Below are positions 1-64,000 of a stretch of 64,000 nucleotides of DNA, one piece after another. The stretch comes from Gammaproteobacteria bacterium. Lineage in GTDB: Bacteria > Pseudomonadota > Gammaproteobacteria > Steroidobacterales > GCA-2729495. The stretch covers positions 1 to 64,000 of the forward strand of contig JAJFJS010000061.1 in NCBI GenBank assembly GCA_021773815.1. The letters run 5' to 3'. The notes below the pieces were generated by a model. That model searched no databases. It worked only from the letters and a program-made list of their open reading frames with translations, and was not told the origin of the DNA. Both the position numbers and the translations under genes were made by a program. How positions within the stretch are numbered: position 1 is the stretch's first letter; each line of letters starts with the position of its first letter.

Positions 1-2046
1 CGATACGTAGGCATCGCCGTTTTGCCCGAACAGATTGAGCGGGAAGTTATAGCTCAGCGTGCCGGCGGCCTGGAACTCCGGTACCGACGGCAGCCGGTTG
101 CCGTCCTGCAATCCGGCGATCACCGCACCGTTGCCGTCGACAACCGTCGTGTCGAATTCCGATTCGAGCACGCTCATGGCAAACGACAACTCGAGGCCCT
201 CGATCGGCTCGGCCTCCAGTTCCAGTTCGATACCGGCGCTGTGCGCATCGGGCACGTTGAAGGAGATGCGCGATGAACACGATCCGGCGTCCAGCGTCAC
301 CTGCAGATCCTCGATATCGGCATAAAACGCAGCGGCGTTAAACGTGACACCGCCGACCCTGGCCTTGATGCCGGTTTCATAGTTCCACAGGGTCTCGTCG
401 TCATAGCTCTGGAAGCCGCCGAAGATGGCGACATCGGCGGGCGAACACAGCGGCACGTTCAGCGGATCGTTGACGCCGCCGAGCCGGAAGCCCTGTGAAG
501 CCTGCGCGTTGAGGACGATGTCTTCATTCACGTCATAACTGATCATCAGCCTGGGCGTGAACCCGTCCGATGACGTCGAATCGATCTGATCGTCACTGTT
601 CGCGAACAGGCCGCCGGTTTTAAAACCGCGGTCCTCGTCGAAGTCGTAGTAGCGGCCCCCGGCCGTGACCTGCAGATCATCAGTGACGTCGTAGGACACC
701 TCACCGAACACCGCGAACTGCTCGATGTTGTACGGCAGGTCCGAGTTATACGGGGAATCCGCCGGCGCGAAGCCGCCGTTGGATGCCCCGGCCGCGGTAC
801 CGGCGCCAAGCTCCAGGTCGGTGGCCACATCGTAACCCGGCGTCGGCAGACGCTGGCGATAGAACCGATCGGTGTCGGAGTAGAAGGCACCGACCAGCCA
901 CTGCAGGCGCCCGTCCGTGTTGGAACTCAGCCGGATTTCCTGCGTGAACTGCTCGACCTCGGTCGTATCGCGGAGGTTCGACGGCAACAGAGTATCGGCC
1001 GGCGCAAAGCCGAGATCGATGGACACGCTGCCGGAGAGCGCGCTGGCGTCGCGGCTCACGAGAATATCGCGGTCGGTGTAGCTGCTGACCGAGGTCACGT
1101 CGAACCCGTCAAAGCTGAATTCCAGGTTCAAATCCGCGATCAAGATCTCGTCCGAGAATTCTTCCGGAAGCAGCAGATACTGCTCGCGCTCATCGAGCTG
1201 AATGGCCGGCCGGGTCGTCGTGTACGGGTTCGCAAAGAGATTAAACACCTCCTGACGATTGAAGCCGCCGGTCTCGATCTCCTGGTAGATCACCCGCGGC
1301 GTGATCGTGATGTTGTCCGTCGGCATGAACGTCAGCGCGACACGGACGCCACTACGGTTACCGTCGTTGACGTCATCGCTGCGGGTACCGCCCTCACCGA
1401 GCGCATCGATGAATCCCGCGTACTCCGTGTGATAACCGACCAGGCGCAGTGCCGCCTTGCCGTCTGCCAGCGGAATATTGACGCTGCCCTTGAGATGGCC
1501 GCCGAAGTCGCCGTCCGTGACCGTGTTCAGGTCCGCCTCGACGAGCCCGGAGAAAGCTTCCGGATCCGGTTGGTTGGTAATGTAGCGAATCGTGCCGCCG
1601 ACGGAGCCGGACCCGAACAGTGTGCCCTGCGGACCGCGCAGAGTCTCGACACGGTTCAAATCGAACAGGTCCAGATCGGGCGTAAACAGCGATAACGAAA
1701 TGACCGATTCATCCAGGTAAATGCCGACCTGCTCCTTGACGCCCGGCTGATCGCGAACGATCTGGCCGGCCGAGACGCCGCGCACGGCCACCTGGCTCTG
1801 CCCGGGCCCGAGGTTCTGAATCGACAGGCCGGCCACATTTCGGGATAACTCCTCAAGGCTGCCGGCGCCGGCTCGCTGGATGTCTTCCTGCGTCTGCGCA
1901 TTGATCGAGAACGGCACATCCTGAATGAGTTGTTCCCGCTTCGTTGCAGTCACGATCAATTCTTCTTTCGGTGCGGCGACAGCATTGCCGACCAAAGCCG
2001 CGGCGCACAACAAGCAGAACCCAGACGTAGTGTTGTAAATTCGCAT
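1..2046 (-). CDS. TonB-dependent outer membrane receptor (3' end outside window)
   Basis: Reading leftward from the ATG at 2046 gives 682 codons without a stop to the window edge. A signal peptide of about 25 residues (hydrophobic core followed by AVAA) precedes a TonB-box-like stretch, EELIVTATKR, at residues 28-37. A plug domain follows, with VAVRG and an ETLRGPQGTLFG segment, and then a long beta-barrel region rich in aromatic and charged residues. This order is typical of IroN/BtuB/FecA-type receptors of about 750-800 residues, so roughly the last 70-120 residues are missing. The substrate (siderophore, carbohydrate or other) cannot be told. It lies outside the pigment cluster and is separated from it by a repeat element. 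Confidence 0.93.
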   Translation of the reverse strand, partial: MRIYNTTSGFCLLCAAALVGNAVAAPKEELIVTATKREQLIQDVPFSINAQTQEDIQRAGAGSLEELSRNVAGLSIQNLGPGQSQVAVRGVSAGQIVRDQPGVKEQVGIYLDESVISLSLFTPDLDLFDLNRVETLRGPQGTLFGSGSVGGTIRYITNQPDPEAFSGLVEADLNTVTDGDFGGHLKGSVNIPLADGKAALRLVGYHTEYAGFIDALGEGGTRSDDVNDGNRSGVRVALTFMPTDNITITPRVIYQEIETGGFNRQEVFNLFANPYTTTRPAIQLDEREQYLLLPEEFSDEILIADLNLEFSFDGFDVTSVSSYTDRDILVSRDASALSGSVSIDLGFAPADTLLPSNLRDTTEVEQFTQEIRLSSNTDGRLQWLVGAFYSDTDRFYRQRLPTPGYDVATDLELGAGTAAGASNGGFAPADSPYNSDLPYNIEQFAVFGEVSYDVTDDLQVTAGGRYYDFDEDRGFKTGGLFANSDDQIDSTSSDGFTPRLMISYDVNEDIVLNAQASQGFRLGGVNDPLNVPLCSPADVAIFGGFQSYDDETLWNYETGIKARVGGVTFNAAAFYADIEDLQVTLDAGSCSSRISFNVPDAHSAGIELELEAEPIEGLELSFAMSVLESEFDTTVVDGNGAVIAGLQDGNRLPSVPEFQAAGTLSYNFPLNLFGQNGDAYVS

Positions 2047-2412
2047 AACGTACCCCCCTTCGGGCAAGCAACAGCAGAGCCATTCTAACTGGATGATCGG
2101 GGAATATGTCACATAAAAGGGAATTTAATAGACATTGTGTTGTTTTTTCACAACAATACGTTGCGCACGACGCGGCGCCATCGGTCGCCGACATTCCGCC
2201 CGGTTCCGGAATTTGAGGGGACAGATTTCTTTCTTCGAAATTGGTGTCAGACACCAATTCTCTGCCTGTTCCTGCCACTTGAGCGATATCAGGTTTGAGG
2301 GTTGGTATATGATGCCAATTGGTGTCTGACACCAATTTTCGATACCAGTTTCCGACACCAATTTCGGTTTGCCTCAACGCCAATCATCGCCTGCAGCCAT
2401 CGACCTGAGTAA
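2047..2412. other. Intergenic region with receptor leader and repeat element
   Basis: This gap lies between the receptor start (2046) and the 3' end of the leftward pigment operon (2413). The first 170 bases are AT-richer than the surroundings and presumably hold the receptor promoter, though no clear -35/-10 pair was recognised. A short segment, GGGGACAGATTTCTTTC near 2218-2234, resembles a repeat often seen beside palindromic REP-type elements; this is from memory and unverified. The palindromic repeat itself is listed separately. No convincing gene is present. Confidence 0.6.
2239..2363. repeat. Palindromic repeat element, left copy
   Basis: Two 21-bp palindromes stand at 2239-2259 and 2317-2337. 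Each consists of AATTGGTGTC and its complement GACACCAATT around one central base. A third half-site, CCGACACCAATT, is at 2352-2363. The 99 bases from 2239 to 2337 recur in inverted orientation at 31733-31831 with about four mismatches. The element starts its palindromic part about 75 bases after the last stop codon of the leftward pigment operon, a typical place for REP/BIME-like sequences. There is no transposase gene nearby. Confidence 0.9.
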
Positions 2413-3288
2413 CTACAGGCGACCGACGAAGCGCATCACGTGATAACGGCCGTCGTCTTCGACAACGGTAATCAATTCTTCCCCGGTCGTGCCGGACAGA
2501 TAACGCAGGACAGCGCCGGCCGTCCGCGAGCGGTACACACCCAAGGCCGCTTCCAGTCGTTCGAGCATCGGACACGCGGCACGAGCTGGTGGCGACACAT
2601 CGTCAGCGAACCAGATGCGGGCATCCGGTGACGCATCGAAACGGGCAAACCATGCTGACAGCGCGGCGACATCCGCCAGCGTGTCGACAGCGGCGAGCGT
2701 TGCCGACGGCACGCTCGCACCCGCCGGTCGCAACAGCAGCCAGTGACTGCCCTCGGCCAGCGGCACGTCGGCGCCGACCCCCAGTCGTCGTGCATGTTCG
2801 TCCAGCGGCAGCGATGCCTCATCGACGACGCCGACCAGCGCCTGCCCGATATCGCCACGCACGAGATCGAGCGTCGCCAGTTGCAGCGCCGCTTCGAGCG
2901 GCGCGGCGTCGCGGCTGACGAACTGGTTGCGCGCCGTCAAACCGAGGTTGCGCGCCACGTAGTAGCCCGCCGAATTGCTCAGCGTATTGATGAACGTCAG
3001 CGGCTTGGGCACGCGGCGGTCGATGAACATCTGGCGCTGCACGTTGACGGTATTGGCAATCGAGCCAAAACCCGAACTGATGTACAGGCCGGTATCGGCA
3101 GGCAACCGACCATCGCGCACGCAATGACCCGAGCCGAGCAGCGCGAGCTGCGTGAACCGGTCGATGCGCCGGAAGCGCTCACGGCAAACCGCGGCCAGCA
3201 GCGGCCGGAGGTCTTTGACTTCATGCAGTTGATCTGCGGCGCCCAGGTCCGCGTAGTACTCACCCGCCGCTGCAACTTCAATCCGCAC
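2413..3288 (-). CDS. Ketosynthase-like protein, probable chain-length factor
   Basis: This 291-residue protein looks like the N-terminal half of a beta-ketoacyl synthase. It has a YISSGFGS segment near residue 70 and TLSNSAGYYVARNLGL near 103-118, but where an active ketosynthase has the nucleophilic cysteine (TACSS) it reads FVSRDAAP, with no Cys. It also lacks the two HGT/GHT histidine motifs of full enzymes. It overlaps the 3' end of the complete ketosynthase at 3278-4456 by 11 bases. By analogy with aryl polyene and type II PKS systems, it would pair with that enzyme as a non-catalytic chain-length factor. A degenerate ketosynthase with another role is possible. Confidence 0.75.
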   Translation of the reverse strand: MRIEVAAAGEYYADLGAADQLHEVKDLRPLLAAVCRERFRRIDRFTQLALLGSGHCVRDGRLPADTGLYISSGFGSIANTVNVQRQMFIDRRVPKPLTFINTLSNSAGYYVARNLGLTARNQFVSRDAAPLEAALQLATLDLVRGDIGQALVGVVDEASLPLDEHARRLGVGADVPLAEGSHWLLLRPAGASVPSATLAAVDTLADVAALSAWFARFDASPDARIWFADDVSPPARAACPMLERLEAALGVYRSRTAGAVLRYLSGTTGEELITVVEDDGRYHVMRFVGRL

Positions 3289-4456
3289 GGCGCACGGTCT
3301 CCAGTATCACCGACGCGTTATTGCCGCCGAAGCCGAAAAAATTAAGCATGTAATACCCGGCCCCGGCGGGTCGGGCGCTGACCTGGGGCCGAACACCGAG
3401 TCGATCATCGTATTCGGCGAAGCCCGCGGTGGGCGGCAGCACGCCGGCCCGCAACGCGGCGACGATGAATGCGGTCTCGGTCGCTCCGCAGGCGCCCAGC
3501 GTATGGCCGATGCTCGATTTCAATGCGACGAACGGCGGCATGTCGGCAAAAACCTGACGCATCCCTGCCGCCTCCGCATCGTCGTTCATCGGACTCGCCG
3601 TGCCGTGCGCCTTGATCGCGGCAATGGCGTCGACCTCGATTCCGGCACTGGTTAGTGCCTCGCGCATGACGGCGGCGATGCGCGACCCGTCCGGATTCGA
3701 GGTCGAGATGCTGAACGTGTCGCAACCGCTCGCCCCGCCGGCAACGAACACGCCACCGACATCGGCCGAAGCCGCACGCAACACGATCGCGCCGCAGCCT
3801 TCGCCGAGCACCAGTCCGTTGCGGCGCCGATCGAAAGGACGCATGCAGTCATCGGCCAGCAGTTGCATGCCGCAGAACCCGGCGAGTGTCGTGAGATTGC
3901 CCAGTTCGACGCCGACCACCAGCGCCCGATCACAGCGGCCCGCCTCGATCGCTGCCGCCGCAACGAGCAATGCGTTGGCGCTCGATGTACACGCAGTGTT
4001 GAACAGGAAATCTGCGCCGGCCAGTCCGTGCTCGTGACGCAGGTAGCGGCTGACCTGCCCGAAGCCGGCCAGCGGCACGGCCAGCGCATCGGCATCGCCG
4101 GCGGCCAGCGCATCGGCAAACAGCGCCTCGGATTGACCGATCGCATAGGAAGACGACCCTATATAGACCGGCATCGACCGTCGGTCCGCCGCTTCGACGC
4201 CGGCCTCCGACAACGCGTGTTCGACGGCCAGACCGACGGACGCAAACGTCGCATCCTCGCGCGCGCCGGCAGCGTCGCTGCGCCGGATGGGCAGATAAGG
4301 CACATCGATCGGTTCGTCGAAGATGTCGAGCGTCCGGCAACGGTATGCGGGCGCGCCGCGCATGATGCCAGCCAGGTTGTCGTCCAGCCGGTCGCCCAGC
4401 GACGTCACGAGTCCGAGCCCGCAGATCTCCGCGCGACGCTCGCTGCCGGCCATCAT
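3278..4456 (-). CDS. Beta-ketoacyl-ACP synthase (ketosynthase A)
   Basis: This is a complete 392-residue FabF-type condensing enzyme. The catalytic triad is visible: Cys156 in NTACTSSAN, His284 in KAHGTASPMND, and His318 in SSIGHTLGACG. A glycine-rich FGFGGNNAS end motif is also present. It would catalyse decarboxylative Claisen condensation of malonyl-ACP onto a growing acyl chain. Its start overlaps the stop of the ACP gene (4453-4710) by four bases, and its end overlaps the chain-length-factor-like gene, so the three are translationally coupled. It is one of three full ketosynthases in the cluster. Whether it builds the aryl polyene itself or a second chain is unknown. Confidence 0.92.
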   Translation of the reverse strand: MMAGSERRAEICGLGLVTSLGDRLDDNLAGIMRGAPAYRCRTLDIFDEPIDVPYLPIRRSDAAGAREDATFASVGLAVEHALSEAGVEAADRRSMPVYIGSSSYAIGQSEALFADALAAGDADALAVPLAGFGQVSRYLRHEHGLAGADFLFNTACTSSANALLVAAAAIEAGRCDRALVVGVELGNLTTLAGFCGMQLLADDCMRPFDRRRNGLVLGEGCGAIVLRAASADVGGVFVAGGASGCDTFSISTSNPDGSRIAAVMREALTSAGIEVDAIAAIKAHGTASPMNDDAEAAGMRQVFADMPPFVALKSSIGHTLGACGATETAFIVAALRAGVLPPTAGFAEYDDRLGVRPQVSARPAGAGYYMLNFFGFGGNNASVILETVRRAD

Positions 4457-4710
4457 TCGGCCGTGATAAACGCGGCGAGATGATTGATCGATGTCAGCGC
4501 GGCACGGGTTTCGTTGCCGCTGTCAATGTGCCGGCCGTAGCGATCCTTGACCGCGAGCGAGATCGTCAGTGCGTCCAGAGAATCGAGCCCCAATCGGCAA
4601 TCGCTGCCGATCAGCTGTTCGTCGTCGAGGATCTCATCGGCGCCGATATCCATGTCGCATTCCTCGACGACCAGCGTCTTGAGTTCCCGTTTTAACGCTT
4701 CGATATCCAT
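4453..4710 (-). CDS. Acyl carrier protein (ACP 1)
   Basis: The 85-residue acidic protein carries the phosphopantetheine attachment motif GLDSLDAL with Ser44. This is the standard position for a discrete type II ACP. It would carry intermediates for the adjoining ketosynthase A and would need the phosphopantetheinyl transferase encoded at 22937-23602 or a housekeeping one. It is one of three ACP genes in the cluster, the other two being at 9471 and 24874. It sits six bases after the ABC permease gene and overlaps ketosynthase A by four bases, within one leftward operon. Confidence 0.93.
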   Translation of the reverse strand: MDIEALKRELKTLVVEECDMDIGADEILDDEQLIGSDCRLGLDSLDALTISLAVKDRYGRHIDSGNETRAALTSINHLAAFITAE

Positions 4711-4716
4711 GGCCGA

Positions 4717-5898
4717 TCAGTACCCGGCTCTGCGCCGCGAAATCACCAGCGCCAGAACCAGCATCAGACAGGAGAACCCGACGAGTCCCCCGCTCTCGGT
4801 CAGAATATCGCGCACCGAACCGCCGCGCAGAAACAGGTCGAGGTAACCCTCGAGACCCCAGGTCATCGGCGATACCCACGAAAAATCCTGCATCATCTGC
4901 GGCATCAAAAAACGCGGCACCATGACGCCGCCGATGGCCGCCATGATAATCGTCGCGACGCCGGTCAGGATCGTCGCCTGCTCATTCGTGCGCACCAGTT
5001 GCGCGATGAACAGGCCGAAAGACACCGCGGCGAGACTGGCCGCCGCGGACATCATCACGAGCCCGCCCCATGAATCACCGAGGACGAGGCGGTCGCCTCC
5101 CAGCGCCGGCACGAGGTAGACACCGACAATCAGCATCAGGACAACCTGGCACAGGTTGATGGCGAAGTACGGCAGCAACTTGCCCAGCAATAATTGCGAA
5201 GCCGGGAAAGACATGGTTTGCAGCCGCGCGAGCGTGCCGTTGTCACGCTCGGAAATCAGCGTGGTCGACAGCGGCACCGACACGAAGAACATCGCAAACA
5301 TCAGCCAGGCCGGTACGTTCTGCTGCACCGACGTGGGAATCTGCCGGCCGGCATCACCCTCGAAAAGAAAGTCGGCCTCGAGCAGACCGGCCAGCGTCTC
5401 CTGATCGACGGCCAGACCACCTTCCTCGAGAAAGGGCCCGAGACCCTCATCGAGATACAGGCCGATCAGCACCTGCCGCACGCGCGCCTCGAACAACATC
5501 GCGATCGGCAGCTCGATCCCCGGCGCGACCTCGAGGCGAACCGCCCGTTCCGCATCCGCGAGTTTCACATCGAAGTCAGGATCGACGATCAACAGAAACT
5601 TGACGCGATCCTGCCCGACCGCCTCACGCATCTGCTCGAGCGTGGCATCACTCTGTTTGCGCTCGAAGGCGCCAGGCTCATCCATGCGTCGCGCCAGTTC
5701 GGTGCTGCTCGCCGAGCCGGCCTGATCGACGAGGAAATATTCGATTCGTACCTGCCGGTGCGACTCGAAGCCGGACTGCAGCGCGAGCGACATGATCAGG
5801 ATAAACAGCGTCGGCATCAAAAACAGCAGCAACAGCGCATGCCGGTCGCGCATGACGAGTCGAAATTCCTTCTTGGCGAAATACCAGAATCTCGGCAT
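4717..5898 (-). CDS. ABC-2 type transporter permease
   Basis: This 393-residue inner membrane protein has the ABC-2 layout. One transmembrane helix lies near residues 22-42 (LLLLFLMPTLFILIMSLA), followed by a large extracytoplasmic domain to about residue 210 and then about five C-terminal helices. It follows the ATPase gene at one base's distance and precedes the ACP gene. With the ATPase it should form an exporter for a hydrophobic or lipid-like product of this cluster. The classic aryl polyene export route (MMPL plus LolA) is also encoded here, so this pair is an additional system. The substrate is an inference from context. Confidence 0.9.
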   Translation of the reverse strand: MPRFWYFAKKEFRLVMRDRHALLLLFLMPTLFILIMSLALQSGFESHRQVRIEYFLVDQAGSASSTELARRMDEPGAFERKQSDATLEQMREAVGQDRVKFLLIVDPDFDVKLADAERAVRLEVAPGIELPIAMLFEARVRQVLIGLYLDEGLGPFLEEGGLAVDQETLAGLLEADFLFEGDAGRQIPTSVQQNVPAWLMFAMFFVSVPLSTTLISERDNGTLARLQTMSFPASQLLLGKLLPYFAINLCQVVLMLIVGVYLVPALGGDRLVLGDSWGGLVMMSAAASLAAVSFGLFIAQLVRTNEQATILTGVATIIMAAIGGVMVPRFLMPQMMQDFSWVSPMTWGLEGYLDLFLRGGSVRDILTESGGLVGFSCLMLVLALVISRRRAGY

Positions 5899-5899
5899 G

Positions 5900-6823
5900 T
5901 CAGTCCCGCAGGGAATGGTTGGTGAAGTTCAGGAAGAGCTCTTCGAGGTTGCGCGTCCCGTACTGAATGCGGCTGATTTGCACACGCTGCCGATCCAGCG
6001 CCTGCAGAACACCGAGGATGCCGACGGCGGCGTTGATCTCGATGCTCAGGCAGTGTGGCTGTTCTGCGAACCGCAGCGTCCTCTCCAGTCCGTCGCGTTG
6101 TTCCTGCGTCAATGCTGCACGAATATCGACGATCAGCCTGCTCTGTTCACCGGCCCGCAACAGCGTTTCGAGCGAACCCTGGACGAGCACCTTGCCCGCA
6201 TCGATGATTGCGATGTCGTCGCACAGGCTCTCCACTTCCTCCATGTAGTGCGAGGTATAGATGACCGTCGTGCCCGCCCGGTTGATCGCGCGAATTGCCT
6301 CGAGGATAAAACGCCGCGAATGCGGATCGATGCCGACTGTCGGTTCATCGAGCAACAGCAACTGCGGCCGGTTCAGCAGGCCGATCGCCATATTCAGGCG
6401 TCGCTTCAGGCCGCCCGATAACCGGTCCACACGCTCGTCGAGGCGCTCGACGAGCCCGGTGGTCGCCGTGACTTCGGCAACCCGGGCATCGATTTCGGCC
6501 GCATCGAGGCGCTGCATGCGCGCAAAGAAACGCAGGTTCTCACGGACCGACAGTGTCGGGTAAAACGCGTAGTCCTGCGGCACGAGCGCGATCGCCGCCT
6601 GGGCATCGGCGCGCTGTCGCGTCAGGTCTGCGCCGGCAATCCGCACACTGCCGTGCCGGTACGCCAGCAAGCCGCAGAGGATCGACAGCAGAGTCGTCTT
6701 GCCCGCGCCGTTCGGACCGAGCAACCCGAGCAGGCTGCCGCGCGCCACGTTCAGGCGAATACCCGAAAGCGCCGGCGCCGTGGTTCGGGGATAGGAGAAC
6801 GTGAGATTGTCGACGCTGATCAC
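5900..6823 (-). CDS. ABC transporter ATP-binding protein
   Basis: The 307-residue ATPase has Walker A GPNGAGKT at residues 36-43, a Q-loop VPQDY near 81-85, the signature LSGGLKRRL at 135-143, Walker B LLLLDEP at about 155-161 and a switch His in YTSHYMEE. The C-terminal 80 residues form the extension common in ABC-2 multidrug or lipid exporters (CcmA/NodI type). It is the partner of the permease one base downstream. It sits between the chorismatase and the ACP/ketosynthase genes, so it is part of the pigment operon rather than a chance neighbour. Confidence 0.94.
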   Translation of the reverse strand: MISVDNLTFSYPRTTAPALSGIRLNVARGSLLGLLGPNGAGKTTLLSILCGLLAYRHGSVRIAGADLTRQRADAQAAIALVPQDYAFYPTLSVRENLRFFARMQRLDAAEIDARVAEVTATTGLVERLDERVDRLSGGLKRRLNMAIGLLNRPQLLLLDEPTVGIDPHSRRFILEAIRAINRAGTTVIYTSHYMEEVESLCDDIAIIDAGKVLVQGSLETLLRAGEQSRLIVDIRAALTQEQRDGLERTLRFAEQPHCLSIEINAAVGILGVLQALDRQRVQISRIQYGTRNLEELFLNFTNHSLRD

Positions 6824-6862
6824 GGCGGTGTCGGTGGGCTCCGAGGCGGGCGCCGTGCCGGC

Positions 6863-7867
6863 TCAGATACCACCGGCAGCTTCGATCTCGAGCAGCAGTT
6901 CGCGTCGACAGATGTCACCACGCAGGAACACGAGACTCCGGTCTTCGGCGAGCGTGGATCGCAGCGCGGCTTCAATTTCCCCAATCTGTTCGGGACGACG
7001 CACATAGACGCGCAGACTGCCGCTGACAGGCATGCCATCGGCGCCTTCGTCGGCCTGAACCTCCTGCCGGGCCTGCCGGATCAGTTCGTCGAGATTGCGC
7101 AGCGTCTCCGCGGTCTGTTGTACCGGGTCTTCCAGGTGCATGGATTGGTGACCGACGATGCTGGCCGTGCCGGAAATCAGGATCCGGGAACCCCCCGGCG
7201 ATGCGATCACGACGGCACGAGAGAATGATGGACTGCGCGGCCCGTATTCGCGCGGATAACGATAGGCGCTGGTCTGCCGCGGATTTTCCACCATGCGGCA
7301 CCGATCGCGGGTCGCTATCGCCGAAATCGTGAACGGCGTACCGGCATCCGTACCGATGGCGGTGCCGGCCGGCAGCGCCTCACCCTGATAGGCGAATTCA
7401 CCGAACGCCAGGGCCCGGCCGGCCGTGAACTGCCGATACACTTCCCGGTCGCCTTCGCCGTCATTGATGCCGGGGAAATAATTCCAGACCCGGACGAGGT
7501 TCGGATAACCGCGTTCATGCGTCACGCGCAGCAACTCGCGGTAAATCTGCGTCGTCAGGTCGCCGAAATCGGTATGCTCGTCCAGATCGATCGCCACGTG
7601 CGCGGCCAGAAAATCTTCGCACTCGGCGATCCGGAAACTACCGACGGTCGAATGCGTAACGGCGCCACTCGTGAACCAGATTTCGTCCGGCGCCCGCGGC
7701 CCGATCGACTCGATATGAATCTGAAAAACACCGTCATCGCCGACTGATGCCGATTCGGTGTCGAATCTGAAGCGAAAGAATTCCTCGCATTTCACGGGCG
7801 CGGTCGACGGGTCCGTTGCCTGTCGAACATTAAGATCCGATTCCAATGATTTTGCCGTCACTGCCAT
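6863..7867 (-). CDS. xanB2: Chorismatase, XanB2/Hyg5/FkbO family (hydroxybenzoate synthase)
   Basis: The 334-residue protein shows the family's conserved blocks: VRVWNYFPGIN, YRQFTAGRA, ENPRQTSAYRYP, GPRSPSFSRA and ISGTASIVGHQS. Near the C-terminus, Cys320 and Glu327 lie seven residues apart in CRRELLLEIE. That spacing matches the Cys/Glu pair I recall for the 3-hydroxybenzoate-forming member Hyg5. Family members hydrolyse chorismate to 3- and/or 4-hydroxybenzoate or a cyclohexadiene diol. In Xanthomonas, XanB2 supplies hydroxybenzoates for xanthomonadin and ubiquinone. Here it should provide the aryl starter loaded by the AMP-ligase at 9828, and no ammonia lyase of the usual aryl polyene type was seen. 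Product ratio (3- versus 4-HBA) cannot be read from the sequence. Confidence 0.93.
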   Translation of the reverse strand: MAVTAKSLESDLNVRQATDPSTAPVKCEEFFRFRFDTESASVGDDGVFQIHIESIGPRAPDEIWFTSGAVTHSTVGSFRIAECEDFLAAHVAIDLDEHTDFGDLTTQIYRELLRVTHERGYPNLVRVWNYFPGINDGEGDREVYRQFTAGRALAFGEFAYQGEALPAGTAIGTDAGTPFTISAIATRDRCRMVENPRQTSAYRYPREYGPRSPSFSRAVVIASPGGSRILISGTASIVGHQSMHLEDPVQQTAETLRNLDELIRQARQEVQADEGADGMPVSGSLRVYVRRPEQIGEIEAALRSTLAEDRSLVFLRGDICRRELLLEIEAAGGI

Positions 7868-7971
7868 GTCTTATGCGAAGGTCTGTCTATCTATCCGTCC
7901 GGGAGTCCATCGAAGAACTCCCGGGTGGCCAGGTGCGGTCATGAACGCCGTGTATCCGGATCTTTGCATAT

Positions 7972-9240
7972 CTATCGCGCGCTCTTTTGACTCGACGGCG
8001 TCGTGGCCTGAGCGATGGCGTAGAGCAGTTTGAAGACCAACAGCCGCCAACGAACCGAGAAGCCGGCGTACACATCGCCGGCCAGCATGGATATCACAGC
8101 TTGCTCAAGCTTGAACCCGTTGCGGCTGTTCTGAAACAACTTCATCATGCCCGGCGTCATGAACCGATAAATGAACCAGGCAAACGTGCTGACGCCGCGG
8201 TTGATCATGTCCTGGTACTGTTTGACGGCTTTCCCGTACCCGGCCTGATCCTGTCGGAGCCAGCGCTCGGCGACCTCGACGATGCCCGCGGCGCTGGACA
8301 TCGCCAGATACACGCCGCTCGAAAAAACCGGGTCGATGAATGCATAGGCATCGCCGATCAGCGCGAACCCGTTGCCGATATTGTTGCTCGACAGATAGGA
8401 ATAGTTGCCCGTTGCCTGCACCGGCATGATCTGCTCGGCGTCGCAGACCCGTTGCCAGGCCCCTTCGCAGCGCTGCAACGTCTGGATGAAGAATTCATCC
8501 TGACCCGTTTCCCGCTGCTTGAAATGATCCGCATGGCAAACAGTTCCGACGCTCATCGTGTCGTCGGGCAACGGGATCATCCAGACCCAGCCGCCATCGA
8601 ACCAGTAAATGCTGATGTTGCCGGAATGCTTGCCGGCCCGGGTCTTCGCGCCGCGAAAATGCGTGAACATCGCCGCCGAGGCATGCCGCGGGTTGCGCGA
8701 CTTCCACTTCTCCTGCGAGGCGAGCAGCGTGTCCCGGCCGGACGCATCGACCAGGTAGCCGCAGGTCCAGACCGTCTCCGTGCCGTCTGGATCGCGCACA
8801 TGCACGCGGTGCGAACGGCCCCCGGCATCGAGTTCGACCCGTGTGACGCAGTGCTCTTCGCGGGCGTCGACGCCCGCGCTGCAACAATTGTCGAACAGCA
8901 GCTTGTCAAACTCGGCCCGCCGGATCTGATAGGCATGTGTCGGCGAGTCGCCGAGCGCCGCAGCGAACGGAAAGGTCTTGAAATCCTCGGCCTGCCCCGG
9001 TGTGCTGAAATCCGCGCCCGGCTTGTAGATGCCGATGCGCGCGACCTCTTCGAGCACGCCCAGTTCCTCGAAGATCGGCAGGTTCTTGGGCAACAGCGAT
9101 TCGCCAATATGAAAACGCGGATGCCGGTCCCGCTCGAATAACGTGACCGACCAGCCCTTGCGCTTGAGCAATGTCGCCGCGGTCGTGCCGGCCGGACCGC
9201 CACCGACGACGATCACATCACAATAGTTCGCTTGTTCCAT
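7972..9240 (-). CDS. FAD-dependent halogenase-like flavoprotein (halogenase 1)
   Basis: The protein (422 residues from the chosen ATG) has an N-terminal FAD fold VVGGGPAGTTAA at about residues 11-22. It has the halogenase-type GESLLPKNLP segment and then Lys73 in IYKPGADF, matching the catalytic lysine of flavin-dependent halogenases. The WxWxIP signature is present as WVWMIP at about 218-223. An FAD-ribityl motif LIGDAYAFIDPVFSSGV follows. Known relatives (PltA, CmlS, PrnA) use FADH2, O2 and halide. An ATG at 9276 would add 12 residues. I prefer 9240 because the extra residues are not part of the fold, although the GGGAGG-like ribosome site is 14 bases away. Bromination or chlorination of the aryl polyene is an inference. 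Confidence 0.85.
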   Translation of the reverse strand: MEQANYCDVIVVGGGPAGTTAATLLKRKGWSVTLFERDRHPRFHIGESLLPKNLPIFEELGVLEEVARIGIYKPGADFSTPGQAEDFKTFPFAAALGDSPTHAYQIRRAEFDKLLFDNCCSAGVDAREEHCVTRVELDAGGRSHRVHVRDPDGTETVWTCGYLVDASGRDTLLASQEKWKSRNPRHASAAMFTHFRGAKTRAGKHSGNISIYWFDGGWVWMIPLPDDTMSVGTVCHADHFKQRETGQDEFFIQTLQRCEGAWQRVCDAEQIMPVQATGNYSYLSSNNIGNGFALIGDAYAFIDPVFSSGVYLAMSSAAGIVEVAERWLRQDQAGYGKAVKQYQDMINRGVSTFAWFIYRFMTPGMMKLFQNSRNGFKLEQAVISMLAGDVYAGFSVRWRLLVFKLLYAIAQATTPSSQKSAR

Positions 9241-9358
9241 GATGCAGTTGCAGACCTCCCGGGATGCTCGCGGCACCCATGATAGCCACTTTCAACCCCT
9301 GATGTATCTTCGACCCGGGGGTGATCCGGGGCCGATACACGCCCCGGCGGCAGCTCTG

Positions 9359-9387
9359 TTGGGTCCGGTGCACGGGTTGAATATAAT
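9359..9387 (+). promoter_or_regulatory. Probable sigma-70 promoter for the rightward ACP operon
   Basis: TTGGGT at 9359-9364 and a perfect TATAAT at 9382-9387 are separated by 17 bases. They lie in the 230-base gap between the divergent halogenase 1 and ACP 2 genes. Expected transcription would start near 9394, about 77 bases upstream of the ACP start at 9471. This is pattern reading only. The leftward promoter for the halogenase operon was not recognised. Confidence 0.6.
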
Positions 9388-9470
9388 GCCCCCAGTTTCG
9401 CGGCCGGGGATTCGCCGCATTCATTCGGGGACCTTCGGCCAACGGCCGAAATTTTACAGGCAGACGGGAT

Positions 9471-9749
9471 ATGGCGGAAATGACTGATTTCGAAATGCGG
9501 CTGGCGACGCTGATATGCGAAGTCCTGAACCTTGAGGACATGGCGCCGGCCGATATCGACCCCGAGCAACCGTTGTTCGACGGCGGGCTCGGTCTGGACT
9601 CGATCGATGCGCTCGAGATCGCCGTGGCCGTCGCCCAGGACTATGACGTGCACCTGAAGGCCGAAGACGAGCAGACGCGGGAAATCTTCGCGACGCTGCG
9701 AAATCTCGCCAACCATATTCGGCAGGAAACAGATGCCGCGCCCGCCTGA
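9471..9749 (+). CDS. Acyl carrier protein (ACP 2)
   Basis: A 92-residue ACP with Ser44 in GLGLDSIDALEIAV, the phosphopantetheine attachment site. It is the first gene of the rightward unit and lies 78 bases before the aryl acid AMP-ligase. That placement suggests it receives the activated hydroxybenzoate starter, as the corresponding ACP does in aryl polyene systems. The start ATG at 9471 is preceded by the purine-rich GACGGGAT. A second in-frame ATG three codons later (residue 4) would also fit. Confidence 0.92.
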   Translation: MAEMTDFEMRLATLICEVLNLEDMAPADIDPEQPLFDGGLGLDSIDALEIAVAVAQDYDVHLKAEDEQTREIFATLRNLANHIRQETDAAPA

Positions 9750-9827
9750 CCGCAGGATCCTCCGGATCGAACCAGGCTAACCGCAACAGCAACGCGACAT
9801 CGGCGGGCGATCCGCACCGAGACACCC

Positions 9828-11171
9828 ATGAACGATTCGCTGCCCCTGCTGACTCGCCACCCGGACGACATCCTCGCGATCGTCGGCGACCGGCCGATCA
9901 CCTGCCGCCAATTCCTGGCCGCGGCAACGGCGCTCGCGGAGGCGCTGCCGGACGCGCCGCTGGCCGTCAACCTGTGCGAGGATCGCTACGCCTTCCTGGT
10001 CGCATTCGCCGCCGCCGTGATCCGGGGCCAGGCCAACGTCCTGCTGCCGTCGCGCCAGCCTGCGGCCATTGTCGAGGCGCTGGCGCGGATCGACGGTCAC
10101 CACGTGATGCACGACGGGGCCATGCCCGAACTCGACGCCGACCGCATCGATGTCCGGCCGTTTACGAACCCATCCGCCGCGGTCGCTGACGTCGCCGTCC
10201 CGTCGATTCCCGCCGGACAGCTGTCGGCCATCGTGTTCACATCGGGCAGCACCGGCGAATCCACACAGATCAGAAAGTTCTGGCGCACCCTCGTCCAAGG
10301 CACGGCGATCAACCGGCGCTATACGCTGCAAGGCATCGACGGACCGGCCGGCATCGTCGCGACGGTACCGCCATGGCACATGTACGGCCTCGAATACACG
10401 GTGCTGCTGCCGTTGTTCGAGAACGTTCACACGTATACCGGCAACACGCTGTTCCCCGGCGACATCCGCAACGCGCTGGAGCGTACGCCCGGGCAGCGGA
10501 TATTCGTCACGACGCCCGTGCACCTGCGTGCCGTCCTGCGCGCCGGCCTCGCCTTTCCGCCCGTCCGCCGAATCCTGTGCGCGACGGCGCCGCTGACCCG
10601 GGAACTGGCCACGGACGCGGCCCGCACGCTCGGCGGCGACATCTGCGAACTGTACGGCTGCACCGAGGCCGGCTGCCTGGCGTACCGCAACCCGGTGACG
10701 ACGAACGACTGGACCTTCTTCGCAGAACTGCGCGTCAATCGCGCGGGCCGGCGTGTCAGCATCGACGCCGCACACCTGCCTGAACCCGTGATGCTGACCG
10801 ATGACCTGGTCTTCACGGCAGACGGGTGTTTCGAATTGCGCGGCCGCGGCGCCGACCTCGTTAAGATCGGCGGCAAACGCGGTTCGCTGGCCGAGTTGAC
10901 GAACCGGCTGCTGCAGATCGACGGCGTCGAGGATGCCGTCGTGTTCAGCCCCAACCCCGACGCGGCGGGCGACGGCAACGAGGCACGACTGTCGGCGCTG
11001 GTCGTCTGTCCCGGTCGCGACATCGACGCCGTCCGCGACGAACTGGCACAAGTCATCGACCCGGTCTTTATGCCCCGACCGCTACGGCGGGTCGACGCCC
11101 TGCCGCGCAACCAGACGGGCAAGATGCGCCGACTCGACCTGCAGCAGCTCGGCGACGACCCGACCGGATGA
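9828..11171 (+). CDS. AMP-dependent aryl acid:ACP ligase
   Basis: A 447-residue adenylate-forming enzyme. The ATP-binding motif FTSGSTGES is at about residues 137-145, the central VPPWHMYGLEY block is typical of the superfamily, and the C-terminal catalytic lysine is Lys432 in NQTGKMRR. It is shorter than acetyl-CoA synthetases (about 650 residues) and matches the short ligases of aryl polyene clusters that load benzoate-type starters on an ACP. It sits between ACP 2 and an LpxL-like acyltransferase, whose start overlaps its stop by four bases. The substrate, 3- or 4-hydroxybenzoate from the chorismatase, is inferred from context. Confidence 0.88.
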   Translation: MNDSLPLLTRHPDDILAIVGDRPITCRQFLAAATALAEALPDAPLAVNLCEDRYAFLVAFAAAVIRGQANVLLPSRQPAAIVEALARIDGHHVMHDGAMPELDADRIDVRPFTNPSAAVADVAVPSIPAGQLSAIVFTSGSTGESTQIRKFWRTLVQGTAINRRYTLQGIDGPAGIVATVPPWHMYGLEYTVLLPLFENVHTYTGNTLFPGDIRNALERTPGQRIFVTTPVHLRAVLRAGLAFPPVRRILCATAPLTRELATDAARTLGGDICELYGCTEAGCLAYRNPVTTNDWTFFAELRVNRAGRRVSIDAAHLPEPVMLTDDLVFTADGCFELRGRGADLVKIGGKRGSLAELTNRLLQIDGVEDAVVFSPNPDAAGDGNEARLSALVVCPGRDIDAVRDELAQVIDPVFMPRPLRRVDALPRNQTGKMRRLDLQQLGDDPTG

Positions 11172-12064
11172 CGGCGCCATGGCAGGCCAGACCCGAAGCC
11201 GGCACCACGCTGGCCATCCGGATCGCTATCTGGATCGCCCTGCACCTCGGGCGACGCATCCTCGGCCTCGTGCTGACCTTCGTCTCGGCTTACTTCCTGC
11301 TCGTACGCCGTGCCGAACGGCGGGCATCGCGCGCGTTCTGGCAGCGCGTCACCGGCCATCGGCCGTCGCTCGGCCAGGTGCTGAATCACTTCGCGACCTT
11401 CGCCCGCGTCACGGCGGACCGCGTCTATTTCCTGTCCGGGCGCACCGACGATATTCCTTTTGAGATCAGCGGCCTGGACATCATGGAACGCCACATACGG
11501 GCAAACCGGGGCTGCGTCATACTCGGCTCCCACCTCGGCAGCTTCGAGGCCACGCGTTTTGCATCGCTGCAGCACGCCGACAGTACCGTGCGCATGGTGC
11601 TGGCCCGCAAATTAAACGACAAGCTGATCCGCCAGCTTGAAACACTGAGCCCAGGATTCGCCGCCTCGCTGATCGATGCCGACCAACCTCCGGCGAAACT
11701 CGGCCTGACAATCGGCGAAGCGCTCAAGCGCGGCGAATCTGTCGGCTTTCTCGGTGACCGGTACCGGCCCGGCGATCGCACGACGACCTGCACGTTCCTC
11801 GGCGAACCGGCCCGCTTCCCGGTCGGCCCTTTGATCATCGCCGCCGTTTTTCGCGCGCCGATCGTCGCCATCTTCGGGATCTGGGTCAACGGGCGTTACG
11901 AGGTGCGTTGCGAGGAGTTATTCGATACGTTTGCCCTGGCACGCGGCGGCCGCGACGAAGCGCTGCAACAGGCGATGCAGCGTTACGTCGACCGGCTCGA
12001 GCACTATGTGCGACGGGCACCTGACAATTGGTTCAACTTTTATGATTTCTGGCAGACGGACTGA
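11168..12064 (+). CDS. LpxL/HtrB-type lysophospholipid acyltransferase
   Basis: This 298-residue protein has an N-terminal hydrophobic helix near residues 31-46. The HX4E acyltransferase motif reads SHLGSFEA with His122 and Glu127, and GDRYRPGDRT near 195-205 is typical of lipid A late acyltransferases. In aryl polyene clusters such enzymes are thought to transfer the polyene acyl chain to a lipid or sugar-lipid carrier. It overlaps the AMP-ligase by four bases and runs 23 bases into the LolA-like gene. Its substrate is unproven. A general membrane lipid acyltransferase is the alternative. Confidence 0.88.
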   Translation: MTAPWQARPEAGTTLAIRIAIWIALHLGRRILGLVLTFVSAYFLLVRRAERRASRAFWQRVTGHRPSLGQVLNHFATFARVTADRVYFLSGRTDDIPFEISGLDIMERHIRANRGCVILGSHLGSFEATRFASLQHADSTVRMVLARKLNDKLIRQLETLSPGFAASLIDADQPPAKLGLTIGEALKRGESVGFLGDRYRPGDRTTTCTFLGEPARFPVGPLIIAAVFRAPIVAIFGIWVNGRYEVRCEELFDTFALARGGRDEALQQAMQRYVDRLEHYVRRAPDNWFNFYDFWQTD

Positions 12065-12650
12065 CCTCGCACTGCTGCTGACGGCGCTGTTGTTGCTGTC
12101 GGCGGCGGGCGCCGATACGCCGGACGCCACGCCCGAGCAGGCCGCGGCTATCGTCGGCAGTATTGTCGACCGTATCGAGACGCCGCGCGATACGCCGATC
12201 CCGTTTGTCGAGCAACGCACCAGCCGGTTGCTCACCGAGCCGCTAACCCTCGACGGCGAAATCTGGTTCGCCGCCGACGGCACGCTGTCAAAACGGATCG
12301 GCGCACCGTTCGACGAACAGGTCACGATCTCGGCACGGCGCGTCGAAATGCGCCGCAACGGGAAAGTCCGGCGCCTGTCGATCGAGCGGCGACCGGACAT
12401 CAAGGCCTTCTATGCCGGGATGCAGGCCCTGCTGGCCGGTGACGTCATGGCTCTGTATTCGGCGTTCGATGTCGCCGCCGCGACGGATGCCGACGACTGG
12501 CGCCTCGAACTGACGCCCAAAGACGGACAGCTGAACCGGTTCGTCGCGCGCCTGGTCATCAGCGGCACCGGGTCGCGCGTGCGGATCGTGCGGACGGAGC
12601 AACCCGGCGGCGACTGGCAGGAAATGTCGTTCGCGCCCGCGGCGGACTGA
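12042..12650 (+). CDS. LolA-like periplasmic carrier protein
   Basis: The chosen ATG at 12042 gives a 202-residue protein beginning with a clear signal peptide (basic start, leucine-rich core LALLLTALLLLSAAGA). Longer in-frame starts lie inside the acyltransferase and would put residues before the signal. The mature part fits the LolA-like outer membrane lipoprotein carrier fold found in aryl polyene clusters, with FVEQRTSRLLTEPLTLDGEIWF and a final RIVRTEQPGGDW segment. It likely ferries the polyene lipid across the periplasm for the MMPL exporter that starts two bases downstream. The 23-base overlap with the upstream gene indicates coupled translation. Confidence 0.82.
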   Translation: MISGRRTDLALLLTALLLLSAAGADTPDATPEQAAAIVGSIVDRIETPRDTPIPFVEQRTSRLLTEPLTLDGEIWFAADGTLSKRIGAPFDEQVTISARRVEMRRNGKVRRLSIERRPDIKAFYAGMQALLAGDVMALYSAFDVAAATDADDWRLELTPKDGQLNRFVARLVISGTGSRVRIVRTEQPGGDWQEMSFAPAAD

Positions 12651-12652
12651 GC

Positions 12653-14962
12653 ATGGCCGCGTCGCACTCCCGGTCCCGGCGCGCCATCACCATAGGCGCG
12701 TGGCTGTTCCTCGCGGCGGCCTGCGGCCTGACCATTGCCGCGCGGCTCTCGATAACCGTCGACCTGGCCTATTTCCTGCCGCCGGCGGCGACGGAGCAGG
12801 AGCGCGTGCTCATCGACCGTCTCGGGCAGGGACCGGGGTCACAGCTGATCTTCGCAACGGTGACGGGCCGGGACCGGGCCGACGTCATGGCCAGGAGCGC
12901 CCGGCTGGCCGCCGCGCTGACCGGCTCGCCGCTCTTTACCCAGGTCCTCAGCGGCCAGGAAGAACTGACCCGCGAATCGATACCCGACGTCGTCTGGGCG
13001 CATCGTTACCTGCTGGCCGACATTGACGCCGACGCGGCCGGGCTGCGCCGCGCGCTGCAGGACAGACTCGCGGATCTCGCCGTGTTCTCCGGTGACGAGT
13101 TCGCCGATGTCCTGGCCGCCGACCCGATGCTGGCCGCGATGACCGTCATGGAAAGACTCGCCTGGTCGACAGAGTCGACGCTGCCGGACTGGACCGGTGC
13201 GGACGGCCGCTCCGCATTCCTGATCACCCAGGTCGCCGCACCCGCCTTCGACATCGGCGCACAGGCCGAAGCGATGGCGGCAATCCACGCGGCGGCGGCG
13301 GCTGTCGATGCCGCCCCGGCAACGCTGAACGGCGTCGGCGTCTACGGTGTCGAGTTACAGCACACGATCCGTTCCGAGGCGCAGTTTCGCAGCCTGCTCG
13401 CGTCGCTGGCGATCATCATCGTCCTGCTCGTGGCCTACCGGCGTTGGCGCATCACCGTGCTGGCCGTTGTGCCATTGGCGCTTGGCGCGCTGGCGGGCAT
13501 CGCCTGCATCGCGCTGATCTTCGGCCAGGTCCACGGTATTACGCTGGCGTTCGGCTTCACGCTGTTCGGCGTCGCCGTCGATTATCCGCTGCACGTCTTC
13601 AGCCATGCCCGCGGGCGACATCCGCAAGAAGCGATCCGGGCCGTGTGGCCGACGCTGCGACTCGGTGCCGCCAGCACGATCATCGCGTACCTGTCGGTGT
13701 CGCTGGCCGGATCGCGGGGCCTGGCGCAACTCGGCATCCTGTCATCGGTGGGTTTGCTCGTCGCGGTTCTGGCCACGCGTTCTTTGTTGCCGCTGCTGAT
13801 GACTCCGGCAACGGCCGGCGCACCGCGCGAGACCGGTCGAAGTTCAACGGCCCTCCGTCCGGCATTGCGCCACGGTGTCTGGATCATTGTATGCCTGATC
13901 GGCGGTGCGGTTATCGCCGCCCAGGGTTCGATCTGGTCCAACGACCTGTCAACAATGACGCCGATCGCGCCGGAGAAGCTGCGCCGAGACACGCAATTGC
14001 GCATGGCACTGGGCGCTCCGGATATTCGACACCTGATCGCGCTGCGCGCGCCGACCGAACAGGCGGCGCTCGAGGCGACCGAGACACTCGCCGCCGAACT
14101 CGATGCGGCACGAAACGACGGCCTGATTGACGGTTATCGCGTCGTGACCGACCTGTTGCCGAGCCACCGGACACAGCTCCGGCGCCGGGCCGCCGTGCGC
14201 GCGATCGACGCGCCGGCCGACATCGTCCGGCTGGCCGTCGACGGCACCCCGTTCCGCGCGGACGGCTTCGCGCCGTTTACCGCGGCGCTTGCGTCAACCG
14301 CCGAACAGGAGCCGCTGAATGCGATCGACTTCCAAAGCTCGGCGCTGGCCGGCTACGTCGATGCACACCTGGCCTTCGACGGCGAACGCTGGACGTCGTT
14401 CGCGACGCTGTTCGGCCTGACCGATCCCGAGGCGCTGGCAACACTGCTGCGCGAACGGTACCCGGACGCGACGCTCGTCGACCTGAAGCTCGCGTCACAG
14501 GCGCTCGTGCTGCGCTATCGCCAGCGTATTCAAGTCGTGCTGCTCGCGTCGCTGGCGCTCATTATTGTTTTCCTGATCGTGCGCGTCGGCTGGTCCGCGC
14601 GCCTGGGCTGGATCGTCGGCTCGCTGACCGCCTCGATGCTCGGCACCATCGCGTTGAATGCGACACTGGCCGCGCCGCTGACGATCTTCAACCTGATCGC
14701 GCTGGTGCTGGTCGCCGGTCTCGGCCTCGATTACGGGCTGTTCATGAGTCGTACCGAAGACGATGCCGAACAGGCGGCGCAGACCCGCCATGCCGTGCTC
14801 GTCTGCGTAGGCTCGACGCTGCTCGCCTTCCTGATCCTGGCCTTTTCATCGGTGCCCATCCTCGCCAGCCTGGGCACGACCGTCACGATCGGCGTAGCGC
14901 TGAACTACGCCGTCGCCACGCTGGGCGCGCGACGGCGCGGCCAAACCGGGACGCGACGGTGA
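12653..14962 (+). CDS. MMPL/RND-family lipid exporter
   Basis: A 769-residue membrane protein with the duplicated RND layout. There is one N-terminal helix and a periplasmic loop (about residues 35-245). A five-helix block follows (about 245-385, including FGVAVDYPLHVFSHARG), then a second helix and loop, and a second helix block from about residue 620 with LGLDYGLFMSR. The DYxL/DYGL segments match the proton-relay positions of MMPL transporters. In aryl polyene and xanthomonadin clusters this family moves the lipid-linked pigment out of the inner membrane. It overlaps the following SGNH gene by four bases. Confidence 0.92.
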   Translation: MAASHSRSRRAITIGAWLFLAAACGLTIAARLSITVDLAYFLPPAATEQERVLIDRLGQGPGSQLIFATVTGRDRADVMARSARLAAALTGSPLFTQVLSGQEELTRESIPDVVWAHRYLLADIDADAAGLRRALQDRLADLAVFSGDEFADVLAADPMLAAMTVMERLAWSTESTLPDWTGADGRSAFLITQVAAPAFDIGAQAEAMAAIHAAAAAVDAAPATLNGVGVYGVELQHTIRSEAQFRSLLASLAIIIVLLVAYRRWRITVLAVVPLALGALAGIACIALIFGQVHGITLAFGFTLFGVAVDYPLHVFSHARGRHPQEAIRAVWPTLRLGAASTIIAYLSVSLAGSRGLAQLGILSSVGLLVAVLATRSLLPLLMTPATAGAPRETGRSSTALRPALRHGVWIIVCLIGGAVIAAQGSIWSNDLSTMTPIAPEKLRRDTQLRMALGAPDIRHLIALRAPTEQAALEATETLAAELDAARNDGLIDGYRVVTDLLPSHRTQLRRRAAVRAIDAPADIVRLAVDGTPFRADGFAPFTAALASTAEQEPLNAIDFQSSALAGYVDAHLAFDGERWTSFATLFGLTDPEALATLLRERYPDATLVDLKLASQALVLRYRQRIQVVLLASLALIIVFLIVRVGWSARLGWIVGSLTASMLGTIALNATLAAPLTIFNLIALVLVAGLGLDYGLFMSRTEDDAEQAAQTRHAVLVCVGSTLLAFLILAFSSVPILASLGTTVTIGVALNYAVATLGARRRGQTGTRR

Positions 14963-16140
14963 ACGGCCGGCCCAACCGGTTCGAGCGGAAACCCGTGGCC
15001 GCGGGCATCATCGTCACGCTGCTGTGCCTGGGCGCCGTCGAGATCGTGATCCGGATCGGCGTCGCGTGGAATGTGCTGCCGTACCGGGTCTACCCGACAA
15101 ACCGCGAACCGCAGTTCTGGGCGGACATCGATCCCGTCGTCGGTCGCTGGCGCTATCCGAACGCCACGTTTCGCAATGTCTTCCCGTGCTTCGACGAAAC
15201 CTACCGGACGAATTCAGTCGGCGCACGCGATCCCGAACGCGCGCTGCGCTCGGCTGCCCCGCAACGAGTCGTCGTACTCGGCGACTCGTTCACCGAAGGC
15301 TGGGGCGTGGCTCGCGGCGACCGCATCAGCGATATCCTCGAAGCCGAGACCGGCATAGAGCACCTGAATTTCGGCACCTCGAGCTGGGGCACGATCCAGC
15401 AGTGGCTGTATTACCGCGAGTACGCGCAACACTACGATCATTCGGCCGTGTTCCTGCTGCTGTGGCCGGCGAACGACTTTCACGACAACGATCCCGATCA
15501 TCAGAACCCCGGTCTGTATCGACCGTATTTGCGCAAGACCGCTGACGGCCATGAGGTCTGGTATACGGTCGCCTTCGATCGACGCTTCACCGGCGCCAAC
15601 AGTGCATTCGAAATCGTCAAGAACACGATCGACAACAACTGGTACCTGGCCAATATCCTGCGAACGGCCGTCAGGCTGATCAAGGACGACGTGTTGCTCG
15701 ACGCGACCGGACCGGACAACGACTACGACAACTTCACAGCGACGGATATCGACCGGCTGCTCTTTGTGCTGGGCGAGATCACGACCATCGCCGGTGACCG
15801 GCCCTTCTACATCATCACGATCCCGAGCGAGCGGGACGTCGCATTCGCCCAACGACAGGCCACAGGAGCCCTCGCCGCGGGACCTTCGGTCGCCCGTAAC
15901 ATCGCGACCGGGAAAACCACGTCCGGGTTTCACCTGATCGACACACTCGAGACGTTCGCGGCGGACGCCGGCAACGTGCAGATCATCGATCTGCTGCCCG
16001 CGTTCATCGCCGATGCCGAGGCGACGGGCCGTTCGTTCGGCGACTACACTCACGGCTGCGATTACCACTGGTCAGCCACCGGCAACCGGGTCGCCGCACG
16101 CGCGCTGCTCGAGCTTATCTACCCGCAGTCCATGGAATGA
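14959..16140 (+). CDS. Membrane-anchored SGNH-hydrolase-like protein
   Basis: This 393-residue protein starts with GTG inside the MMPL stop codon. A single transmembrane helix lies at about residues 13-35. The GDS block VVVLGDSFTEGWG has its serine at about residue 110, and a C-terminal CDYHWSATGN near 367-376 supplies the Asp/His pair of the SGNH fold. Such proteins act as esterases or O-acyltransferases of sugars and lipids in the periplasm. Linkage to the exporter genes suggests a late step, attaching or trimming the polyene ester, but the reaction is not known. A fully inactive family member cannot be excluded. Confidence 0.72.
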   Translation: MNGRPNRFERKPVAAGIIVTLLCLGAVEIVIRIGVAWNVLPYRVYPTNREPQFWADIDPVVGRWRYPNATFRNVFPCFDETYRTNSVGARDPERALRSAAPQRVVVLGDSFTEGWGVARGDRISDILEAETGIEHLNFGTSSWGTIQQWLYYREYAQHYDHSAVFLLLWPANDFHDNDPDHQNPGLYRPYLRKTADGHEVWYTVAFDRRFTGANSAFEIVKNTIDNNWYLANILRTAVRLIKDDVLLDATGPDNDYDNFTATDIDRLLFVLGEITTIAGDRPFYIITIPSERDVAFAQRQATGALAAGPSVARNIATGKTTSGFHLIDTLETFAADAGNVQIIDLLPAFIADAEATGRSFGDYTHGCDYHWSATGNRVAARALLELIYPQSME

Positions 16141-16198
16141 ACTCGCCCGGATGATCGACTACACTGGAGTTGCAACCAATAAAATGGGGGGATCGATC

Positions 16199-16900
16199 AT
16201 GCGTGGACACACACTGGTTCGGCGCCTTGGCCTGGCCACGGCCGTCATCGCGACGCTGGCCACCGCATCACCCGTCGCGGCCGATTCGGCGACGACGATC
16301 TCGCTGCAGGTCAAGCACCCCGTGGTCACGGCCAAAGCGAAGACGGCCGTAGTTATCGATGAAGTGATCGACCGCCGGCAATTTATCGCCAGCGTGTCGA
16401 ACAGCGGCAATGCGACACAAGCAACGCCGAGCCCCGACGACCAGCGCTACAACAACCACCTCGTCGGCCAGTTGCCGGCCGACAGGCGCGGGGCGACATT
16501 CCTCGTCGTTGATGACAGCCAGACCGCAGCCAGCCTCGTCGGCGACGCGGTTGGCGAAGCAATGCGACGCGCCGGCTACCGGGTCGTCGGCAAGGGTCAC
16601 CGGGACGCGGCAAACGCGGCGCGGGTCCGCGTCGAGTTCGAGCGCTTCTGGATCTGGTCCGATCCCAACCCGGAGATCAAAAAGAGCCACTACTTCAACG
16701 CCGAGATCCAGGCGACGATCCAGTCCGATGTCCCGCCGTTCGCCGTGGCCACCCGCGTCGGCGGCGATATCCGCGCCCGCGGCAAGCGCCCGGAAAAAGA
16801 TGTTTCGTGGATACGCACCGGCAACCGCGGCATCGAGGACTTCGTCAAGACCGTCACCGTGCTGCTCCACTACCCGCCCGCCGGCGCGATGAGGCCGTAG
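16199..16900 (+). CDS. Secreted protein of unknown function
   Basis: From the ATG at 16199, preceded by a strong GGGGGG ribosome site, the protein has 233 residues. A signal peptide (RRLGLATAVIATLATASPVAA) ends near residue 28. The mature region contains GATFLVVDDSQTAASLVGDAV and a C-terminal FVKTVTVLLHYPP. The overall pattern of alternating strand-like segments faintly recalls YajG-type lipoproteins, but there is no lipobox cysteine. It lies 58 bases after the SGNH gene, in the same direction, so it may be the last gene of the rightward pigment unit. I do not recognise the family. Confidence 0.7.
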   Translation: MRGHTLVRRLGLATAVIATLATASPVAADSATTISLQVKHPVVTAKAKTAVVIDEVIDRRQFIASVSNSGNATQATPSPDDQRYNNHLVGQLPADRRGATFLVVDDSQTAASLVGDAVGEAMRRAGYRVVGKGHRDAANAARVRVEFERFWIWSDPNPEIKKSHYFNAEIQATIQSDVPPFAVATRVGGDIRARGKRPEKDVSWIRTGNRGIEDFVKTVTVLLHYPPAGAMRP

Positions 16901-17197
16901 ATTGCACCGTGCCGGGTCCCGCTGCGCCGACTGAATAAGGGCGTGGCATGCAGGGGATCATTCCGGGGTGCATTTACTTATCTGCAGAAGGGCCGTAGAC
17001 AGCGGTTTTAGCTCGGGCGCATGTGTCGTCCGTCTGATCCGGTTAACCTTTCGGAAGTGACTGCGAGTGGCGACCTGCACCGATTGTCACAACCTTCCAA
17101 TCGTTACAGTGGCGGACGGGATGTTCTCGATCAGCTGCCGGAATGGCTCCATTGATGCTGTTCATCATTTAATTTCTGCCCGGAACGAGCTCAGGAT

Positions 17198-19234
17198 ATG
17201 ATTCGCAAAATGCTCAAGAGATCGCCGCTTCCAAATTCGGTCCGCAGCAAAGAGCCTCGGGGTGGATTTCGCGGCACCGCTCTTTTTGCTGCATTCTTGC
17301 TGCTGACCGCGTCGGGTAACGCGGCGGCGGGTGAATTCGCAGACTGGCAGCATTACGGTGGCGGACCTGGCGGATCGCACTATTCATCGCTGGGCCTGAT
17401 CAACCGCGACAACGTGCGCGATCTGCAGTTGTCCTGGACGTATCGAACCGGGGATACCGAGCGCTACCCGGAGCATCGTGCGCTGGCCGCGCTCAACGTC
17501 ACGCCGATTTTATTGCCGGAGTCGGCCGGCCGGTCACTGGTATTTTGCTCCGCAATGAATCGCGTGATTGCGCTGGATCCGGTCAGCGGTGAGGAACGCT
17601 GGGTCTATGACCCGGAAATTCGAATGGGTCCTGTCGGCAACAAGTTTTTATGCCGTGGGGTCGCATATTGGCCAGACGATGACGCCGCGCCCGAGGCAAT
17701 CTGCAAACACCGGGTGTTCACCGGCACCAAGGACCTGCGACTGATCGGCATCGATGCCTTGACCGGCAAGCCCTGTCGGGATTTCGGGGTCGACGGCGGC
17801 GTGGATATCAGACCGGACATTTATGACGACACCACCGACCTGAATGAAGGCGACATTCAGTTTTCGGCGCCGCCGATCGTCATTGACGATGTCGTCATCA
17901 TCGGCTCCTCGGACAACACCAAATTCTGGCGTGCCGACAGTCCATATGGAGAAGTCCGCGCGTTTGATGCGCGCACAGGCAAGGCACGGTGGAGTTTCGA
18001 CCCGATCCCGCGCGATGCCAAAGACCCGGAACGGCTGGGCTGGACACGAGCAGCGCTGGAGGTAACCGGCGGCGCCAATGTCTGGAGCATGATGTCGGCG
18101 GATCCCGCGCGTGGACTGATCTTCCTGCCGACGGCGACCGCGGCGCCGAATAATTACGGTGGCCGGCGTCCCGGTGACAATCGTTACGCGAACTCGGTCG
18201 TGGCGCTCAATGCCTCTGACGGGGAGGTCGTCTGGCACTTTCAGATCGTGCACCACGACGTGTGGGATCTGGACCTGCCGGCACAGCCGATACTGGTCGA
18301 TTTGATGCGCGAGGGCGAGCTGGTGCCCGTCGTCATTCAGCTGACGAAACAGGGGCTGATCTTCGTTCTGCATCGCGAAACGGGGGTGCCGGTATTCGGT
18401 GTCGAGGAGCGCAGCGTCCCGACCGACGGCGTGCCCGGCGAAGTCCTGTCGCCGACCCAGCCGTTTCCGATCAAGCCGGCGCCGCTGGGCGCGCTGCGAT
18501 ATCGCCCCGAGGATGCCTGGGGCTTCACGGCCATCGATCGCATGGCGTGCCGTAAGAAGCTGGCGTCGTTCGGTCGTGCCGGTCTGTATGAACCGCCCAG
18601 CTTCGAAGGGACGCTGCTGGTTTCTTCGGCAAACAACTGGGGTGGAGCGGCGTTCGACCCGCAACGCTCATTGTTAATACTGCCGGTCTCGCAGGCGCCG
18701 CTCTACACGAGGCTCAAACGCACCGAAGACGTGACCGCAGAGGAACTCGACCAGCCGCGCATGGGGCCGATCGGCCCGCCGACGGCGATGGCGGGCACGC
18801 CCTATTCGTTTCAGTTCGGGCCGGTGCTGTCGCCGTTCTTTGCACCGTGTACGCCGCCGCCGTGGGGTGAACTTGTCGCCGTCGACCTGAGCGGCCAGAC
18901 GGATACCCGCTGGCGTATTACGCTCGGGACGCTGGAGAAGCTGATGCCGGTACCGTTGCCACTGCAGTTCGGCACGCCGCTGGCCGGCGGACCAACAGTG
19001 ACGGCAGGTGGCCTGGTGTTTATCGGCGCGAGCGCGGATGAAAAGTTTCGCGCGTTCGATGTCGATACCGGGGAAAAACTCTGGGAAGTCAGCACGCCGG
19101 CCTCGGCAATGGCGACACCGATGACCTACGAAGTCGACGGCAGGCAGTACGTTGTCGTGGCCGCCGGCGGGCACATCGTGGCCGGGTTTCAGAATGTCTC
19201 CGACTGGCTCGTCGCCTACGCACTGCCTGAATGA
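17198..19234 (+). CDS. PQQ-dependent dehydrogenase (quinoprotein glucose/alcohol dehydrogenase type)
   Basis: A 678-residue periplasmic quinoprotein. A signal peptide covers about the first 45 residues, and the mature protein opens with DWQHYGGGPGGSHYSSL. It carries typical eight-bladed propeller repeats such as GEERWVYDP, GKARWSFDP and GEVVWHFQIVHHDVWDLDLPAQ. The adjacent Cys-Cys pair of type I methanol/ethanol dehydrogenases is not seen, and no haem-binding CxxCH is present. It therefore looks closer to the soluble part of glucose dehydrogenase. The substrate is unknown and no pqq synthesis genes are in the window. It lies between two convergent pigment units, about 300 bases after the unknown secreted protein, and may be an unrelated passenger. 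Confidence 0.9.
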   Translation: MIRKMLKRSPLPNSVRSKEPRGGFRGTALFAAFLLLTASGNAAAGEFADWQHYGGGPGGSHYSSLGLINRDNVRDLQLSWTYRTGDTERYPEHRALAALNVTPILLPESAGRSLVFCSAMNRVIALDPVSGEERWVYDPEIRMGPVGNKFLCRGVAYWPDDDAAPEAICKHRVFTGTKDLRLIGIDALTGKPCRDFGVDGGVDIRPDIYDDTTDLNEGDIQFSAPPIVIDDVVIIGSSDNTKFWRADSPYGEVRAFDARTGKARWSFDPIPRDAKDPERLGWTRAALEVTGGANVWSMMSADPARGLIFLPTATAAPNNYGGRRPGDNRYANSVVALNASDGEVVWHFQIVHHDVWDLDLPAQPILVDLMREGELVPVVIQLTKQGLIFVLHRETGVPVFGVEERSVPTDGVPGEVLSPTQPFPIKPAPLGALRYRPEDAWGFTAIDRMACRKKLASFGRAGLYEPPSFEGTLLVSSANNWGGAAFDPQRSLLILPVSQAPLYTRLKRTEDVTAEELDQPRMGPIGPPTAMAGTPYSFQFGPVLSPFFAPCTPPPWGELVAVDLSGQTDTRWRITLGTLEKLMPVPLPLQFGTPLAGGPTVTAGGLVFIGASADEKFRAFDVDTGEKLWEVSTPASAMATPMTYEVDGRQYVVVAAGGHIVAGFQNVSDWLVAYALPE

Positions 19235-19235
19235 C

Positions 19236-19262
19236 AGAAATTGGTGTCAGACACCAATTTCT
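19236..19262. repeat. Single palindrome between convergent genes
   Basis: A perfect 27-bp palindrome with one central base has AGAAATTGGTGTC as its left arm, mirrored on the right. It starts one base after the TGA stop of the PQQ dehydrogenase and stops 25 bases before the end of halogenase 2. It shares the 21-bp core of the two elements at the cluster ends. The location between convergent genes fits a bidirectional REP-like 3' element or terminator. Confidence 0.88.
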
Positions 19263-19287
19263 TACGCCGATATCAATTACCTGCCGG

Positions 19288-20880
19288 TTATGCCGCCGAC
19301 AGCAGATGCCGGCCCGAATCCTGCAGCCCGCCGATATCATCCAGTTGCCCCAGGCGCCTGCCGTCCGCGCAGCGCTGCACTTCGAGCGTCAGCGCTGCGG
19401 CGAGGTCTTCGAGCATTCGGATGTTGGCCGCCAGGCACAGGTGCTCACGGCCCGAATTGTCCTGGACGAGTTGCTGCTTTAAGTCCGACAGCAGATTGAT
19501 CCGGCAGTGATCAACGAACCGGCCCTCGGCCGGCAACTGGCGGCGCTGTGCGCCGAGGGCGCGGAACCGGTCCTGGATCGAATGGTTCAGAGCACGCGCC
19601 TTGCCAATCTGCGGCTGTACCGACTCGATAAACCCGGTGTCCGTGAGTTTGCCCGCGTAGTACAGGTACGCGATTACGCCCCAGTAATATGAGTAATCCC
19701 AAACCGTCTTGAGTGCCATCAGGTCACGATCGCCGAATCCCGGATACTGGTGCTGGTACAGCGGCAGCATGTTGTCGAACACGGACCGGTACAGCTGCTG
19801 GAAAAACGCCGCCTTGCGCCGCGGTTCCTTCGTGGCAATCAGGCCGGCCACGAGCGTGTTGCTGATCGCGATGAAATCACTGCCCGGCGAATAGAACGGA
19901 TCGAGGAACAGTCCGGCCTCGCCGGTCAGCGCCCACCGGTCGGCCGAAAACAGCCGCTTGCTACCGTGGGCAAAATGGCGCAGCAGGTGAAAATCGAGAA
20001 TGTCCGCACGTTCCGGTTCGAGCGCTCCGGCCATGACCGGCTCGTGTTTTTGCAGCCACACCATCAGTCGGTCTATGGAACTGACCTCGCGGACCGGGTG
20101 AATGGCCGGATCGAACACGAGTCCGATACTCGTCGCGCCGGACGCCAGCGGAATCAGCCAGAACCAGTAGCCGGTGCCCATCATGTGGTTCGTGCTGAGC
20201 CAGCGTGAGTTGCCGCCGCAGCGTTGCTGCCAGTCCGTCCCGGTGCCGAGCGCATCGATGTCGACCTTACCCGCCGTGCGCAGCCAGACCGAACAGATGT
20301 CGTGGTCGACGGTCTGCGCCAGATCGAGCTGTTTTTTCAGTTTCGCCTGCCGGCCGGTGCTGTCGACGAGCCAGCGCGTACGGACCGCCAGCGTGTCGTT
20401 GCCGATCTTCGCCGTCACGAGATGACGGCCGCCGTCATCGGCCAGCGACAGCGTCTGCACCGATGCGCCGTCGCGCACATCGATGCCCGACTGTCGGGCC
20501 TTCTCCAGCATGTGGTTTTCGAGGATGCCGCGGTCGACCTGGAACGTCCGGACCGGCAGGAAATCACTGGTGCCCAGCTCATCGTAGCCGGATAGGTCGC
20601 GCGGCTTGTCGTTGCCGCCGAAAAAATACCGCAGCCCGAATTTCGGCAACTGCTCGCTTTCGAGGTGCTCGCGCAGGCCGACATGATCGGCGAAATAGTG
20701 GCCACCGATTTCGACGGTTGACTCGCCGACCTTGTGCGCGGCGATCGGCACGGGGTGTGGCTGCTGCTCGAGCACCATGATATCGAGTTCCGGCTGCTGC
20801 TTCCGCAGTTGCATCGACAGGGACAGGCCCGCCAGTCCACCGCCGGCGATCAGCACATCGCACCGATGTTCGTGACTCAA
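19288..20880 (-). CDS. FAD-dependent halogenase-like flavoprotein (halogenase 2)
   Basis: A 530-residue flavoprotein with an N-terminal dinucleotide fold LIAGGGLAGLSLSM at about residues 10-23. Lys80 lies in LPKFGLRYFF, at almost the position of the catalytic lysine of tryptophan halogenases. The WxWxIP signature is present as WFWLIP at 239-244, and GEAGLFLDPFYSPGSDF contacts FAD in relatives. It is distinct in length and sequence from halogenase 1. It is the last gene of a leftward unit after a ketosynthase/chain-length-factor pair. Halide use, target position and whether it really halogenates rather than oxidises are inferences. Confidence 0.82.
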   Translation of the reverse strand: MSHEHRCDVLIAGGGLAGLSLSMQLRKQQPELDIMVLEQQPHPVPIAAHKVGESTVEIGGHYFADHVGLREHLESEQLPKFGLRYFFGGNDKPRDLSGYDELGTSDFLPVRTFQVDRGILENHMLEKARQSGIDVRDGASVQTLSLADDGGRHLVTAKIGNDTLAVRTRWLVDSTGRQAKLKKQLDLAQTVDHDICSVWLRTAGKVDIDALGTGTDWQQRCGGNSRWLSTNHMMGTGYWFWLIPLASGATSIGLVFDPAIHPVREVSSIDRLMVWLQKHEPVMAGALEPERADILDFHLLRHFAHGSKRLFSADRWALTGEAGLFLDPFYSPGSDFIAISNTLVAGLIATKEPRRKAAFFQQLYRSVFDNMLPLYQHQYPGFGDRDLMALKTVWDYSYYWGVIAYLYYAGKLTDTGFIESVQPQIGKARALNHSIQDRFRALGAQRRQLPAEGRFVDHCRINLLSDLKQQLVQDNSGREHLCLAANIRMLEDLAAALTLEVQRCADGRRLGQLDDIGGLQDSGRHLLSAA

Positions 20881-20884
20881 GTCG

Positions 20885-21685
20885 TTATTCCCCGTCGATC
20901 GCGGTCACCCGCGCCATACGCAAACCCGTGGACCCGTTCAGCGGCCATTGTAGCGGCCCGCCGCCGTTGCCGGCGACCGCCTCGAGCAGCGCGACAGACC
21001 GGGCGGCGGGATTGTTCTCGGCCAGCGCGGCGAGCACCGGATGTCCGGGCGTCGGCCACGCCGGCCGGTCCGGTTGCGGCTCGACCGTCACGGTCCATGC
21101 ATCGTCATCGGAGACGTCGGCATCCAGCAGCAATGCCGCACCGAACGGTTCGCCGATCGGATAGACCTCACCGAGCGGACCGGGCACGACGATATCGGAG
21201 ACAACCAGCAACACCGGCCGGGCCTCGGCCGTCGACTGAACACAGGCCTCGAGCATCGCTGCCGGGAAACTCTCGCGCGACGCGGCAACCGAACTGCTCG
21301 GCGCGCGATTGGCGCTGGAGATCGACCAGTAACCGGCGGGCGCGTTATGCACCGAATTGTGGAAGCGCGTCGGCGACAACATCTTCGATTCGCCGGCCAG
21401 TGTCCGACACAGGTAATCGGTGATCTCGGTGTCACCCATCGAGGAGGCAAACACGGTCGCGATGTCATGTGCATCGATGCCGGCATTTGTACAAGCCTGG
21501 CCGGCAACCTCGACGGCCAGCCGGACCATCAGCGGTGCACGACGCCGCTCGCGGGCCGGGATCGCAGCCGGCGCGGGCGCCTGCCAGCCGGCATCGTGCG
21601 GTTTGCCGGCGACCAGCGCGCAAAACCCGTCCCAGTCCCGAATACCGGGACCCCAGACGCCGATGCCGCGAATCCCGATCCTCAT
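20885..21685 (-). CDS. Ketosynthase-like chain-length factor (short form)
   Basis: The 266-residue protein starts MRIGIRGIGVWGPG. It has FASSMGDTEITDYLC and FHNSVHNAPAGYWSI segments that match the N-terminal half of ketosynthases. In place of the catalytic Cys it has SSSVAASRESF, and the two His motifs of the C-terminal half are missing. This is the form annotated in aryl polyene clusters as the chain-length factor partner of a full ketosynthase. It overlaps the full ketosynthase (21682-22863) by four bases and ends four bases before halogenase 2. It is a second such subunit in this cluster, after the one at 2413-3288. Confidence 0.83.
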   Translation of the reverse strand: MRIGIRGIGVWGPGIRDWDGFCALVAGKPHDAGWQAPAPAAIPARERRRAPLMVRLAVEVAGQACTNAGIDAHDIATVFASSMGDTEITDYLCRTLAGESKMLSPTRFHNSVHNAPAGYWSISSANRAPSSSVAASRESFPAAMLEACVQSTAEARPVLLVVSDIVVPGPLGEVYPIGEPFGAALLLDADVSDDDAWTVTVEPQPDRPAWPTPGHPVLAALAENNPAARSVALLEAVAGNGGGPLQWPLNGSTGLRMARVTAIDGE

Positions 21686-22863
21686 GCGTCCGCGATCCCG
21701 AAGATCAGGCTGCAGTTATTGCCGCCGAAGCCGAATGAGTTCGACATTGCCGTAGCGATCCTCGCCTCGCGGTTATCGCGCAGCAGCCGCGAGGCGATGA
21801 CCGGTTCGGGCGCCTCGACATTGAGGTTGCCGGGCAGCAGGCCGGTCGCGAGCGCATCCATCGAGATGATCGCCTCGGTGATGCCGGCGGCGCCGAGCGT
21901 GTGGCCGGTCCAGCCCTTCGTCGAACTGACCGGTACCGACTCGGGGAACAGCCGCGCGCAGACACGGGCCTCGATGTCATCGTTTGCCCGGGTGCCGGTG
22001 CCGTGCATGTTGACGTAGCCGATATCGGCAAACGACAGGCCGCTGCGCTCCAGCGCAGCGCGCATCGCCAGCTCGGCGCCGAGGCCGTCGGGATGCGCGC
22101 TCGACATGTGATAGGCATCGCAGCTCTCGCCATAGCCGAGCAGGCCGATGTGCGGCGGTTCCCCCGGATCACGCACCAGCAGCGCAAAACCGGCCGCCTC
22201 ACCAAGATTGATGCCGTCACGCTGCCGATCAAACGGCCGGCACGGTTGCCTGGACACGAGTTGCAGTGAATGAAAACCGTGGATCACGCTCAGGCACAGG
22301 CTATCAACTCCGCCGACGACGACAGCATCGGCCACATCGCAGGCGAGCCAGCGCGCTGCGGCGGCAAAAACCTTCGCGCTCGACGAACAGGCCGTACTGA
22401 TCGTCATGGCCGGGCCGGTGATGCCCAGTTCTCCAGCAACAAATGCGGATGCTGAATGCGGGTGAGGCACCTGCGGCTGCCGATAGCGGGGCGCAAACTC
22501 TCCGTCTTTCAGGTTTGCATAGGCGGCCTCGGTCCGGCCGATGCTTGACGTGCTCGTGCCAGCGATCACGGCGCAGCGGGCCGCGCCGAATCGGCCAACA
22601 GCCGCATCGACTGATGCGCGGAAGTCATCGGCTCCGAGCGCATACATCGCCAGCCGATTGTTGCGGCAGTCGAACGCCGGATTGATCGATGCCACGGCGG
22701 ACTCAAGCCCGGTGACGCGCCCCAGCCAGGTATCAATATCCGAACCCGGCCACGGTCCCGGGGTCAACCCGCTGCGCCGCGCCGCGAGCGCGTCCCGCAT
22801 GGCGCCGATGCCGCGACCGACCGCGCAGGTCAGCGTAGCCGCAACGACGGCGACGGGTCGCAT
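21682..22863 (-). CDS. Beta-ketoacyl-ACP synthase (ketosynthase B)
   Basis: A complete ketosynthase of 393 residues from the ATG at 22863. Cys159 is in ISTACSSSAK, His287 in NMHGTGTRANDD and His321 in TGHTLGAAG, with the closing NSFGFGGNNCS motif. An upstream in-frame ATG at 22905 would add 14 residues (MCRGRSRC...) that do not resemble a ketosynthase start, so the shorter form is preferred. Its stop overlaps the start of the short chain-length-factor gene. By analogy this pair corresponds to the heterodimeric polyene-elongating ketosynthase of aryl polyene systems. Confidence 0.92.
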   Translation of the reverse strand: MRPVAVVAATLTCAVGRGIGAMRDALAARRSGLTPGPWPGSDIDTWLGRVTGLESAVASINPAFDCRNNRLAMYALGADDFRASVDAAVGRFGAARCAVIAGTSTSSIGRTEAAYANLKDGEFAPRYRQPQVPHPHSASAFVAGELGITGPAMTISTACSSSAKVFAAAARWLACDVADAVVVGGVDSLCLSVIHGFHSLQLVSRQPCRPFDRQRDGINLGEAAGFALLVRDPGEPPHIGLLGYGESCDAYHMSSAHPDGLGAELAMRAALERSGLSFADIGYVNMHGTGTRANDDIEARVCARLFPESVPVSSTKGWTGHTLGAAGITEAIISMDALATGLLPGNLNVEAPEPVIASRLLRDNREARIATAMSNSFGFGGNNCSLIFGIADA

Positions 22864-22936
22864 CGGCGTCAACATCGGGGCGCATCGACTGCGACCGCGG
22901 CACATCGGCGGCGGCGCCAGAAAATAGCCGGAATAT

Positions 22937-23602
22937 TCAAGAGTGAAGCCTGCCCTCGGGGGCGGTTATTGTGCGTATCCGCGCAGATTCCACGTCGGCG
23001 GCGAGCGTGTCAACCCGAAACGGGCGCACCGGCTCCAGAGGCCCCGGACGCACCACGACGCTGAGCCAGAAGCGACCCGGACACTGCCAGCTCCAGCCGG
23101 CCCAGCCGTCGCCGGCCACCGCCCCCGTAGCACCGGCAATATGCGCCGGCGTCCGGGTATCGAATGCCGCCCGCACCTCGCGGTGGCCGCCGTCGGTCAT
23201 CGCCTTGACCAGCGATTCCCATAACGTCCACAGGTGCAGGAATTCATCGGCGGTCGGCACACCGTCGCATGCCCACCATGTCGCGGGCCACGCGAGGTGG
23301 TGAGCGATCGCCGCATGGCGCCGCATCCGGTACCGTTCGATATCGACGCCGATCGGTCCCGCATCGCCGACAGCCGCCACCAACCAGTCGCCGCTGTGCG
23401 CGAGGCTCACGGCCGGCAACTCGGCGGGTCCGTCGACCACGACACGCGCGCCGGTCGCCGTGTGAGCCAACTGCCAGTCGCCCGGTTGCGTGCCGGTGCG
23501 GTGAGCCAGCGCCAGGTACAGCAGCCTCGTACCGGCCAGCCGGCGCACGTCCACCGTCGCGGTGGCGGCCTGGTCGCGCAACAGGTAGAGCTCCATGGCC
23601 AC
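22937..23602 (-). CDS. 4'-phosphopantetheinyl transferase (Sfp type)
   Basis: This 221-residue protein has the two hallmark motifs of the Sfp/AcpT superfamily. These are GVDIE at residues 85-89 (metal binding) and WTLWESLVKA at 125-134, where Glu129 and Lys133 match the WxxKEAxxK signature. It would convert the three cluster ACPs to their holo forms using coenzyme A. It is the first gene of the leftward unit, with ketosynthase B next. It is divergent from the PlsC-like gene across a 260-base gap that should carry both promoters. No clear promoter was read there. Confidence 0.9.
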   Translation of the reverse strand: MAMELYLLRDQAATATVDVRRLAGTRLLYLALAHRTGTQPGDWQLAHTATGARVVVDGPAELPAVSLAHSGDWLVAAVGDAGPIGVDIERYRMRRHAAIAHHLAWPATWWACDGVPTADEFLHLWTLWESLVKAMTDGGHREVRAAFDTRTPAHIAGATGAVAGDGWAGWSWQCPGRFWLSVVVRPGPLEPVRPFRVDTLAADVESARIRTITAPEGRLHS

Positions 23603-23862
23603 GACGTACAGTCTCCGAGAAGTTTTTGCCCATCGACCCGTTGGCGTAGAATCAAGCGACTGCCGATCGGGGTCCTTGTCAAAGAATAACCGTATACGCC
23701 GGCGCGCGGCAGGATGATCTCGCCGGCGCTTCGACGTTGCCTGCTGTCACATGATGCTACTGTCGATGCATAACGAATACGCATTTATCGTCGAACCGCC
23801 GGGTCATCGGCAATCGGCCGGTTCGGGTCCGCCCCGATGCGTCTGCCGGTAATCCAAACCCT

Positions 23863-24669
23863 ATGCCCGGTTCGTTGAGGTCGGTCGGGCTGCGCTTCCG
23901 GCGAGGCGCCAGCTTCGGCTGGCGCTGGATCGGGACGGCGCTGAGCTTTGCCGTATTCGGCATCGGCAGTTTCCTGCTCGGCATACTCATCATGCCGCTG
24001 ATGAACCTGCTCGTGCGCAACGAAGAACGCCGGATGCGCTGGTCCCGGCTGATCGTCGGCAACGCAATGCGTTTTTTCCGGTTTTTCATGAACGCGGTCG
24101 GCGTCCTGCGCTACGAGATCTCCGGCACCGAACATATTCGCAACGACCGCAATTACCTGATTGTCGCGAACCATCCGTCGCTGATCGATGTCGTGTTTCT
24201 GCTGGCGATGTTTCCGACCGCGGACTGCGTGATCAAACAGGAACTGCGGGAGATTTTCTGGACGAAACACCTGATGAAGGGCGTCGGGTATATCTCGAAC
24301 CGGGATCCGGCCGCATGGCTGAGCGATTGCATAACGCGACTGCGGGCGGGCCGGTCGCTGATCCTGTTCCCCGAAGGCACGCGGACGGTGCCCGGCGAGC
24401 CGCTGCAGTTCAAGGCCGGCGCAGCCGCCGTCGCCGTGCGCGCCGGCGTCGAGTGCCTGCCGGTCGTCATCACCTGCCGGCCAACGACACTGACCAAGGC
24501 CGAACGCTGGTACCAGGTGCCGGAACGACGCGTATTCTTTTCACTGCGCGTCCAGCCGCCGATCTCCGTCGGCGACCTGTGCGCGGACGACATCGACGAG
24601 CGGCAGGCGGGCCGGTCGTTCAATGATTTCCTGCTGGCCTATTTCACCACCCGGCTCGCGGGGGGATGA
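23863..24669 (+). CDS. PlsC-type 1-acylglycerol-3-phosphate acyltransferase homologue
   Basis: A 268-residue acyltransferase. An N-terminal hydrophobic stretch at about residues 25-50 anchors it in the membrane. The NHX4D motif reads NHPSLID at 103-109, with FPEGTR at about 168-173. It heads the rightward unit that carries the remaining polyketide enzymes. In aryl polyene clusters an acyltransferase of this family is paired with a small ACP and a multi-pass membrane protein, as here. Its likely job is to place an acyl or polyene chain on a lipid carrier. A role in ordinary phospholipid synthesis is less likely given its neighbours. Confidence 0.88.
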   Translation: MPGSLRSVGLRFRRGASFGWRWIGTALSFAVFGIGSFLLGILIMPLMNLLVRNEERRMRWSRLIVGNAMRFFRFFMNAVGVLRYEISGTEHIRNDRNYLIVANHPSLIDVVFLLAMFPTADCVIKQELREIFWTKHLMKGVGYISNRDPAAWLSDCITRLRAGRSLILFPEGTRTVPGEPLQFKAGAAAVAVRAGVECLPVVITCRPTTLTKAERWYQVPERRVFFSLRVQPPISVGDLCADDIDERQAGRSFNDFLLAYFTTRLAGG

Positions 24670-24873
24670 TGCGCTACGGCGGTTGCGGCATTGTCCGGCG
24701 ATATTGCTACACTACGTCCTCCGCAGAGCAGGGGTGCCTCTAAACGGGGTATCGGTTCGGGAATGCCCGCACCGACGCGGACATTCGGGGCAGGTCGATG
24801 CTGCCTTCCATCGGGAGATGCCGACCGGGGGCTGCCCGGCGCCGACGGGGACCGGGGAACGGCGAAGATCGTG

Positions 24874-25107
24874 ATGACAGACAACATTCTTATACAACTC
24901 AGGAACGTCCTGACCGAGGATTTCGATATCGATCCCGATATCGTCGTCGCGGAGGCGCGCATCTACGAAGATCTCGATATCGACAGCATCGATGCCATCG
25001 ACCTGATCGTCCGGCTCAAAGAGATTTCGGGCAAGAAGATTCCACCCGAGCGTTTCAAGGAAGTCCGGACTGTCGGAGATATCGTCGCCATCCTGAGCAC
25101 CCTATGA
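24874..25107 (+). CDS. Acyl carrier protein (ACP 3)
   Basis: The 77-residue ACP starting at the ATG at 24874 has Ser38 in LDIDSIDAIDL, the phosphopantetheine site. The same frame is open upstream to 24691, but that part is arginine- and proline-rich and unlike any ACP, so the short form is used. A GTG one codon earlier is also possible. The 200-base space after the PlsC gene may hold an internal promoter. The gene overlaps the following membrane protein gene by four bases (ATGA). It likely serves as the polyene-elongation ACP. Confidence 0.92.
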   Translation: MTDNILIQLRNVLTEDFDIDPDIVVAEARIYEDLDIDSIDAIDLIVRLKEISGKKIPPERFKEVRTVGDIVAILSTL

Positions 25108-25706
25108 CGCCCGGCAAATTTCTGCTTGGCACCCTGTTCGTCTGCTACCCGCTGATCGTCTACCTGCTGCTCGATGAACTCGGGCCCGCGCTGCTCGGTG
25201 GCGGGCTGATCGTGATGCTGCTGGCGCGCAGCGGCGGTCTGGTCGCATTGCAGCTGGCGCGCGGCGGCGCGTGGCAACGACGGTTGCCGGCGCTTGCCTG
25301 GGGCCTGGCGGCCCTCGCCGTCATCGCAGTTGCGCTGTTCATCCTCGACGACACGGCGCTGGCGCTGAAGATGTATCCGTCACTGATCAACTTCAGCCTG
25401 CTGATCGCATTCGCGTACACGCTATATAGGCCGCCGTCGATGATCGAGCACATCGCCCGGGCTGCGCGCATTCGCCCAAGCTCCCGGACCGGACCCTATA
25501 CGCGCATCCTGACGATGATCTGGTGCGGTTTTTTCGCGGTCAACGGCATCATCACGACCGCAATAGCTGCGTCCGGGTCGCTCGGCGCATGGACCGTATA
25601 CAACGGCCTGATCTCGTACCTCGCTGCAGGCGCGCTGATCGTCGGTGAACTTATTTTCCGGCATTTTTACAAACGTCGCCACGGATTAACCGCGGAGCAG
25701 GCGTAA
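25104..25706 (+). CDS. Aryl polyene cluster multi-pass membrane protein (COG4648-like)
   Basis: A 200-residue integral membrane protein with about six hydrophobic segments: FLLGTLFVCYPLIVYLLL, ALLGGGLIVMLLARS, LAALAVIAVALFIL, LINFSLLIAFAYTLY, ILTMIWCGFFAVNGIITTAI and YLAAGALIVGELIF. It ends in a basic tail, RHFYKRRHG. Proteins of this kind regularly sit between the ACP and dehydratase genes of aryl polyene clusters, but their biochemical function is not established. It overlaps the ACP start/stop, so it is translationally coupled to ACP 3. Confidence 0.8.
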   Translation: MTPGKFLLGTLFVCYPLIVYLLLDELGPALLGGGLIVMLLARSGGLVALQLARGGAWQRRLPALAWGLAALAVIAVALFILDDTALALKMYPSLINFSLLIAFAYTLYRPPSMIEHIARAARIRPSSRTGPYTRILTMIWCGFFAVNGIITTAIAASGSLGAWTVYNGLISYLAAGALIVGELIFRHFYKRRHGLTAEQA

Positions 25707-25729
25707 TCGACACGCTGCTGAATTCAACC

Positions 25730-26365
25730 ATGCAACCAGCCGACGATATAAGTGACGCGCTCAACGCCGCGGCCGGGTCGTCGCTGCTGTCTGCGCCGCC
25801 CCTCGTCGTGGACAAGAATCAATCTGCCACGGTCGTCGCTCCACTGAATGCGGCTGGGTGCGCGTTCGCCTTCGCACATGGCCGGGCGGCGCTGATCGCC
25901 GAGCTGGCAAACGCGGGCAACCGGGTTGCGGGCGCCGCCTGGCAATTTCCGGATCCCGGAGCCAGACCCGGAGCCGACTCGGCGCCTGTCGGGGCCACGT
26001 CGGACGACGCGCATCCGACCCTGCCGGAGGTTATCGGGCGCGAGGAAACCGACGTGCAACGGGTACTGTTTATCAACGTCCCGGCACGCCTCGCATGGTT
26101 CGACGGGCATTTTCCCGGCGACCCGATCCTGCCCGCCGTCGTGCAGGTTGACTGGGCCATCCATTTCGGCGGCGGACAGGGCCTGGCACGCGACCGGTTC
26201 GCCGGCTTTAGCCGGCTCAAGTTCCGCTCGGTTATCGGCCCCGACACGGTGCTGCGCCTGACGCTATCCCGATCCGCCGGGACGCTGCAGTTTGCGTTTG
26301 AATCACGCACCGGCGTGCATTCGACCGGGCGCGTCCGGTTCCATGTCGACGCCGATCGGGGATAA
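25730..26365 (+). CDS. ApeI-like hotdog 3-hydroxyacyl-ACP dehydratase with N-terminal extension
   Basis: The C-terminal half of this 211-residue protein is a FabA/FabZ-type hotdog. LAWFDGHFPGDPILPAVVQ is at about residues 121-139, with the catalytic His127, followed by FSRLKFRSVIGPDTVLRL. The first 105 residues do not belong to that fold and show no signal or membrane helix. They may be a linker or a degenerate partner domain. In aryl polyene synthesis a dehydratase of this type works with a second hotdog protein (ApeP-like, here at 26835) to form each double bond. It is 23 bases after the membrane protein gene. Confidence 0.82.
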   Translation: MQPADDISDALNAAAGSSLLSAPPLVVDKNQSATVVAPLNAAGCAFAFAHGRAALIAELANAGNRVAGAAWQFPDPGARPGADSAPVGATSDDAHPTLPEVIGREETDVQRVLFINVPARLAWFDGHFPGDPILPAVVQVDWAIHFGGGQGLARDRFAGFSRLKFRSVIGPDTVLRLTLSRSAGTLQFAFESRTGVHSTGRVRFHVDADRG

Positions 26366-26400
26366 TCCATGCCGAATCGAGATTCACCGGATTTTTCCGC

Positions 26401-26838
26401 ATGACCGAGTACCGCACACTATCGGCCACTGTTGCGATCCGCGTACCGTTTCAGGACGCGGACCCCGCCGGTGTCGCGTGGCACGGCAATTATTTTCGCT
26501 ACTTCGATACGGCCCGCTGCGCACTGCTCGATCAGATCAACTACAGCTACCGGGACATGGCCGCATCGGGCTTTACCTGGCCAATCGTCGATACGCGGGT
26601 CAAGTACATCCGGGCCGTCGGTTACGACCACGTCATCCATGTCACGGCGACGCTGGTCGAATGGGAATACCGACTGAAGATAGAGTATGAAATTCACGAC
26701 GACGAGGGTCGCTGCGTGACCAAGGGATACACGATCCAGGTGGCCGTCGAGGAAGCCACGGGAGAGCTGTGCATCGGATCGCCGCCCGCACTGACCGAAC
26801 GGCTGCAAGCCTGGTTCGGCGGACCCGGTGACGCATGA
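26401..26838 (+). CDS. 4HBT-type acyl thioesterase (YbgC-like)
   Basis: This 145-residue single hotdog protein carries FQDADPAGVAWHGNYFRYFDTAR at residues 17-39 (18 bases into the gene's first fifth). It is the active-site loop and helix of 4-hydroxybenzoyl-CoA/YbgC-type thioesterases, with an Asp near 19-21 as the catalytic residue. It lies between the two dehydratase genes and overlaps the next one by four bases. Release of stalled or finished chains from ACP is the probable role, as proposed for thioesterases in aryl polyene clusters. The substrate is not known. Confidence 0.87.
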   Translation: MTEYRTLSATVAIRVPFQDADPAGVAWHGNYFRYFDTARCALLDQINYSYRDMAASGFTWPIVDTRVKYIRAVGYDHVIHVTATLVEWEYRLKIEYEIHDDEGRCVTKGYTIQVAVEEATGELCIGSPPALTERLQAWFGGPGDA

Positions 26839-27299
26839 CCGATCTCGAACACATCCTGTGCCACCGTCACCCGATGATCTTTCTCGACGACATCGTCGCG
26901 GCGGGTCACGGTCAACTCATCGCCCGCGTCCGGATCCGCGACGGGCTGCCGTTTTTCGAGACCGATCGCGGCGTGCCCGCCTGGGTCGGCCTGGAGTACA
27001 TGGCACAGTCCATCGCGGCCCTGGCGGGCCAGCGTGCGCGTGATGCCGGCAAGCCGGTGCCGCTCGGGCTGATCATCGGCTGCCGGCGCTATGACTGCAC
27101 GACGAGCGCGTTTGCGCCCGGCCATGAATTGCAGATCTCGGTGACCGAACTGGCGGCCGAAGAATACGGGTTCGGGTCATTCGATTGCGACATCGACGAT
27201 CGCGGCCGGGATCCGGCCGGCGATTGCGGCGAACAACGTAATATCGTCGCCCGGGCACGGGTGTCGGTGTTCGGCGGCGACCGGCAGTTGGCAGCATGA
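26835..27299 (+). CDS. ApeP-like hotdog dehydratase partner
   Basis: A 154-residue hotdog protein. Its N-terminus ILCHRHPMIFLDDI recalls FabZ (LPHRYPFLLVDRV), with His10/His12. VPAWVGLEYMAQSIAALAG follows at residues 48-66, with Glu54 on the central helix. In aryl polyene systems the ApeI- and ApeP-type dehydratases form a complex, and both are present here. The start overlaps the thioesterase stop by four bases, and its stop overlaps the ketoreductase start by four bases. Dehydration of 3-hydroxyacyl-ACP is the expected reaction. Confidence 0.86.
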   Translation: MTDLEHILCHRHPMIFLDDIVAAGHGQLIARVRIRDGLPFFETDRGVPAWVGLEYMAQSIAALAGQRARDAGKPVPLGLIIGCRRYDCTTSAFAPGHELQISVTELAAEEYGFGSFDCDIDDRGRDPAGDCGEQRNIVARARVSVFGGDRQLAA

Positions 27300-28033
27300 C
27301 GGACCGGGCGGACAGCACGATTCTGGTCACCGGCGCGAGCCGCGGCATCGGCCGGGCGATTGCTATCGGTCTGGCGGCACAGGGACATGAGCTGGTCGTG
27401 CACTATGTCCGGGATGCCGACGGCGCGGCAGCCACGCTCGACGCGATCCGTGCGGCCGGCGGCCACGGCCGGCTCGTCGGCTTCGACATTGCCGACCGCG
27501 ACGCGGCGGCGGCGGCGCTGGAAACCGATATTGACGCGCACGGCGCCTACTACGGCGTCGTCTGCAACGCCGGCATCACGCGGGACAATGCGTTTCCCGC
27601 GATGACGGGCGCAGAATGGGATGACGTGCTGCGCACGAACCTCGATGGCTTCTATAATGTGCTGAACCCGCTGATCATGCCGATGATCCGGCGCCGGCGG
27701 CCCGGCCGCATCGTCGCGATCTCATCGGTATCCGGAATCGCCGGGAACCGCGGTCAGGTCAACTACAGCGCGGCCAAAGCCGGCATCATCGGCGCGGTCA
27801 AGGCGCTGGCGCTGGAACTGGCAAAAAGAAAAATAACGGTGAACTGTGTGGCCCCGGGCCTGATCGATACTGATATGACGAAAGATCTGCCGCGTGATGA
27901 TATCGCGCGCTCGATTCCGATGCGCCGGTTCGGCACGCCCGAGGAAGTGGCGCGGGTCGTCGAGTTCCTGTGCTCGCCGGGCGCCGCGTACGTCACGCGT
28001 CAGGTCATTGCCGTCGACGGCGGGCTGGTCTGA
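27296..28033 (+). CDS. 3-oxoacyl-ACP reductase (FabG-type ketoreductase)
   Basis: The 245-residue short-chain dehydrogenase has the cofactor loop GASRGIGRA at about residues 13-21 and an NAG motif at 91-93. The catalytic residues are Ser144 (ISSVSG), Tyr157 and Lys161 (NYSAAKAG). The C-terminal TRQVIAVDGGLV is the classic FabG ending. It would reduce beta-ketoacyl-ACP after each condensation, NADPH dependent in relatives. It is coupled to the dehydratase before it and the ketosynthase after it (TGATG overlap), giving the DH-KR-KS order known from aryl polyene operons. Confidence 0.94.
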   Translation: MTDRADSTILVTGASRGIGRAIAIGLAAQGHELVVHYVRDADGAAATLDAIRAAGGHGRLVGFDIADRDAAAAALETDIDAHGAYYGVVCNAGITRDNAFPAMTGAEWDDVLRTNLDGFYNVLNPLIMPMIRRRRPGRIVAISSVSGIAGNRGQVNYSAAKAGIIGAVKALALELAKRKITVNCVAPGLIDTDMTKDLPRDDIARSIPMRRFGTPEEVARVVEFLCSPGAAYVTRQVIAVDGGLV

Positions 28034-29259
28034 TGCGCCGTGTCGTCGTAACAGGTATCGGGGCGATCTCGCCGCTCGGCTCAACATGGACGGACGCGCG
28101 GGCGCGGCTGGCGGCGAAGCGCAATCTCGTCCGGGTCATGGACGACTGGATGGACATCGACGGGCTCAACACGAAACTCGGCGTGCCCGTCACCGATTTC
28201 CGACTGCCCGATCATTACACGCGCAAGCAAACGCGCAGCATGGGGCGCGTCGCGAGCATGTCCGTCGTCGCCGCCGAACGGGCGCTCGAGCAGGCCGGGC
28301 TGCTCGGCTCGAAGGTGTTGACCTCCGGCGCGGTCGGCGTCTCATTCGGCTCATCGACCGGCAGCACCGATGCCCAGATGGAATTCGGCAAGATGATCCT
28401 GCACCGGAGCACTGACGGTCTGAACGCGACAACCTATGTGCGCATGATGAGCCACACGGCCGCCGTGAACATCGCGGTCTTTTTCGGCACCACAGGCCGC
28501 GTGATTACGACAAGCAGCGCGTGCACGGCCGGCAGCCAGGGGATCGGTTATGCCTGCGAGGCGATACGCTACGGTCGGCAGCACGCGATGATCGCCGGCG
28601 GCGGCGAGGAACTGTGTCCGACGCAGGCGGCAATCTTCGATACGCTGTACGCCACGAGCACCCGGAACGATGCCCCGCACGAGACACCGCGTCCCTATGA
28701 TCGCGACCGCGACGGTCTCGTGCTCGGCGAGGGCGCCTGTGCGTTCATACTCGAAGAACGCGAGCATGCGCTGGCGCGCGGCGCGCGGCCGCTGGCGGAG
28801 ATCGTCGGTTTTGGCACGAATTCGGACGGCACGCACGTCACCCGCCCGAACCGCGAAACGATGGCCGAATGCATTCGCATCGCGCTCGAAGACGCGCGGC
28901 TGGACGGCGCGGACATTGGCTACGTCAATACCCACGGCACGGCTACCGAGTACGGGGACATCGCCGAGAGCCTGGCCACCAGCAGCCGGCTCGGGCCGCA
29001 GGTACCGGTCAGTTCGCTGAAGAGCTATATTGGCCATACGCTCGGCGCCTGCGGGGCGCTCGAGGCGTGGTTGAGTATCGAAATGATGAACAGCGACTGG
29101 TACGCACCGACCATCAATCTCGACAACATCGACCCGCGCTGCGGCGAACTGGACTACATCGTCGGTGACGCGCGCGAGTTTTCGAGTGACTTCATCATGA
29201 GCAACAACTTTGCCTTCGGCGGCATCAACACATCGATGATTTTTCGTCGTTGTGACTGA
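28033..29259 (+). CDS. Beta-ketoacyl-ACP synthase (ketosynthase C)
   Basis: From the ATG at 28033, overlapping the ketoreductase stop by one base, this is a 408-residue FabF-type ketosynthase. The triad is Cys164 in SSACTAGSQG, His301 in NTHGTATEYGD and His335 in SYIGHTLGACG, followed by NNFAFGGINTS. The reading frame is open further upstream, but the start MRRVVVTGIGAISPLG is the canonical one. Its position after KR and DH matches the stand-alone ketosynthase of aryl polyene clusters, which starts chains or makes early extensions. It has no chain-length-factor gene beside it, unlike ketosynthases A and B. Confidence 0.94.
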   Translation: MRRVVVTGIGAISPLGSTWTDARARLAAKRNLVRVMDDWMDIDGLNTKLGVPVTDFRLPDHYTRKQTRSMGRVASMSVVAAERALEQAGLLGSKVLTSGAVGVSFGSSTGSTDAQMEFGKMILHRSTDGLNATTYVRMMSHTAAVNIAVFFGTTGRVITTSSACTAGSQGIGYACEAIRYGRQHAMIAGGGEELCPTQAAIFDTLYATSTRNDAPHETPRPYDRDRDGLVLGEGACAFILEEREHALARGARPLAEIVGFGTNSDGTHVTRPNRETMAECIRIALEDARLDGADIGYVNTHGTATEYGDIAESLATSSRLGPQVPVSSLKSYIGHTLGACGALEAWLSIEMMNSDWYAPTINLDNIDPRCGELDYIVGDAREFSSDFIMSNNFAFGGINTSMIFRRCD

Positions 29260-29307
29260 GCGGGCAGGCCGACCGTTGCGTCGGCACCGAATCGCCCGGG
29301 AGATTGC

Positions 29308-30897
29308 GTGAGCAACGAGACGACAGTGCTGCCAGAATCCGAACTTCGCGACCTGACGTCGATTCTGCCGTCGGCGCGCAACAAGGCTGCACGCGACGTT
29401 CCGGCATCACACGCAAAGATCGTCTTCGTCACGCCGCCCTACGACCGGATCGCACCCGGCTACGAATTCGTCAAGTCCGTGACGAATCAGTCGCCGTCAC
29501 TAGGCCTGTTGCACCTGGCCGCCGAGGTTCGTGAGTTCGGTTATCGCCCGACGATTATCGAGAGCGACGTATTCAGCCTGTCGGTCGATGACGTCGTCGC
29601 ACGCATCGTCGCTGCCAGACCCGAGTATGTCGGCATCACGCTGTTCACGGTCGGCGTCTGGAGCGCGCTCGAGATCTCGCGCAAGATCAAGGCGGCGCTG
29701 CCCGATACGACGATCATCGTCGGCGGTCCCCACATCTCGTCCATGGCCGAAGAAACGATGCGGCGCTTCCGCGAGTTCGATATTGCGGTCGTCGGCGAGG
29801 GCGAGGAGGCGCTGTTGCAACTGCTGCAGGCGCTCGACCATGGCGGTGATCTCAGCAAGGTCCCGGCATTATGTTATATGGATGGCGACGAGCTGCGCCG
29901 CACGCCGAGCCTGCCCGTCGACCGGGAACTGGACCGGCTGCCGATTCCCGCCTGGGACCTGCTGACGGATTTCCCCGACGCCTATCCTGCGGCCGTCTAT
30001 GATTTCCCGCACCTGCCGGTGGCGACGATCGCCGCGTCTCGTGGCTGCCCGTTTCACTGCAAGTTCTGCGACACCTCGACCTTCGGCGCCCGGGTCAGGG
30101 CCTACAGCCCGGAACGCGTCTTCGAGATGATCCGGCACCTGCAGGAGAAATACGGCGTCCGGCACATCCTGTTCGTCGACGACCTGTTCCTCGCCAGCAA
30201 AGTGCGGACGAAGAAACTCTGCGAGATGATCATCGCCAGTAACTTGCAGATCACATGGAGCTGCACGGCGCGCGTCGATACCGTCAAACCTGACATTCTG
30301 CAGCTGATGAAGCAGGCCGGCTGCTGGGAAATCAGTTTCGGGCTCGAATCGGGCTCGAATGAGATTCTGCAGAGCATGGACAAGGCCGCCGACATCGCGC
30401 GCTCCGAACAGGCCATCCGTTGGACGGCCGCAGCGGGCATTCGCACGAAGGGCCTGTTTATCCTCGGTTATCCCGGCGAGACCGTCGAGACGATCGAGAT
30501 GACGAAAGCGTTTATTCGCCGGCTGCCGATCACGATCATGAACCTGACCAAGTTCACGCCGTATCCCGGTTCACCGATCTACCGTGAGATGTACGGCACG
30601 AGCATCCGGGACGACCACTGGCAGAAGATGAACGGCATGAATTTCCTCTGGTCGCCCGAGGGCATGACGGTCGAGGAACTGGACCGGCATTACCAGGACA
30701 TCCTGCTGAGCTTCTACCGGCGACCGCGCATGATGTGGTACTACACCGTCCTGACGCTGCGCTACCCGGCACACCTGGCCCGCCTGACGCGTTTTCTGAC
30801 GCTGTTCGTAAGGGCCAAGTTGCGCAGCCTGCTCAGCGGCCGCAAGGGACTGCTGCTCGAACCACGCGAACAGGCCTTTCTCGACCGCAACGAATGA
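29308..30897 (+). CDS. B12-binding-domain radical SAM protein
   Basis: A GTG start with GGGAGA upstream gives a 529-residue protein. Residues 37-180 form a Rossmann-like cobalamin-binding domain (PSLGLLHLAAEVREFG, IIVGGPHISS). Residues 240-470 form a radical SAM barrel with the cluster motif CPFHCKFC (Cys247, Cys251, Cys254), followed by FVDDLF and FGLESGSNE. A basic, hydrophobic tail ends the protein. Relatives (BchE, HpnJ, class B methylases) catalyse C-methylation, ring closure or sugar/lipid chemistry. It lies 48 bases after ketosynthase C and overlaps the glycosyltransferase by four bases. Its role in the pigment is not known. Methylation of the aryl or polyene part is a possibility, as no ordinary methyltransferase gene was found. 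Confidence 0.9.
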   Translation: MSNETTVLPESELRDLTSILPSARNKAARDVPASHAKIVFVTPPYDRIAPGYEFVKSVTNQSPSLGLLHLAAEVREFGYRPTIIESDVFSLSVDDVVARIVAARPEYVGITLFTVGVWSALEISRKIKAALPDTTIIVGGPHISSMAEETMRRFREFDIAVVGEGEEALLQLLQALDHGGDLSKVPALCYMDGDELRRTPSLPVDRELDRLPIPAWDLLTDFPDAYPAAVYDFPHLPVATIAASRGCPFHCKFCDTSTFGARVRAYSPERVFEMIRHLQEKYGVRHILFVDDLFLASKVRTKKLCEMIIASNLQITWSCTARVDTVKPDILQLMKQAGCWEISFGLESGSNEILQSMDKAADIARSEQAIRWTAAAGIRTKGLFILGYPGETVETIEMTKAFIRRLPITIMNLTKFTPYPGSPIYREMYGTSIRDDHWQKMNGMNFLWSPEGMTVEELDRHYQDILLSFYRRPRMMWYYTVLTLRYPAHLARLTRFLTLFVRAKLRSLLSGRKGLLLEPREQAFLDRNE

Positions 30898-31643
30898 ACC
30901 GGCAGCCGCCGTTCAATCCCTGCATCATCGTGCCGATTTACAACAACCGGGACACGATCCGGGCCGTCATCACCTCCGTCGAACCGCTGCATCTGCCGTG
31001 CCTGATCGTGGATGACGGCAGTGATGACGCAACACGGCAGGTACTGGCCGGTATCGGCGCTGCCTGCGACTACGTCGACGTCATCACGCGGCCGGCGAAC
31101 GGCGGCAAGGGCGCCGCGATGCGCGACGGGTTCACGGCGGCTGCGGACCACGGCTACACCCATGCCATCCAGATCGATGCGGACGGCCAGCATGACGCCG
31201 ACGACATACCACGGTTCCTCGCCGCCGCGCGCGACGCACCCGACACGCTGATACTGAGCCGACCGCTGTTCGACGACGATGCGCCGAAGGCGCGCCGCTA
31301 CGGGCGACTGGTCACGACGTTTTTCGTCTGGCTGGAAACGTGGTCGACCGATATCAAGGATACGTTGTGCGGCTTCCGCTGCTATCCGCTGGACGCGGTC
31401 ATGCGCTGCTACACCCGAGCGGCTATCGGCAACGGTATGGTCTTCGACACCGAAATCGCCGTTCACCTGTACTGGCAGGGCACGCCGGTCCGGACGCTGG
31501 ATACGCACGTGACCTACACGGACGGCGGCCTGTCACATTTCGACTACATCGGCGACAACCTGCGGATCAGCTGGATGCACACGAAACTCATCGTGGGCAT
31601 GTTGCTTCGGCTGCCGCAGTTGCTCGCCCGAAAACGCGGTTGA
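30894..31643 (+). CDS. Glycosyltransferase family 2
   Basis: The 249-residue protein has the GT-A start CIIVPIYNNRDTI, a central IVDDGSDD (about residues 38-45), and the metal-binding DADGQHD at 95-101. Its C-terminal region (SWMHTKLIVGMLLRLPQLL) is amphipathic or membrane-associated. Overall length fits the dolichyl-phosphate-mannose-synthase-like or aryl polyene GT2 enzymes. It is the last gene of the rightward unit, overlapping the radical SAM gene by four bases. It would add a sugar to the pigment or its lipid carrier. The sugar is unknown. Confidence 0.9.
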   Translation: MNRQPPFNPCIIVPIYNNRDTIRAVITSVEPLHLPCLIVDDGSDDATRQVLAGIGAACDYVDVITRPANGGKGAAMRDGFTAAADHGYTHAIQIDADGQHDADDIPRFLAAARDAPDTLILSRPLFDDDAPKARRYGRLVTTFFVWLETWSTDIKDTLCGFRCYPLDAVMRCYTRAAIGNGMVFDTEIAVHLYWQGTPVRTLDTHVTYTDGGLSHFDYIGDNLRISWMHTKLIVGMLLRLPQLLARKRG

Positions 31644-31995
31644 CCACTCCGACGGTATCTCCGGCGTACGAGATAATGGCGACCCGCTGCGGAACCAGGT
31701 AACCCGTCGGGGTTGGTGTCCGAAATTGGAGAAATTGGTGTCAGACACCAATTGGCATCATATACCAACCCTCAAACCTGATATCACGCACGTGGCAGGG
31801 ACAGGCAGAGAATTGGTGTCTGACACCAATTTCTCCAATTTATAATTTCTGACACCAATTTCGGCGAAGCAAGGAATCAGGGCGGAAACCCTCGATCGGC
31901 TGGAAAATATTTCGAATGTTGCTAGGCTTGGTGCCAAGCGACCTGCCACAGCCGGCGGGCGCATGTCCAAGAATCAACTGGGGAGAATACGAATC
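31644..31995. other. Intergenic region holding the right repeat element
   Basis: The first 65 bases after the glycosyltransferase stop show no feature. The palindromic element (listed separately) fills about 31711-31862. The remaining 130 bases precede the BamE-like gene. They should carry its promoter, though none was recognised with confidence. The ribosome site GGGGAGAA lies at about 31981-31987. No other gene is supported here. Confidence 0.55.
31711..31862. repeat. Palindromic repeat element, right copy
   Basis: Palindromes at 31733-31753 and 31811-31831 use the same 21-bp core as the left element. A GTTGGTGTCC half-site precedes them (31711 on), and TCTGACACCAATT follows (about 31848-31860). 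Bases 31733-31831 are the reverse complement of 2239-2337 with about four mismatches in 99. The element begins about 70-90 bases after the last pigment gene. Together the two copies bracket the whole cluster as an inverted repeat. Confidence 0.9.
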
Positions 31996-32589
31996 ATGAA
32001 ACCTCGCAGAATCACCGCTTATCAACTGTTTTTAGCGACTATCGTCACGGCAGCAGCCACCCTGTTCACCGGAGGCCCGGTGGCGGCGATGGAGCCCGAC
32101 GAGATGGTTGGCAAGGAAGTGTATACGCTGACCAATCTTCGCCCGGACGAGCAGAACCAGCGCCTGTATTCGGTGAACTATCAGCAGCCGGGCAGGATCA
32201 AGATCTGCACAAAAGTTAAAATCGACAAAATCAGCCGCAAGAAGATGATTTTGCGAATAGCCGATTCGGGACGCAAATACGAATACTTCTATCACCGCAA
32301 ATCGACGCCCGAAGGCTTTGACGCGAACATCAAGAAGTACTTCGGACCGAATTGTCCACAGGCCGAGATCGACTCGATGAGCGCCGTCGACAAGGAAGGC
32401 ATCGAGAAAATGATCACCAAGGCCGGGATGACTCGCCGCGGCGTCATCCTCGCGATTGGTTATCCGCCGGAGCACGTCACGCCCGATCTCGAATACGACG
32501 AATGGGCCTACTGGATGAACAAGTTCGTCACCCGCAGGCTCGTCTTCGGCGACGACGGCAAAGTCTCGACGCCTCTGCCGCGCCGCTAG
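31996..32589 (+). CDS. Secreted protein with BamE/SmpA-like C-terminal region
   Basis: The ATG at 31996, with GGGGAGA eight bases upstream, gives 197 residues beginning with a signal peptide (QLFLATIVTAAATLFTGGPVAA). The middle part is basic. The C-terminal segment MTRRGVILAIGYPPEHVTPDLEYDEWAYWMNKF..RLVFGDDGKV matches the helix-turn and sheet pattern of BamE/SmpA repeats, where a short sequence, G(M)xxxxVxxxLGxP, precedes a WxY motif. There is no lipobox. It may be a periplasmic folding or envelope factor. The function is unknown. An upstream in-frame ATG at 31963 is less likely because of the ribosome site. Confidence 0.72.
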   Translation: MKPRRITAYQLFLATIVTAAATLFTGGPVAAMEPDEMVGKEVYTLTNLRPDEQNQRLYSVNYQQPGRIKICTKVKIDKISRKKMILRIADSGRKYEYFYHRKSTPEGFDANIKKYFGPNCPQAEIDSMSAVDKEGIEKMITKAGMTRRGVILAIGYPPEHVTPDLEYDEWAYWMNKFVTRRLVFGDDGKVSTPLPRR

Positions 32590-32618
32590 CGCACGATCCT
32601 GATTCGGAATCGGTACTG

Positions 32619-32654
32619 AAAAAGGCCTGGCGCCGGTGTGGCGTCAGGCCTTTT
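32619..32654. terminator. Rho-independent terminator
   Basis: AAAAAGGCCTGGCGCC pairs with GGCGTCAGGCCTTTT across a short loop, with an A run on one side and a T run on the other. It lies 30 bases after the BamE-like gene and 50 before the convergent 32704-33054 gene, so it can serve both directions. Confidence 0.85.
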
Positions 32655-32703
32655 ACGACAATCAATAAATTTCGCTCTCCCGTGACCGGGAAGACGGATT
32701 GAT

Positions 32704-33054
32704 CTACCGCCGCAGGCACTCGCGAACGAATCGCCGCCGGTCTTCCGGGTAGGACCAGGCCTCGGCGACCATATTGTCGTGCAGCCATTTCATGATCGGC
32801 TCGCGGGCATTGTCGGACGGCAGAAACTCCTCGAGCCGCGCCGAAATACGCGCCGATTCCTGCTCACTGACGTTGGCGCGGCGTGTCGAGTAGCGACGAT
32901 TACGCGGAACATACTCATACGCGTAATCGAATATCGCTTCGAGCAGCAGCGCGGCACGCGCATTCGTGCGTTCCTGTGCCGGCAGCGACACGAAATTCCG
33001 GTGGATACGCTGCACACGATAGTGTCGTAGCGATACGATTGTATTCTTGGCCAT
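32704..33054 (-). CDS. Small basic hypothetical protein
   Basis: This open frame of 116 residues starts MAKNTIVSLRHYRVQRIHRNF. It is rich in Arg and Glu, and consists of predicted helices without signal, membrane helix or recognised motif. It is flanked by a terminator on its 3' side and by a divergent VOC gene. Coding-type composition and a free position (no overlapping gene on the other strand) support it being real. I do not recognise the family. Confidence 0.6.
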   Translation of the reverse strand: MAKNTIVSLRHYRVQRIHRNFVSLPAQERTNARAALLLEAIFDYAYEYVPRNRRYSTRRANVSEQESARISARLEEFLPSDNAREPIMKWLHDNMVAEAWSYPEDRRRFVRECLRR

Positions 33055-33189
33055 GCTTCCCCCGCCCGGATGATTATTATTTTTCGGCCAATATAGCGAA
33101 TATCCGGCCTGAGATTGGTCGAGTTAACAGAATCTCAAAGTTGGCCGCCGGATTGCCACGATGCAACGAATCGGGTCGAATAACGCCTT

Positions 33190-33918
33190 ATGACACTGTG
33201 TAATTTCGGTCGGTTTCTCGAAGTCTCCATCCCGGTGGATGACATCCGGGCGTCGCTGGCGTTCTACACGGCGCTCGGCTTTGCCGAACTGGTCGGCGGC
33301 GACATTCGTCGCTATTTCTACGGCATCGTCAGCGACGGCCGCATCGCCATCGGCCTGCATGCCGGGGGCATCGACGAGCCGGCCCTGTCGTTCGTCCGGG
33401 CTGATGTCGCCGCCTGTTGGCCGCCCGGCGTGAAAGACGACCCATCGCCGTCATTCGCCCGCCTTGGTGTCGATGACTTTCACGAGATCGGCATGCATAC
33501 CCCCGACGGCCACCTGTTGATTGTGATGGAAGCGGCAACCTTCTCACGCGCATCGATGGCCGACGGCCCCCCACCCGTCATCGGGCATTGCGTCGAGATC
33601 GGCCTCGGCTGCCGCGACATTGAGAACGCCGTGCATTTCTGGACCGAGGCCGGTTTCGTCGCCGAGCGGGATACGGTCGAAGAATCCGTCGAACTCCTCG
33701 CCCCGGGTCTCCGGCTGGGCCTGCACACGGATCTGCGGCCAGGGCGAATGGTGCTGCGCTTCACACCGGATGACCTCGACGCAGCGCTCGACGCGCTCGA
33801 GCGCTGCGGCACGCCCGCGCGCCATGATGGCGCCGGTTATCGCGTGACGGCGCCCGAAGGCACGCAGCTGGAACTGGTCACCGGCGACAGCCGGCTTCAG
33901 GCCTTGCCGCGCAGCTGA
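33190..33918 (+). CDS. VOC-superfamily protein (two glyoxalase-like modules)
   Basis: A 242-residue protein made of two vicinal-oxygen-chelate repeats. The first starts [23 protein letters not shown] (residues 7-29) and ends with [12 protein letters not shown]. The second starts [24 protein letters not shown] (about 133-156) and ends with [10 protein letters not shown]. Such proteins include glyoxalase I, dioxygenases and bleomycin-binding proteins. The metal ligands are not clear enough to assign a reaction. It converges on acs with a 22-base overlap of the two 3' ends. Confidence 0.85.
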
Positions 33919-35861
33919 TCCAGGATCGCCTCGTTTTCCAGCGTCGACGTATCCTGCGTGATCTCTTCGCCGCGTGCGATGACGCGCAGCAGGCGCCGCA
34001 TGATTTTTCCCGAGCGGGTCTTGGGCAGGTTGTCGGCAAATCGGATCTCGTCGGGCTTGGCAATCGCCCCGACCTGCTTGCCGACCCAGTCGCGCAGCGT
34101 CGCGGTCAGCGACTCCGCGGCATCGCCGGTCGGTCGTTCGCCGCGCAGCACGACGTAGGCAAAGATGCCTTCACCCTTGATGTCGTGCGGGAAGCCGACG
34201 ACCGCGGCTTCGACAACGCTATCGTGCGCGACGAGCGCCGATTCGACCTCCATCGTGCCGAGCCGGTGACCGGACACGTTCAGCACGTCGTCGATACGGC
34301 CCATCATCCAGATGTATCCGTCCGCGTCCCGGTGCGCGCTGTCGCCGGCCATGTAGTAGCGGTTATCGAATTTCTGCCAGTAGGTCTCGATATAGCGGTC
34401 GTTGTCACCCCAGATCGTCCGCAGCATCGACGGCCAGGGACGCTTGATGACGATATAGCCGCCTTCTTCCGGGGACCCGACCGGATTTCCGGCCTCATCG
34501 ACAATATCGACATCGATGCCGGGCAGCGCCTTCGTGCAGGAACCCGGCTTGGTCGGCGTGACGCCCGGCAGCGGCGTGATCATGATCGAGCCGGTTTCCG
34601 TCTGCCACCAGGTATCGACGATCGGGCAGCGCCCGTGCCCGATAACCTCGTGATACCAGATCCAGGCCTCCGGGTTGATCGGTTCGCCGACGCTACCGAG
34701 CAGGCGCAGCGACGACAGGTCGTACTGCGCCGGCACATCGTCGCCGAACTTCATCAGCGCGCGAATGGCCGTCGGCGCCGTATAAAAGATCGTGACGCCG
34801 TGCCGTTCGCAGATGCTCCAGAAGCGGCCGCCGTCGGGAACCGTCGGCGCGCCCTCGTACATCACGACGGTCGCCCCGGCGGCCAGCGGGCCGTAGGCAA
34901 CGTAGCTGTGGCCCGTGACCCAGCCGACATCGGCGGTACACCAGAACACATCGTCGTCATGCAGGTCGAAGGTCCACTGGCTCGTCAGTTTCGCCGCCAG
35001 CAGGTAGCCGGCCGATGAATGCTGAATACCCTTCGGCTTGCCCGTCGAACCGGACGTGTATAACAGGAACAGCGGGTGCTCGGCGTCGACGGGCACCGGA
35101 TCGCAGGTCGTCGACTGGCCGGCGACCGCATCGGACCACCAGACGTCCCGGCCGTCCTGCATGGCCGCGCCGCAATCGGCTCGCTTGAGGACGATGACCG
35201 TCTCTATCGTCTCACACCCGGCGGCCAGCGCCTCGTCGGCGGCCGCCTTCAGTGCGACGACACGCCCGCCGCGATGCCCGCCGTCGGCAGTAATCAGCAT
35301 CTTCGCGCCGGCATCAATGATCCGGTCGCGCAGCGAGTTGGCCGAAAACCCGCCGAACACGACGGAGTGAATCGCGCCGATCCGCGCACAGGCCTGCATC
35401 GCGATAACGGCCTCGGGCACCATCGGCATGTAGATCACGACGCGATCGCCGGTCGCGACACCGTGGGCCTTGAGCGCATTGGCGAACCGGGCGACCTCGT
35501 CGGTCAACTCACGGTACGTCAGTGTGCGCTGATCGCCGCCCTCGCCCTCGAAAATAATGGCCGTCTTACCGGCCCGCTCGGCAAGATTCATATCCAGGCA
35601 GTTGTAGGACACATTCAGGCGCCCGTCTGCAAACCACCGGTAATTCGGTGCATTCGATGCGTCGAGCACCTCGGTGAACGGCGTCGCCCAGGCAATCTCC
35701 TCGCGCGCCAGTCGCGCCCAAAAGCCCTCGTAGTCGGCGGCCGCCTCCGCGTACAGCGCCTCGGCATCCGCCGGCTTCAGCCGGGCCGCGGCAACGAATG
35801 CATCGCTGGGCGGGAATACCCGATTTTCGTTCAGGATGGACTCAATCTTTTTGTCGCTCAT
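33897..35861 (-). CDS. acs: Acetate--CoA ligase
   Basis: The 654-residue protein matches the length of bacterial Acs (about 652). It contains the ATP loop [61 protein letters not shown], and Lys619 in [10 protein letters not shown], the residue acetylated in regulated Acs enzymes. It converts acetate, ATP and CoA to acetyl-CoA via acetyl-AMP. It lies downstream of a fructosamine kinase family gene in the same direction, 23 bases apart. No link to the pigment cluster other than possible acetyl-CoA supply. Confidence 0.97.
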
Positions 35862-35884
35862 CGATACGAACCCCGTTTGACCAA

Positions 35885-36763
35885 TCAGGCAAGCAACGTG
35901 CCCAGCAATTCCGACACCTGGTAACGATACCCGCCGCCGAACAGATTAAAGTGATTCAACACGTGGTAGAGATTATATAGATCGCGGCGGCGTCTGAAGC
36001 CGGCATCGAGCGGCCAAATCTCTTCATAGGCAGCATAGAAGCGCCGGTCGAAACCACCGAACAGCATCGTCATCGCAATATCCGTCTCGCGATCTCCGTA
36101 ATACGTCGCCGGATCGTAAATGACGGGCTCCTCGCCATACGTTGCGCCCCAGTTGCCGCCCCACAGGTCTCCGTGCAGCAACGATGCCGCCGGCTTATGG
36201 CCCTCGAAGAAGCCGGGCAGGCGATCGAGCAGGCGCCCGCCCGCAGCCGTGATCGACTCGCCGATACCATTGTCGGCCGCAAGACGCAGTTGATAGCCGA
36301 GCCGCGCGTCGCCAAAAAACGCGCGCCAGTCGGTCGACCAGTCGTTGATCTGTCGCGTACTGCCGATGGTGTTGTCGCAATGCCAGCCGAAGCGCGGCCG
36401 GACCTGTTGATGCACCATTGCCAGCGCACGTCCGCAGGCTGCCGCGGCGGCGGCCGTCTTGTGGCCGAGCTCGATGTATTCGAGCAGCAGGAACGACACG
36501 TCACCGGCCAAGCTGACATGAATCGCCTCGGGCACCCGGATGGCGCCGGTCGCGCGCAGCTCATCGAGCGCCACGCGCTCGGCCTCGAACATCCACAGCG
36601 CCGACTTCACATTGGTCTTGAGCAGGTAGCGAGTGCCGCGCAGCGTAACCAGCCGATAGCTGCGATTGATGCTGCCGCCGCCGACCGTCTCGATCCGATC
36701 CCGATCGATCGCACCGACCGACGCCGCGACAACCTCCAGCACCGGCTCGGCCACCGGGCGCAT
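35885..36763 (-). CDS. Fructosamine kinase family protein
   Basis: From the ATG at 36763 the protein has 292 residues, the usual length for bacterial fructosamine/ketosamine-3-kinase homologues. It has [11 protein letters not shown] near the N-terminus (nucleotide loop), YLLKTN (phosphate-binding Lys), [12 protein letters not shown] (catalytic Asp) and [18 protein letters not shown] (metal-binding DP). The frame stays open to 37009, but the added 82 residues are basic and unlike the family. It phosphorylates protein-bound sugar adducts in relatives, a protein repair step. Bacterial substrates are poorly known. Confidence 0.88.
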
Positions 36764-36869
36764 GCTGTCCGTCACGATGTCACACGGGCTCGAGGCGACG
36801 CACGATGGATGAGCGGGCACGAGAATGAGCCCGAGCCCGGCGCGGTGCGCATCACGCCGCCACCGGGGT

Positions 36870-37760
36870 TCAATAGGCCTCGGCGATGCGCTGCGCCTGC
36901 CGGCGCAAACCGGTGCCGAAACCGGCCGCATCATACAGCGCGTTGAGTCCGTCGAGGTCCGGCTCTTGTCGCACCGGCGCCTGATCAGCATCGGGCATCG
37001 GCACGTCACAGCGTATCCGTGTCAACTCCCGGCACAGGTGCGCCTGCTCACGATGGGCCTCGAGTTTGGCGCCCAGTGTCGACGCGCCGCGGACATTGAC
37101 GTTCGCGACGCTGCCCAGGTTCAGGTACAACTCGTCGAGCGTGTCGAAATGGCGCAGCAACGCGCCGGCCGTCTTCGCCCCGACGCCCGGCACGCCGGGA
37201 ATATTGTCGACGCTGTCGCCGGCCAGCGCGAGAAAGTCGACCATCTGATCGGCACGCACGCCGAATACGTCCGGCACATCGTCGTGGCCGATGCGCTTGT
37301 CGCCGGCAAAATCCCACATGACATCGCCGACCTGCAGGACTTGCAGCAGATCCTTGTCACGACTCAGGATCGTGATGCAATGCCCGGCCTCCCGCCCGCG
37401 GTGCGCCAGTGTGCCAATCAGGTCATCGGCCTCGAACCGGCGATTCGAACATTCACGAACGCCGAGCAGGCGCGTGACCGCACGACACTGCGCGAACTGG
37501 CGTTTCAGTTCGGCGGGCGCCGGATCGCGATTGGCCTTGTACGGCGGATAGATCTCGCTGCGAAACGACGAACTCAGGCTCTCGTCGAACGCCGCGGCCA
37601 CCGAATCGGGCTGCACCGATTCGAGGAAATCGCTGAGGAACCGCGCGTAGCCGAACACCGCGTTGACGGGATGGTCCTTGGGACAGGTCATCGAATCCGG
37701 CACCGAGAACCATGCGCGGAAGATGAAGATACTTGCGTCGATCAGGTAGGTCATGCTCAT
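36870..37760 (-). CDS. 5'-3' exonuclease (flap endonuclease-like, Xni/PolA N-domain family)
   Basis: A 296-residue protein with the PIN-like nuclease fold and acidic metal ligands in YLIDASIFIFRAW, FEADDLIGTLA and SRDKDLLQVL. Its helix-hairpin-helix segment is GDSVDNIPGVPGVGAKTAGALLRHFDTLDELY. It is longer than E. coli Xni (about 251 residues) but much shorter than DNA polymerase I, so it is a stand-alone 5' nuclease acting on flaps or overhangs. It overlaps the anti-sigma-factor-like gene start region by four bases and is the third gene of a sigma/anti-sigma operon. Confidence 0.9.
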   Translation of the reverse strand: MSMTYLIDASIFIFRAWFSVPDSMTCPKDHPVNAVFGYARFLSDFLESVQPDSVAAAFDESLSSSFRSEIYPPYKANRDPAPAELKRQFAQCRAVTRLLGVRECSNRRFEADDLIGTLAHRGREAGHCITILSRDKDLLQVLQVGDVMWDFAGDKRIGHDDVPDVFGVRADQMVDFLALAGDSVDNIPGVPGVGAKTAGALLRHFDTLDELYLNLGSVANVNVRGASTLGAKLEAHREQAHLCRELTRIRCDVPMPDADQAPVRQEPDLDGLNALYDAAGFGTGLRRQAQRIAEAY

Positions 37761-38596
37761 TCACCCCGTCCGCGAATCTTAACGCTGACGGGATGATCGG
37801 GATAGCGGTCGAGAAACTCGACGAGCCGCTCGTCGGCTGCCTCGTTCGCCCCCGCAGCAGAAAGGCTCGCGATTTCACGCAACCACGACTCCGGGTCGGC
37901 GGCCCGGTCGCGTTCGTCAGTGGACACCGGTGCCGGCTCAGCAGGCGCCGGCGAAGACGGCCGATCGCGCACGGATTCCGCCTTTGCGGGCGCCTGACGC
38001 CGGGCCGTGAACGAGCGGGAATCATCGGCACGTCGCTGCCGATCTGTCGCGGCAACGTAGTCGGTGACAATCAGCATTGCAGCTCCAAAATCGAGCCCGG
38101 CCAACCGCCGAGCCTGCACCGAAATCTCGGCGAGAGGCAACGGCGCCAACGCGGCCGCGTCATCGGCCGAACGCGCGCGGCCAATGACGCTTTCCCCGGC
38201 ATCTGCACCATCGACCGCAGCGGTCGATGACGACACCGAAAGATTCGGTTCCTGTATCCCGCCTTTTTCTTCGCGCATCGTGGCGCCGGCGTCGGCCGGT
38301 CGATCAGACGAACCGGTAATAACCTGCTCAAAGCGAACCGGCATATCGATGACGATGTTCATGACCAGCGAAAAAGACAACAGTACAGTTGCGGCCAGCG
38401 CAACCGGCTTGAGCCAGCCGCCGCGCGGCCCGAACTCGAGCCGATGAATCTTTGCCGAGTCTCGCGCTGCGGCCAGGATGCGCGCGTCGATTTCCGGCGG
38501 CGGCTCTTCTCGACCGAGTGCCGTATAGCGCTCCGTCAGTTTTGATTTGCCGTCCAGGAATTCCTCGAACTCGTCGTCATGTCGCTGGTCGTTCAC
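37757..38596 (-). CDS. Probable anti-sigma factor (single-pass membrane protein)
   Basis: This 279-residue protein has an N-terminal cytoplasmic part of about 60 residues containing REEPPPEIDARILAAAR and one transmembrane helix at about 62-82 (WLKPVALAATVLLSFSLVMNI). A periplasmic region rich in Ala, Glu and Arg follows. It ends with WLREIASLSAAGANEAADERLVEFLDRYPDHPVSVKIRGRGE. The gene overlaps the ECF sigma factor by four bases (sigma first), the normal layout for a cognate anti-sigma. No zinc HxxxCxxC motif is seen, so it would be of the non-ZAS kind. The signal sensed is unknown. Confidence 0.72.
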   Translation of the reverse strand: MNDQRHDDEFEEFLDGKSKLTERYTALGREEPPPEIDARILAAARDSAKIHRLEFGPRGGWLKPVALAATVLLSFSLVMNIVIDMPVRFEQVITGSSDRPADAGATMREEKGGIQEPNLSVSSSTAAVDGADAGESVIGRARSADDAAALAPLPLAEISVQARRLAGLDFGAAMLIVTDYVAATDRQRRADDSRSFTARRQAPAKAESVRDRPSSPAPAEPAPVSTDERDRAADPESWLREIASLSAAGANEAADERLVEFLDRYPDHPVSVKIRGRGE

Positions 38597-39165
38597 GCGT
38601 CCTCCCCCTGCTCGGCAAGCTGCTGTCGCAACCGGCCGAATGCATAGCGCAGGCGACTTTTGGCTGTTTCTGCGCTGACGCCGGTCACGGCCGCGACCTC
38701 CGCCAGCGACAAACCGGCTTCCTGTTTGAGAATAAAGGCGTCGCGCTGTTCGGCCGGCAGGTTCGCCAGGGCGGCGCGAAAGCGCGCTATGGATTCGTCC
38801 CGGATCGCCTGCGCCTCCGGATTGGCCGACGCTGTTGCGGGCAGTTCATCGACGTTGCTGTCCACGCCGGCCGCCTTTTGCGCCAGCCTGCTTCCGGACC
38901 GACGGCTATGATCGACGAGGCAATTGTGGGCAAGCCGGTACAGATATGTCGTGAATTGTGCGGCCGGTTCGTAACGGTCCTTCGCCCTGATGATTTTCAT
39001 CCAGACCTCCTGCATCAATTCGGCCGACGCTTCGGCGCCGATTCCCTGACGCAGAAAATAGCGATACACCGGCCCCTTGTGGCGACGGTACAGCACCTCG
39101 AATGCCGCGACCTCCCCGCGTCGGTATCGGACCATCAGTGCCGTATCGTGGGACTCCTCCGCCAT
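38593..39165 (-). CDS. ECF-type RNA polymerase sigma factor
   Basis: Starting at the ATG at 39165, the 190-residue protein has a sigma region 2 (FEVLYRRHKGPVYRYFLR, AELMQEVWMKIIRAKDRYEP, FTTYLYRLAHNCLVDHSRR). It also has a sigma region 4 with the helix-turn-helix LPAEQRDAFILKQEAGLSLAEVAAVTGVSAETAKSRLRYA. Longer in-frame starts to 39315 add a proline- and arginine-rich stretch not found in ECF factors. It precedes a membrane anti-sigma-like gene. A strong hairpin sits in the leader (39224-39252). With the VWA lipoprotein upstream it resembles sigma/VWA gene groups of Xanthomonadales-like bacteria. Confidence 0.9.
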   Translation of the reverse strand: MAEESHDTALMVRYRRGEVAAFEVLYRRHKGPVYRYFLRQGIGAEASAELMQEVWMKIIRAKDRYEPAAQFTTYLYRLAHNCLVDHSRRSGSRLAQKAAGVDSNVDELPATASANPEAQAIRDESIARFRAALANLPAEQRDAFILKQEAGLSLAEVAAVTGVSAETAKSRLRYAFGRLRQQLAEQGEDA

Positions 39166-39223
39166 GAGCGGCAGCATAAGGCAAAACCGCCGGGCGCAGG
39201 AACGGCGGCCATCGGGCGCCGGC

Positions 39224-39252
39224 CACCCGGGCGGCGAATGTCCGCCCGGGTG
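39224..39252 (-). terminator. Strong GC-rich hairpin between the VWA and sigma factor genes
   Basis: CACCCGGGCGG at 39224-39234 pairs perfectly with CCGCCCGGGTG at 39242-39252 around a seven-base loop. There is no T run on either strand, so it is either a factor-assisted terminator for the VWA transcript or a structured leader of the sigma factor mRNA. Confidence 0.5.
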
Positions 39253-39363
39253 ACCGAGGATTGAATACATTCGGCAACGCTCATCGCCTTCAGGGCTGGC
39301 CGCGGCACGTCTCACCGGCTGGTATGCCTCGATCGAAAACCGTTCCGAGGGTCTCTCGCATCG

Positions 39364-41181
39364 TTATTGCCTGGATACCCGAGGCGCCGGCACCGATAGT
39401 GAATCAGCGAGCCGGACCAGACCGAGAAACTCGCCACGATAACCGAACGGATCGGCGCCGCGCGCCTCGCCCGCCAGTTCGACGATATCGGCATAGTCGT
39501 AGCCGCCAAGATATTCACCGCCTCTGAGCAATTCGCCGAACGCCGCGACCGCGGCGGCAAACCGGAATTCCGTATCCGCCTCGTCGAGTGTCACGATCGA
39601 TCGGACTGGCACCGGTCGCTCAATCAGCCGGCTGCGCTCGCCGTCGGGCGCCTTGTAGCGCAACCGGACAAATGCCAGTTCACCGGAAGATCTGCGCCGC
39701 GTTGAGTCTTCTTCGGCGTAGCGCAGCGGATCGATCAGGCGCGCCTTACTGCCGACCAGGGCGAGCTCATACAAGGCGGTCACGGTGTGCCCGGCGCCGA
39801 TTTCCCCGGCGTCAATCCGGTCGTTGTTGAAATCCTCGCGGCGTAACATCCGGTTTTCGTAGCCGACCAGCCGATACTCGGCGACGATCGCCGGGTTGAA
39901 CTCGACCTGAATCTTGACGTCTTTCGCGATCGTCTGCAGCGTGCCGGTCATCTGCTCGACAAGCACCTTGCGCCCCTCATTCAGCGTGTCGATATAGGCA
40001 TGGTTGCCGTTACCGGCGTCGGCGAGTTGCTCCATCAAGTGGTCGTTGTAGTTACCGGCGCCGAAACCGAGCGTCGTCAGCGACACGCCGATATCCCGCT
40101 GGCGTTCGACGATATCGACCAGTGCATCGAAATCCACGGTACCGACATTGAAGTCACCGTCGGTCGCGAGCAGGACGCGGTTGATGCCACCGTCGATGAA
40201 ACCCTGCTCGGCCATCCGATATGCGAGACGTATGCCGCTCGCGCCATTCGTACTGCCGCCGGCCCGCAGCCGCTGCAGTGCGCCGAGGATCCGCGCCTGC
40301 TCGTTGCCGGCAGTCGGTTCGAGCACGACGCCGGACGAGCCGGCGTAAACAACCATTGATACCCGGTCCCGCTTCGTCAGCCGCTGCGTCAGCAGCTTGA
40401 GCGCATTTTTCAGCAGCGGTAACTTGTCCGGAGAATCCATGGACCCGGACACATCGACGAGAAAAACGAGATTTGCCGCGGGTCGCTCTGCCTCGGGCAC
40501 TTCAAAGCCCTTAATACCGATTCGCAACAGAACCTTGTCCCGATTCCATGGCGCCGTGGTTGCTTGCGTAGCAACGGAGAATGGCACGTCCTTGTTTTTC
40601 GGGACCGGGTAATCATAAGAAAAGTAGTTGATCAGTTCCTCGGTGCGTACCGCGCCCTGCGGCGGCAGCGAGCCGCCATTCAGGAATCGACGCATGTTCG
40701 AGTACGCACCCGTATCGACATCGATACTGAACGTCGAGACCGGAAAGGCGCTGACGAGACGTACCGGATTTGGGTCCAGATGGGCATAGTTTTCCGTATC
40801 GAGCGGTTCGCCCGGGGGACGAATCAGCGGCGGCGCACCGTGGTACGAATCCGCTGTCACTTTGCCTGCCATCACGACAAGCGACGATCCGGCCGACTGT
40901 TCCCGTATCGAGGGATGGGTCTCGCCCTTGCGATTCGCTCGGATCGCCGCAACCTCGATTGGCGACGAAGGCCCGCCGTCAGCGGCATCGTGCCCGGCGG
41001 GCAGCGATGCTATGACGTCAACGGACGACAACTGTTGCGCCGGTTCGATGACAACTTCATTGTCGACCGACTGCCGCACCGTTGCATCGTCATTGCGCGG
41101 CCCGGCACATGCGGTCAGCAGCAACAGCACGATGACCGTATTGACGGCGTGACGCCGATTCGGTATTTGACATAAGCTCAT
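39364..41181 (-). CDS. VWA-domain lipoprotein (YfbK-type)
   Basis: The 605-residue protein has a lipoprotein signal (VIVLLLLTAC, Cys25) and a YfbK-like N-terminal domain. NYAHLDPNPVRLV and FSIDVDTGAYSNMRRFLNGG lie near residues 131-170. A von Willebrand A domain begins NLVFLVDVSGSMDS with the MIDAS DxSxS at 243-247. The C-terminal part carries the conserved ALYELALVG and FAAAVAAFGELLR blocks of this family. It presumably sits at the periplasmic face of an envelope membrane. It is encoded 198 bases upstream of the ECF sigma factor on the same strand and may be part of the same stress or envelope system. The function is unknown. Confidence 0.9.
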   Translation of the reverse strand: MSLCQIPNRRHAVNTVIVLLLLTACAGPRNDDATVRQSVDNEVVIEPAQQLSSVDVIASLPAGHDAADGGPSSPIEVAAIRANRKGETHPSIREQSAGSSLVVMAGKVTADSYHGAPPLIRPPGEPLDTENYAHLDPNPVRLVSAFPVSTFSIDVDTGAYSNMRRFLNGGSLPPQGAVRTEELINYFSYDYPVPKNKDVPFSVATQATTAPWNRDKVLLRIGIKGFEVPEAERPAANLVFLVDVSGSMDSPDKLPLLKNALKLLTQRLTKRDRVSMVVYAGSSGVVLEPTAGNEQARILGALQRLRAGGSTNGASGIRLAYRMAEQGFIDGGINRVLLATDGDFNVGTVDFDALVDIVERQRDIGVSLTTLGFGAGNYNDHLMEQLADAGNGNHAYIDTLNEGRKVLVEQMTGTLQTIAKDVKIQVEFNPAIVAEYRLVGYENRMLRREDFNNDRIDAGEIGAGHTVTALYELALVGSKARLIDPLRYAEEDSTRRRSSGELAFVRLRYKAPDGERSRLIERPVPVRSIVTLDEADTEFRFAAAVAAFGELLRGGEYLGGYDYADIVELAGEARGADPFGYRGEFLGLVRLADSLSVPAPRVSRQ

Positions 41182-41572
41182 GATTCCAGACCTCCGTCGT
41201 CCAGCGTTTTTGAGTCACCCGGTGTTTTTGAGTCACCCAATGTTTTCGATTCACGTTGGGTATAAACGCGTGAACACGCGGGACGGGGTTAACGGAATGC
41301 AAAAAAACCGTCCGGGAGGCCGAATGGCCGATGGCCATTGCCAGGCATCATCGCCGTAGAACCACTGTTTTCAACGTCTGAGCCGCTGTCGCCGATCGCG
41401 AAGATCGGGCGCGACTATCGATAGCGGAGGCTCCCGCGACGATTCTTCGACTATTTTGACGGCCCGTCATCAGAGATGAGGCCGACACTCACGTTGACGG
41501 TCTCCGCCCGGCCGCAAGCCCGGCATCATTTGGATGCCGCCCTGTGCGCGTTAGCGGCCCGGCCACCCCGAA
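41182..41572. other. Intergenic region upstream of the VWA gene
   Basis: This 391-base gap between the VWA gene (start 41181) and the HNH gene (end 41573), both leftward, holds an 18-base tandem repeat (41206-41259, listed separately). It also has an A-rich patch near 41297-41306 and a small hairpin, GGCATC/GATGCC, near 41522-41538 that might help end the HNH transcript. The VWA promoter is likely here but was not recognised. No gene is supported. Confidence 0.5.
41206..41259. repeat. Short tandem repeat, 18-base unit, three units
   Basis: GTTTTTGAGTCACCCGGT, GTTTTTGAGTCACCCAAT and a diverged GTTTTCGATTCACGTTGG follow one another directly, 25 bases upstream of the VWA gene start. The first two differ only in their last three bases (GGT versus AAT). 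This spacing could present repeated binding sites or be a simple slippage product. Confidence 0.8.
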
Positions 41573-42226
41573 TCAGTCGTGAGTTTCGCGATGCCCGACC
41601 ACGCCCCCCTGTAGCGTGATGACGAGACGTTCACGCAGCGGGCTGGTCCTGGAGATGTGTGCGAGCAGGAATTCCATCTGGTCGGCGAGCACGCGGCGAC
41701 CCTTCAGAAAAATATACTCGGCATAGGTCGGCGTGAAGGGCACGGCGAGCAACTGCATCCCGGCCTGCTCCGGCGTCCGACCGCCCTTGTGATTATTGCA
41801 ACGCCGGCAGGCCGTGACGACGTTGCGCCACGCATCCGTGCCGCCGCGGCTGATCGGGCGAATATGATCGCGCGTCAGGTCGCGGGCCAGAAAATGGGCG
41901 CCGCAATAGAGGCACAGGTTGCCGTCGCGCTTGAACAGGGTCTTGTTGTTCAGTGGCGGAACATAGCGATCCCGCAGCTCGGGACCGCCGGGCGTCCGGC
42001 CCACCGTGGCGATAATCGAATTGACGTCGACATGGCTGCGCTCACCGGTGATCGCGTTATACCCGCCGCGCACGCTGTACAGGAGCGTGCCGCACGCATA
42101 CGCGACCTGATCCGTGTGGTACAGACGAACGGCATCGCGATAGTCGACCCACTCCAGGGGCATGCCGGCCACGTCCGTGCGCAGGACCTGCTGAGAAAAA
42201 TCCGGTGTCGAATCTTGCAGCAACAT
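41573..42226 (-). CDS. HNH endonuclease
   Basis: The ATG at 42226 gives a 217-residue protein. A zinc-finger-like HNH core spans residues 105-150: CLYCG (Cys105, Cys108), DLTRDHIRPISRGG (catalytic DH at 120-121), WRNVVTACRRCNNHKGG (Cys140, Cys143, Asn144-145 and His146). The 100-residue N-terminal part (VLRTDVAGMPLEWVDYRDAVRLYHTDQ) is typical of chromosomal HNH proteins common in gammaproteobacteria. It is not clearly linked to restriction, phage or toxin systems, and none is nearby. The frame is open upstream to 42325, but that part is unlike the family. Confidence 0.88.
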   Translation of the reverse strand: MLLQDSTPDFSQQVLRTDVAGMPLEWVDYRDAVRLYHTDQVAYACGTLLYSVRGGYNAITGERSHVDVNSIIATVGRTPGGPELRDRYVPPLNNKTLFKRDGNLCLYCGAHFLARDLTRDHIRPISRGGTDAWRNVVTACRRCNNHKGGRTPEQAGMQLLAVPFTPTYAEYIFLKGRRVLADQMEFLLAHISRTSPLRERLVITLQGGVVGHRETHD

Positions 42227-42616
42227 TGGGCTGATTCGGCCGCCCGGGTGAACACCTTGGGCCGGGTCGGCCTGTCTCCTGTATATCACAGAGTTTATGA
42301 AAAAAATAATGCTAACGGCACACATCGCCCGCTCATGCCCGCGAGCTCCGGCCGCACCTTATTCGGCCCGGGCCTGGCCTGCATGAATAATGCAGGCTAG
42401 GGGTTTTTCCTACTTGACCTTGCAGGCATTGACGGGCAGAAAGACGCACCATGACAATAGTGGTATAAGGCAGCCCGACGGAGCAGGTTTCCGCACCGAC
42501 GATCCGTGCGTCCCGGGCCGTATTCACGCCGGCGCATGACGCTGCCGAAACCGCTCCGATTTGTCAGCTCCGGGTCGCCATGTGGTGACCACGACCTACA
42601 TTGAAAGAAGGCGCAT
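42227..42616. other. Intergenic region between divergent HNH and pntA genes
   Basis: This 390-base gap should hold both promoters. The 42227-42330 part is AT-rich (AAAAAAATAATGC near 42300-42312) and suits the HNH promoter. A hairpin with a T run lies at 42377-42408 in the pntA direction (listed separately). The last 200 bases show no clear -35/-10 pair. The ribosome site of pntA is AAAGAAGG at 42603-42610. No gene is supported. Confidence 0.5.
42377..42408 (+). terminator. Terminator-like hairpin in the pntA leader
   Basis: GCCTGCAT (42377-42384) pairs perfectly with ATGCAGGC (42390-42397) around five bases, followed by TAGGGGTTTTT. It has terminator shape in the rightward direction but no rightward gene precedes it, so it could attenuate the long pntA leader. 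This is pattern reading only. Confidence 0.4.
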
Positions 42617-44167
42617 ATGAAGATTGGCATACCCAGAGAAGTCCACCCGGGTGAACAACGGGTCGCGACGACCCCCGAGGTTGCCGGACAACTGCAAAAA
42701 CTCGGCTTCACCGTCGCCATCGAGGCGGGCGCCGGCGAGCCGGCAAACTTTTCCGATGCCGACTATGCCGAGGCCGGCGTGGAAATCGTCAGCGATGTCC
42801 GCGCGCTTTGGTCCGCCAGCGACATCATCATGAAGGTCCGCGGGCCGGAACGGCATCCCGGCCTGAATATCGACGAATCGGACCTGTTGCGTAGCGGCCA
42901 GGTGCTGATCAGCTTCCTGTGGCCCGCGCAAAACCCCGAGCTGCTCGAGACACTGGCCGCCAAGGGCATCACGGCGCTCGCGATGGACAGCGTGCCGCGC
43001 ATTTCACGCGCCCAGAAGCTCGACGCGTTGAGCTCGATGGCCAACATCGCCGGTTACCGCGCCGTGGTTGAAGCCGCGCAGCATTTCGGCCGGTTCTTCA
43101 CCGGCCAGATCACGGCCGCCGGCAAGGTGCCGCCGGCCAAGGTCCTGGTCATCGGCGCCGGCGTCGCGGGGCTGGCCGCCATCGGCGCGGCCAGGAGCAT
43201 GGGTGCGATCGTCAGGGCCTTCGACACCCGGCCCGAGGTCAAGGAACAGGTCGAGAGCATGGACGGCGAGTTCCTGCTGCTCGACTTCGAGGAAGAGGGT
43301 TCCGGCACCGGCGGCTATGCAAAAGTCATGAGCGAGGAGTTCATCGCCGCAGAGATGGCCTTGTTTGCCGAACAGGCGAAGGAGGTCGATATCATCATCA
43401 CGACCGCGCTGATTCCCGGCAGACCGGCGCCCGAACTGATCACGGCCGAGATGGTCGAGTCGATGAAGGCCGGCAGCGTCATCGTGGACCTCGCGGCCGA
43501 ACAGGGCGGCAACTGCAAGCTGACCGAGGCCGGCAAGGTCGTGGTCAAGAACGGCGTAACGCTGATCGGTTACACGGACCTGCCCAGCCGGCTGGCCGCG
43601 CAATCGAGCCAGCTATACGGCACGAATCTGCGCCACCTGCTGACCGACATGTGCCCGGAGAAAGACGGGCAACTCGTCGTCGACTTCGAAGACGAGGTCG
43701 TGCGCGGCACGACCGTCGTCAAGGACGGCGAGATCACGTGGCCGCCGCCGGCGCCCAAGCTGTCCGCGGCCCCGCCCAAGAAGCCCCCACCCGTCGCCCC
43801 CGCGCCGGCGGAACCGAAGAAGCCGAGCCTGATCGGGCCGGCGCTGACTTTCGGCGGCGGCGCGCTCGCGCTGTTCGGCCTCGGTCTCGTCGCGCCGCCT
43901 TCGTTCATGGCGCATTTCACGGTGTTCGTGCTGGCCTGCTTCGTCGGCTACATGGTGATCTGGAATGTCACCGCGGCGCTGCACACGCCGCTGATGAGCG
44001 TCACGAACGCGATCAGCAGCATCATCATCATCGGCGCCCTGCTGCAGATCAGCTCGGACGAGCTATGGATCATGCTGCTCGCAGGCGTCACGGTACTGAT
44101 TGCCAGTATCAACATATTCGGCGGTTTCGCGGTCACGCGGCGCATGCTCGACATGTTCAGGAGATAG
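42617..44167 (+). CDS. pntA: NAD(P) transhydrogenase subunit alpha
   Basis: The 516-residue protein has the full PntA layout. An alanine-dehydrogenase-like NAD domain (dI) begins [21 protein letters not shown], with [22 protein letters not shown] and [12 protein letters not shown] Pro/Ala-rich linker ([17 protein letters not shown]) follows, then four C-terminal transmembrane helices of dII. The alpha chain is not split, as in E. coli (510 residues). It couples proton flow to hydride transfer between NADH and NADP. Nine bases separate it from pntB. NADPH produced could feed the polyene ketoreductase, but that link is only inferred. Confidence 0.97.
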
Positions 44168-44176
44168 GGAACCGTC

Positions 44177-45583
44177 ATGCCACAAGCCATCATTCCATCC
44201 GGCGTCGTATCCGTCGCCTACATCGGCGCCACGATCCTGTTCATCCTGGCCCTCGGCGGGCTGAGCCATCCGGAGTCTGCACGACGCGGCAACCTGTTCG
44301 GCATGATCGGCATGGCGCTGGCGTTGTTCGCGACGATCTTCGGCGTCGTCACGGACAACTTCACGCTGCTGATCGTCATGCTGGTCGTCGGCGGCGCCGT
44401 CGGGCTGCAGCTCGCGCGCCGCGTGCAGATGACGCAGATGCCCGAGCTCGTCGCGATCCTGCACAGCCTGGTCGGTCTCGCGGCCGTATTCGTCGGCTTT
44501 GCCAGCTTCACCGACCCGAACGTGCACTTCACGGGCGTCGAGAAAACCATTCACGATATCGAGATCTACATCGGCATCCTGATCGGCGCCATCACGTTCT
44601 CCGGCTCCGTCATCGCATTCGGCAAACTCAGCGGCAAGATCTCGGGCAACCCGATGCTGTTGCCGGCCCGTCACTGGATGAATCTCGGCCTGCTCCTCGT
44701 CACGATCTGGGTCGGCGGGCAGTTTGTCGGGCAATCGGCCGCGGGCGGCGGCATGGCCATGCTGCTGATCATGACGGTGCTCGCACTGCTGTTCGGCATT
44801 CACATGGTCATGGCCATCGGCGGCGCCGACATGCCGGTCGTCGTATCGATGCTCAACAGCTACTCCGGCTGGGCCGCGTCAGCCACGGGCTTCATGCTGA
44901 GCAACGACCTGCTGATCGTCACCGGCGCGCTCGTCGGCAGTTCCGGCGCCATCCTCAGCTACATCATGTGTCGGGCGATGAATCGCAACTTTTTCTCGGT
45001 CATCGCCGGCGGTTTCGGCACGACCAGCGGCTCCAGCACGGGCGACGGCGAGGATCAGGGCGAAGTCATCGCGATCGACGCCGCCGAGACGGCCGAGCTG
45101 CTCAAGGATGCGAAGGAAGTCATGATCATCCCGGGCTACGGCATGGCGGTCGCGCAGGCGCAGCACATCGTGCACGAGATCACGCGCAAGTTGCGCGACA
45201 AGGGCATCAATGTGCGCTTCGGCATCCACCCGGTCGCGGGCCGCATGCCCGGACACATGAACGTGCTGCTTGCCGAAGCGAAGCTACCGTACGACATCGT
45301 CTTCGAGATGGATGAGATCAACGACGATTTTCCCAAGGTCGACGTGTCCATCGTTATCGGCGCAAACGACATCGTGAATCCGTCGGCGCTGACCGACCCG
45401 AATTCGCCGATTGCCGGCATGCCGGTACTCGAATGCTGGAAAGGCGGTACGACGATCGTGCTCAAACGCGGCATGGCCACCGGCTACGCCGGCGTCCAGA
45501 ACCCGCTGTTCTTCCTGGACAACACGCGCATGCTGTTCGGCGACGCCAGGGACAGCCTGGACAACGTCCTGAGCAACCTGTAA
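44177..45583 (+). CDS. pntB: NAD(P) transhydrogenase subunit beta
   Basis: A 468-residue protein. The first 270 residues hold about nine transmembrane helices of domain II ([40 protein letters not shown] near 220-260). The C-terminal NADP(H) domain III contains [47 protein letters not shown] and [14 protein letters not shown], all standard. It forms the proton-translocating transhydrogenase with PntA encoded just upstream. A terminator follows 155 bases after its stop. Confidence 0.97.
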
Positions 45584-45664
45584 GCGGGTGCCGACATCCG
45601 GAAAATGAGAACCCGGTCAACGACCGGCCGGGGGTAATCGGGTACTTTTCGGTTTCGGTCACGG

Positions 45665-45713
45665 ATGCGCCCGCAACAATAAAAGTCTCAATTTGAGCTA
45701 GGTGCGGGCGCAT
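45665..45713 (+). other. Nested inverted repeat in the pntB 3' region
   Basis: ATGCGCCCGCA at 45665-45675 pairs perfectly with TGCGGGCGCAT at 45703-45713. The 27-base loop contains a small inner hairpin, CTCAA/TTGAG. It lies between the pntB stop and the terminator at 45738. It could be a 3' stabilising structure, a protein-binding operator or part of a small RNA. No known family was recognised. Confidence 0.55.
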
Positions 45714-45737
45714 TTGTGCCGACCCCCTCAGCAACCG

Positions 45738-45768
45738 ACAAAAGCCCCTCACGGGGCTTTTGTTTTTT
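45738..45768 (+). terminator. Rho-independent terminator after pntB
   Basis: ACAAAAGCCCC and GGGGCTTTTGT form a perfect 11-bp stem around a four-base loop, followed by TTTTT. It ends the pntAB transcript. The A run on the other side could also serve the convergent DUF3106 operon. Confidence 0.93.
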
Positions 45769-45822
45769 CGGCGACGGGTCCCGATCCCACGGCGGGCCTA
45801 TAACCGGACGACGCCCGGATCA

Positions 45823-46428
45823 CTAACGGCCGCGCGACCGGCCCTGCGGCTGACGCGGCGGCTGACGATCGCGCGCGCGCTGGCGCGCACGGTCACGCTG
45901 CTCGGGCGTCATATCCTGCCACCGCTGGCGCAACTGTTGGCGCCGCTCGGGCGGCAACGCGCGAAACCGCTGAAAATTCTTCCTCGCCCGGGCCTGATCC
46001 TCGGGCGACATCTGCAGATACCGGGCATATTGCTGGCGTGCACGCCGGCGCTGCTCAGGCGACAGGCTCTGCCATTTGCCGAACCGTCCGCGCGCCAGCC
46101 GGCGCTGCTCGGGCGTCATCGCCAGCCAGCGATCGGCGCCGGTAGCCATGCGCTGCCGTCGTTCGGCGGGCAGTGCATCCCAGTCGCCGGAAAAGCGCTG
46201 CAGCACGCGCTGCTGATCGGCACTGAGCTGATGCCAGGCGGGCGCATCGTCGGCCTGCGCGGCGGCGAATGCGAAGAGCGTCAACAGCAGGCCGATTGAC
46301 AACCAGCGCACGACAGCCGGACGCGCCATCGCCTTCACCGGCGCCATGGCATCGGCGGCGCACCGTTTCGTCAGCACCGCGGACCCGGCCATGCAGGACG
46401 GATTCGACGCTCGGTTATTCCGGCTCAT
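45823..46428 (-). CDS. DUF3106-type secreted protein
   Basis: From the ATG at 46428, which has a strong AGGAGGG ribosome site, the protein has 201 residues. A hydrophobic segment, VVRWLSIGLLLTLFAFAAAQA, at about residues 38-58 acts as signal or anchor. The mature part repeats a LSxxQRxxxxxxxxRWxxMxPEQR pattern (AWHQLSADQQRVLQ, LPAERRQRMA, MTPEQRRLAR, LSPEQRRRAR, LPPERRQQLR) and ends in an Arg/Gln-rich tail. This is characteristic of the DUF3106 family, usually encoded with an ECF sigma factor and a DUF3619 protein, as here. The function is unknown. It overlaps the upstream small gene by 14 bases. Confidence 0.85.
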   Translation of the reverse strand: MSRNNRASNPSCMAGSAVLTKRCAADAMAPVKAMARPAVVRWLSIGLLLTLFAFAAAQADDAPAWHQLSADQQRVLQRFSGDWDALPAERRQRMATGADRWLAMTPEQRRLARGRFGKWQSLSPEQRRRARQQYARYLQMSPEDQARARKNFQRFRALPPERRQQLRQRWQDMTPEQRDRARQRARDRQPPRQPQGRSRGR

Positions 46429-46663
46429 CGATATCCCTCCTGTCAGTAAAATCTTCATCGTCGGGGTTCTGCTCGCCCGAACCCTGCTCCCCGGCAGGCG
46501 GGAGGCTGTCGACAAATGCCTGCCAGTGATCATCCTCTCCCTCCCAGCTGCCCAAAAACTCGATCAGGTCCGCGTCCGGCAACTCTGCCTCGGGGTCGGC
46601 GGCCACGGCCGCGGCCATGCCGAGACCGGCCAGTCCCGCCACAACGCCGCACCAACGGTTCAA
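46415..46663 (-). CDS. Small acidic secreted protein
   Basis: An 82-residue protein with signal peptide MNRWCGVVAGLAGLGMAAAVAA. A very acidic mature part (FLGSWEGEDDHWQAFVDSLP, ending DEDFTDRRDIDEPE) follows. It overlaps the DUF3619 stop by four bases and the DUF3106 start by 14, so it is clearly part of the operon. It has the typical position and features of a small periplasmic partner of the sigma/DUF3619/DUF3106 group. I know no function. Confidence 0.8.
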   Translation of the reverse strand: MNRWCGVVAGLAGLGMAAAVAADPEAELPDADLIEFLGSWEGEDDHWQAFVDSLPPAGEQGSGEQNPDDEDFTDRRDIDEPE

Positions 46664-47040
46664 CCGATATTCTCCAGTTCATCTTCCGGCAGCCACACGA
46701 AAAATTCGAGTTCGTCGTACATCTCCAGTTCGCCGTCATCGAGCAACAGTTCGAAGTCGACCATGTCGTCGGTCATCAGCGGCACGACGGCGATGTCCGG
46801 CATCGGCCGCCACCACCACACCGCGAGCAGGACGGCAGCCGTCGCCATCACGCCGGCCGGCGCCCAGCGCAGCCGACCGGTCGGTCGGTCGAGTTCCTCC
46901 AGCGCCGACTGGCGCGCACGGTTCAGGCGCGACTGCGTCGTCGCATCGAGCCGCTCCGCGCTGTCGCGCAACCGGTCGCCTGCGCGTGCGGCAAACTCCC
47001 GGTCCGCGCTTCCCAGCGTGTCGTGATCAGTTGTTTTCAT
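46660..47040 (-). CDS. DUF3619-like membrane protein, probable anti-sigma factor
   Basis: Starting at the ATG at 47040 the protein has 126 residues. An N-terminal cytoplasmic helix pair (ADREFAARAGDRLRDSAERLDATTQSRLNRARQSALEE) resembles DUF3619 proteins. One transmembrane helix, GVMATAAVLLAVWWW, lies near residues 62-76, followed by a strongly acidic periplasmic tail. It follows an ECF sigma gene with a 14-base overlap, so a role as anti-sigma is likely. An upstream in-frame start (47154) falls inside the sigma gene and is rejected. Confidence 0.78.
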   Translation of the reverse strand: MKTTDHDTLGSADREFAARAGDRLRDSAERLDATTQSRLNRARQSALEELDRPTGRLRWAPAGVMATAAVLLAVWWWRPMPDIAVVPLMTDDMVDFELLLDDGELEMYDELEFFVWLPEDELENIG

Positions 47041-47665
47041 CGCCGCTTTCCCAGTGATCGCCCAGCGCGGCCCGCAGATTCCGCACCGCCCGTGAATAAT
47101 GCGTCTTGACGCTGCCGTCTGAACAGCCCATCGCCGCGGCGGTCCCGGCGACATCCAGGCCTTCTATCGTGCGGAGCAAGAATGCCTGTTGCTGGCGGGC
47201 AGGCAACGCACGAATCGCCGTCTCCAGCGCCGCCATCGACTCGTCGAGCGCAACCTGGCGGTCCGGCTGCGCCGTGACGACATCCGGCGCCAGCGCCACG
47301 GGGTCGATGACATCATCGGCGTCGCGCCGCGCAAACCAGCCGAAGACGCGATTCCGTACCGCCTGCTGGCGCTGATGATCGCGAATACGGTTTTGCAGGA
47401 TCCGGTAAAACAACGGCTGCCACTCGGCCTCGGGACGACGCGCATACGAGCGGACGAGACGGATCATCGCATCCTGGACAATATCGAAGGCCTCATCCGC
47501 ATCGCGCACCGCGATCCGTGCGATGCGATACGCACGCTGCTCGACGCCGGACAAGAACCGCTCCATCGCGCGCCGTTGATCCAGCGTACCATCCTCCCGT
47601 TCCCAGCCGGAGCCGTCCTGCGTGGCCGCCAATATATAGGAATTCATAACTGATGCTGCCTTCAT
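47027..47665 (-). CDS. ECF-type RNA polymerase sigma factor
   Basis: A 212-residue protein. Sigma region 2 spans about residues 33-105 (AYRIARIAVRDADEAFDIVQDAMIRLVRSYARR, PLFYRILQNRIRDHQRQQA). A 40-residue linker follows, then region 4 (ALPARQQQAFLLRTIEGLDVAGTAAAMGCSDGSVKTHYSRAVRNLRAAL). It heads the four-gene operon with DUF3619, a small acidic protein and DUF3106. An ATG six codons downstream is an alternative start. The promoter would be in the AT-rich gap at 47666-48027. Confidence 0.9.
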   Translation of the reverse strand: MKAASVMNSYILAATQDGSGWEREDGTLDQRRAMERFLSGVEQRAYRIARIAVRDADEAFDIVQDAMIRLVRSYARRPEAEWQPLFYRILQNRIRDHQRQQAVRNRVFGWFARRDADDVIDPVALAPDVVTAQPDRQVALDESMAALETAIRALPARQQQAFLLRTIEGLDVAGTAAAMGCSDGSVKTHYSRAVRNLRAALGDHWESGDENN

Positions 47666-48027
47666 GGCGTCGCGGCGCTCAAACCGCGCTCCGATCTGCT
47701 ATAAACGACCCGTCGGCCAATTCGTTGACACGATCGGGGTCCCGGTTCGCGGTCCGATCACCGCAGTTATACACACTGATCCTGTAATCGCATGGCCTTA
47801 GCCGTCTTTTGCCTTGCAGTAGTTTATAAAAAGACTATAACTATATGTTTCTGTTAGCTTATCTGTATGTCGATCAAAATTTGGTCAGATTAACGGGCCC
47901 GACCGAACAACGCGGTTTCCGGCTGCGATCCCGCCCGTTGTCCACAGTTTTATCCACAGTTTTTGTGGAAAACTCCGAGTCCCCGCAAACGCCTGCACTG
48001 CGCCCGACGACGGGTTAGTTCGCCGCC
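47666..48027. promoter_or_regulatory. AT-rich divergent gap with four DnaA-box-like sites
   Basis: This 362-base gap lies between the divergent sigma and priA genes. TTATACACA (47767-47775), TTGTCCACA (47938-47946), TTATCCACA (47950-47958) and the reverse of TTTTCCACA (47964-47972) match or nearly match the DnaA-box consensus TTATNCACA. Three are packed in 35 bases. The stretch 47820-47895 is strikingly AT-rich for this genome. Such an array can be a DnaA-regulated promoter or part of an origin. Genes to the left mostly run left and genes to the right mostly run right as far as 57.6 kb. No dnaA, rpmH or gidA is in the window. Confidence 0.55.
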
Positions 48028-50250
48028 GTGCCCGGAACCATTCTTCGCGTCGGCCTGGCCACGCCGCTACCGCGATTGTTCGACTACGCGCTGCCGGCAA
48101 CAGGAGACGGGGAGGCAATACCGGCGCGCGGTCAGCGCGTCATCGTGCCGTTCGGCAAGACCACCCGAACCGGCATCGTTGCGCAAATCACCGATGGCAC
48201 CGAGATTCCCGCGGACCGCCTGCGGCGCATCATCCGGATCGTCGATGCCGAACCGCTGCTCGATGACACGACGATGGCGCTGCTCGAATGGGCCGCGGAC
48301 TACTATCATCATCCGGTCGGCGAAGTGTTCGCCGCCGCATTGCCGGCAACATTGCGCCGCGGCGGGGCACTGGACGCGACGGAAACGGTCTGGTGCGCAA
48401 CCGCCGACGGTCTCGCCGCCGATTCCGCGTCGCTGGCGCGGCGCGCCCCGGTCCAGTCCCGCGTACTCGACAGCGTCTGTCGGTCGCCGGACGGCGCCGA
48501 CGCGACGGCACTGGAGCCGGCGGGCGCGACCTGGCGAACGGCGGCGCAAAAGCTCGTGGCCAAGGGCCTGGTACGTTGCGCCGAACGGCGGACCGGTATC
48601 GATCACGAACCGCTAGCCACACCCGAACCGGCGCCGACACCGACCGACGCTCAGCAGACAGCCATCGATACGCTAAACGCAACGTCGGGTTACGGCGCGT
48701 TCCTGCTCGAGGGCATCACGGGCAGCGGCAAGACCGAGGTCTACCTGCGGTGTGTCGCACAACAACTCGAACGCGGCCGCCAGTCACTGCTGCTGGTTCC
48801 CGAGATCGGGCTGACGCCGCAGCTGGTCGACCGTTTTCGGCGGCGCCTGAATACGCCGATCGCGGTATTGCACTCGGGCCTCAACGACACGGCGCGGCTG
48901 GCGGCATGGCGCGCGGCACGGGACGGCAGCGCCGGCGTCATCATCGGCACGCGGTCGGCCGTATTCACGCCGCTGGCCCGGCCCGGCTTCATCGTTGTCG
49001 ACGAGGAGCACGACGCCTCGCTCAAGCAACAGGACGGGTTCCGTTATTCGGCGCGCGACCTCGCTGTCTGGCGCGCCCGCCAGCTCGACATACCGGTCGT
49101 GCTCGGCTCGGCAACGCCGTCGTTCGAGTCGCTCGACAACGTTGCCGCGGGACGCTATACGAAACTGCGGCTGCCGAGCCGGCCCGGCGCCGCACGCCGA
49201 CCCGGCATCCGGCTCATCGACCTGCGGGTACAACCCGCCAAGGACGGACTGACCGAACCGCTGCGCCGGGCGATCGGCCGTCACCTCGACGACGACGGAC
49301 AGGTGCTGCTGTACCTGAACCGCCGCGGCTTCGCGCCGGCGATGCTGTGCACCGGCTGCGGCCAACTCGTTGAATGCAGCCGCTGCGACGCGCGACTCGT
49401 TTTTCACCAGCGTCGTTCGCGCCTGATCTGTCATCACTGTGGCGCCGAGCACGCGGTGCCGACCGAATGCGCCGCCTGTCACGCGCCCGACCTGCTGCCC
49501 GTCGGCCAGGGCACGGAACGACTCGAACAGGCGCTGCAGGCGCTGTACGGCGAACACGGCATCGTGCGCATCGATCGCGACACGACGCGGCGCAAGGGCG
49601 AAATTGAGCGACGACTCGAATCTGTACGCAGCGGCGAGGCGCGCATCCTGCTCGGTACGCAGATGCTGACCAAGGGACACGACTTCCCGAACGTCACGAT
49701 GGTCGGGATCATCGACGCGGATCAGGGGCTGTTCGGCACGGACTTTCGCAGCAGCGAACGCCTCGCCCAGTCGTTCATCCAGGTGGCCGGCCGCACCGGC
49801 CGCGGCGACCGGCCCGGCGAAGTCTTCATCCAGACGCTGTTTCCGGATCACCCGCTGCTGAACACGCTGGTGGCAGACGGTTACGAATCGTTCGCGGCAG
49901 CCGCGCTGGCCGAACGCCGCGCGGCCCACTGGCCCCCATACAGCTGCCTGGCACTGGCGCGCGCCGAGGCCGGCCAGCGCGCGACCGCTTTCGCCTTTCT
50001 CGAGGACGCACGCAATCTCGCCGCGACGCTGATCGAAACGGGCCGCTATAGCGGCGTGCGCTGGTTGGGACCGGCGGCGGCGCCGATGGAGCGGCGCGCC
50101 GGCCGCTACCGTGGCCAGTTGCTGATCCAGGCCGACAGCCGCGCGCAGATCCAGCGCTTTCTCGCCGCCTGGCGACCGGCGCTGGACACATTGAAATCGG
50201 CGCGCAACGCTCGCTGGTCCGTCGACGTCGATCCGGTCGAACTCTTCTGA
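48028..50250 (+). CDS. priA: Primosomal protein N' (replication restart helicase)
   Basis: A GTG start gives a 740-residue protein. The N-terminal DNA-binding part is short and alanine-rich (DYALPATGDGE, GRTRTGIVA). The helicase core contains Walker A EGITGSGKTEVYL and Walker B VVDEEHDASLKQ. A zinc-binding insert has eight cysteines (CTGCG, CSRCD, CHHCG, CAACH). The C-terminal GTQMLTKGHDFPNV and QVAGRTGRG motifs are canonical for PriA. It restarts stalled replication forks. The gene is led by the DnaA-box region and followed 93 bases later by argS. Confidence 0.97.
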   Translation: MPGTILRVGLATPLPRLFDYALPATGDGEAIPARGQRVIVPFGKTTRTGIVAQITDGTEIPADRLRRIIRIVDAEPLLDDTTMALLEWAADYYHHPVGEVFAAALPATLRRGGALDATETVWCATADGLAADSASLARRAPVQSRVLDSVCRSPDGADATALEPAGATWRTAAQKLVAKGLVRCAERRTGIDHEPLATPEPAPTPTDAQQTAIDTLNATSGYGAFLLEGITGSGKTEVYLRCVAQQLERGRQSLLLVPEIGLTPQLVDRFRRRLNTPIAVLHSGLNDTARLAAWRAARDGSAGVIIGTRSAVFTPLARPGFIVVDEEHDASLKQQDGFRYSARDLAVWRARQLDIPVVLGSATPSFESLDNVAAGRYTKLRLPSRPGAARRPGIRLIDLRVQPAKDGLTEPLRRAIGRHLDDDGQVLLYLNRRGFAPAMLCTGCGQLVECSRCDARLVFHQRRSRLICHHCGAEHAVPTECAACHAPDLLPVGQGTERLEQALQALYGEHGIVRIDRDTTRRKGEIERRLESVRSGEARILLGTQMLTKGHDFPNVTMVGIIDADQGLFGTDFRSSERLAQSFIQVAGRTGRGDRPGEVFIQTLFPDHPLLNTLVADGYESFAAAALAERRAAHWPPYSCLALARAEAGQRATAFAFLEDARNLAATLIETGRYSGVRWLGPAAAPMERRAGRYRGQLLIQADSRAQIQRFLAAWRPALDTLKSARNARWSVDVDPVELF

Positions 50251-50343
50251 CGCCGAATAACCGCCGGTCCAATCCGCGCATTCCTTATTCGGGTCAGCTG
50301 CTAGAATGCCGGACTCCCGGATACCTCCAGTGCGACAGACAGG

Positions 50344-52101
50344 ATGAAGAAGCAGGTTGAACAACTCGTAGCCGCGGCCATCGCCCGGTTACCCGGTATC
50401 GACGCGCTCGGCGCCGACGGCTTGCCCGTGCCCGAGATCGAGCGCACCCGCGATCGTCGCCACGGCGACTATGCCTGCAATATCGCGATGCGCCTGGCCA
50501 AGCCGCTGGGCGGTAAACCGCGCGACATCGCGCAGGCCATCATCGACCTGATACCCGCGGCAGATCTTGTCACCAGGATGGAGATCGCCGGCCCGGGATT
50601 CATCAATTTTCATCTGGCGCCGGCGGCCTTCCATGCCGAAGTCGCCCGCGTGCTGGCGCGGGGCGATACGTACGGTCACGGCGACACCGGCCGCGGCCGG
50701 AAGATCTGCGTCGAATACGTGTCGGCCAACCCGACCGGGCCGCTGCACGTCGGCCACGGCCGGCACGCCGCCTACGGTGCGACCGTCGCGAACCTGCTGC
50801 GCGCGACCGGCCACGAGGTCCACGAGGAATACTACGTCAATGATGCCGGTCGGCAGATGGACATCCTCGCGCTCAGCGTCTGGATCCGCATGCTTCAGTC
50901 CGCAGGTATCGACATCGCCCTGCCTGCCGGCGGCTATCGCGGCGGCTACGTCCGGGATATCGCCGCGGCTGCGGCGCCGGCATTCACCAGCGCGGTCGCG
51001 GCGACGCACCTGCCCGCGGCCGGGAGCCTGCCCGACGATGCCCCCGACGGCGATGCCGATCTCCACGTCGATGCATGGATCGATCATGCGCGCGCCACGC
51101 TGGGCGAAGACACCTTTCGCGCGATCCTGGACTGCGCGCTCGATTCGATCCTCGGCGATATCCGCGACGACATGGACGCCTTCGGCGCACGTCCCGCCGA
51201 ATGGTTTTCCGAACGCAGCCTGACGGACAGCGGCGCGGTCCAGCACGCGCTCGACAAAGTCGCGGCGAGCGGCAAGACCTACGAGAAAGACGGCGCGATC
51301 TGGTTTCGCGCGACCGACTACGGCGACGAGAAGGACCGGGTTGTCGTGCGCGACAACGGCCGCACGACCTATTTCGCGTCCGATATCGCCTATCACCTGC
51401 ACAAGCGTGAACGCGGTTTCGACACGCTGCTCGATATCTGGGGCGCCGATCACCACGGCTATGTCCCGCGCGTGCGCGCCGGCATCGAGGCCATGGGCGA
51501 GTCGCCGGACATCCTCGAAGTCCAGCTCGTGCAGTTCGTCGCCCTGTTCCGCGGCGACGTAAAACAGCAGATGTCGACACGCTCGGGCGAATTCATCACG
51601 CTGCGCGAACTGCGCGACGAGGTCGGTAACGATGCCGCACGATTCTTCTTTGTCTCGCGGTCCAACGACCAGCATCTGGATTTCGACCTCGAGCTGGCCA
51701 AATCGCAATCGAACGACAACCCGGTGTACTACATCCAGTATGCGCACGCGCGCGTCTGGAGCGTCATGCGCGAACTCGAATCGCGCAACCTGACGTGGTC
51801 CGAGAGCAACGGCCGCGCGCACCTGCACCTGTTGACGGCCGATCACGAACAGGCGCTGCTGCAGAGACTCGCACGGTATCCCGAAATCGTGGCACTGGCG
51901 GCGCGACAACGCGCGCCGCAACATCTTGTGCACGACCTGCGCGAACTGGCCCACGAGTTACACACGTACTACAACGCGCATCGATTCATCGTCGATGATG
52001 CCGGTTTGCGTGATGCGCGCCTGCTGCTGATCAACGCAGTCCGGCAGGTCATCTGTAACGGGCTTACGCTCGTCGGCGTGTCGGCGCCGCAATCAATGTG
52101 A
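50344..52101 (+). CDS. argS: Arginine--tRNA ligase
   Basis: A 585-residue class I synthetase. The N-terminal ArgS additional domain begins MKKQVEQLVAAAIARLPG. The signature VSANPTGPLHVGHGRHAA carries the HIGH variant HVGH at about residue 130. The C-terminal KMSKS-equivalent is QQMSTRSGEFITLREL, and the final anticodon-binding part has LVHDLRELAHELHTYYNAHRF. Length and motif order agree with bacterial ArgS. It precedes a SPOR gene, a common gammaproteobacterial order. Confidence 0.97.
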   Translation: MKKQVEQLVAAAIARLPGIDALGADGLPVPEIERTRDRRHGDYACNIAMRLAKPLGGKPRDIAQAIIDLIPAADLVTRMEIAGPGFINFHLAPAAFHAEVARVLARGDTYGHGDTGRGRKICVEYVSANPTGPLHVGHGRHAAYGATVANLLRATGHEVHEEYYVNDAGRQMDILALSVWIRMLQSAGIDIALPAGGYRGGYVRDIAAAAAPAFTSAVAATHLPAAGSLPDDAPDGDADLHVDAWIDHARATLGEDTFRAILDCALDSILGDIRDDMDAFGARPAEWFSERSLTDSGAVQHALDKVAASGKTYEKDGAIWFRATDYGDEKDRVVVRDNGRTTYFASDIAYHLHKRERGFDTLLDIWGADHHGYVPRVRAGIEAMGESPDILEVQLVQFVALFRGDVKQQMSTRSGEFITLRELRDEVGNDAARFFFVSRSNDQHLDFDLELAKSQSNDNPVYYIQYAHARVWSVMRELESRNLTWSESNGRAHLHLLTADHEQALLQRLARYPEIVALAARQRAPQHLVHDLRELAHELHTYYNAHRFIVDDAGLRDARLLLINAVRQVICNGLTLVGVSAPQSM

Positions 52102-52129
52102 CCCGGCCCCGGCGGACACGGATACACTG

Positions 52130-52699
52130 ATGGCCGGGACGGTCAAGAAGCGCAGGAGAACGACCCGTCGCGCGGCGAAATCGGCGCCGATGCCCGGCTG
52201 GGCCTGGGGCCTGTTCGGGCTGATCATCGGCCTGTCGGTCGCGGCCGCAGTCTACGTAAAAGATCGCGAAACGCCGCCCGCGCGCGCCGCGGCGAGTACG
52301 GCCGCACCCGAGCCGGCCCCGGCAGTGCAAACCGAGTACCCGGCGCCGGAGCGTCCGGAATCCCGCTTCAAGTTCTACGACATGCTGCCGAATTTCGAGG
52401 TCGTGATTCCCGAAGAAGACACCGTCGTGCGCAATGCGACACGACCCGAGCCGGTCGCAACGCCGGGCCTGTATGTACTGCAGGCCGGCTCATTCTCCAG
52501 TCACACCGACGCGGACCGCATGAAGGCGCGCCTGGCGATGCTCGGTATCATGTCCCGGATTCAGCGCGTCAGCGTCGATGACAAGGACTATCATAGGGTC
52601 CGGATCGGCCCGGTCGACAGCCTGAATGAACTCAATACGCTGCGCGGACAGCTGCGCGACGCCGAGGTCGATATCATGGTGATTCGTGTCGGAGACTAA
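52130..52699 (+). CDS. SPOR-domain membrane protein (FtsN-like)
   Basis: This 189-residue protein has a basic cytoplasmic start (VKKRRRTTRRAAKS) and one transmembrane helix at about 24-43 (WAWGLFGLIIGLSVAAAVYV). A Pro/Ala-rich linker follows, then a C-terminal SPOR domain (LYVLQAGSFSSHTDADRMKARLAMLGIMSRIQRVSVDDKDYHRVRIGPVDSLNEL). SPOR domains bind denuded septal peptidoglycan, so it likely acts in division or cell-wall remodelling. It is usual next to argS. It overlaps the CapA-like gene by 14 bases. Confidence 0.9.
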   Translation: MAGTVKKRRRTTRRAAKSAPMPGWAWGLFGLIIGLSVAAAVYVKDRETPPARAAASTAAPEPAPAVQTEYPAPERPESRFKFYDMLPNFEVVIPEEDTVVRNATRPEPVATPGLYVLQAGSFSSHTDADRMKARLAMLGIMSRIQRVSVDDKDYHRVRIGPVDSLNELNTLRGQLRDAEVDIMVIRVGD

Positions 52700-53936
52700 C
52701 GACATCCGCTACCGCCGGCTGTGGATCGGCGCGCTGATCATCGCGCTCGCCGGCTGCACGCGAACGACAACGATGGTCGAACCGGCCGTCGAAACACCGG
52801 TCACGCCGGCAACGGCGATCGAACCGACGCCCGAACCCGCGCCGGAACCGGCGCCGCCGGCCGAGGCGGTGGCGGCGCAGCGTGCGGCGGAACTGGCCTG
52901 CACACGCGTCACGATTGCCGCCGCCGGCGACATCATGCTCGGCACCGACTACCCGGAGAACAGGCTCGCCGATGACGACGGCCGGTCGCTGCTCGCCGAT
53001 GTCGCCACGGTTTTTACCGACGCGGATATCGCCTTCGGCAATCTCGAAGGCGTACTCATGGACGGCGGGGATCCCGTCAAACAGTGCCGCGATCCGTCCG
53101 CCTGCTACCTGTTCCGATCGCCCGCACGCTATGCCCGACATCTTGCCGATGCGGGCTTCACCGTCATGAGCCTGGCCAACAACCATGCGCGTGATTTCGG
53201 TGAAGTCGGACGGACGGCCAGCATGGCGGCGCTCGATGCGGCGGGCATACGCCACTCCGGGCGGGTCGGCGATATCGCAACCTGGCCGAGCGGGCGTATC
53301 AAGACCGCGCTGATCGCATTTTCCCCGTTTGCCGATTCGCACCCGATGCTGGACCTGGATGCGGCGCGCGCGTCGGTTGCCGCGCTCGAAACAACGCATG
53401 ACCTGATCATCGTCTCGTTTCACGGCGGCGCCGAGGGCGTGGACGCCGCGCGCATCCCGTTCACCGAAGAGGTCTATTTCGGCGAGAAACGCGGCAATGT
53501 CACGGCGTTTGCCCGCGCGATGATCGACGCCGGCGCCGATCTCGTGCTCGGCCACGGCCCCCACGTGCCGCGCGCCATGGAGGTCTATCGTGACCGACTG
53601 ATCGCCTACAGCCTCGGCAATTTCGCCACCTGGTACGGCATCAGCATCAGCGGCGACAAGGGCCTCGCCCCGATCCTCGTCGCCACTCTCGACGGCAACG
53701 GCCGGTTCGTCAGCGGCGAGATCGTCTCCGCAATTCAGGCGCGGCCTTTCGGCCCGCAGCTCGACCGGCGGCATCGCGCCTATGAACGCATCTGGGAACT
53801 GACCGAGCAGGATTTCGGCGGCGGCGGCATCCGTTTTCAGAACGGCGGCGGTTTCTTTCCGGCCGATGACACGAGACCAGGCTGCCCTCCGCAACCCGAG
53901 CCGCAACCCGCCCCGCCGGCCCGGCCTGCGTCGTGA
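52686..53936 (+). CDS. CapA-family lipoprotein
   Basis: From a GTG start the 416-residue protein has a lipoprotein signal (ALIIALAGC) and a Pro/Ala-rich linker. A CapA/metallophosphatase-like domain follows, with AAAGDIMLGTDYPE, LANNHARDFGE, IIVSFHGGAEG and LVLGHGPHVPRAMEVYRDRLIAYSLGNF. The family is named for a poly-gamma-glutamate capsule component, but most members have no proven function. It overlaps the SPOR gene and the PLP enzyme gene, so the three are translated together. Confidence 0.87.
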   Translation: MSETNDIRYRRLWIGALIIALAGCTRTTTMVEPAVETPVTPATAIEPTPEPAPEPAPPAEAVAAQRAAELACTRVTIAAAGDIMLGTDYPENRLADDDGRSLLADVATVFTDADIAFGNLEGVLMDGGDPVKQCRDPSACYLFRSPARYARHLADAGFTVMSLANNHARDFGEVGRTASMAALDAAGIRHSGRVGDIATWPSGRIKTALIAFSPFADSHPMLDLDAARASVAALETTHDLIIVSFHGGAEGVDAARIPFTEEVYFGEKRGNVTAFARAMIDAGADLVLGHGPHVPRAMEVYRDRLIAYSLGNFATWYGISISGDKGLAPILVATLDGNGRFVSGEIVSAIQARPFGPQLDRRHRAYERIWELTEQDFGGGGIRFQNGGGFFPADDTRPGCPPQPEPQPAPPARPAS

Positions 53937-54988
53937 CGGCAGCGGTGCCGAACGTCGCCCTGGCGGGGCTGCCGCGCATTGCACTGACCGAACTGCCGAC
54001 GCCTGTGACCCCGGCGCCCGCACTGGCCGCCGAACTCGGTCTCGAGACGCTGCTGATCAAGCACGACGACCTGACCAATCCGGTCTACGGCGGCAACAAG
54101 GTGCGCAAACTCGAATTCGTGCTCGGCGATGCCGTGCGGCAGGGCTGCGACAGCGTCGTGACGTTTGGAGCAGTCGGTTCGAACCATGCACTGGCCACGG
54201 CGATTTTCGCCAAACAGCTCGGCCTTGCCTGCCACGTGATCATGACCGACCAGCCGGTTACGCCGTATGTCGCAAGGACACTTCGCTACCACGCGTTACT
54301 CGGCACGCGCCTCGAACTGGCGACGGGTTACGGCAACCTGATCGAGGTCACCGAACGACTGACGGCCGAACACCCAACCGGCACCGACCGGCTATACCGG
54401 ATACCGTGGGGCGGTTCGTCGCCGCTGGGCACGATCGGCTTCGTCAACGCGGCGTTCGAACTGGCCGGCCAATGCCGTGATGATGCTCCCGATGTCATCT
54501 ATGTCGCCTGCGGCACGATGGGCACGGTCGCCGGGCTCGCACTCGGTCTGCGGCTGGCAGGTTGCGCCACGCGCATCGAAGCGGTCCGCGTTGTGCCGGA
54601 CAATGTGACGACGCCCGACGGCATCGTGAAGCTGTTCGTCGCTGCCAATCGACAACTGCATGACATCGACCCGAACCTGCCGCTGCTCGACGAGCCACTG
54701 GCAAATGTTTCTTTGCGCGGGGAGTTTTTCGGCGCCGGCTACGCCGCAGCGACCGCCGAATGTACGCAGGCCGTCGCGCTGATCCGTCGCACCGAGTCAA
54801 TCGCGCTGGAAACGACCTACACCGGCAAGGCGCTGGCCGCGCTCGTTCACGACGCCCGCGAACGACGACTGGAGGGCCGCCGGGTCCTGTTCTGGAACAC
54901 CTACAACGCGCGCCCCTATCCGCCCGCCGTCGATACCGAAACCGGCGCCGGGCTTCCCGGCTGGACTCGGCGCTATTTGTCCGCCTGA
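53933..54988 (+). CDS. PLP-dependent D-cysteine desulfhydrase/ACC deaminase family protein
   Basis: A GTG start, overlapping the preceding stop, yields 351 residues. LIKHDDLTNPVYGGNKVRKLEF contains the PLP lysine, and FGAVGSNHALATA and YVACGTMGTVAGLALGL are the phosphate-binding loops of the tryptophan synthase beta fold. The C-terminal LETTYTGKALAALVHD is typical of D-cysteine desulfhydrase (DcyD) and ACC deaminase. D-cysteine desulfhydrase activity is the more usual one in gammaproteobacteria. No in vivo role is apparent. Confidence 0.87.
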   Translation: MTAAVPNVALAGLPRIALTELPTPVTPAPALAAELGLETLLIKHDDLTNPVYGGNKVRKLEFVLGDAVRQGCDSVVTFGAVGSNHALATAIFAKQLGLACHVIMTDQPVTPYVARTLRYHALLGTRLELATGYGNLIEVTERLTAEHPTGTDRLYRIPWGGSSPLGTIGFVNAAFELAGQCRDDAPDVIYVACGTMGTVAGLALGLRLAGCATRIEAVRVVPDNVTTPDGIVKLFVAANRQLHDIDPNLPLLDEPLANVSLRGEFFGAGYAAATAECTQAVALIRRTESIALETTYTGKALAALVHDARERRLEGRRVLFWNTYNARPYPPAVDTETGAGLPGWTRRYLSA

Positions 54989-55031
54989 TCCTCAAGCCCG
55001 TTCGGGTCGGCGATCCGGGCGGATCACCCCG

Positions 55032-56450
55032 TTGCGTCGACTGTCGCTCGCCCGTCGCCTGCTGGCTCACGGCATACTGACCCGCGGCCTACTGACCTGG
55101 AGCCTGCTCTGCGTCATCCCCGTCGCCGGCGCCGCTGGCTCGCCGCCGCAAACCGGGCGCGTCGCCGAACCCGTGTTTGGCGGCCTGGCCTACGTCGAGC
55201 AATGGGGCGATCCGGCCGACCCGCCGGTGATTCTCGTACACGGACTCGGCCAGAACGGTGCCCGGGACTGGCAGCAGCTCGCACCGAGGCTCGCCGTCGA
55301 CCATTTCGTCGTGACCTTCGACCTGCCGGGTTTCGGCCGATCGGATGCGGACAACCAGCGGTACTCGCCGCAAAGCTACACGCAGTTCGTGCGCTGGATC
55401 GCCGACACCTATATCGGCCGGCCGTTCGTTCTGATCGGCCATTCGATGGGCGGCGCCATCGCACTGAACTATGCCGCGACTCATCGCCGCCACGTGTCGC
55501 GACTGATACTGATCGACACGGCCGGCGTCCTGCACCGCGTGGCATTTTCATCGTACCTGTTCGACGAGCTGCGGCCGACCTGGTGGTGGGACGTGCTGCC
55601 AAAGACCAATTCCGGCAAGCTGCGCGCGCTGCTCGGCGTCGATCTGGCCGACCTCGAAACCTGGCCGGTCCCGATCGATGCTTTGCTGAACACATCGATC
55701 GCGCGGCGGATTTTTCTCGGCGGCAACTCGGCGAAGATCGCAGGCCTGGCGCTCGTGCAACATGACTTCAGCGGCCAACTGGAGCGAATCACCGCACCGA
55801 CGCTGGTAATCTGGGGTGAACGCGACGCGGTCGCACCGCTGCGGACCGGCCGGCTGCTCACGCACCGGATCGCCAACGCGCGACTCGTGACGATTCCCGC
55901 TGCCGGGCACGTGCCGATGACCGATGCGCCCGATACCCTGGCCCGTCTCGTCATTGACGAACTCGCCACAGTGCCGATACCACCGGCATCGTTGCCGGCA
56001 GAGCCGTCGCAACCCGCGCCCGCCGCCGGGCCCGCGCCGGATGGAGAGTGCCGCGGCGAGAACAATGTCCGCTTCACCGGCCGCTACGCGACCCTGACGA
56101 TCGTGCAATGCCAGCACGTCACAATCGAGGCTGCCGACATCGGCTTTTTGGAGATTCGCAGCGCCAGCGTCGAGATGCTCGACAGCCGGGTCATCGGCGC
56201 GGAGCGGGCAGTGTCGATCGAGAGCGCCATTCTCGTCGCCACGGCCAGCGACATTGCAGCCGATATCCCGATCACCATCCATGACAGCCGGCTCGACTTC
56301 GCCGGGGTCACGATCACGGCGCGACGAACGCCGGTCGAGGCGACCGCCTCATCGACGGCGCTGTTCTCGATCAGCGAACTGCGCACGCCGGAGGGTCTGC
56401 ACCGGTTGCACGGCGTCTACGTGCTGTCCGAATCCCGGACGCTGCCCTGA
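55032..56450 (+). CDS. Secreted alpha/beta hydrolase with C-terminal beta-helix-like tail
   Basis: The open frame begins at a TTG at 55032 and encodes 472 residues. A signal-like stretch (LLTWSLLCVIPVAGAAG) ends near residue 37. An alpha/beta hydrolase domain carries VILVHGLGQNG, the nucleophile elbow GHSMGG, an Asp in WGERDAVAP and the His in AAGHVPMTDAP. A Pro/Ala linker and about 120 residues of strand-rich repeats follow, such as GFLEIRSASVEMLDSRVIGAE and ILVATASDIAADIPITIHDSR, suggesting a short parallel beta-helix. No ATG start is available in the first 150 bases, so the start is uncertain. The substrate is unknown. Confidence 0.8.
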   Translation: MRRLSLARRLLAHGILTRGLLTWSLLCVIPVAGAAGSPPQTGRVAEPVFGGLAYVEQWGDPADPPVILVHGLGQNGARDWQQLAPRLAVDHFVVTFDLPGFGRSDADNQRYSPQSYTQFVRWIADTYIGRPFVLIGHSMGGAIALNYAATHRRHVSRLILIDTAGVLHRVAFSSYLFDELRPTWWWDVLPKTNSGKLRALLGVDLADLETWPVPIDALLNTSIARRIFLGGNSAKIAGLALVQHDFSGQLERITAPTLVIWGERDAVAPLRTGRLLTHRIANARLVTIPAAGHVPMTDAPDTLARLVIDELATVPIPPASLPAEPSQPAPAAGPAPDGECRGENNVRFTGRYATLTIVQCQHVTIEAADIGFLEIRSASVEMLDSRVIGAERAVSIESAILVATASDIAADIPITIHDSRLDFAGVTITARRTPVEATASSTALFSISELRTPEGLHRLHGVYVLSESRTLP

Positions 56451-56585
56451 TTTTCACACCGGGCGTTATCCCGGGCACCGTCGTGGCATACACTTGCACC
56501 TTCACCCGGAACGCCACAACGATTGATGCCTCCGGCCGATGCGTGCCGCGGCAGCATCGACACCAATCACGTAAGGAGAGTCGCC

Positions 56586-56918
56586 ATGGCCTGGACCTGG
56601 CTCACGATCGCCGGACTGTTCGAATGCGTGTGGGCCGTCGGCCTGAAATACACCGATGGCTTTACGCGTCCATGGCCAACGTTGCTGACCGTCGCGGCGA
56701 TGGCCGTCAGTCTTGCGTTGCTGGCGCTGGCGATGCGGGAGATTCCGGTCGGCACCGCCTATGCCGTATGGACCGGGATCGGCGCGGTCGGCGTCGCGAT
56801 TCTGGGCATCGTTTTTTTTGGCGAATCGCGAGACATCCTGCGGCTGGCGAGCATCGGGCTGGTCGTGGCCGGGATCGCCGGCCTGAAACTTTCGGCAAAC
56901 GGCGGGCCGATCGGCTGA
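56586..56918 (+). CDS. sugE: SugE/Gdx-type small multidrug resistance transporter
   Basis: From the ATG at 56586 with GGAGAG seven bases upstream, the 110-residue protein has four transmembrane helices. It starts [26 protein letters not shown], with the essential Glu13. The WAVGLKY segment is characteristic of guanidinium exporters (Gdx/SugE) rather than QacE-type drug pumps. The open frame extends upstream to 56523, but without SMR character. No guanidine riboswitch structure was recognised in the 130 bases upstream. Confidence 0.88.
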
Positions 56919-56977
56919 ACGTTCGGGCCACACGACGTTACGCAACCGCCGGTCGAAACGGTGATCCGATTCGGCCC

Positions 56978-57005
56978 CTGACAATCAAACTTGTGATATT
57001 AATGT
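56978..57005 (+). promoter_or_regulatory. Possible promoter for the CBS protein gene
   Basis: CTGACA at 56978-56983 and TAATGT at 57000-57005 are 16 bases apart in an AT-rich patch about 160 bases upstream of the CBS gene. The match to the sigma-70 consensus is partial and this is pattern reading only. Confidence 0.3.
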
Positions 57006-57162
57006 AGTGTCATCCATCAGCCACGCGCCGGCTAGCGGACTCGGGATTTGCTGCGCGGCGATGCTATTGTATGAATCGAATAATCAAGGGTCGGCACCCG
57101 GCGCTTCGACCGACAGACCGACGACGGGGAATCGACGAGGCGGGGGCGCGAGGAGGATATCC

Positions 57163-57591
57163 ATGGCAAGAGTGAAAGACATCCTGACGAACAAGGGCGG
57201 GGAGATCTGGTCCATCGAGTCGGGTCGATCCGTCTACGACGCGATCTACATGCTGGCCGAGAAAGGCGTTGGTGCACTGGCCGTGATCGACGACGGCCGC
57301 CTCGTCGGCATGATCTCCGAACGGGACTATACGCGGCAGATCATTCTGAAAGGCCGCAAATCGAGGGAAACGCTGATTCGGGATATCATGTCCGGCAGCG
57401 TCATTACCACGAGCCCGGGCGACGACGTCAATGAATGTATGCGGCTGATGACCAAGAACCGCATCCGCCACCTTCCCGTTATAGAAGATGACCGGGTCGT
57501 CGGCATGGTCTCGATCGGAGACCTCGTCCGCGTCATCATCGCCGAACAGCAGTCGACAATTGTCGATCTGGAAAAATATATCAGCGGTTAA
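57163..57591 (+). CDS. Tandem CBS-domain protein
   Basis: The ATG at 57163 has the strong ribosome site GAGGAGGATATCC, giving 142 residues. There are two CBS motifs. The first covers IWSIESGRSVYDAIYMLAEKGVGALAVIDDGRLVGMISERDYTRQI and the second IMSGSVITTSPGDDVNECMRLMTKNRIRHLPVIEDDRVVGMVSIGDLVRVI. The pair would form a Bateman module that binds adenosine ligands or S-adenosylmethionine. Upstream in-frame sequence to 57007 lacks protein character. Its partner protein is unknown. Confidence 0.92.
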   Translation: MARVKDILTNKGGEIWSIESGRSVYDAIYMLAEKGVGALAVIDDGRLVGMISERDYTRQIILKGRKSRETLIRDIMSGSVITTSPGDDVNECMRLMTKNRIRHLPVIEDDRVVGMVSIGDLVRVIIAEQQSTIVDLEKYISG

Positions 57592-57607
57592 TGCCCGTGA
57601 CGCCGGA

Positions 57608-58960
57608 TCAATCCGTCCGGCGAAAATTGACGCCCAGCGCCCTGAGCTTGCGATACAGATGCGTCCGCTCCATGCCTACGCGCTGCGCCAGCAGTCCCAC
57701 CTTGCCGTCGCAGAGTGCGAGTTGCTGAGTCAGGTAGGCTTTCTCGAAATGCTCGCGCGCTTCACGCAACGGCAATGACAGCAGGTCCTGCTTGAGCAAC
57801 GATGCATCCGCGCTGTCGACCGGTCGCAGCGCGCTCTCCAACTCATCGAGCGGAATTTCCTCCGGACCGGGCATGACGAGCAGGCGGCGCACCAGGGCCC
57901 GCAGTTCGCGCACATTACCGGGCCACGGATAATTGCGCAGCCGGTTCTGCGCGGCGACGCCGAAGCGCCGGAACGGCAGGCGGTTTTCATCGACGAATTG
58001 CTCGACGAACGTCCGCAACAATTCCGGCACATCCTCGGCATATTCGCGCAACGGGGGCACGGAGATCGCGGGAATCGCCAACTGCTCGACGAGGTCGGCG
58101 CGCACGCCGAAATGCCCGGGGTCGACCTGGGCCTGCGGCGTAATCGTGGCGCAGAAGCGCACGTCGGCCCTGACCCGGGCCAGCCGACCGGCCGGCGGGT
58201 AGTCGCCGCGTTCCAGGACATCGAGCAGGATGCGCTGCGCCTCGGCGCTGATATCGGCGAGTTCCCGAATCAGCACGACGCCGCCATCGGCCCGCGCGAA
58301 AATGCCCGGTTCACCGTCGGCCGATCCGAGCAGAGTGGCTGCCGCATGCTCCGACGACAGGTCATCAGCACCGACGGCGATGAACGGCCTGTCCTGACGC
58401 ATCGACATCGCATGCAGATAACGCGCACCGGCGGTGCGGCCGGTGCCGGGCTCGCCAATCAACAAGACCGGCGATGCGACCGACGCGACCTGCTCGAGCG
58501 ACCGGCGGACCCGGTTGATCATCTCGCTCTTGCCGAGCGGCGCCATCTGCGGCGGTAATCGCGCCGGGACTTCCCGCTGCGTCGATCGCGGATGATCGAG
58601 CAGCATTTTCTCAACGGTCAGCAGGAGCTTGGCGATTGACACCGGCTTCTCGAGAAACTCGGTCGCTCCATAGCGGGTCGCCTCAATCGCCGTTTCGATG
58701 GTGCCGTGCCCGGACAACATGACGACCGGGCAGTCCGTGCCTTCGTCTCCCGACCATTCCTTGAGCAGCGTGATACCGTCGGTGCCCGGCATCCAGATAT
58801 CCAGCAGCACGAGGTCCGGCGCCTGCGAACCGTATTTCTCGCGGGCCTCCCGGGCATCCGCGGCCGTCGCGACGTGATAGCCCTCATCGGACAGGATCTC
58901 GTCGATCAGCATGCGGATATCCGCTTCGTCGTCAACAACCAGAATGCGTGCCGCGGTCAT
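57608..58960 (-). CDS. ntrX: NtrX-like response regulator with degenerate AAA+ domain
   Basis: The 450-residue protein has a receiver domain (VVDDEADIRM, phospho-acceptor Asp54 in LLDIWMPG), a sigma-54-activator-like AAA+ domain and a C-terminal Fis-type helix-turn-helix (LAQRVGMERTHLYRKLRALG). The ATPase domain is altered. Walker A is GEPGTGRT at 169-176 with Arg for the usual Lys, the Walker B region is GVVLIRELADI without the acidic pair, and no GAFTGA loop is present (around residues 205-220). It probably cannot activate sigma-54. It overlaps the ntrY-like kinase by four bases and is its partner. Confidence 0.9.
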   Translation of the reverse strand: MTAARILVVDDEADIRMLIDEILSDEGYHVATAADAREAREKYGSQAPDLVLLDIWMPGTDGITLLKEWSGDEGTDCPVVMLSGHGTIETAIEATRYGATEFLEKPVSIAKLLLTVEKMLLDHPRSTQREVPARLPPQMAPLGKSEMINRVRRSLEQVASVASPVLLIGEPGTGRTAGARYLHAMSMRQDRPFIAVGADDLSSEHAAATLLGSADGEPGIFARADGGVVLIRELADISAEAQRILLDVLERGDYPPAGRLARVRADVRFCATITPQAQVDPGHFGVRADLVEQLAIPAISVPPLREYAEDVPELLRTFVEQFVDENRLPFRRFGVAAQNRLRNYPWPGNVRELRALVRRLLVMPGPEEIPLDELESALRPVDSADASLLKQDLLSLPLREAREHFEKAYLTQQLALCDGKVGLLAQRVGMERTHLYRKLRALGVNFRRTD

Positions 58961-61191
58961 GAGGCCTTCTCCGATGCATGCGCGGAACCAGCGTGCGGCT
59001 CGACTGCATCACCGATGCGCCGCACGGGCAGGCGGACCGTGACTATGGCGCCGCCGTTCTCGAGATTCCCGGCAGTGACGGTGCCGCCATGTTCTTCGAC
59101 CAGCTTTTTGACGATCGCGAGGCCGAGACCCGTACCCTTGTTCTTGCCCGTCACGTACGGCTCGAAAAGATGATCCATGATTCCCGGATCGATGCCGGGC
59201 CCGCTGTCGCTGATGCGGATCTCTGCAAAGTCCCGCTCACCGAGCTGTATCAACCGCGTCGCGATATGCAGACAGACCCGAACGCTGCCTTCCATCGCCT
59301 CGAAGGCATTGCGAATCAGGTTGTGCAGCAATTGCCGGAGTCGCGCGTTGTCGGCATCGATACTGGCGATCGCCGGATCGAGTTCGAAAGTGACCTGTGC
59401 ATGACTGTCGGATGCCTTGTACAGAAATGCCACCTCGCGAATCAATTGATGCAGATCAAACCGCGAGATATTGATCTCCGGCGCACGGGCATATTCACTG
59501 AACGCATTGACCATGTCACGCATGGCTTCAACCTGCACGATGATCGTGTTGGTGGCCCGATTCAGGATCTCGGCCTCCATTTCCTTCATGCCGTCGAGAT
59601 AACGGCGCCGGATTCTCTCGGCCGACAACTGAATCGGCGTCAGCGGATTCTTGATTTCGTGCGCCATACGCCGCGCCACCTCGCCCCAGGCCGCATCTCG
59701 CTGCGCCTGCAGCAGCGCCGTGACATCGTCAAAGACGATCACGCTGCCGCCGGATTCACCGTTCTCGGCCGGCAGCGCGGTGCTGGTGCAGACGAATATT
59801 CGCCGACCGCCTTCCCCATGCACACTGATCTGCTCGCGCCAATCGGCATCCGCCGATGCCAGGTGGCTCTCGATGCCGCGCATGAATTCGGCCAGCGTTG
59901 CATGCTCACCGGCCAATGCATCCAGTCGCTGTCCGATGGCGCCGGTCAGGTCTGCGTCGAGCATCGCGCCGGCGGCGGCATTCGCCTGCCTGATGCGCCC
60001 GTCGTGCTCGATCGCGATAACGCCCGTCGACAGCCTGGCGAGAATGGCCGCGACATGCCTGCGCTCTTTTTCGACCTGCTGTTCGCTGAGCCGCGCCTCT
60101 TCACGCGCCTCCGACAACCGGCGGATCATCTGATTGAACGAGTCGATCAGGAACCCGATCTCGTCGGGCGAGGTTACTGACAGCCGCGTGTCGAAGTCGC
60201 CTTCGGCAACCGACCGCGTACCGGCAACGACCGACAGAATCGGTGCGGTCAGCCGGCGCGCGAAAAAGAACGCGCCGTAGACAGCCGCAAGCACTGACAG
60301 CAACACGACCAGCGTTAGCGTCAGCGCGAAACTCGCCTTGAGCGGTTCGCGCAGGTAGACGAGTTCGTTGAAGTTCGAATACGTGTTCTCGACCGAGTCG
60401 ACGAGCGAGCCGATGCGCTCCTCGACCGGATAGATGGCCTGCAGGACGAACGGTTCCTGCCCGGGCCGGGCGCTCGGCAGCGCGATCGCCGCGTGGACCT
60501 GGTATTGGCTATCACCGATCGGGTTGATGCCGACGTAGGTGCCGGTCTGGCGTAGCTGCAGGATCAGGTCTTCGGGCGGGGGCGCCGGAAACGGCGCCGC
60601 CGGATCCTGATGGCTGGTGGCGACGATCAGGAAGTTTCGCCCGTACAGCGTAACCTCGATGGCCCCCGAGTTGCGGCGCAGTTCACCGAGCGTCGTGACG
60701 AGGTCCGCGCTGTCGGACTGCACGAGCGTAGCCGCAATGTGCCGGGTCTGTTCCATGCTCTTGTATATGCGCCGATCCAGCGCGGCACGACTCAGCGTCA
60801 GCGCATCATTCAGGCCGGCCTCGATCTCGATATCAAACCACGTATCGACCCCGCGATTGAGAAACTGCACGGCGAACAGGTACACGACCACGAGCGGCGC
60901 GACCACGAGCCCGACGATCGCGGTCAGCATCCGGGCCTTGAGTCTGGCGCCCGGTCGGCCGCGCCGGTGGTCGCGCACGAGCCGATACAGGCTGCCGACG
61001 ATCAGCACCAGCAGGATCAAGACGCCGGCCGCATTAATGGCCAGCAACAGGTCATGCAGCCGGCCGAACGCCGCCGGGTTTTGCGAGGTTCGGCTGAGCA
61101 TGACCAGCGTCACGAGCCCGAGCGCCAGTGCGAGACCGGCGAGAGCCGTATACACGCTGCGCTTCAGGCGTTTAGTGTCCATACGAACCAT
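58957..61191 (-). CDS. ntrY: NtrY-like membrane sensor histidine kinase
   Basis: A 744-residue kinase. Several N-terminal transmembrane helices span about residues 12-125, followed by a periplasmic or extracytoplasmic sensor region. Another helix precedes a HAMP linker (near 325-375: RRLTAPILSVVAGTRSVAEGDFDTRLSV). A PAS domain follows (STGVIAIEHDGRIRQANAAAGAMLDA). HisKA has MAHEIKNPLTPIQLSAERIRRR with its phospho-acceptor His. The HATPase domain has LRQLLHNLIRNAFEAMEGS, DSGPGIDPGIMDHLFEPYVTGKNKGTGLGLAIVKKLVEEHGG. Architecture matches NtrY. It overlaps the DUF4390 gene and the ntrX gene. The signal is unknown. Confidence 0.94.
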   Translation of the reverse strand: MVRMDTKRLKRSVYTALAGLALALGLVTLVMLSRTSQNPAAFGRLHDLLLAINAAGVLILLVLIVGSLYRLVRDHRRGRPGARLKARMLTAIVGLVVAPLVVVYLFAVQFLNRGVDTWFDIEIEAGLNDALTLSRAALDRRIYKSMEQTRHIAATLVQSDSADLVTTLGELRRNSGAIEVTLYGRNFLIVATSHQDPAAPFPAPPPEDLILQLRQTGTYVGINPIGDSQYQVHAAIALPSARPGQEPFVLQAIYPVEERIGSLVDSVENTYSNFNELVYLREPLKASFALTLTLVVLLSVLAAVYGAFFFARRLTAPILSVVAGTRSVAEGDFDTRLSVTSPDEIGFLIDSFNQMIRRLSEAREEARLSEQQVEKERRHVAAILARLSTGVIAIEHDGRIRQANAAAGAMLDADLTGAIGQRLDALAGEHATLAEFMRGIESHLASADADWREQISVHGEGGRRIFVCTSTALPAENGESGGSVIVFDDVTALLQAQRDAAWGEVARRMAHEIKNPLTPIQLSAERIRRRYLDGMKEMEAEILNRATNTIIVQVEAMRDMVNAFSEYARAPEINISRFDLHQLIREVAFLYKASDSHAQVTFELDPAIASIDADNARLRQLLHNLIRNAFEAMEGSVRVCLHIATRLIQLGERDFAEIRISDSGPGIDPGIMDHLFEPYVTGKNKGTGLGLAIVKKLVEEHGGTVTAGNLENGGAIVTVRLPVRRIGDAVEPHAGSAHASEKAS

Positions 61192-61826
61192 TCGCTCTCA
61201 AGGCGGAAGCCGCTGCTCCAGAACGCGAGCATCCGTAACGGACCGGGCAGGGTGTTCTGATCGAGCACCGCGCGCATCGATATCTCATACTCCGCATCGG
61301 GATCGAGCAGTGAATCATCGATGATCGGCAGGTTGACGATTCGGCCCATATGGCTCAGGGCCGAGAACAGGGTTGCGAACGAGGCCTGCTCGCCGCTGTT
61401 GAGATTCAGCGTCACGTAGCGCTCGCTCAGCGGCTGAAAGCGAAGCTCGAAGCGCTGTGCCAGCGACGCCGTTTCCTTGTCGAGCCAGAATCGCCTGACG
61501 CTGGAAACGCGAATCTGCAATTCAATCGTCAATACGACGCCGCTCCTGAGTGCGGCAAGCGCTTCATCGCTGAGCTGGAAATCAATCAGCGCCGTCGCGT
61601 ACCAGACGCCGTCATACAGTCTCGATTCGGCACTGCGCACTTCGAACGGCGCGGTGGCGGCAGACACGCCGAATGGTGTGACGATCATCAGCAGCATGGT
61701 GGCGAGCACAGCAATCCCGGCCCGTCGCACAGACGCGCGAACCGCGTCGCTGCACGGCCGGTGCGCCGGAGCCGTGACCGAATCGACCGATCGGCTGCGG
61801 GTGAAGATGAAAAGCTCTGTCGGCAA
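61164..61826 (-). CDS. DUF4390 secreted protein
   Basis: A 220-residue protein with an internal signal-like helix (RAGIAVLATMLLMIVTPFGVSAATA, about residues 35-60) followed by a beta-rich region. That region has the family blocks ESRLYDGVWYATALIDFQLSDEALAALRSGVVLTIELQIRV, FELRFQPLSERYVTLNLNSGEQASFATLF and WFVWTLNA. The DUF4390 protein is regularly encoded between rsmB and ntrY in gammaproteobacteria, as here. It overlaps the ntrY start by 28 bases. An internal ATG near residue 44 is an alternative start close to the signal segment. Function unknown. Confidence 0.85.
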   Translation of the reverse strand: MPTELFIFTRSRSVDSVTAPAHRPCSDAVRASVRRAGIAVLATMLLMIVTPFGVSAATAPFEVRSAESRLYDGVWYATALIDFQLSDEALAALRSGVVLTIELQIRVSSVRRFWLDKETASLAQRFELRFQPLSERYVTLNLNSGEQASFATLFSALSHMGRIVNLPIIDDSLLDPDAEYEISMRAVLDQNTLPGPLRMLAFWSSGFRLESEWFVWTLNA

Positions 61827-61928
61827 TGAACTGACCTCGTCCTTACATCGCCTGGAAGTCGTGGGCCGGCCGCCGGCACTTTCCCGGTCGTGCCCCGCGC
61901 GCGTCCGGATAACCCGATCGAGAACCGG

Positions 61929-63293
61929 TCAGGCGGCTCGTTCCATTAAAGCATAATAGAAACCGTCGGTATTGGCCGGACCCGGCAGCAGCTGGTAACC
62001 CGGCCCCGGCGCTTCATCGATGGCATCCAGGACCGGACCTTTCAACGGCCGCACCTCGACGACATCGGTATGCCGACCCAGGAATGCCGTAACGACGTCC
62101 TGGTTTTCGGCCTGGAGCACCGAACACGTTGCGTAGAGCATCCGGCCGCCCGGTCGGAGCAACGGCCACAGTGCGTCCAGCATCGCGCCCTGACGGGCGG
62201 CGAACGCATCGATATCGGTCGGACGACGCAGAAACTTGATGTCGGGATGACGCCGGATGACGCCGGTTGCCGAACACGGTGCATCGACGAGAATCCGGTC
62301 AAACGCCGCACCCCCGTCGACCGCTCCGATCCAGGCGGCCGGCGCCGTCACATCCGCCGTAATAATCTGTGCGGCATAGCCGATGCGTTCGAGGTTACGC
62401 TCGATCCGCTCTTGGCGCGTCGCATCGATATCGACGGCAACGACATCGAGCTGCCCCCCGGCCTGTTCGAGCAGATGGCCGGTCTTGCCGCCCGGCGCAG
62501 CACAGGCATCGAGCACACGCATCCCGGGCGTCGCATCGAGCAATTGCGCAGCGAGCTGAGCGGCGGCGTCCTGCACCGAGGCCAGACCGTCGGCAAAGCC
62601 CGGCAGATCGCCGACAGACACCGGCCGCGACAGGCAGACGGCCGACGGGATGCCCGCCAGCTTGGTCGCATTGATGTCGAGCTCGTTTTGCAGGCGCTCG
62701 ATATAGGCGCCGGTATCGATACGGGCGCGATTCACGCGCAACCACATCGGCGGCCTCGCCAGCGCAAACGTAAGGATCTGCGGCGCACGGTCCGCCCAGT
62801 CGGCGCGCAGTCGATCGATCAACCATTGCGGATGCGAAAAGCGGCCTTCGTCCCGGGCGAGAACCCGGGGCAACAGCGCGTTCTGTTCGCGCTGGAAACG
62901 TCGCAGCGTCGCATTGACGAGCCCGGCCGCGCGCGGCCGCTGCAGTTTGCGCGTCGCATCTACCGTGGCCGATACCGATGCATAGGCCGGCTGCCGCGTA
63001 TCGATCAGCTGAAACAGGCCGACCGACAACAGCGCCTCGAGAATACGATCGCGGGACCGCACCGGCCGATCGAGCAATTCGCCGATAATCAGCCGGTGGC
63101 GGTGATGCCAGCGCAACGCACCGAAGGCCAGCGCCTTGACGAGCGCCCGATCACGCTCCGGCAACTGATCGCTGAGCGCAACCTTCAATGCACCGTTCAG
63201 CGAGCGTCCGCCGGCCAGCACCAGGTCGACGGCGACCGCGGCGGCCGCGCGCGTTTCGGTGGCCCAGGCACCCGCCTGCATTGCTTCATTCAT
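61929..63293 (-). CDS. rsmB: 16S rRNA (cytosine-967-C5)-methyltransferase
   Basis: This 454-residue protein has an N-terminal NusB-like RNA-binding domain (AVAVDLVLAGGRSLNGAL, LVNATLRRFQRE). The catalytic domain carries the SAM-binding LDACAAPGGKTGHLLEQ. The two catalytic cysteines are in VDAPCSATGVIRRHPD and YATCSV. Length and motif order match RsmB (Sun/Fmu). It methylates C967 of 16S rRNA. It lies between fmt (13 bases upstream on the same strand) and the DUF4390 gene, the usual arrangement. Confidence 0.96.
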   Translation of the reverse strand: MNEAMQAGAWATETRAAAAVAVDLVLAGGRSLNGALKVALSDQLPERDRALVKALAFGALRWHHRHRLIIGELLDRPVRSRDRILEALLSVGLFQLIDTRQPAYASVSATVDATRKLQRPRAAGLVNATLRRFQREQNALLPRVLARDEGRFSHPQWLIDRLRADWADRAPQILTFALARPPMWLRVNRARIDTGAYIERLQNELDINATKLAGIPSAVCLSRPVSVGDLPGFADGLASVQDAAAQLAAQLLDATPGMRVLDACAAPGGKTGHLLEQAGGQLDVVAVDIDATRQERIERNLERIGYAAQIITADVTAPAAWIGAVDGGAAFDRILVDAPCSATGVIRRHPDIKFLRRPTDIDAFAARQGAMLDALWPLLRPGGRMLYATCSVLQAENQDVVTAFLGRHTDVVEVRPLKGPVLDAIDEAPGPGYQLLPGPANTDGFYYALMERAA

Positions 63294-63306
63294 GGCGGCG
63301 ACTCAC

Positions 63307-64000
63307 TCATCCGCCAAGGACCCGGCCGACGATATCGTGGCCGCGCGCGAAGGCCGCGGCCGCCACGCGACGTCCCCCGGCCAGCTGCAACTCGACGAGG
63401 CGCACGACGCCCCGACCGCTCGCGACATCAATGCCGTCGTCCCGCGCCGCGACGACCAGCCCCGGCCGCGCATCCGGCGGCGTGTCCTGCGCCACAACGA
63501 CGGACCGCCAGCAGCGCACGCCCTGATCGTCCAGATGCGTTTGGGCAACCGGCCACGGGTTATAGGCCCGGATTTGTCGGTCGATATCGACGGCCGGGCT
63601 CGACCAGTCGATAACGGCATCGGCCTTCGCGATACGGGGCGCGTAGGTCGCGGCCGCATCATCCTGCACATGGACCGCCAGCTCACCGGCCAGGATCGCG
63701 TCCAGGCAGTCAATCAGCAATGTCGCCCCGAGGTCGGCGAGGCGCTCCTGCAATTCGCCGGCCGTCTCGTGCGCCCCGATCGGTGTGTCACGGACCGCAA
63801 AGACCGGGCCCGTATCGAGCCCGGCCGCCATCCGCATGATGCTGACGCCGGTCTGCGCATCGCCGGCCAGAAGCGCCGCCTGAATCGGCGACGCGCCACG
63901 CCAGCGCGGCAACAACGAGGCATGGACATTGATGCACCCGGCGCGCGGTTGCGCGAGGATCGGGCGCGGCAGGATGCTCCCGTAGGCGACGACGACCATC
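63307..64000 (-). CDS. fmt: Methionyl-tRNA formyltransferase (5' end outside window)
   Basis: The frame runs leftward from beyond the right edge to a stop at 63307. The 231 codons present begin within the formyltransferase domain (VVVAYGSILPRPILAQPRAGCINVHASLLPRWRGASPIQAALLAG), with NVHASLLPRWRG as the folate-binding and catalytic segment and MRMAAGLDTGPV. The C-terminal tRNA-binding part follows (residues about 130-230). About 80-85 N-terminal residues of a roughly 310-residue Fmt are missing. It formylates initiator Met-tRNA. It stands 13 bases upstream of rsmB. Confidence 0.96.
   Translation of the reverse strand, partial: MVVVAYGSILPRPILAQPRAGCINVHASLLPRWRGASPIQAALLAGDAQTGVSIMRMAAGLDTGPVFAVRDTPIGAHETAGELQERLADLGATLLIDCLDAILAGELAVHVQDDAAATYAPRIAKADAVIDWSSPAVDIDRQIRAYNPWPVAQTHLDDQGVRCWRSVVVAQDTPPDARPGLVVAARDDGIDVASGRGVVRLVELQLAGGRRVAAAAFARGHDIVGRVLGG

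Follow-up and report, generated by a model that had tools for sequence, protein, structure and literature searches.

The second ketosynthase (KS)/chain-length factor (CLF) pair of an aryl polyene gene cluster, KS2/CLF2, almost certainly belongs with the dialkylresorcinol (DAR) genes, dar. The pair lies in the window, the whole stretch of 64,000 nucleotides of gammaproteobacterial DNA analysed here. We consider it probable that the window and a second contig of the same genome, C67, hold one hybrid cluster for an aryl polyene-DAR ester of the arcuflavin/flexirubin type, in which the second pair serves the resorcinol arm. Gene identities, an intact catalytic triad, a clade of its own, a fixed gene order, co-occurrence with darB and darH, and the overlap of the contig ends are all read directly from sequence. 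On the best reading, the cluster joins the arcuflavin/flexirubin-type clusters already known.

The original prediction had described two pairs of a KS and a Cys-less partner plus a stand-alone third KS, and the reading frames, the triad and the missing Cys bear this out. The three acyl carrier protein (ACP) genes are also present, and the third KS does begin with an ATG at 28033. The relevant features are as follows.

1..141, no strand: sequence shared with one end of contig C67, the carrier of darA-B-G-H (100% identity over 141 bases)
2413..3288, minus strand: CLF2, half-size Cys-less KS-like partner, darK position (PF00109, 23.4 bits; 18 same-order homologues)
3278..4456, minus strand: KS2, ketosynthase at the darJ position, catalytic Cys-His-His intact (one of 19 in its clade, support 100/97)
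4453..4710, minus strand: ACP2, acyl carrier protein belonging to the second pair, at the darC position (DSL motif; NF006617 and PF00550 below cut-off)
4717..5898, minus strand: ABC-2 type permease, darI position (PF12698; 33-50% identity in 18 other loci)
5900..6823, minus strand: ABC ATPase, drrA-like, darF position (PF00005; NCBIfam drrA below cut-off; part of the conserved module)
6863..7867, minus strand: XanB2/FkbO-Hyg5-type chorismatase (PF21168; TIGR04444 208 bits, below the cut-off of 325)
7972..9276, minus strand: flavin-dependent halogenase-like protein (PF04820)
9471..9749, plus strand: ACP1, ApeE-type (NF006617, 100.8 bits against a cut-off of 70)
9828..11171, plus strand: AMP ligase for the aryl starter (PF00501)
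11931..12650, plus strand: LolA-like carrier (PF19574)
12653..14962, plus strand: MMPL exporter, aryl polyene type (PF03176)
20885..21685, minus strand: CLF1, ApeC-type (PF13723, 102 bits against a cut-off of 25)
21682..22863, minus strand, open frame to 22905: KS1, ApeO-type (NF006618, 475 bits against a cut-off of 407; ApeO clade 100/98)
22937..23602, minus strand: phosphopantetheinyl transferase (PF01648)
24874..25107, plus strand: ACP3, ApeF-type (51-56% identical to ACPs of E. coli and L014 across 24874-25104)
25730..26365, plus strand: ApeI-like dehydratase (PF22818)
26835..27299, plus strand: ApeP-like dehydratase (PF22817)
27296..28033, plus strand: ApeQ-like ketoreductase (PF13561)
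28033..29259, plus strand: KS3, ApeR-type (NF006587, 683 bits against a cut-off of 470; ApeR clade 100/100)

KS1 and CLF1 form an ApeO/ApeC pair whose frames share 4 bases; the KS1 start at 22863, as in the original prediction, is likelier than that at 22905, since the family model begins at residue 15 of the longer frame. The chorismatase is expected to provide a hydroxybenzoate starter. Genes 46% identical to the halogenase-like gene adjoin the conserved module in two other loci (L056 and L060), and ACP1 is 46% identical to an E. coli CFT073 ACP (L065:45424-45681).

The three KSs of the window fall apart in a KS tree, the analysis suggested with the original prediction: KS1 groups with the E. 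coli ApeO clade (12/12 ApeO proteins; support 100/98), KS3 is ApeR-type (6/6; 100/100), and KS2 lies in a separate clade, a single branch parting all 19 DarJ-type proteins from the rest (100/97). Five of 57 proteins were removed as long multidomain proteins (two from L018, two from L019, one from L020); five long branches are present (L015_10001, L061_10268, L062_10168, L059_10067 and L058_8380), and the KS3 row carries one additional residue ahead of the Met (start at 28030). Only the KS2 pair, and not both pairs, thus lies outside the aryl polyene clade. On the ApeO-type model KS2 scores 205 bits, below the cut-off of 407.

KS2 (392 amino acids) has its catalytic triad in the motifs NTACTSS, HGTASPMND and KSSIGHTLG, and the triad is kept in 18 of 19 DarJ-type KSs, the exception being that of L062, where Gln replaces the first catalytic His. 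Residues named for A. baumannii ApeO in PMC8358021 were mapped through a sequence fragment that matched at Ala166, Cys167, Phe205 and His257; the mapping failed at Phe85 and Val89 (Thr and Lys in the fragment), and Phe85, Val89 and His138 were left out. At the His257 column, His is present in 12/12 ApeO and 6/6 ApeR proteins and Ser in 15/19 DarJ-type proteins. The gate motif and loop-2 Asp of ApeO are also present in KS2, the Asp being retained in 19/19 DarJ-type proteins; one report links this Asp to offloading between condensations (PMC7138838).

CLF2 (291 amino acids), whose gene overlaps that of KS2 by 11 bases, has no Cys at the aligned catalytic column and matches PF00109 (ketoacyl-synt) just above the cut-off of 20.8 bits. 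Half-size and Cys-less though it is, it does not match PF13723, the ApeC-type partner family. A profile of 16 sequences gave 14 matches to PDB entries up to E 0.1, the best being a FabF-type KS (5e-6); 6kxd_B (0.001) and 7f28_A (0.07) were also among them. A three-sequence profile gave two matches only (E 0.21 and 0.34). The ketoacyl-synt model of Pfam matches 8 of the 16 profile members, and hhalign of the CLF2 family gave 91% to KS and 79% to ApeC-type CLFs. The 16 rows omit L053 (cut by a contig end) and L056 and L059 (unclear start), the ApeC set omits L022, where the open frame spans KS and CLF, and L014 includes unread bases. An AlphaFold model from the three-sequence input was too poor to use (mean pLDDT 44.9, pTM 0.37). 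Sequence profiles support a KS-like N-terminal half in CLF2, its CLF role and pairing with KS2 being predicted. The "hypothetical" darK looks like a CLF-like half-ketosynthase, a modest new point of this analysis; titles and abstract starts in the open-access literature, a search with most subscription papers outside it, yielded no description of darK as a chain-length factor.

The ACP gene described as fused in translation to this pair is linked to it but not fused: the ACP2 stop and the KS2 start lie within a shared 4 bases (ATGA), so the genes are translationally coupled. ACP2 is 65-68% identical to its counterparts in L013 and L014 and below cut-off on both NF006617 (49 bits, cut-off 70) and PF00550 (18.6 bits, cut-off 20.8).

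darA, darB, darG and darH were out of view for the original prediction because they are located on the neighbouring contig. The end of C67 is identical to window positions 1-141, a sequence found at only two places in the genome, and the frame of a receptor gene continues across the join. This overlap places darA-B-G-H probably about 3 kb to the left of the KS2/CLF2 pair; that darA and darB share a genome with the module is observed, and their nearness is drawn from the 141-base overlap only. DarB scores 599.6 bits against the StlD/DarB family cut-off of 450, but 498.5 against 550 on a narrower DarB model. DarG passes its cut-off (169.7 bits against 70) but falls short on the flexirubin DarG model (131, cut-off 170), and DarH passes its own (447.7 against 300). 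DarA, which matched no model, is 60% identical to the DarA of L013. The genes expected for an ester pigment, an aryl polyene set with DarA, DarB and BtrH-type DarH, are therefore all present.

The order ABC ATPase, ABC permease, ACP, KS, half-size partner is the same in all 18 other loci found, and the five genes correspond, in annotation and order only, to darF-darI-darC-darJ-darK of the Azoarcus BH72 DAR locus. A CLF2 search of plasmids gave no match. In 13 of the 18 other loci, dar genes lie inside the retrieved stretch. Because the five-gene set travels with DAR genes, a flexirubin-like two-part pigment is probably made.

The survey covered 369 genomes of the class. DarB is over cut-off in 21, and these 21 include all 17 genomes with strong CLF2 matches; DarH is present in 18 of the 21, including all 17 with CLF2. 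CLF2 was thus matched in 17/18 DarH-positive and 0/3 DarH-negative DarB-positive genomes (Fisher p 0.003, n = 21, kinship ignored). In the three latter genomes (G278, G255 and G162, two of whose assemblies are 82-85% complete), neither darG nor the module lies near darAB, which argues that the pair is not required for the ring-forming step itself. One genome (G189) has darA-B-G-H on a contig that stops about 1 kb beyond darH, and CLF2 is unmatched genome-wide; at most six first-look candidates were scored per genome, so a CLF2 miss is not proof of absence. Four genomes whose full-length DarB-like matches stay under cut-off (313-413 bits) gave no CLF2 match, and four weak CLF2 matches (E above 1e-7) come from genomes in which DarB does not reach its cut-off.

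Several other readings of the pair were weighed. The most serious, although unlikely, is a late role in which ACP2 brings the completed polyene acid to DarH, either as such or after one last extension by KS2-CLF2, for attachment to the resorcinol. The module follows darH and darG rather than darA and darB alone (17/18 against 0/3), BtrH-type acyltransferases take acyl groups from ACP, and the closest relative of ACP2 is an ApeE-type ACP from E. coli (38%). However, mere transfer needs neither a KS with an intact triad, as kept in all but one DarJ-type protein, nor a half-size partner, and we know of no unreduced last extension in flexirubin-type polyene acids. A module dedicated to an unrelated third metabolite, with the dar genes as mere neighbours, would fit the five loci without a dar gene in the retrieved stretch, but DarH and DarB occur elsewhere in all five genomes, at a distance of about 13 kb on the same contig in the case of G130, and co-occurrence with DarB is 17/17; we regard this as very improbable.

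A different polyene chain length, as the original prediction had allowed, would make KS2-CLF2 a second polyene synthase. The shared cluster, the reductase and dehydratases at hand, and the ApeO-like loop-2 Asp and gate motif would suit such an enzyme; its clade, distinct from that of ApeO, gives this no support, and the prevalent Ser in place of His257 counts against it. Moreover, three same-family relatives (G009, G021 and G022) carry ApeO-type KSs, yet among 59 relatives, our genome being counted apart, none has a KS2 match above 38% identity or DarA. We consider a second polyene synthase distinctly improbable. That KS2/CLF2 is a redundant or decayed copy of ApeO/ApeC deserves next to no credence: we found no point in its support, and recent duplication with inactivation of one pair is ruled out by 33% identity between KS1 and KS2, triads intact in both, the separate clade and the coupled overlaps.

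For the favoured ester hybrid, what we infer is the substrate, the product, the timing, the esterification and the export. KS1/CLF1 would act as ApeO/ApeC and KS3 as ApeR in the polyene set, while the DAR set would comprise darA-B-G-H on C67 and the window's two ABC genes, ACP2, KS2 and CLF2. KS2 with its half-size partner would extend acyl chains on ACP2 and release them after every condensation; the beta-ketoacyl-ACP, together with the enoyl form that a shared reductase and dehydratase produce from it, would pass to DarB, which would join two chains into a ring for aromatisation by DarA. DarH, a BtrH-type acyltransferase, would then use the polyene acid to esterify the resorcinol, and all or part of the product might be moved by the two ABC proteins. 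A separate acyl tail exported by the ABC proteins, as originally proposed, comes close to this: the pair is locked to the ABC genes and tracks the DAR genes, with acyl supply and export as presumed functions. For the acyl-supply step itself, in which KS2/CLF2 may provide chains for the DAR arm, we see an even chance. Against a need for the pair, DAR was produced when DAR genes were expressed in E. coli, according to PMC3949708, and when C. pinensis darA/darB were placed in a foreign host, according to PMC3992019.

DarA and DarB account for the resorcinol ring, but not for the source of its chains or the joining of ring and polyene; a KS/CLF/ACP set that tracks the presumed ester-forming darH is a testable candidate for this gap. 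The module with darG and darH may also be a simple genomic mark by which ester-hybrid clusters can be distinguished from those for an aryl polyene or a resorcinol alone. More tentatively, DarJ/DarK could be a third, as yet unrecognised class of type II KS heterodimer with a half-size CLF, separate from ApeO/ApeC and with its own ACP and ABC pair, dedicated to the resorcinol or esterification arm of hybrid pigments; one cluster would then hold two independent KS/CLF lines served by one reductase/dehydratase set.

Among known systems, Iga11-Iga12 (6KXD) has a full-length CLF of 378 residues, in contrast to the half-size CLF2. It is a highly reducing type II KS-CLF of actinobacterial origin and is not known to be accompanied by resorcinol genes. 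PMC7138838 names this ishigamide synthase as a polyene PKS. ApeO-ApeC (6QSP, 7F28; PMC8358021) resembles KS2/CLF2 in combining a full KS with a half-size Cys-less partner and in its gate motif; it differs in that KS2 lies beyond the clade of ApeO, carries Ser at the His257 position and scores 205 bits against the ApeO-type cut-off of 407, and CLF2 lacks PF13723. The clusters for xanthomonadin and the L. enzymogenes yellow pigment, in the available text of PMC3691225, share XanB2, a KS with half-size partner, LolA, ACP, ketoreductase and dehydratase with the window, and the Xanthomonas cluster also a halogenase; that text shows a single KS/partner pair and no DAR arm. Bacteroidota flexirubin clusters (flx/dar) similarly combine an aryl polyene with DarA/DarB in an ester pigment, but start from tyrosine, according to PMC3992019, whereas the window has a chorismatase. 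The closest parallel is the arcuflavin locus of Azoarcus sp. BH72, given in the dar table of PMC3949708 as darK-J-C-I-H-G-F-E-D-B-A. As far as that table goes, darK is annotated as hypothetical with no domain, the genes there named darG and darH differ from NCBIfam DarG and DarH, a PilT/antitoxin-type pair lies between the ABC genes, and the polyene clusters are unlinked, whereas here the dar set is split by a receptor gene into halves facing each other. In the same source, the companion polyene cluster also holds XanB2 and halogenase genes, and the KS, ACP, ABC permease, ABC ATPase, BtrH-like protein, small protein, DAR cyclase and DAR aromatase are shared with the window and C67, in like order.

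The aryl polyene cluster spans bases 2413-31643 of the window, which begins at base 1 of contig C107 in an assembly of 149 contigs. This span includes an extra module of five genes (ABC ATPase, ABC permease, ACP2, KS2 and CLF2).

Features in and beside the pigment cluster
1-2045 (-), continuing at about 12163-12626 of L048 (fetched from adjoining contig C67): TonB-type receptor, named by eye, not by model, split by the contig boundary
2413-3288 (-): CLF2, half-size partner
3278-4456 (-): KS2, extra ketosynthase
4453-4710 (-): ACP2, third carrier
9471-9749: ACP1, ApeE-type, one of the usual two carriers
17198-19234 (+): PQQ-dependent dehydrogenase-type beta-propeller
20885-22863: KS1/CLF1, ApeO/ApeC-type pair
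24874-25107: ACP3, ApeF-type, the other usual carrier
28033-29259: KS3, stand-alone ApeR-like ketosynthase
29308-30897 (+): B12-binding radical-SAM protein
Also within 2413-31643:
presumed aryl end: chorismatase, halogenase, AMP ligase
acyltransferases: lipid-A-type, PlsC-like
transport: LolA, MMPL exporter
other enzymes: phosphopantetheinyl transferase, ApeI-like, thioesterase, ApeP-like, ApeQ-like
further gene: glycosyltransferase

The minus-strand genes at the left are the halogenase, the chorismatase and the module. The original prediction described the arrangement of the pairs correctly, but its ACP "fused in translation" does not hold: ACP2 shares 4 bases with KS2, and KS2 shares 11 with CLF2, which is coupling, not fusion. 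Elsewhere, the ABC module has a halogenase gene as neighbour, 46% identical to the window's, in L056 (4467-5708) and L060 (13782-14984).

The phylogeny proposed with that prediction places the three ketosynthases in three separate groups. A maximum-likelihood tree was built from 52 of 57 KSs, the other 5 having been dropped. In it, KS1 and 10 others join E. coli ApeO (12 rows, support 100/98), KS3 and four others join E. coli ApeR (6 rows, 100/100), and KS2 belongs to a third group, which has 19 members (100/97). Against the ApeO-type model (cut-off 407) KS1 scores 475 bits and KS2 205. KS2 retains a complete Cys-His-His triad; in all, 18 of the 19 members of its group do so. A KS2-type protein in one dar locus (L062, 10168-11136) has Gln in place of the first catalytic His, and may have lost condensation activity. 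PMC8358021 describes His257 as conserved in aryl polyene KSs; this column is His in 12/12 ApeO and 6/6 ApeR rows, and Ser (15), Asn (2), Gly (1) or His (1) in the KS2 group. By its position three residues past an Asp, the site appears to correspond to His268 of loop 2 in PMC7138838, where the loop is suggested to tune specificity and the Asp at its start is linked to chain release between condensations. Since this Asp is kept in all 19 members, KS2 should work step by step, unlike an aromatic polyketide synthase.

CLF2 and its relatives are half-size, and all 16 aligned rows lack Cys in the column of the KS Cys. Near the N-terminus they carry a basic pair, Arg-Arg, but Arg-Lys in L063 and L064, at the site of an invariant Arg-Arg in ApeC-type proteins that is proposed in PMC8358021 for ACP contact. 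Because matches to ketosynthase profiles are weak (hhalign, 91% to KSs and 79% to ApeC-type CLFs; Pfam PF00109 matches 8/16 members) and structure prediction from three sequences gave no usable model, CLF2 is termed chain-length-factor-like from its sequence.

We searched a CLF2 profile against 369 genomes of the class, our own included. With up to six candidates scored per genome, it matched 21, 17 at E < 1e-13 and four at E > 1e-7. The DarB-family model exceeded its cut-off in 21 of the same 369 genomes, including all 17 with strong CLF2 matches and none of the four with weak ones; four further genomes had full-length DarB-family matches under the cut-off (313-413 bits), none with a CLF2 match. 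The resulting table (17/4/4/344) gives a Fisher p of 4e-22, or 6e-21 without our own genome (16/4/4/344), both uncorrected for shared ancestry. Four DarB-positive genomes lack a CLF2 match. Three of these (G278, G255 and G162) have no DarH match, and their fetched stretches hold only darA and darB of the dar set; in the fourth (G189), darA-B-G-H lie at a contig end and CLF2 was not found. Thus, among the 21 DarB-positive genomes, CLF2 is present in 17 of 18 with DarH and 0 of 3 without (p = 0.003, uncorrected for relatedness). The distribution of the module tracks darG/darH, not the ring-forming darA/darB. It does not follow ApeR, which is over cut-off in 12/17 genomes with CLF2 and 3/4 without.

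The closest named relatives of KS2 (51%) are in two Cellvibrionales MAGs, L013 and L014, where ABC ATPase, permease, ACP, KS and partner, in this order, face four genes. In L013, three of these exceed the cut-offs of the NCBIfam DarH, DarG-family and StlD/DarB-family models; the fourth, which no model matched, is named DarA-like from position and the Azoarcus table. Besides the window there are 18 loci (16 CLF2-positive survey genomes, L013 and L014), and every one keeps the order and strand of the five module genes. L014 has an opposite-strand open frame between KS and partner; the L053 partner is cut by a contig end and that of L062 was detected by profile only. Dar genes lie inside the fetched stretch in 13/18 loci; for L050, L053, L060, L063 and L064, DarB and DarH lie in another part of the genome.

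Our own genome carries its dar genes on C67: DarB, which scores 599.6 bits where the family cut-off is 450, and a DarA-like gene, 60% identical to that of L013, directly followed by DarG and DarH. Against a narrower DarB model with a cut-off of 550, DarB reaches 498.5; against the flexirubin DarG model, whose cut-off is 170, DarG reaches 131, so flexirubin-specific names are not supported. The last 141 bases of C67 are the first 141 of the window, a stretch found at only these two places, and the receptor's C-terminal part on C67 continues the frame at the window start. The assembly therefore suggests a distance of about 3 kb between the ends of darH and CLF2, with the receptor gene dividing the dar set in two. 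Five copies of a palindromic 21-base repeat, AATTGGTGTCnGACACCAATT, lie in the window (2239, 2317, 19239, 31733 and 31811) against zero expected; copies or near-copies lie on C67 (L048, about 11968 and 12046), so the repeats flank the receptor gene and may mark an insertion. Our search covered 60 genomes, of which 48 are at least 90% complete: our own and those of 59 relatives, 36 of which belong to the same family. None of the relatives has DarA or a KS2 match above 38% identity; the dar set thus appears to be accessory in this species. The best 11 KS2 matches from relatives all fall outside the KS2 group, three (G009, G021 and G022) with ApeO.

Action of KS2/CLF2 at the ester step itself would fit these data. 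We prefer a role in acyl supply for a specific resorcinol destined for esterification, because the complete active site for elongation is retained. According to PMC3949708 and PMC3992019, dialkylresorcinol (DAR) was obtained from dar proteins in E. coli or another host, so DarB can draw on intermediates of host fatty acid synthesis; a dedicated KS2 supplying acyl chains would set chain identity and flux, not make the resorcinol reaction possible. The B12-binding radical-SAM gene has a counterpart of 68% identity close to darA in L054, and its product is a possible tailoring enzyme of hybrid pigments.

Judged by gene content, the window is a further predicted aryl polyene-DAR ester cluster, its aryl end chorismate-derived and possibly halogenated. 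Such clusters outside Bacteroidota are already known from Azoarcus (PMC3949708) and predicted in Pseudoalteromonas (PMC9966250). In the open-access literature searched, we found no description of the extra pair as a KS clade of its own, with a half partner resembling a CLF and tied to darG/darH. The annotation table for Azoarcus BH72 (PMC3949708) runs darK (hypothetical), darJ (KS), darC (ACP), darI (permease), darH (PilT domain), darG (prevent-host-death; this pair differs from NCBIfam DarG/DarH), darF (ATPase), darE (BtrH-like), darD, darB and darA. Compared by this table, once the inner darH/darG pair is set aside, the Azoarcus order is that of L013 and L014.
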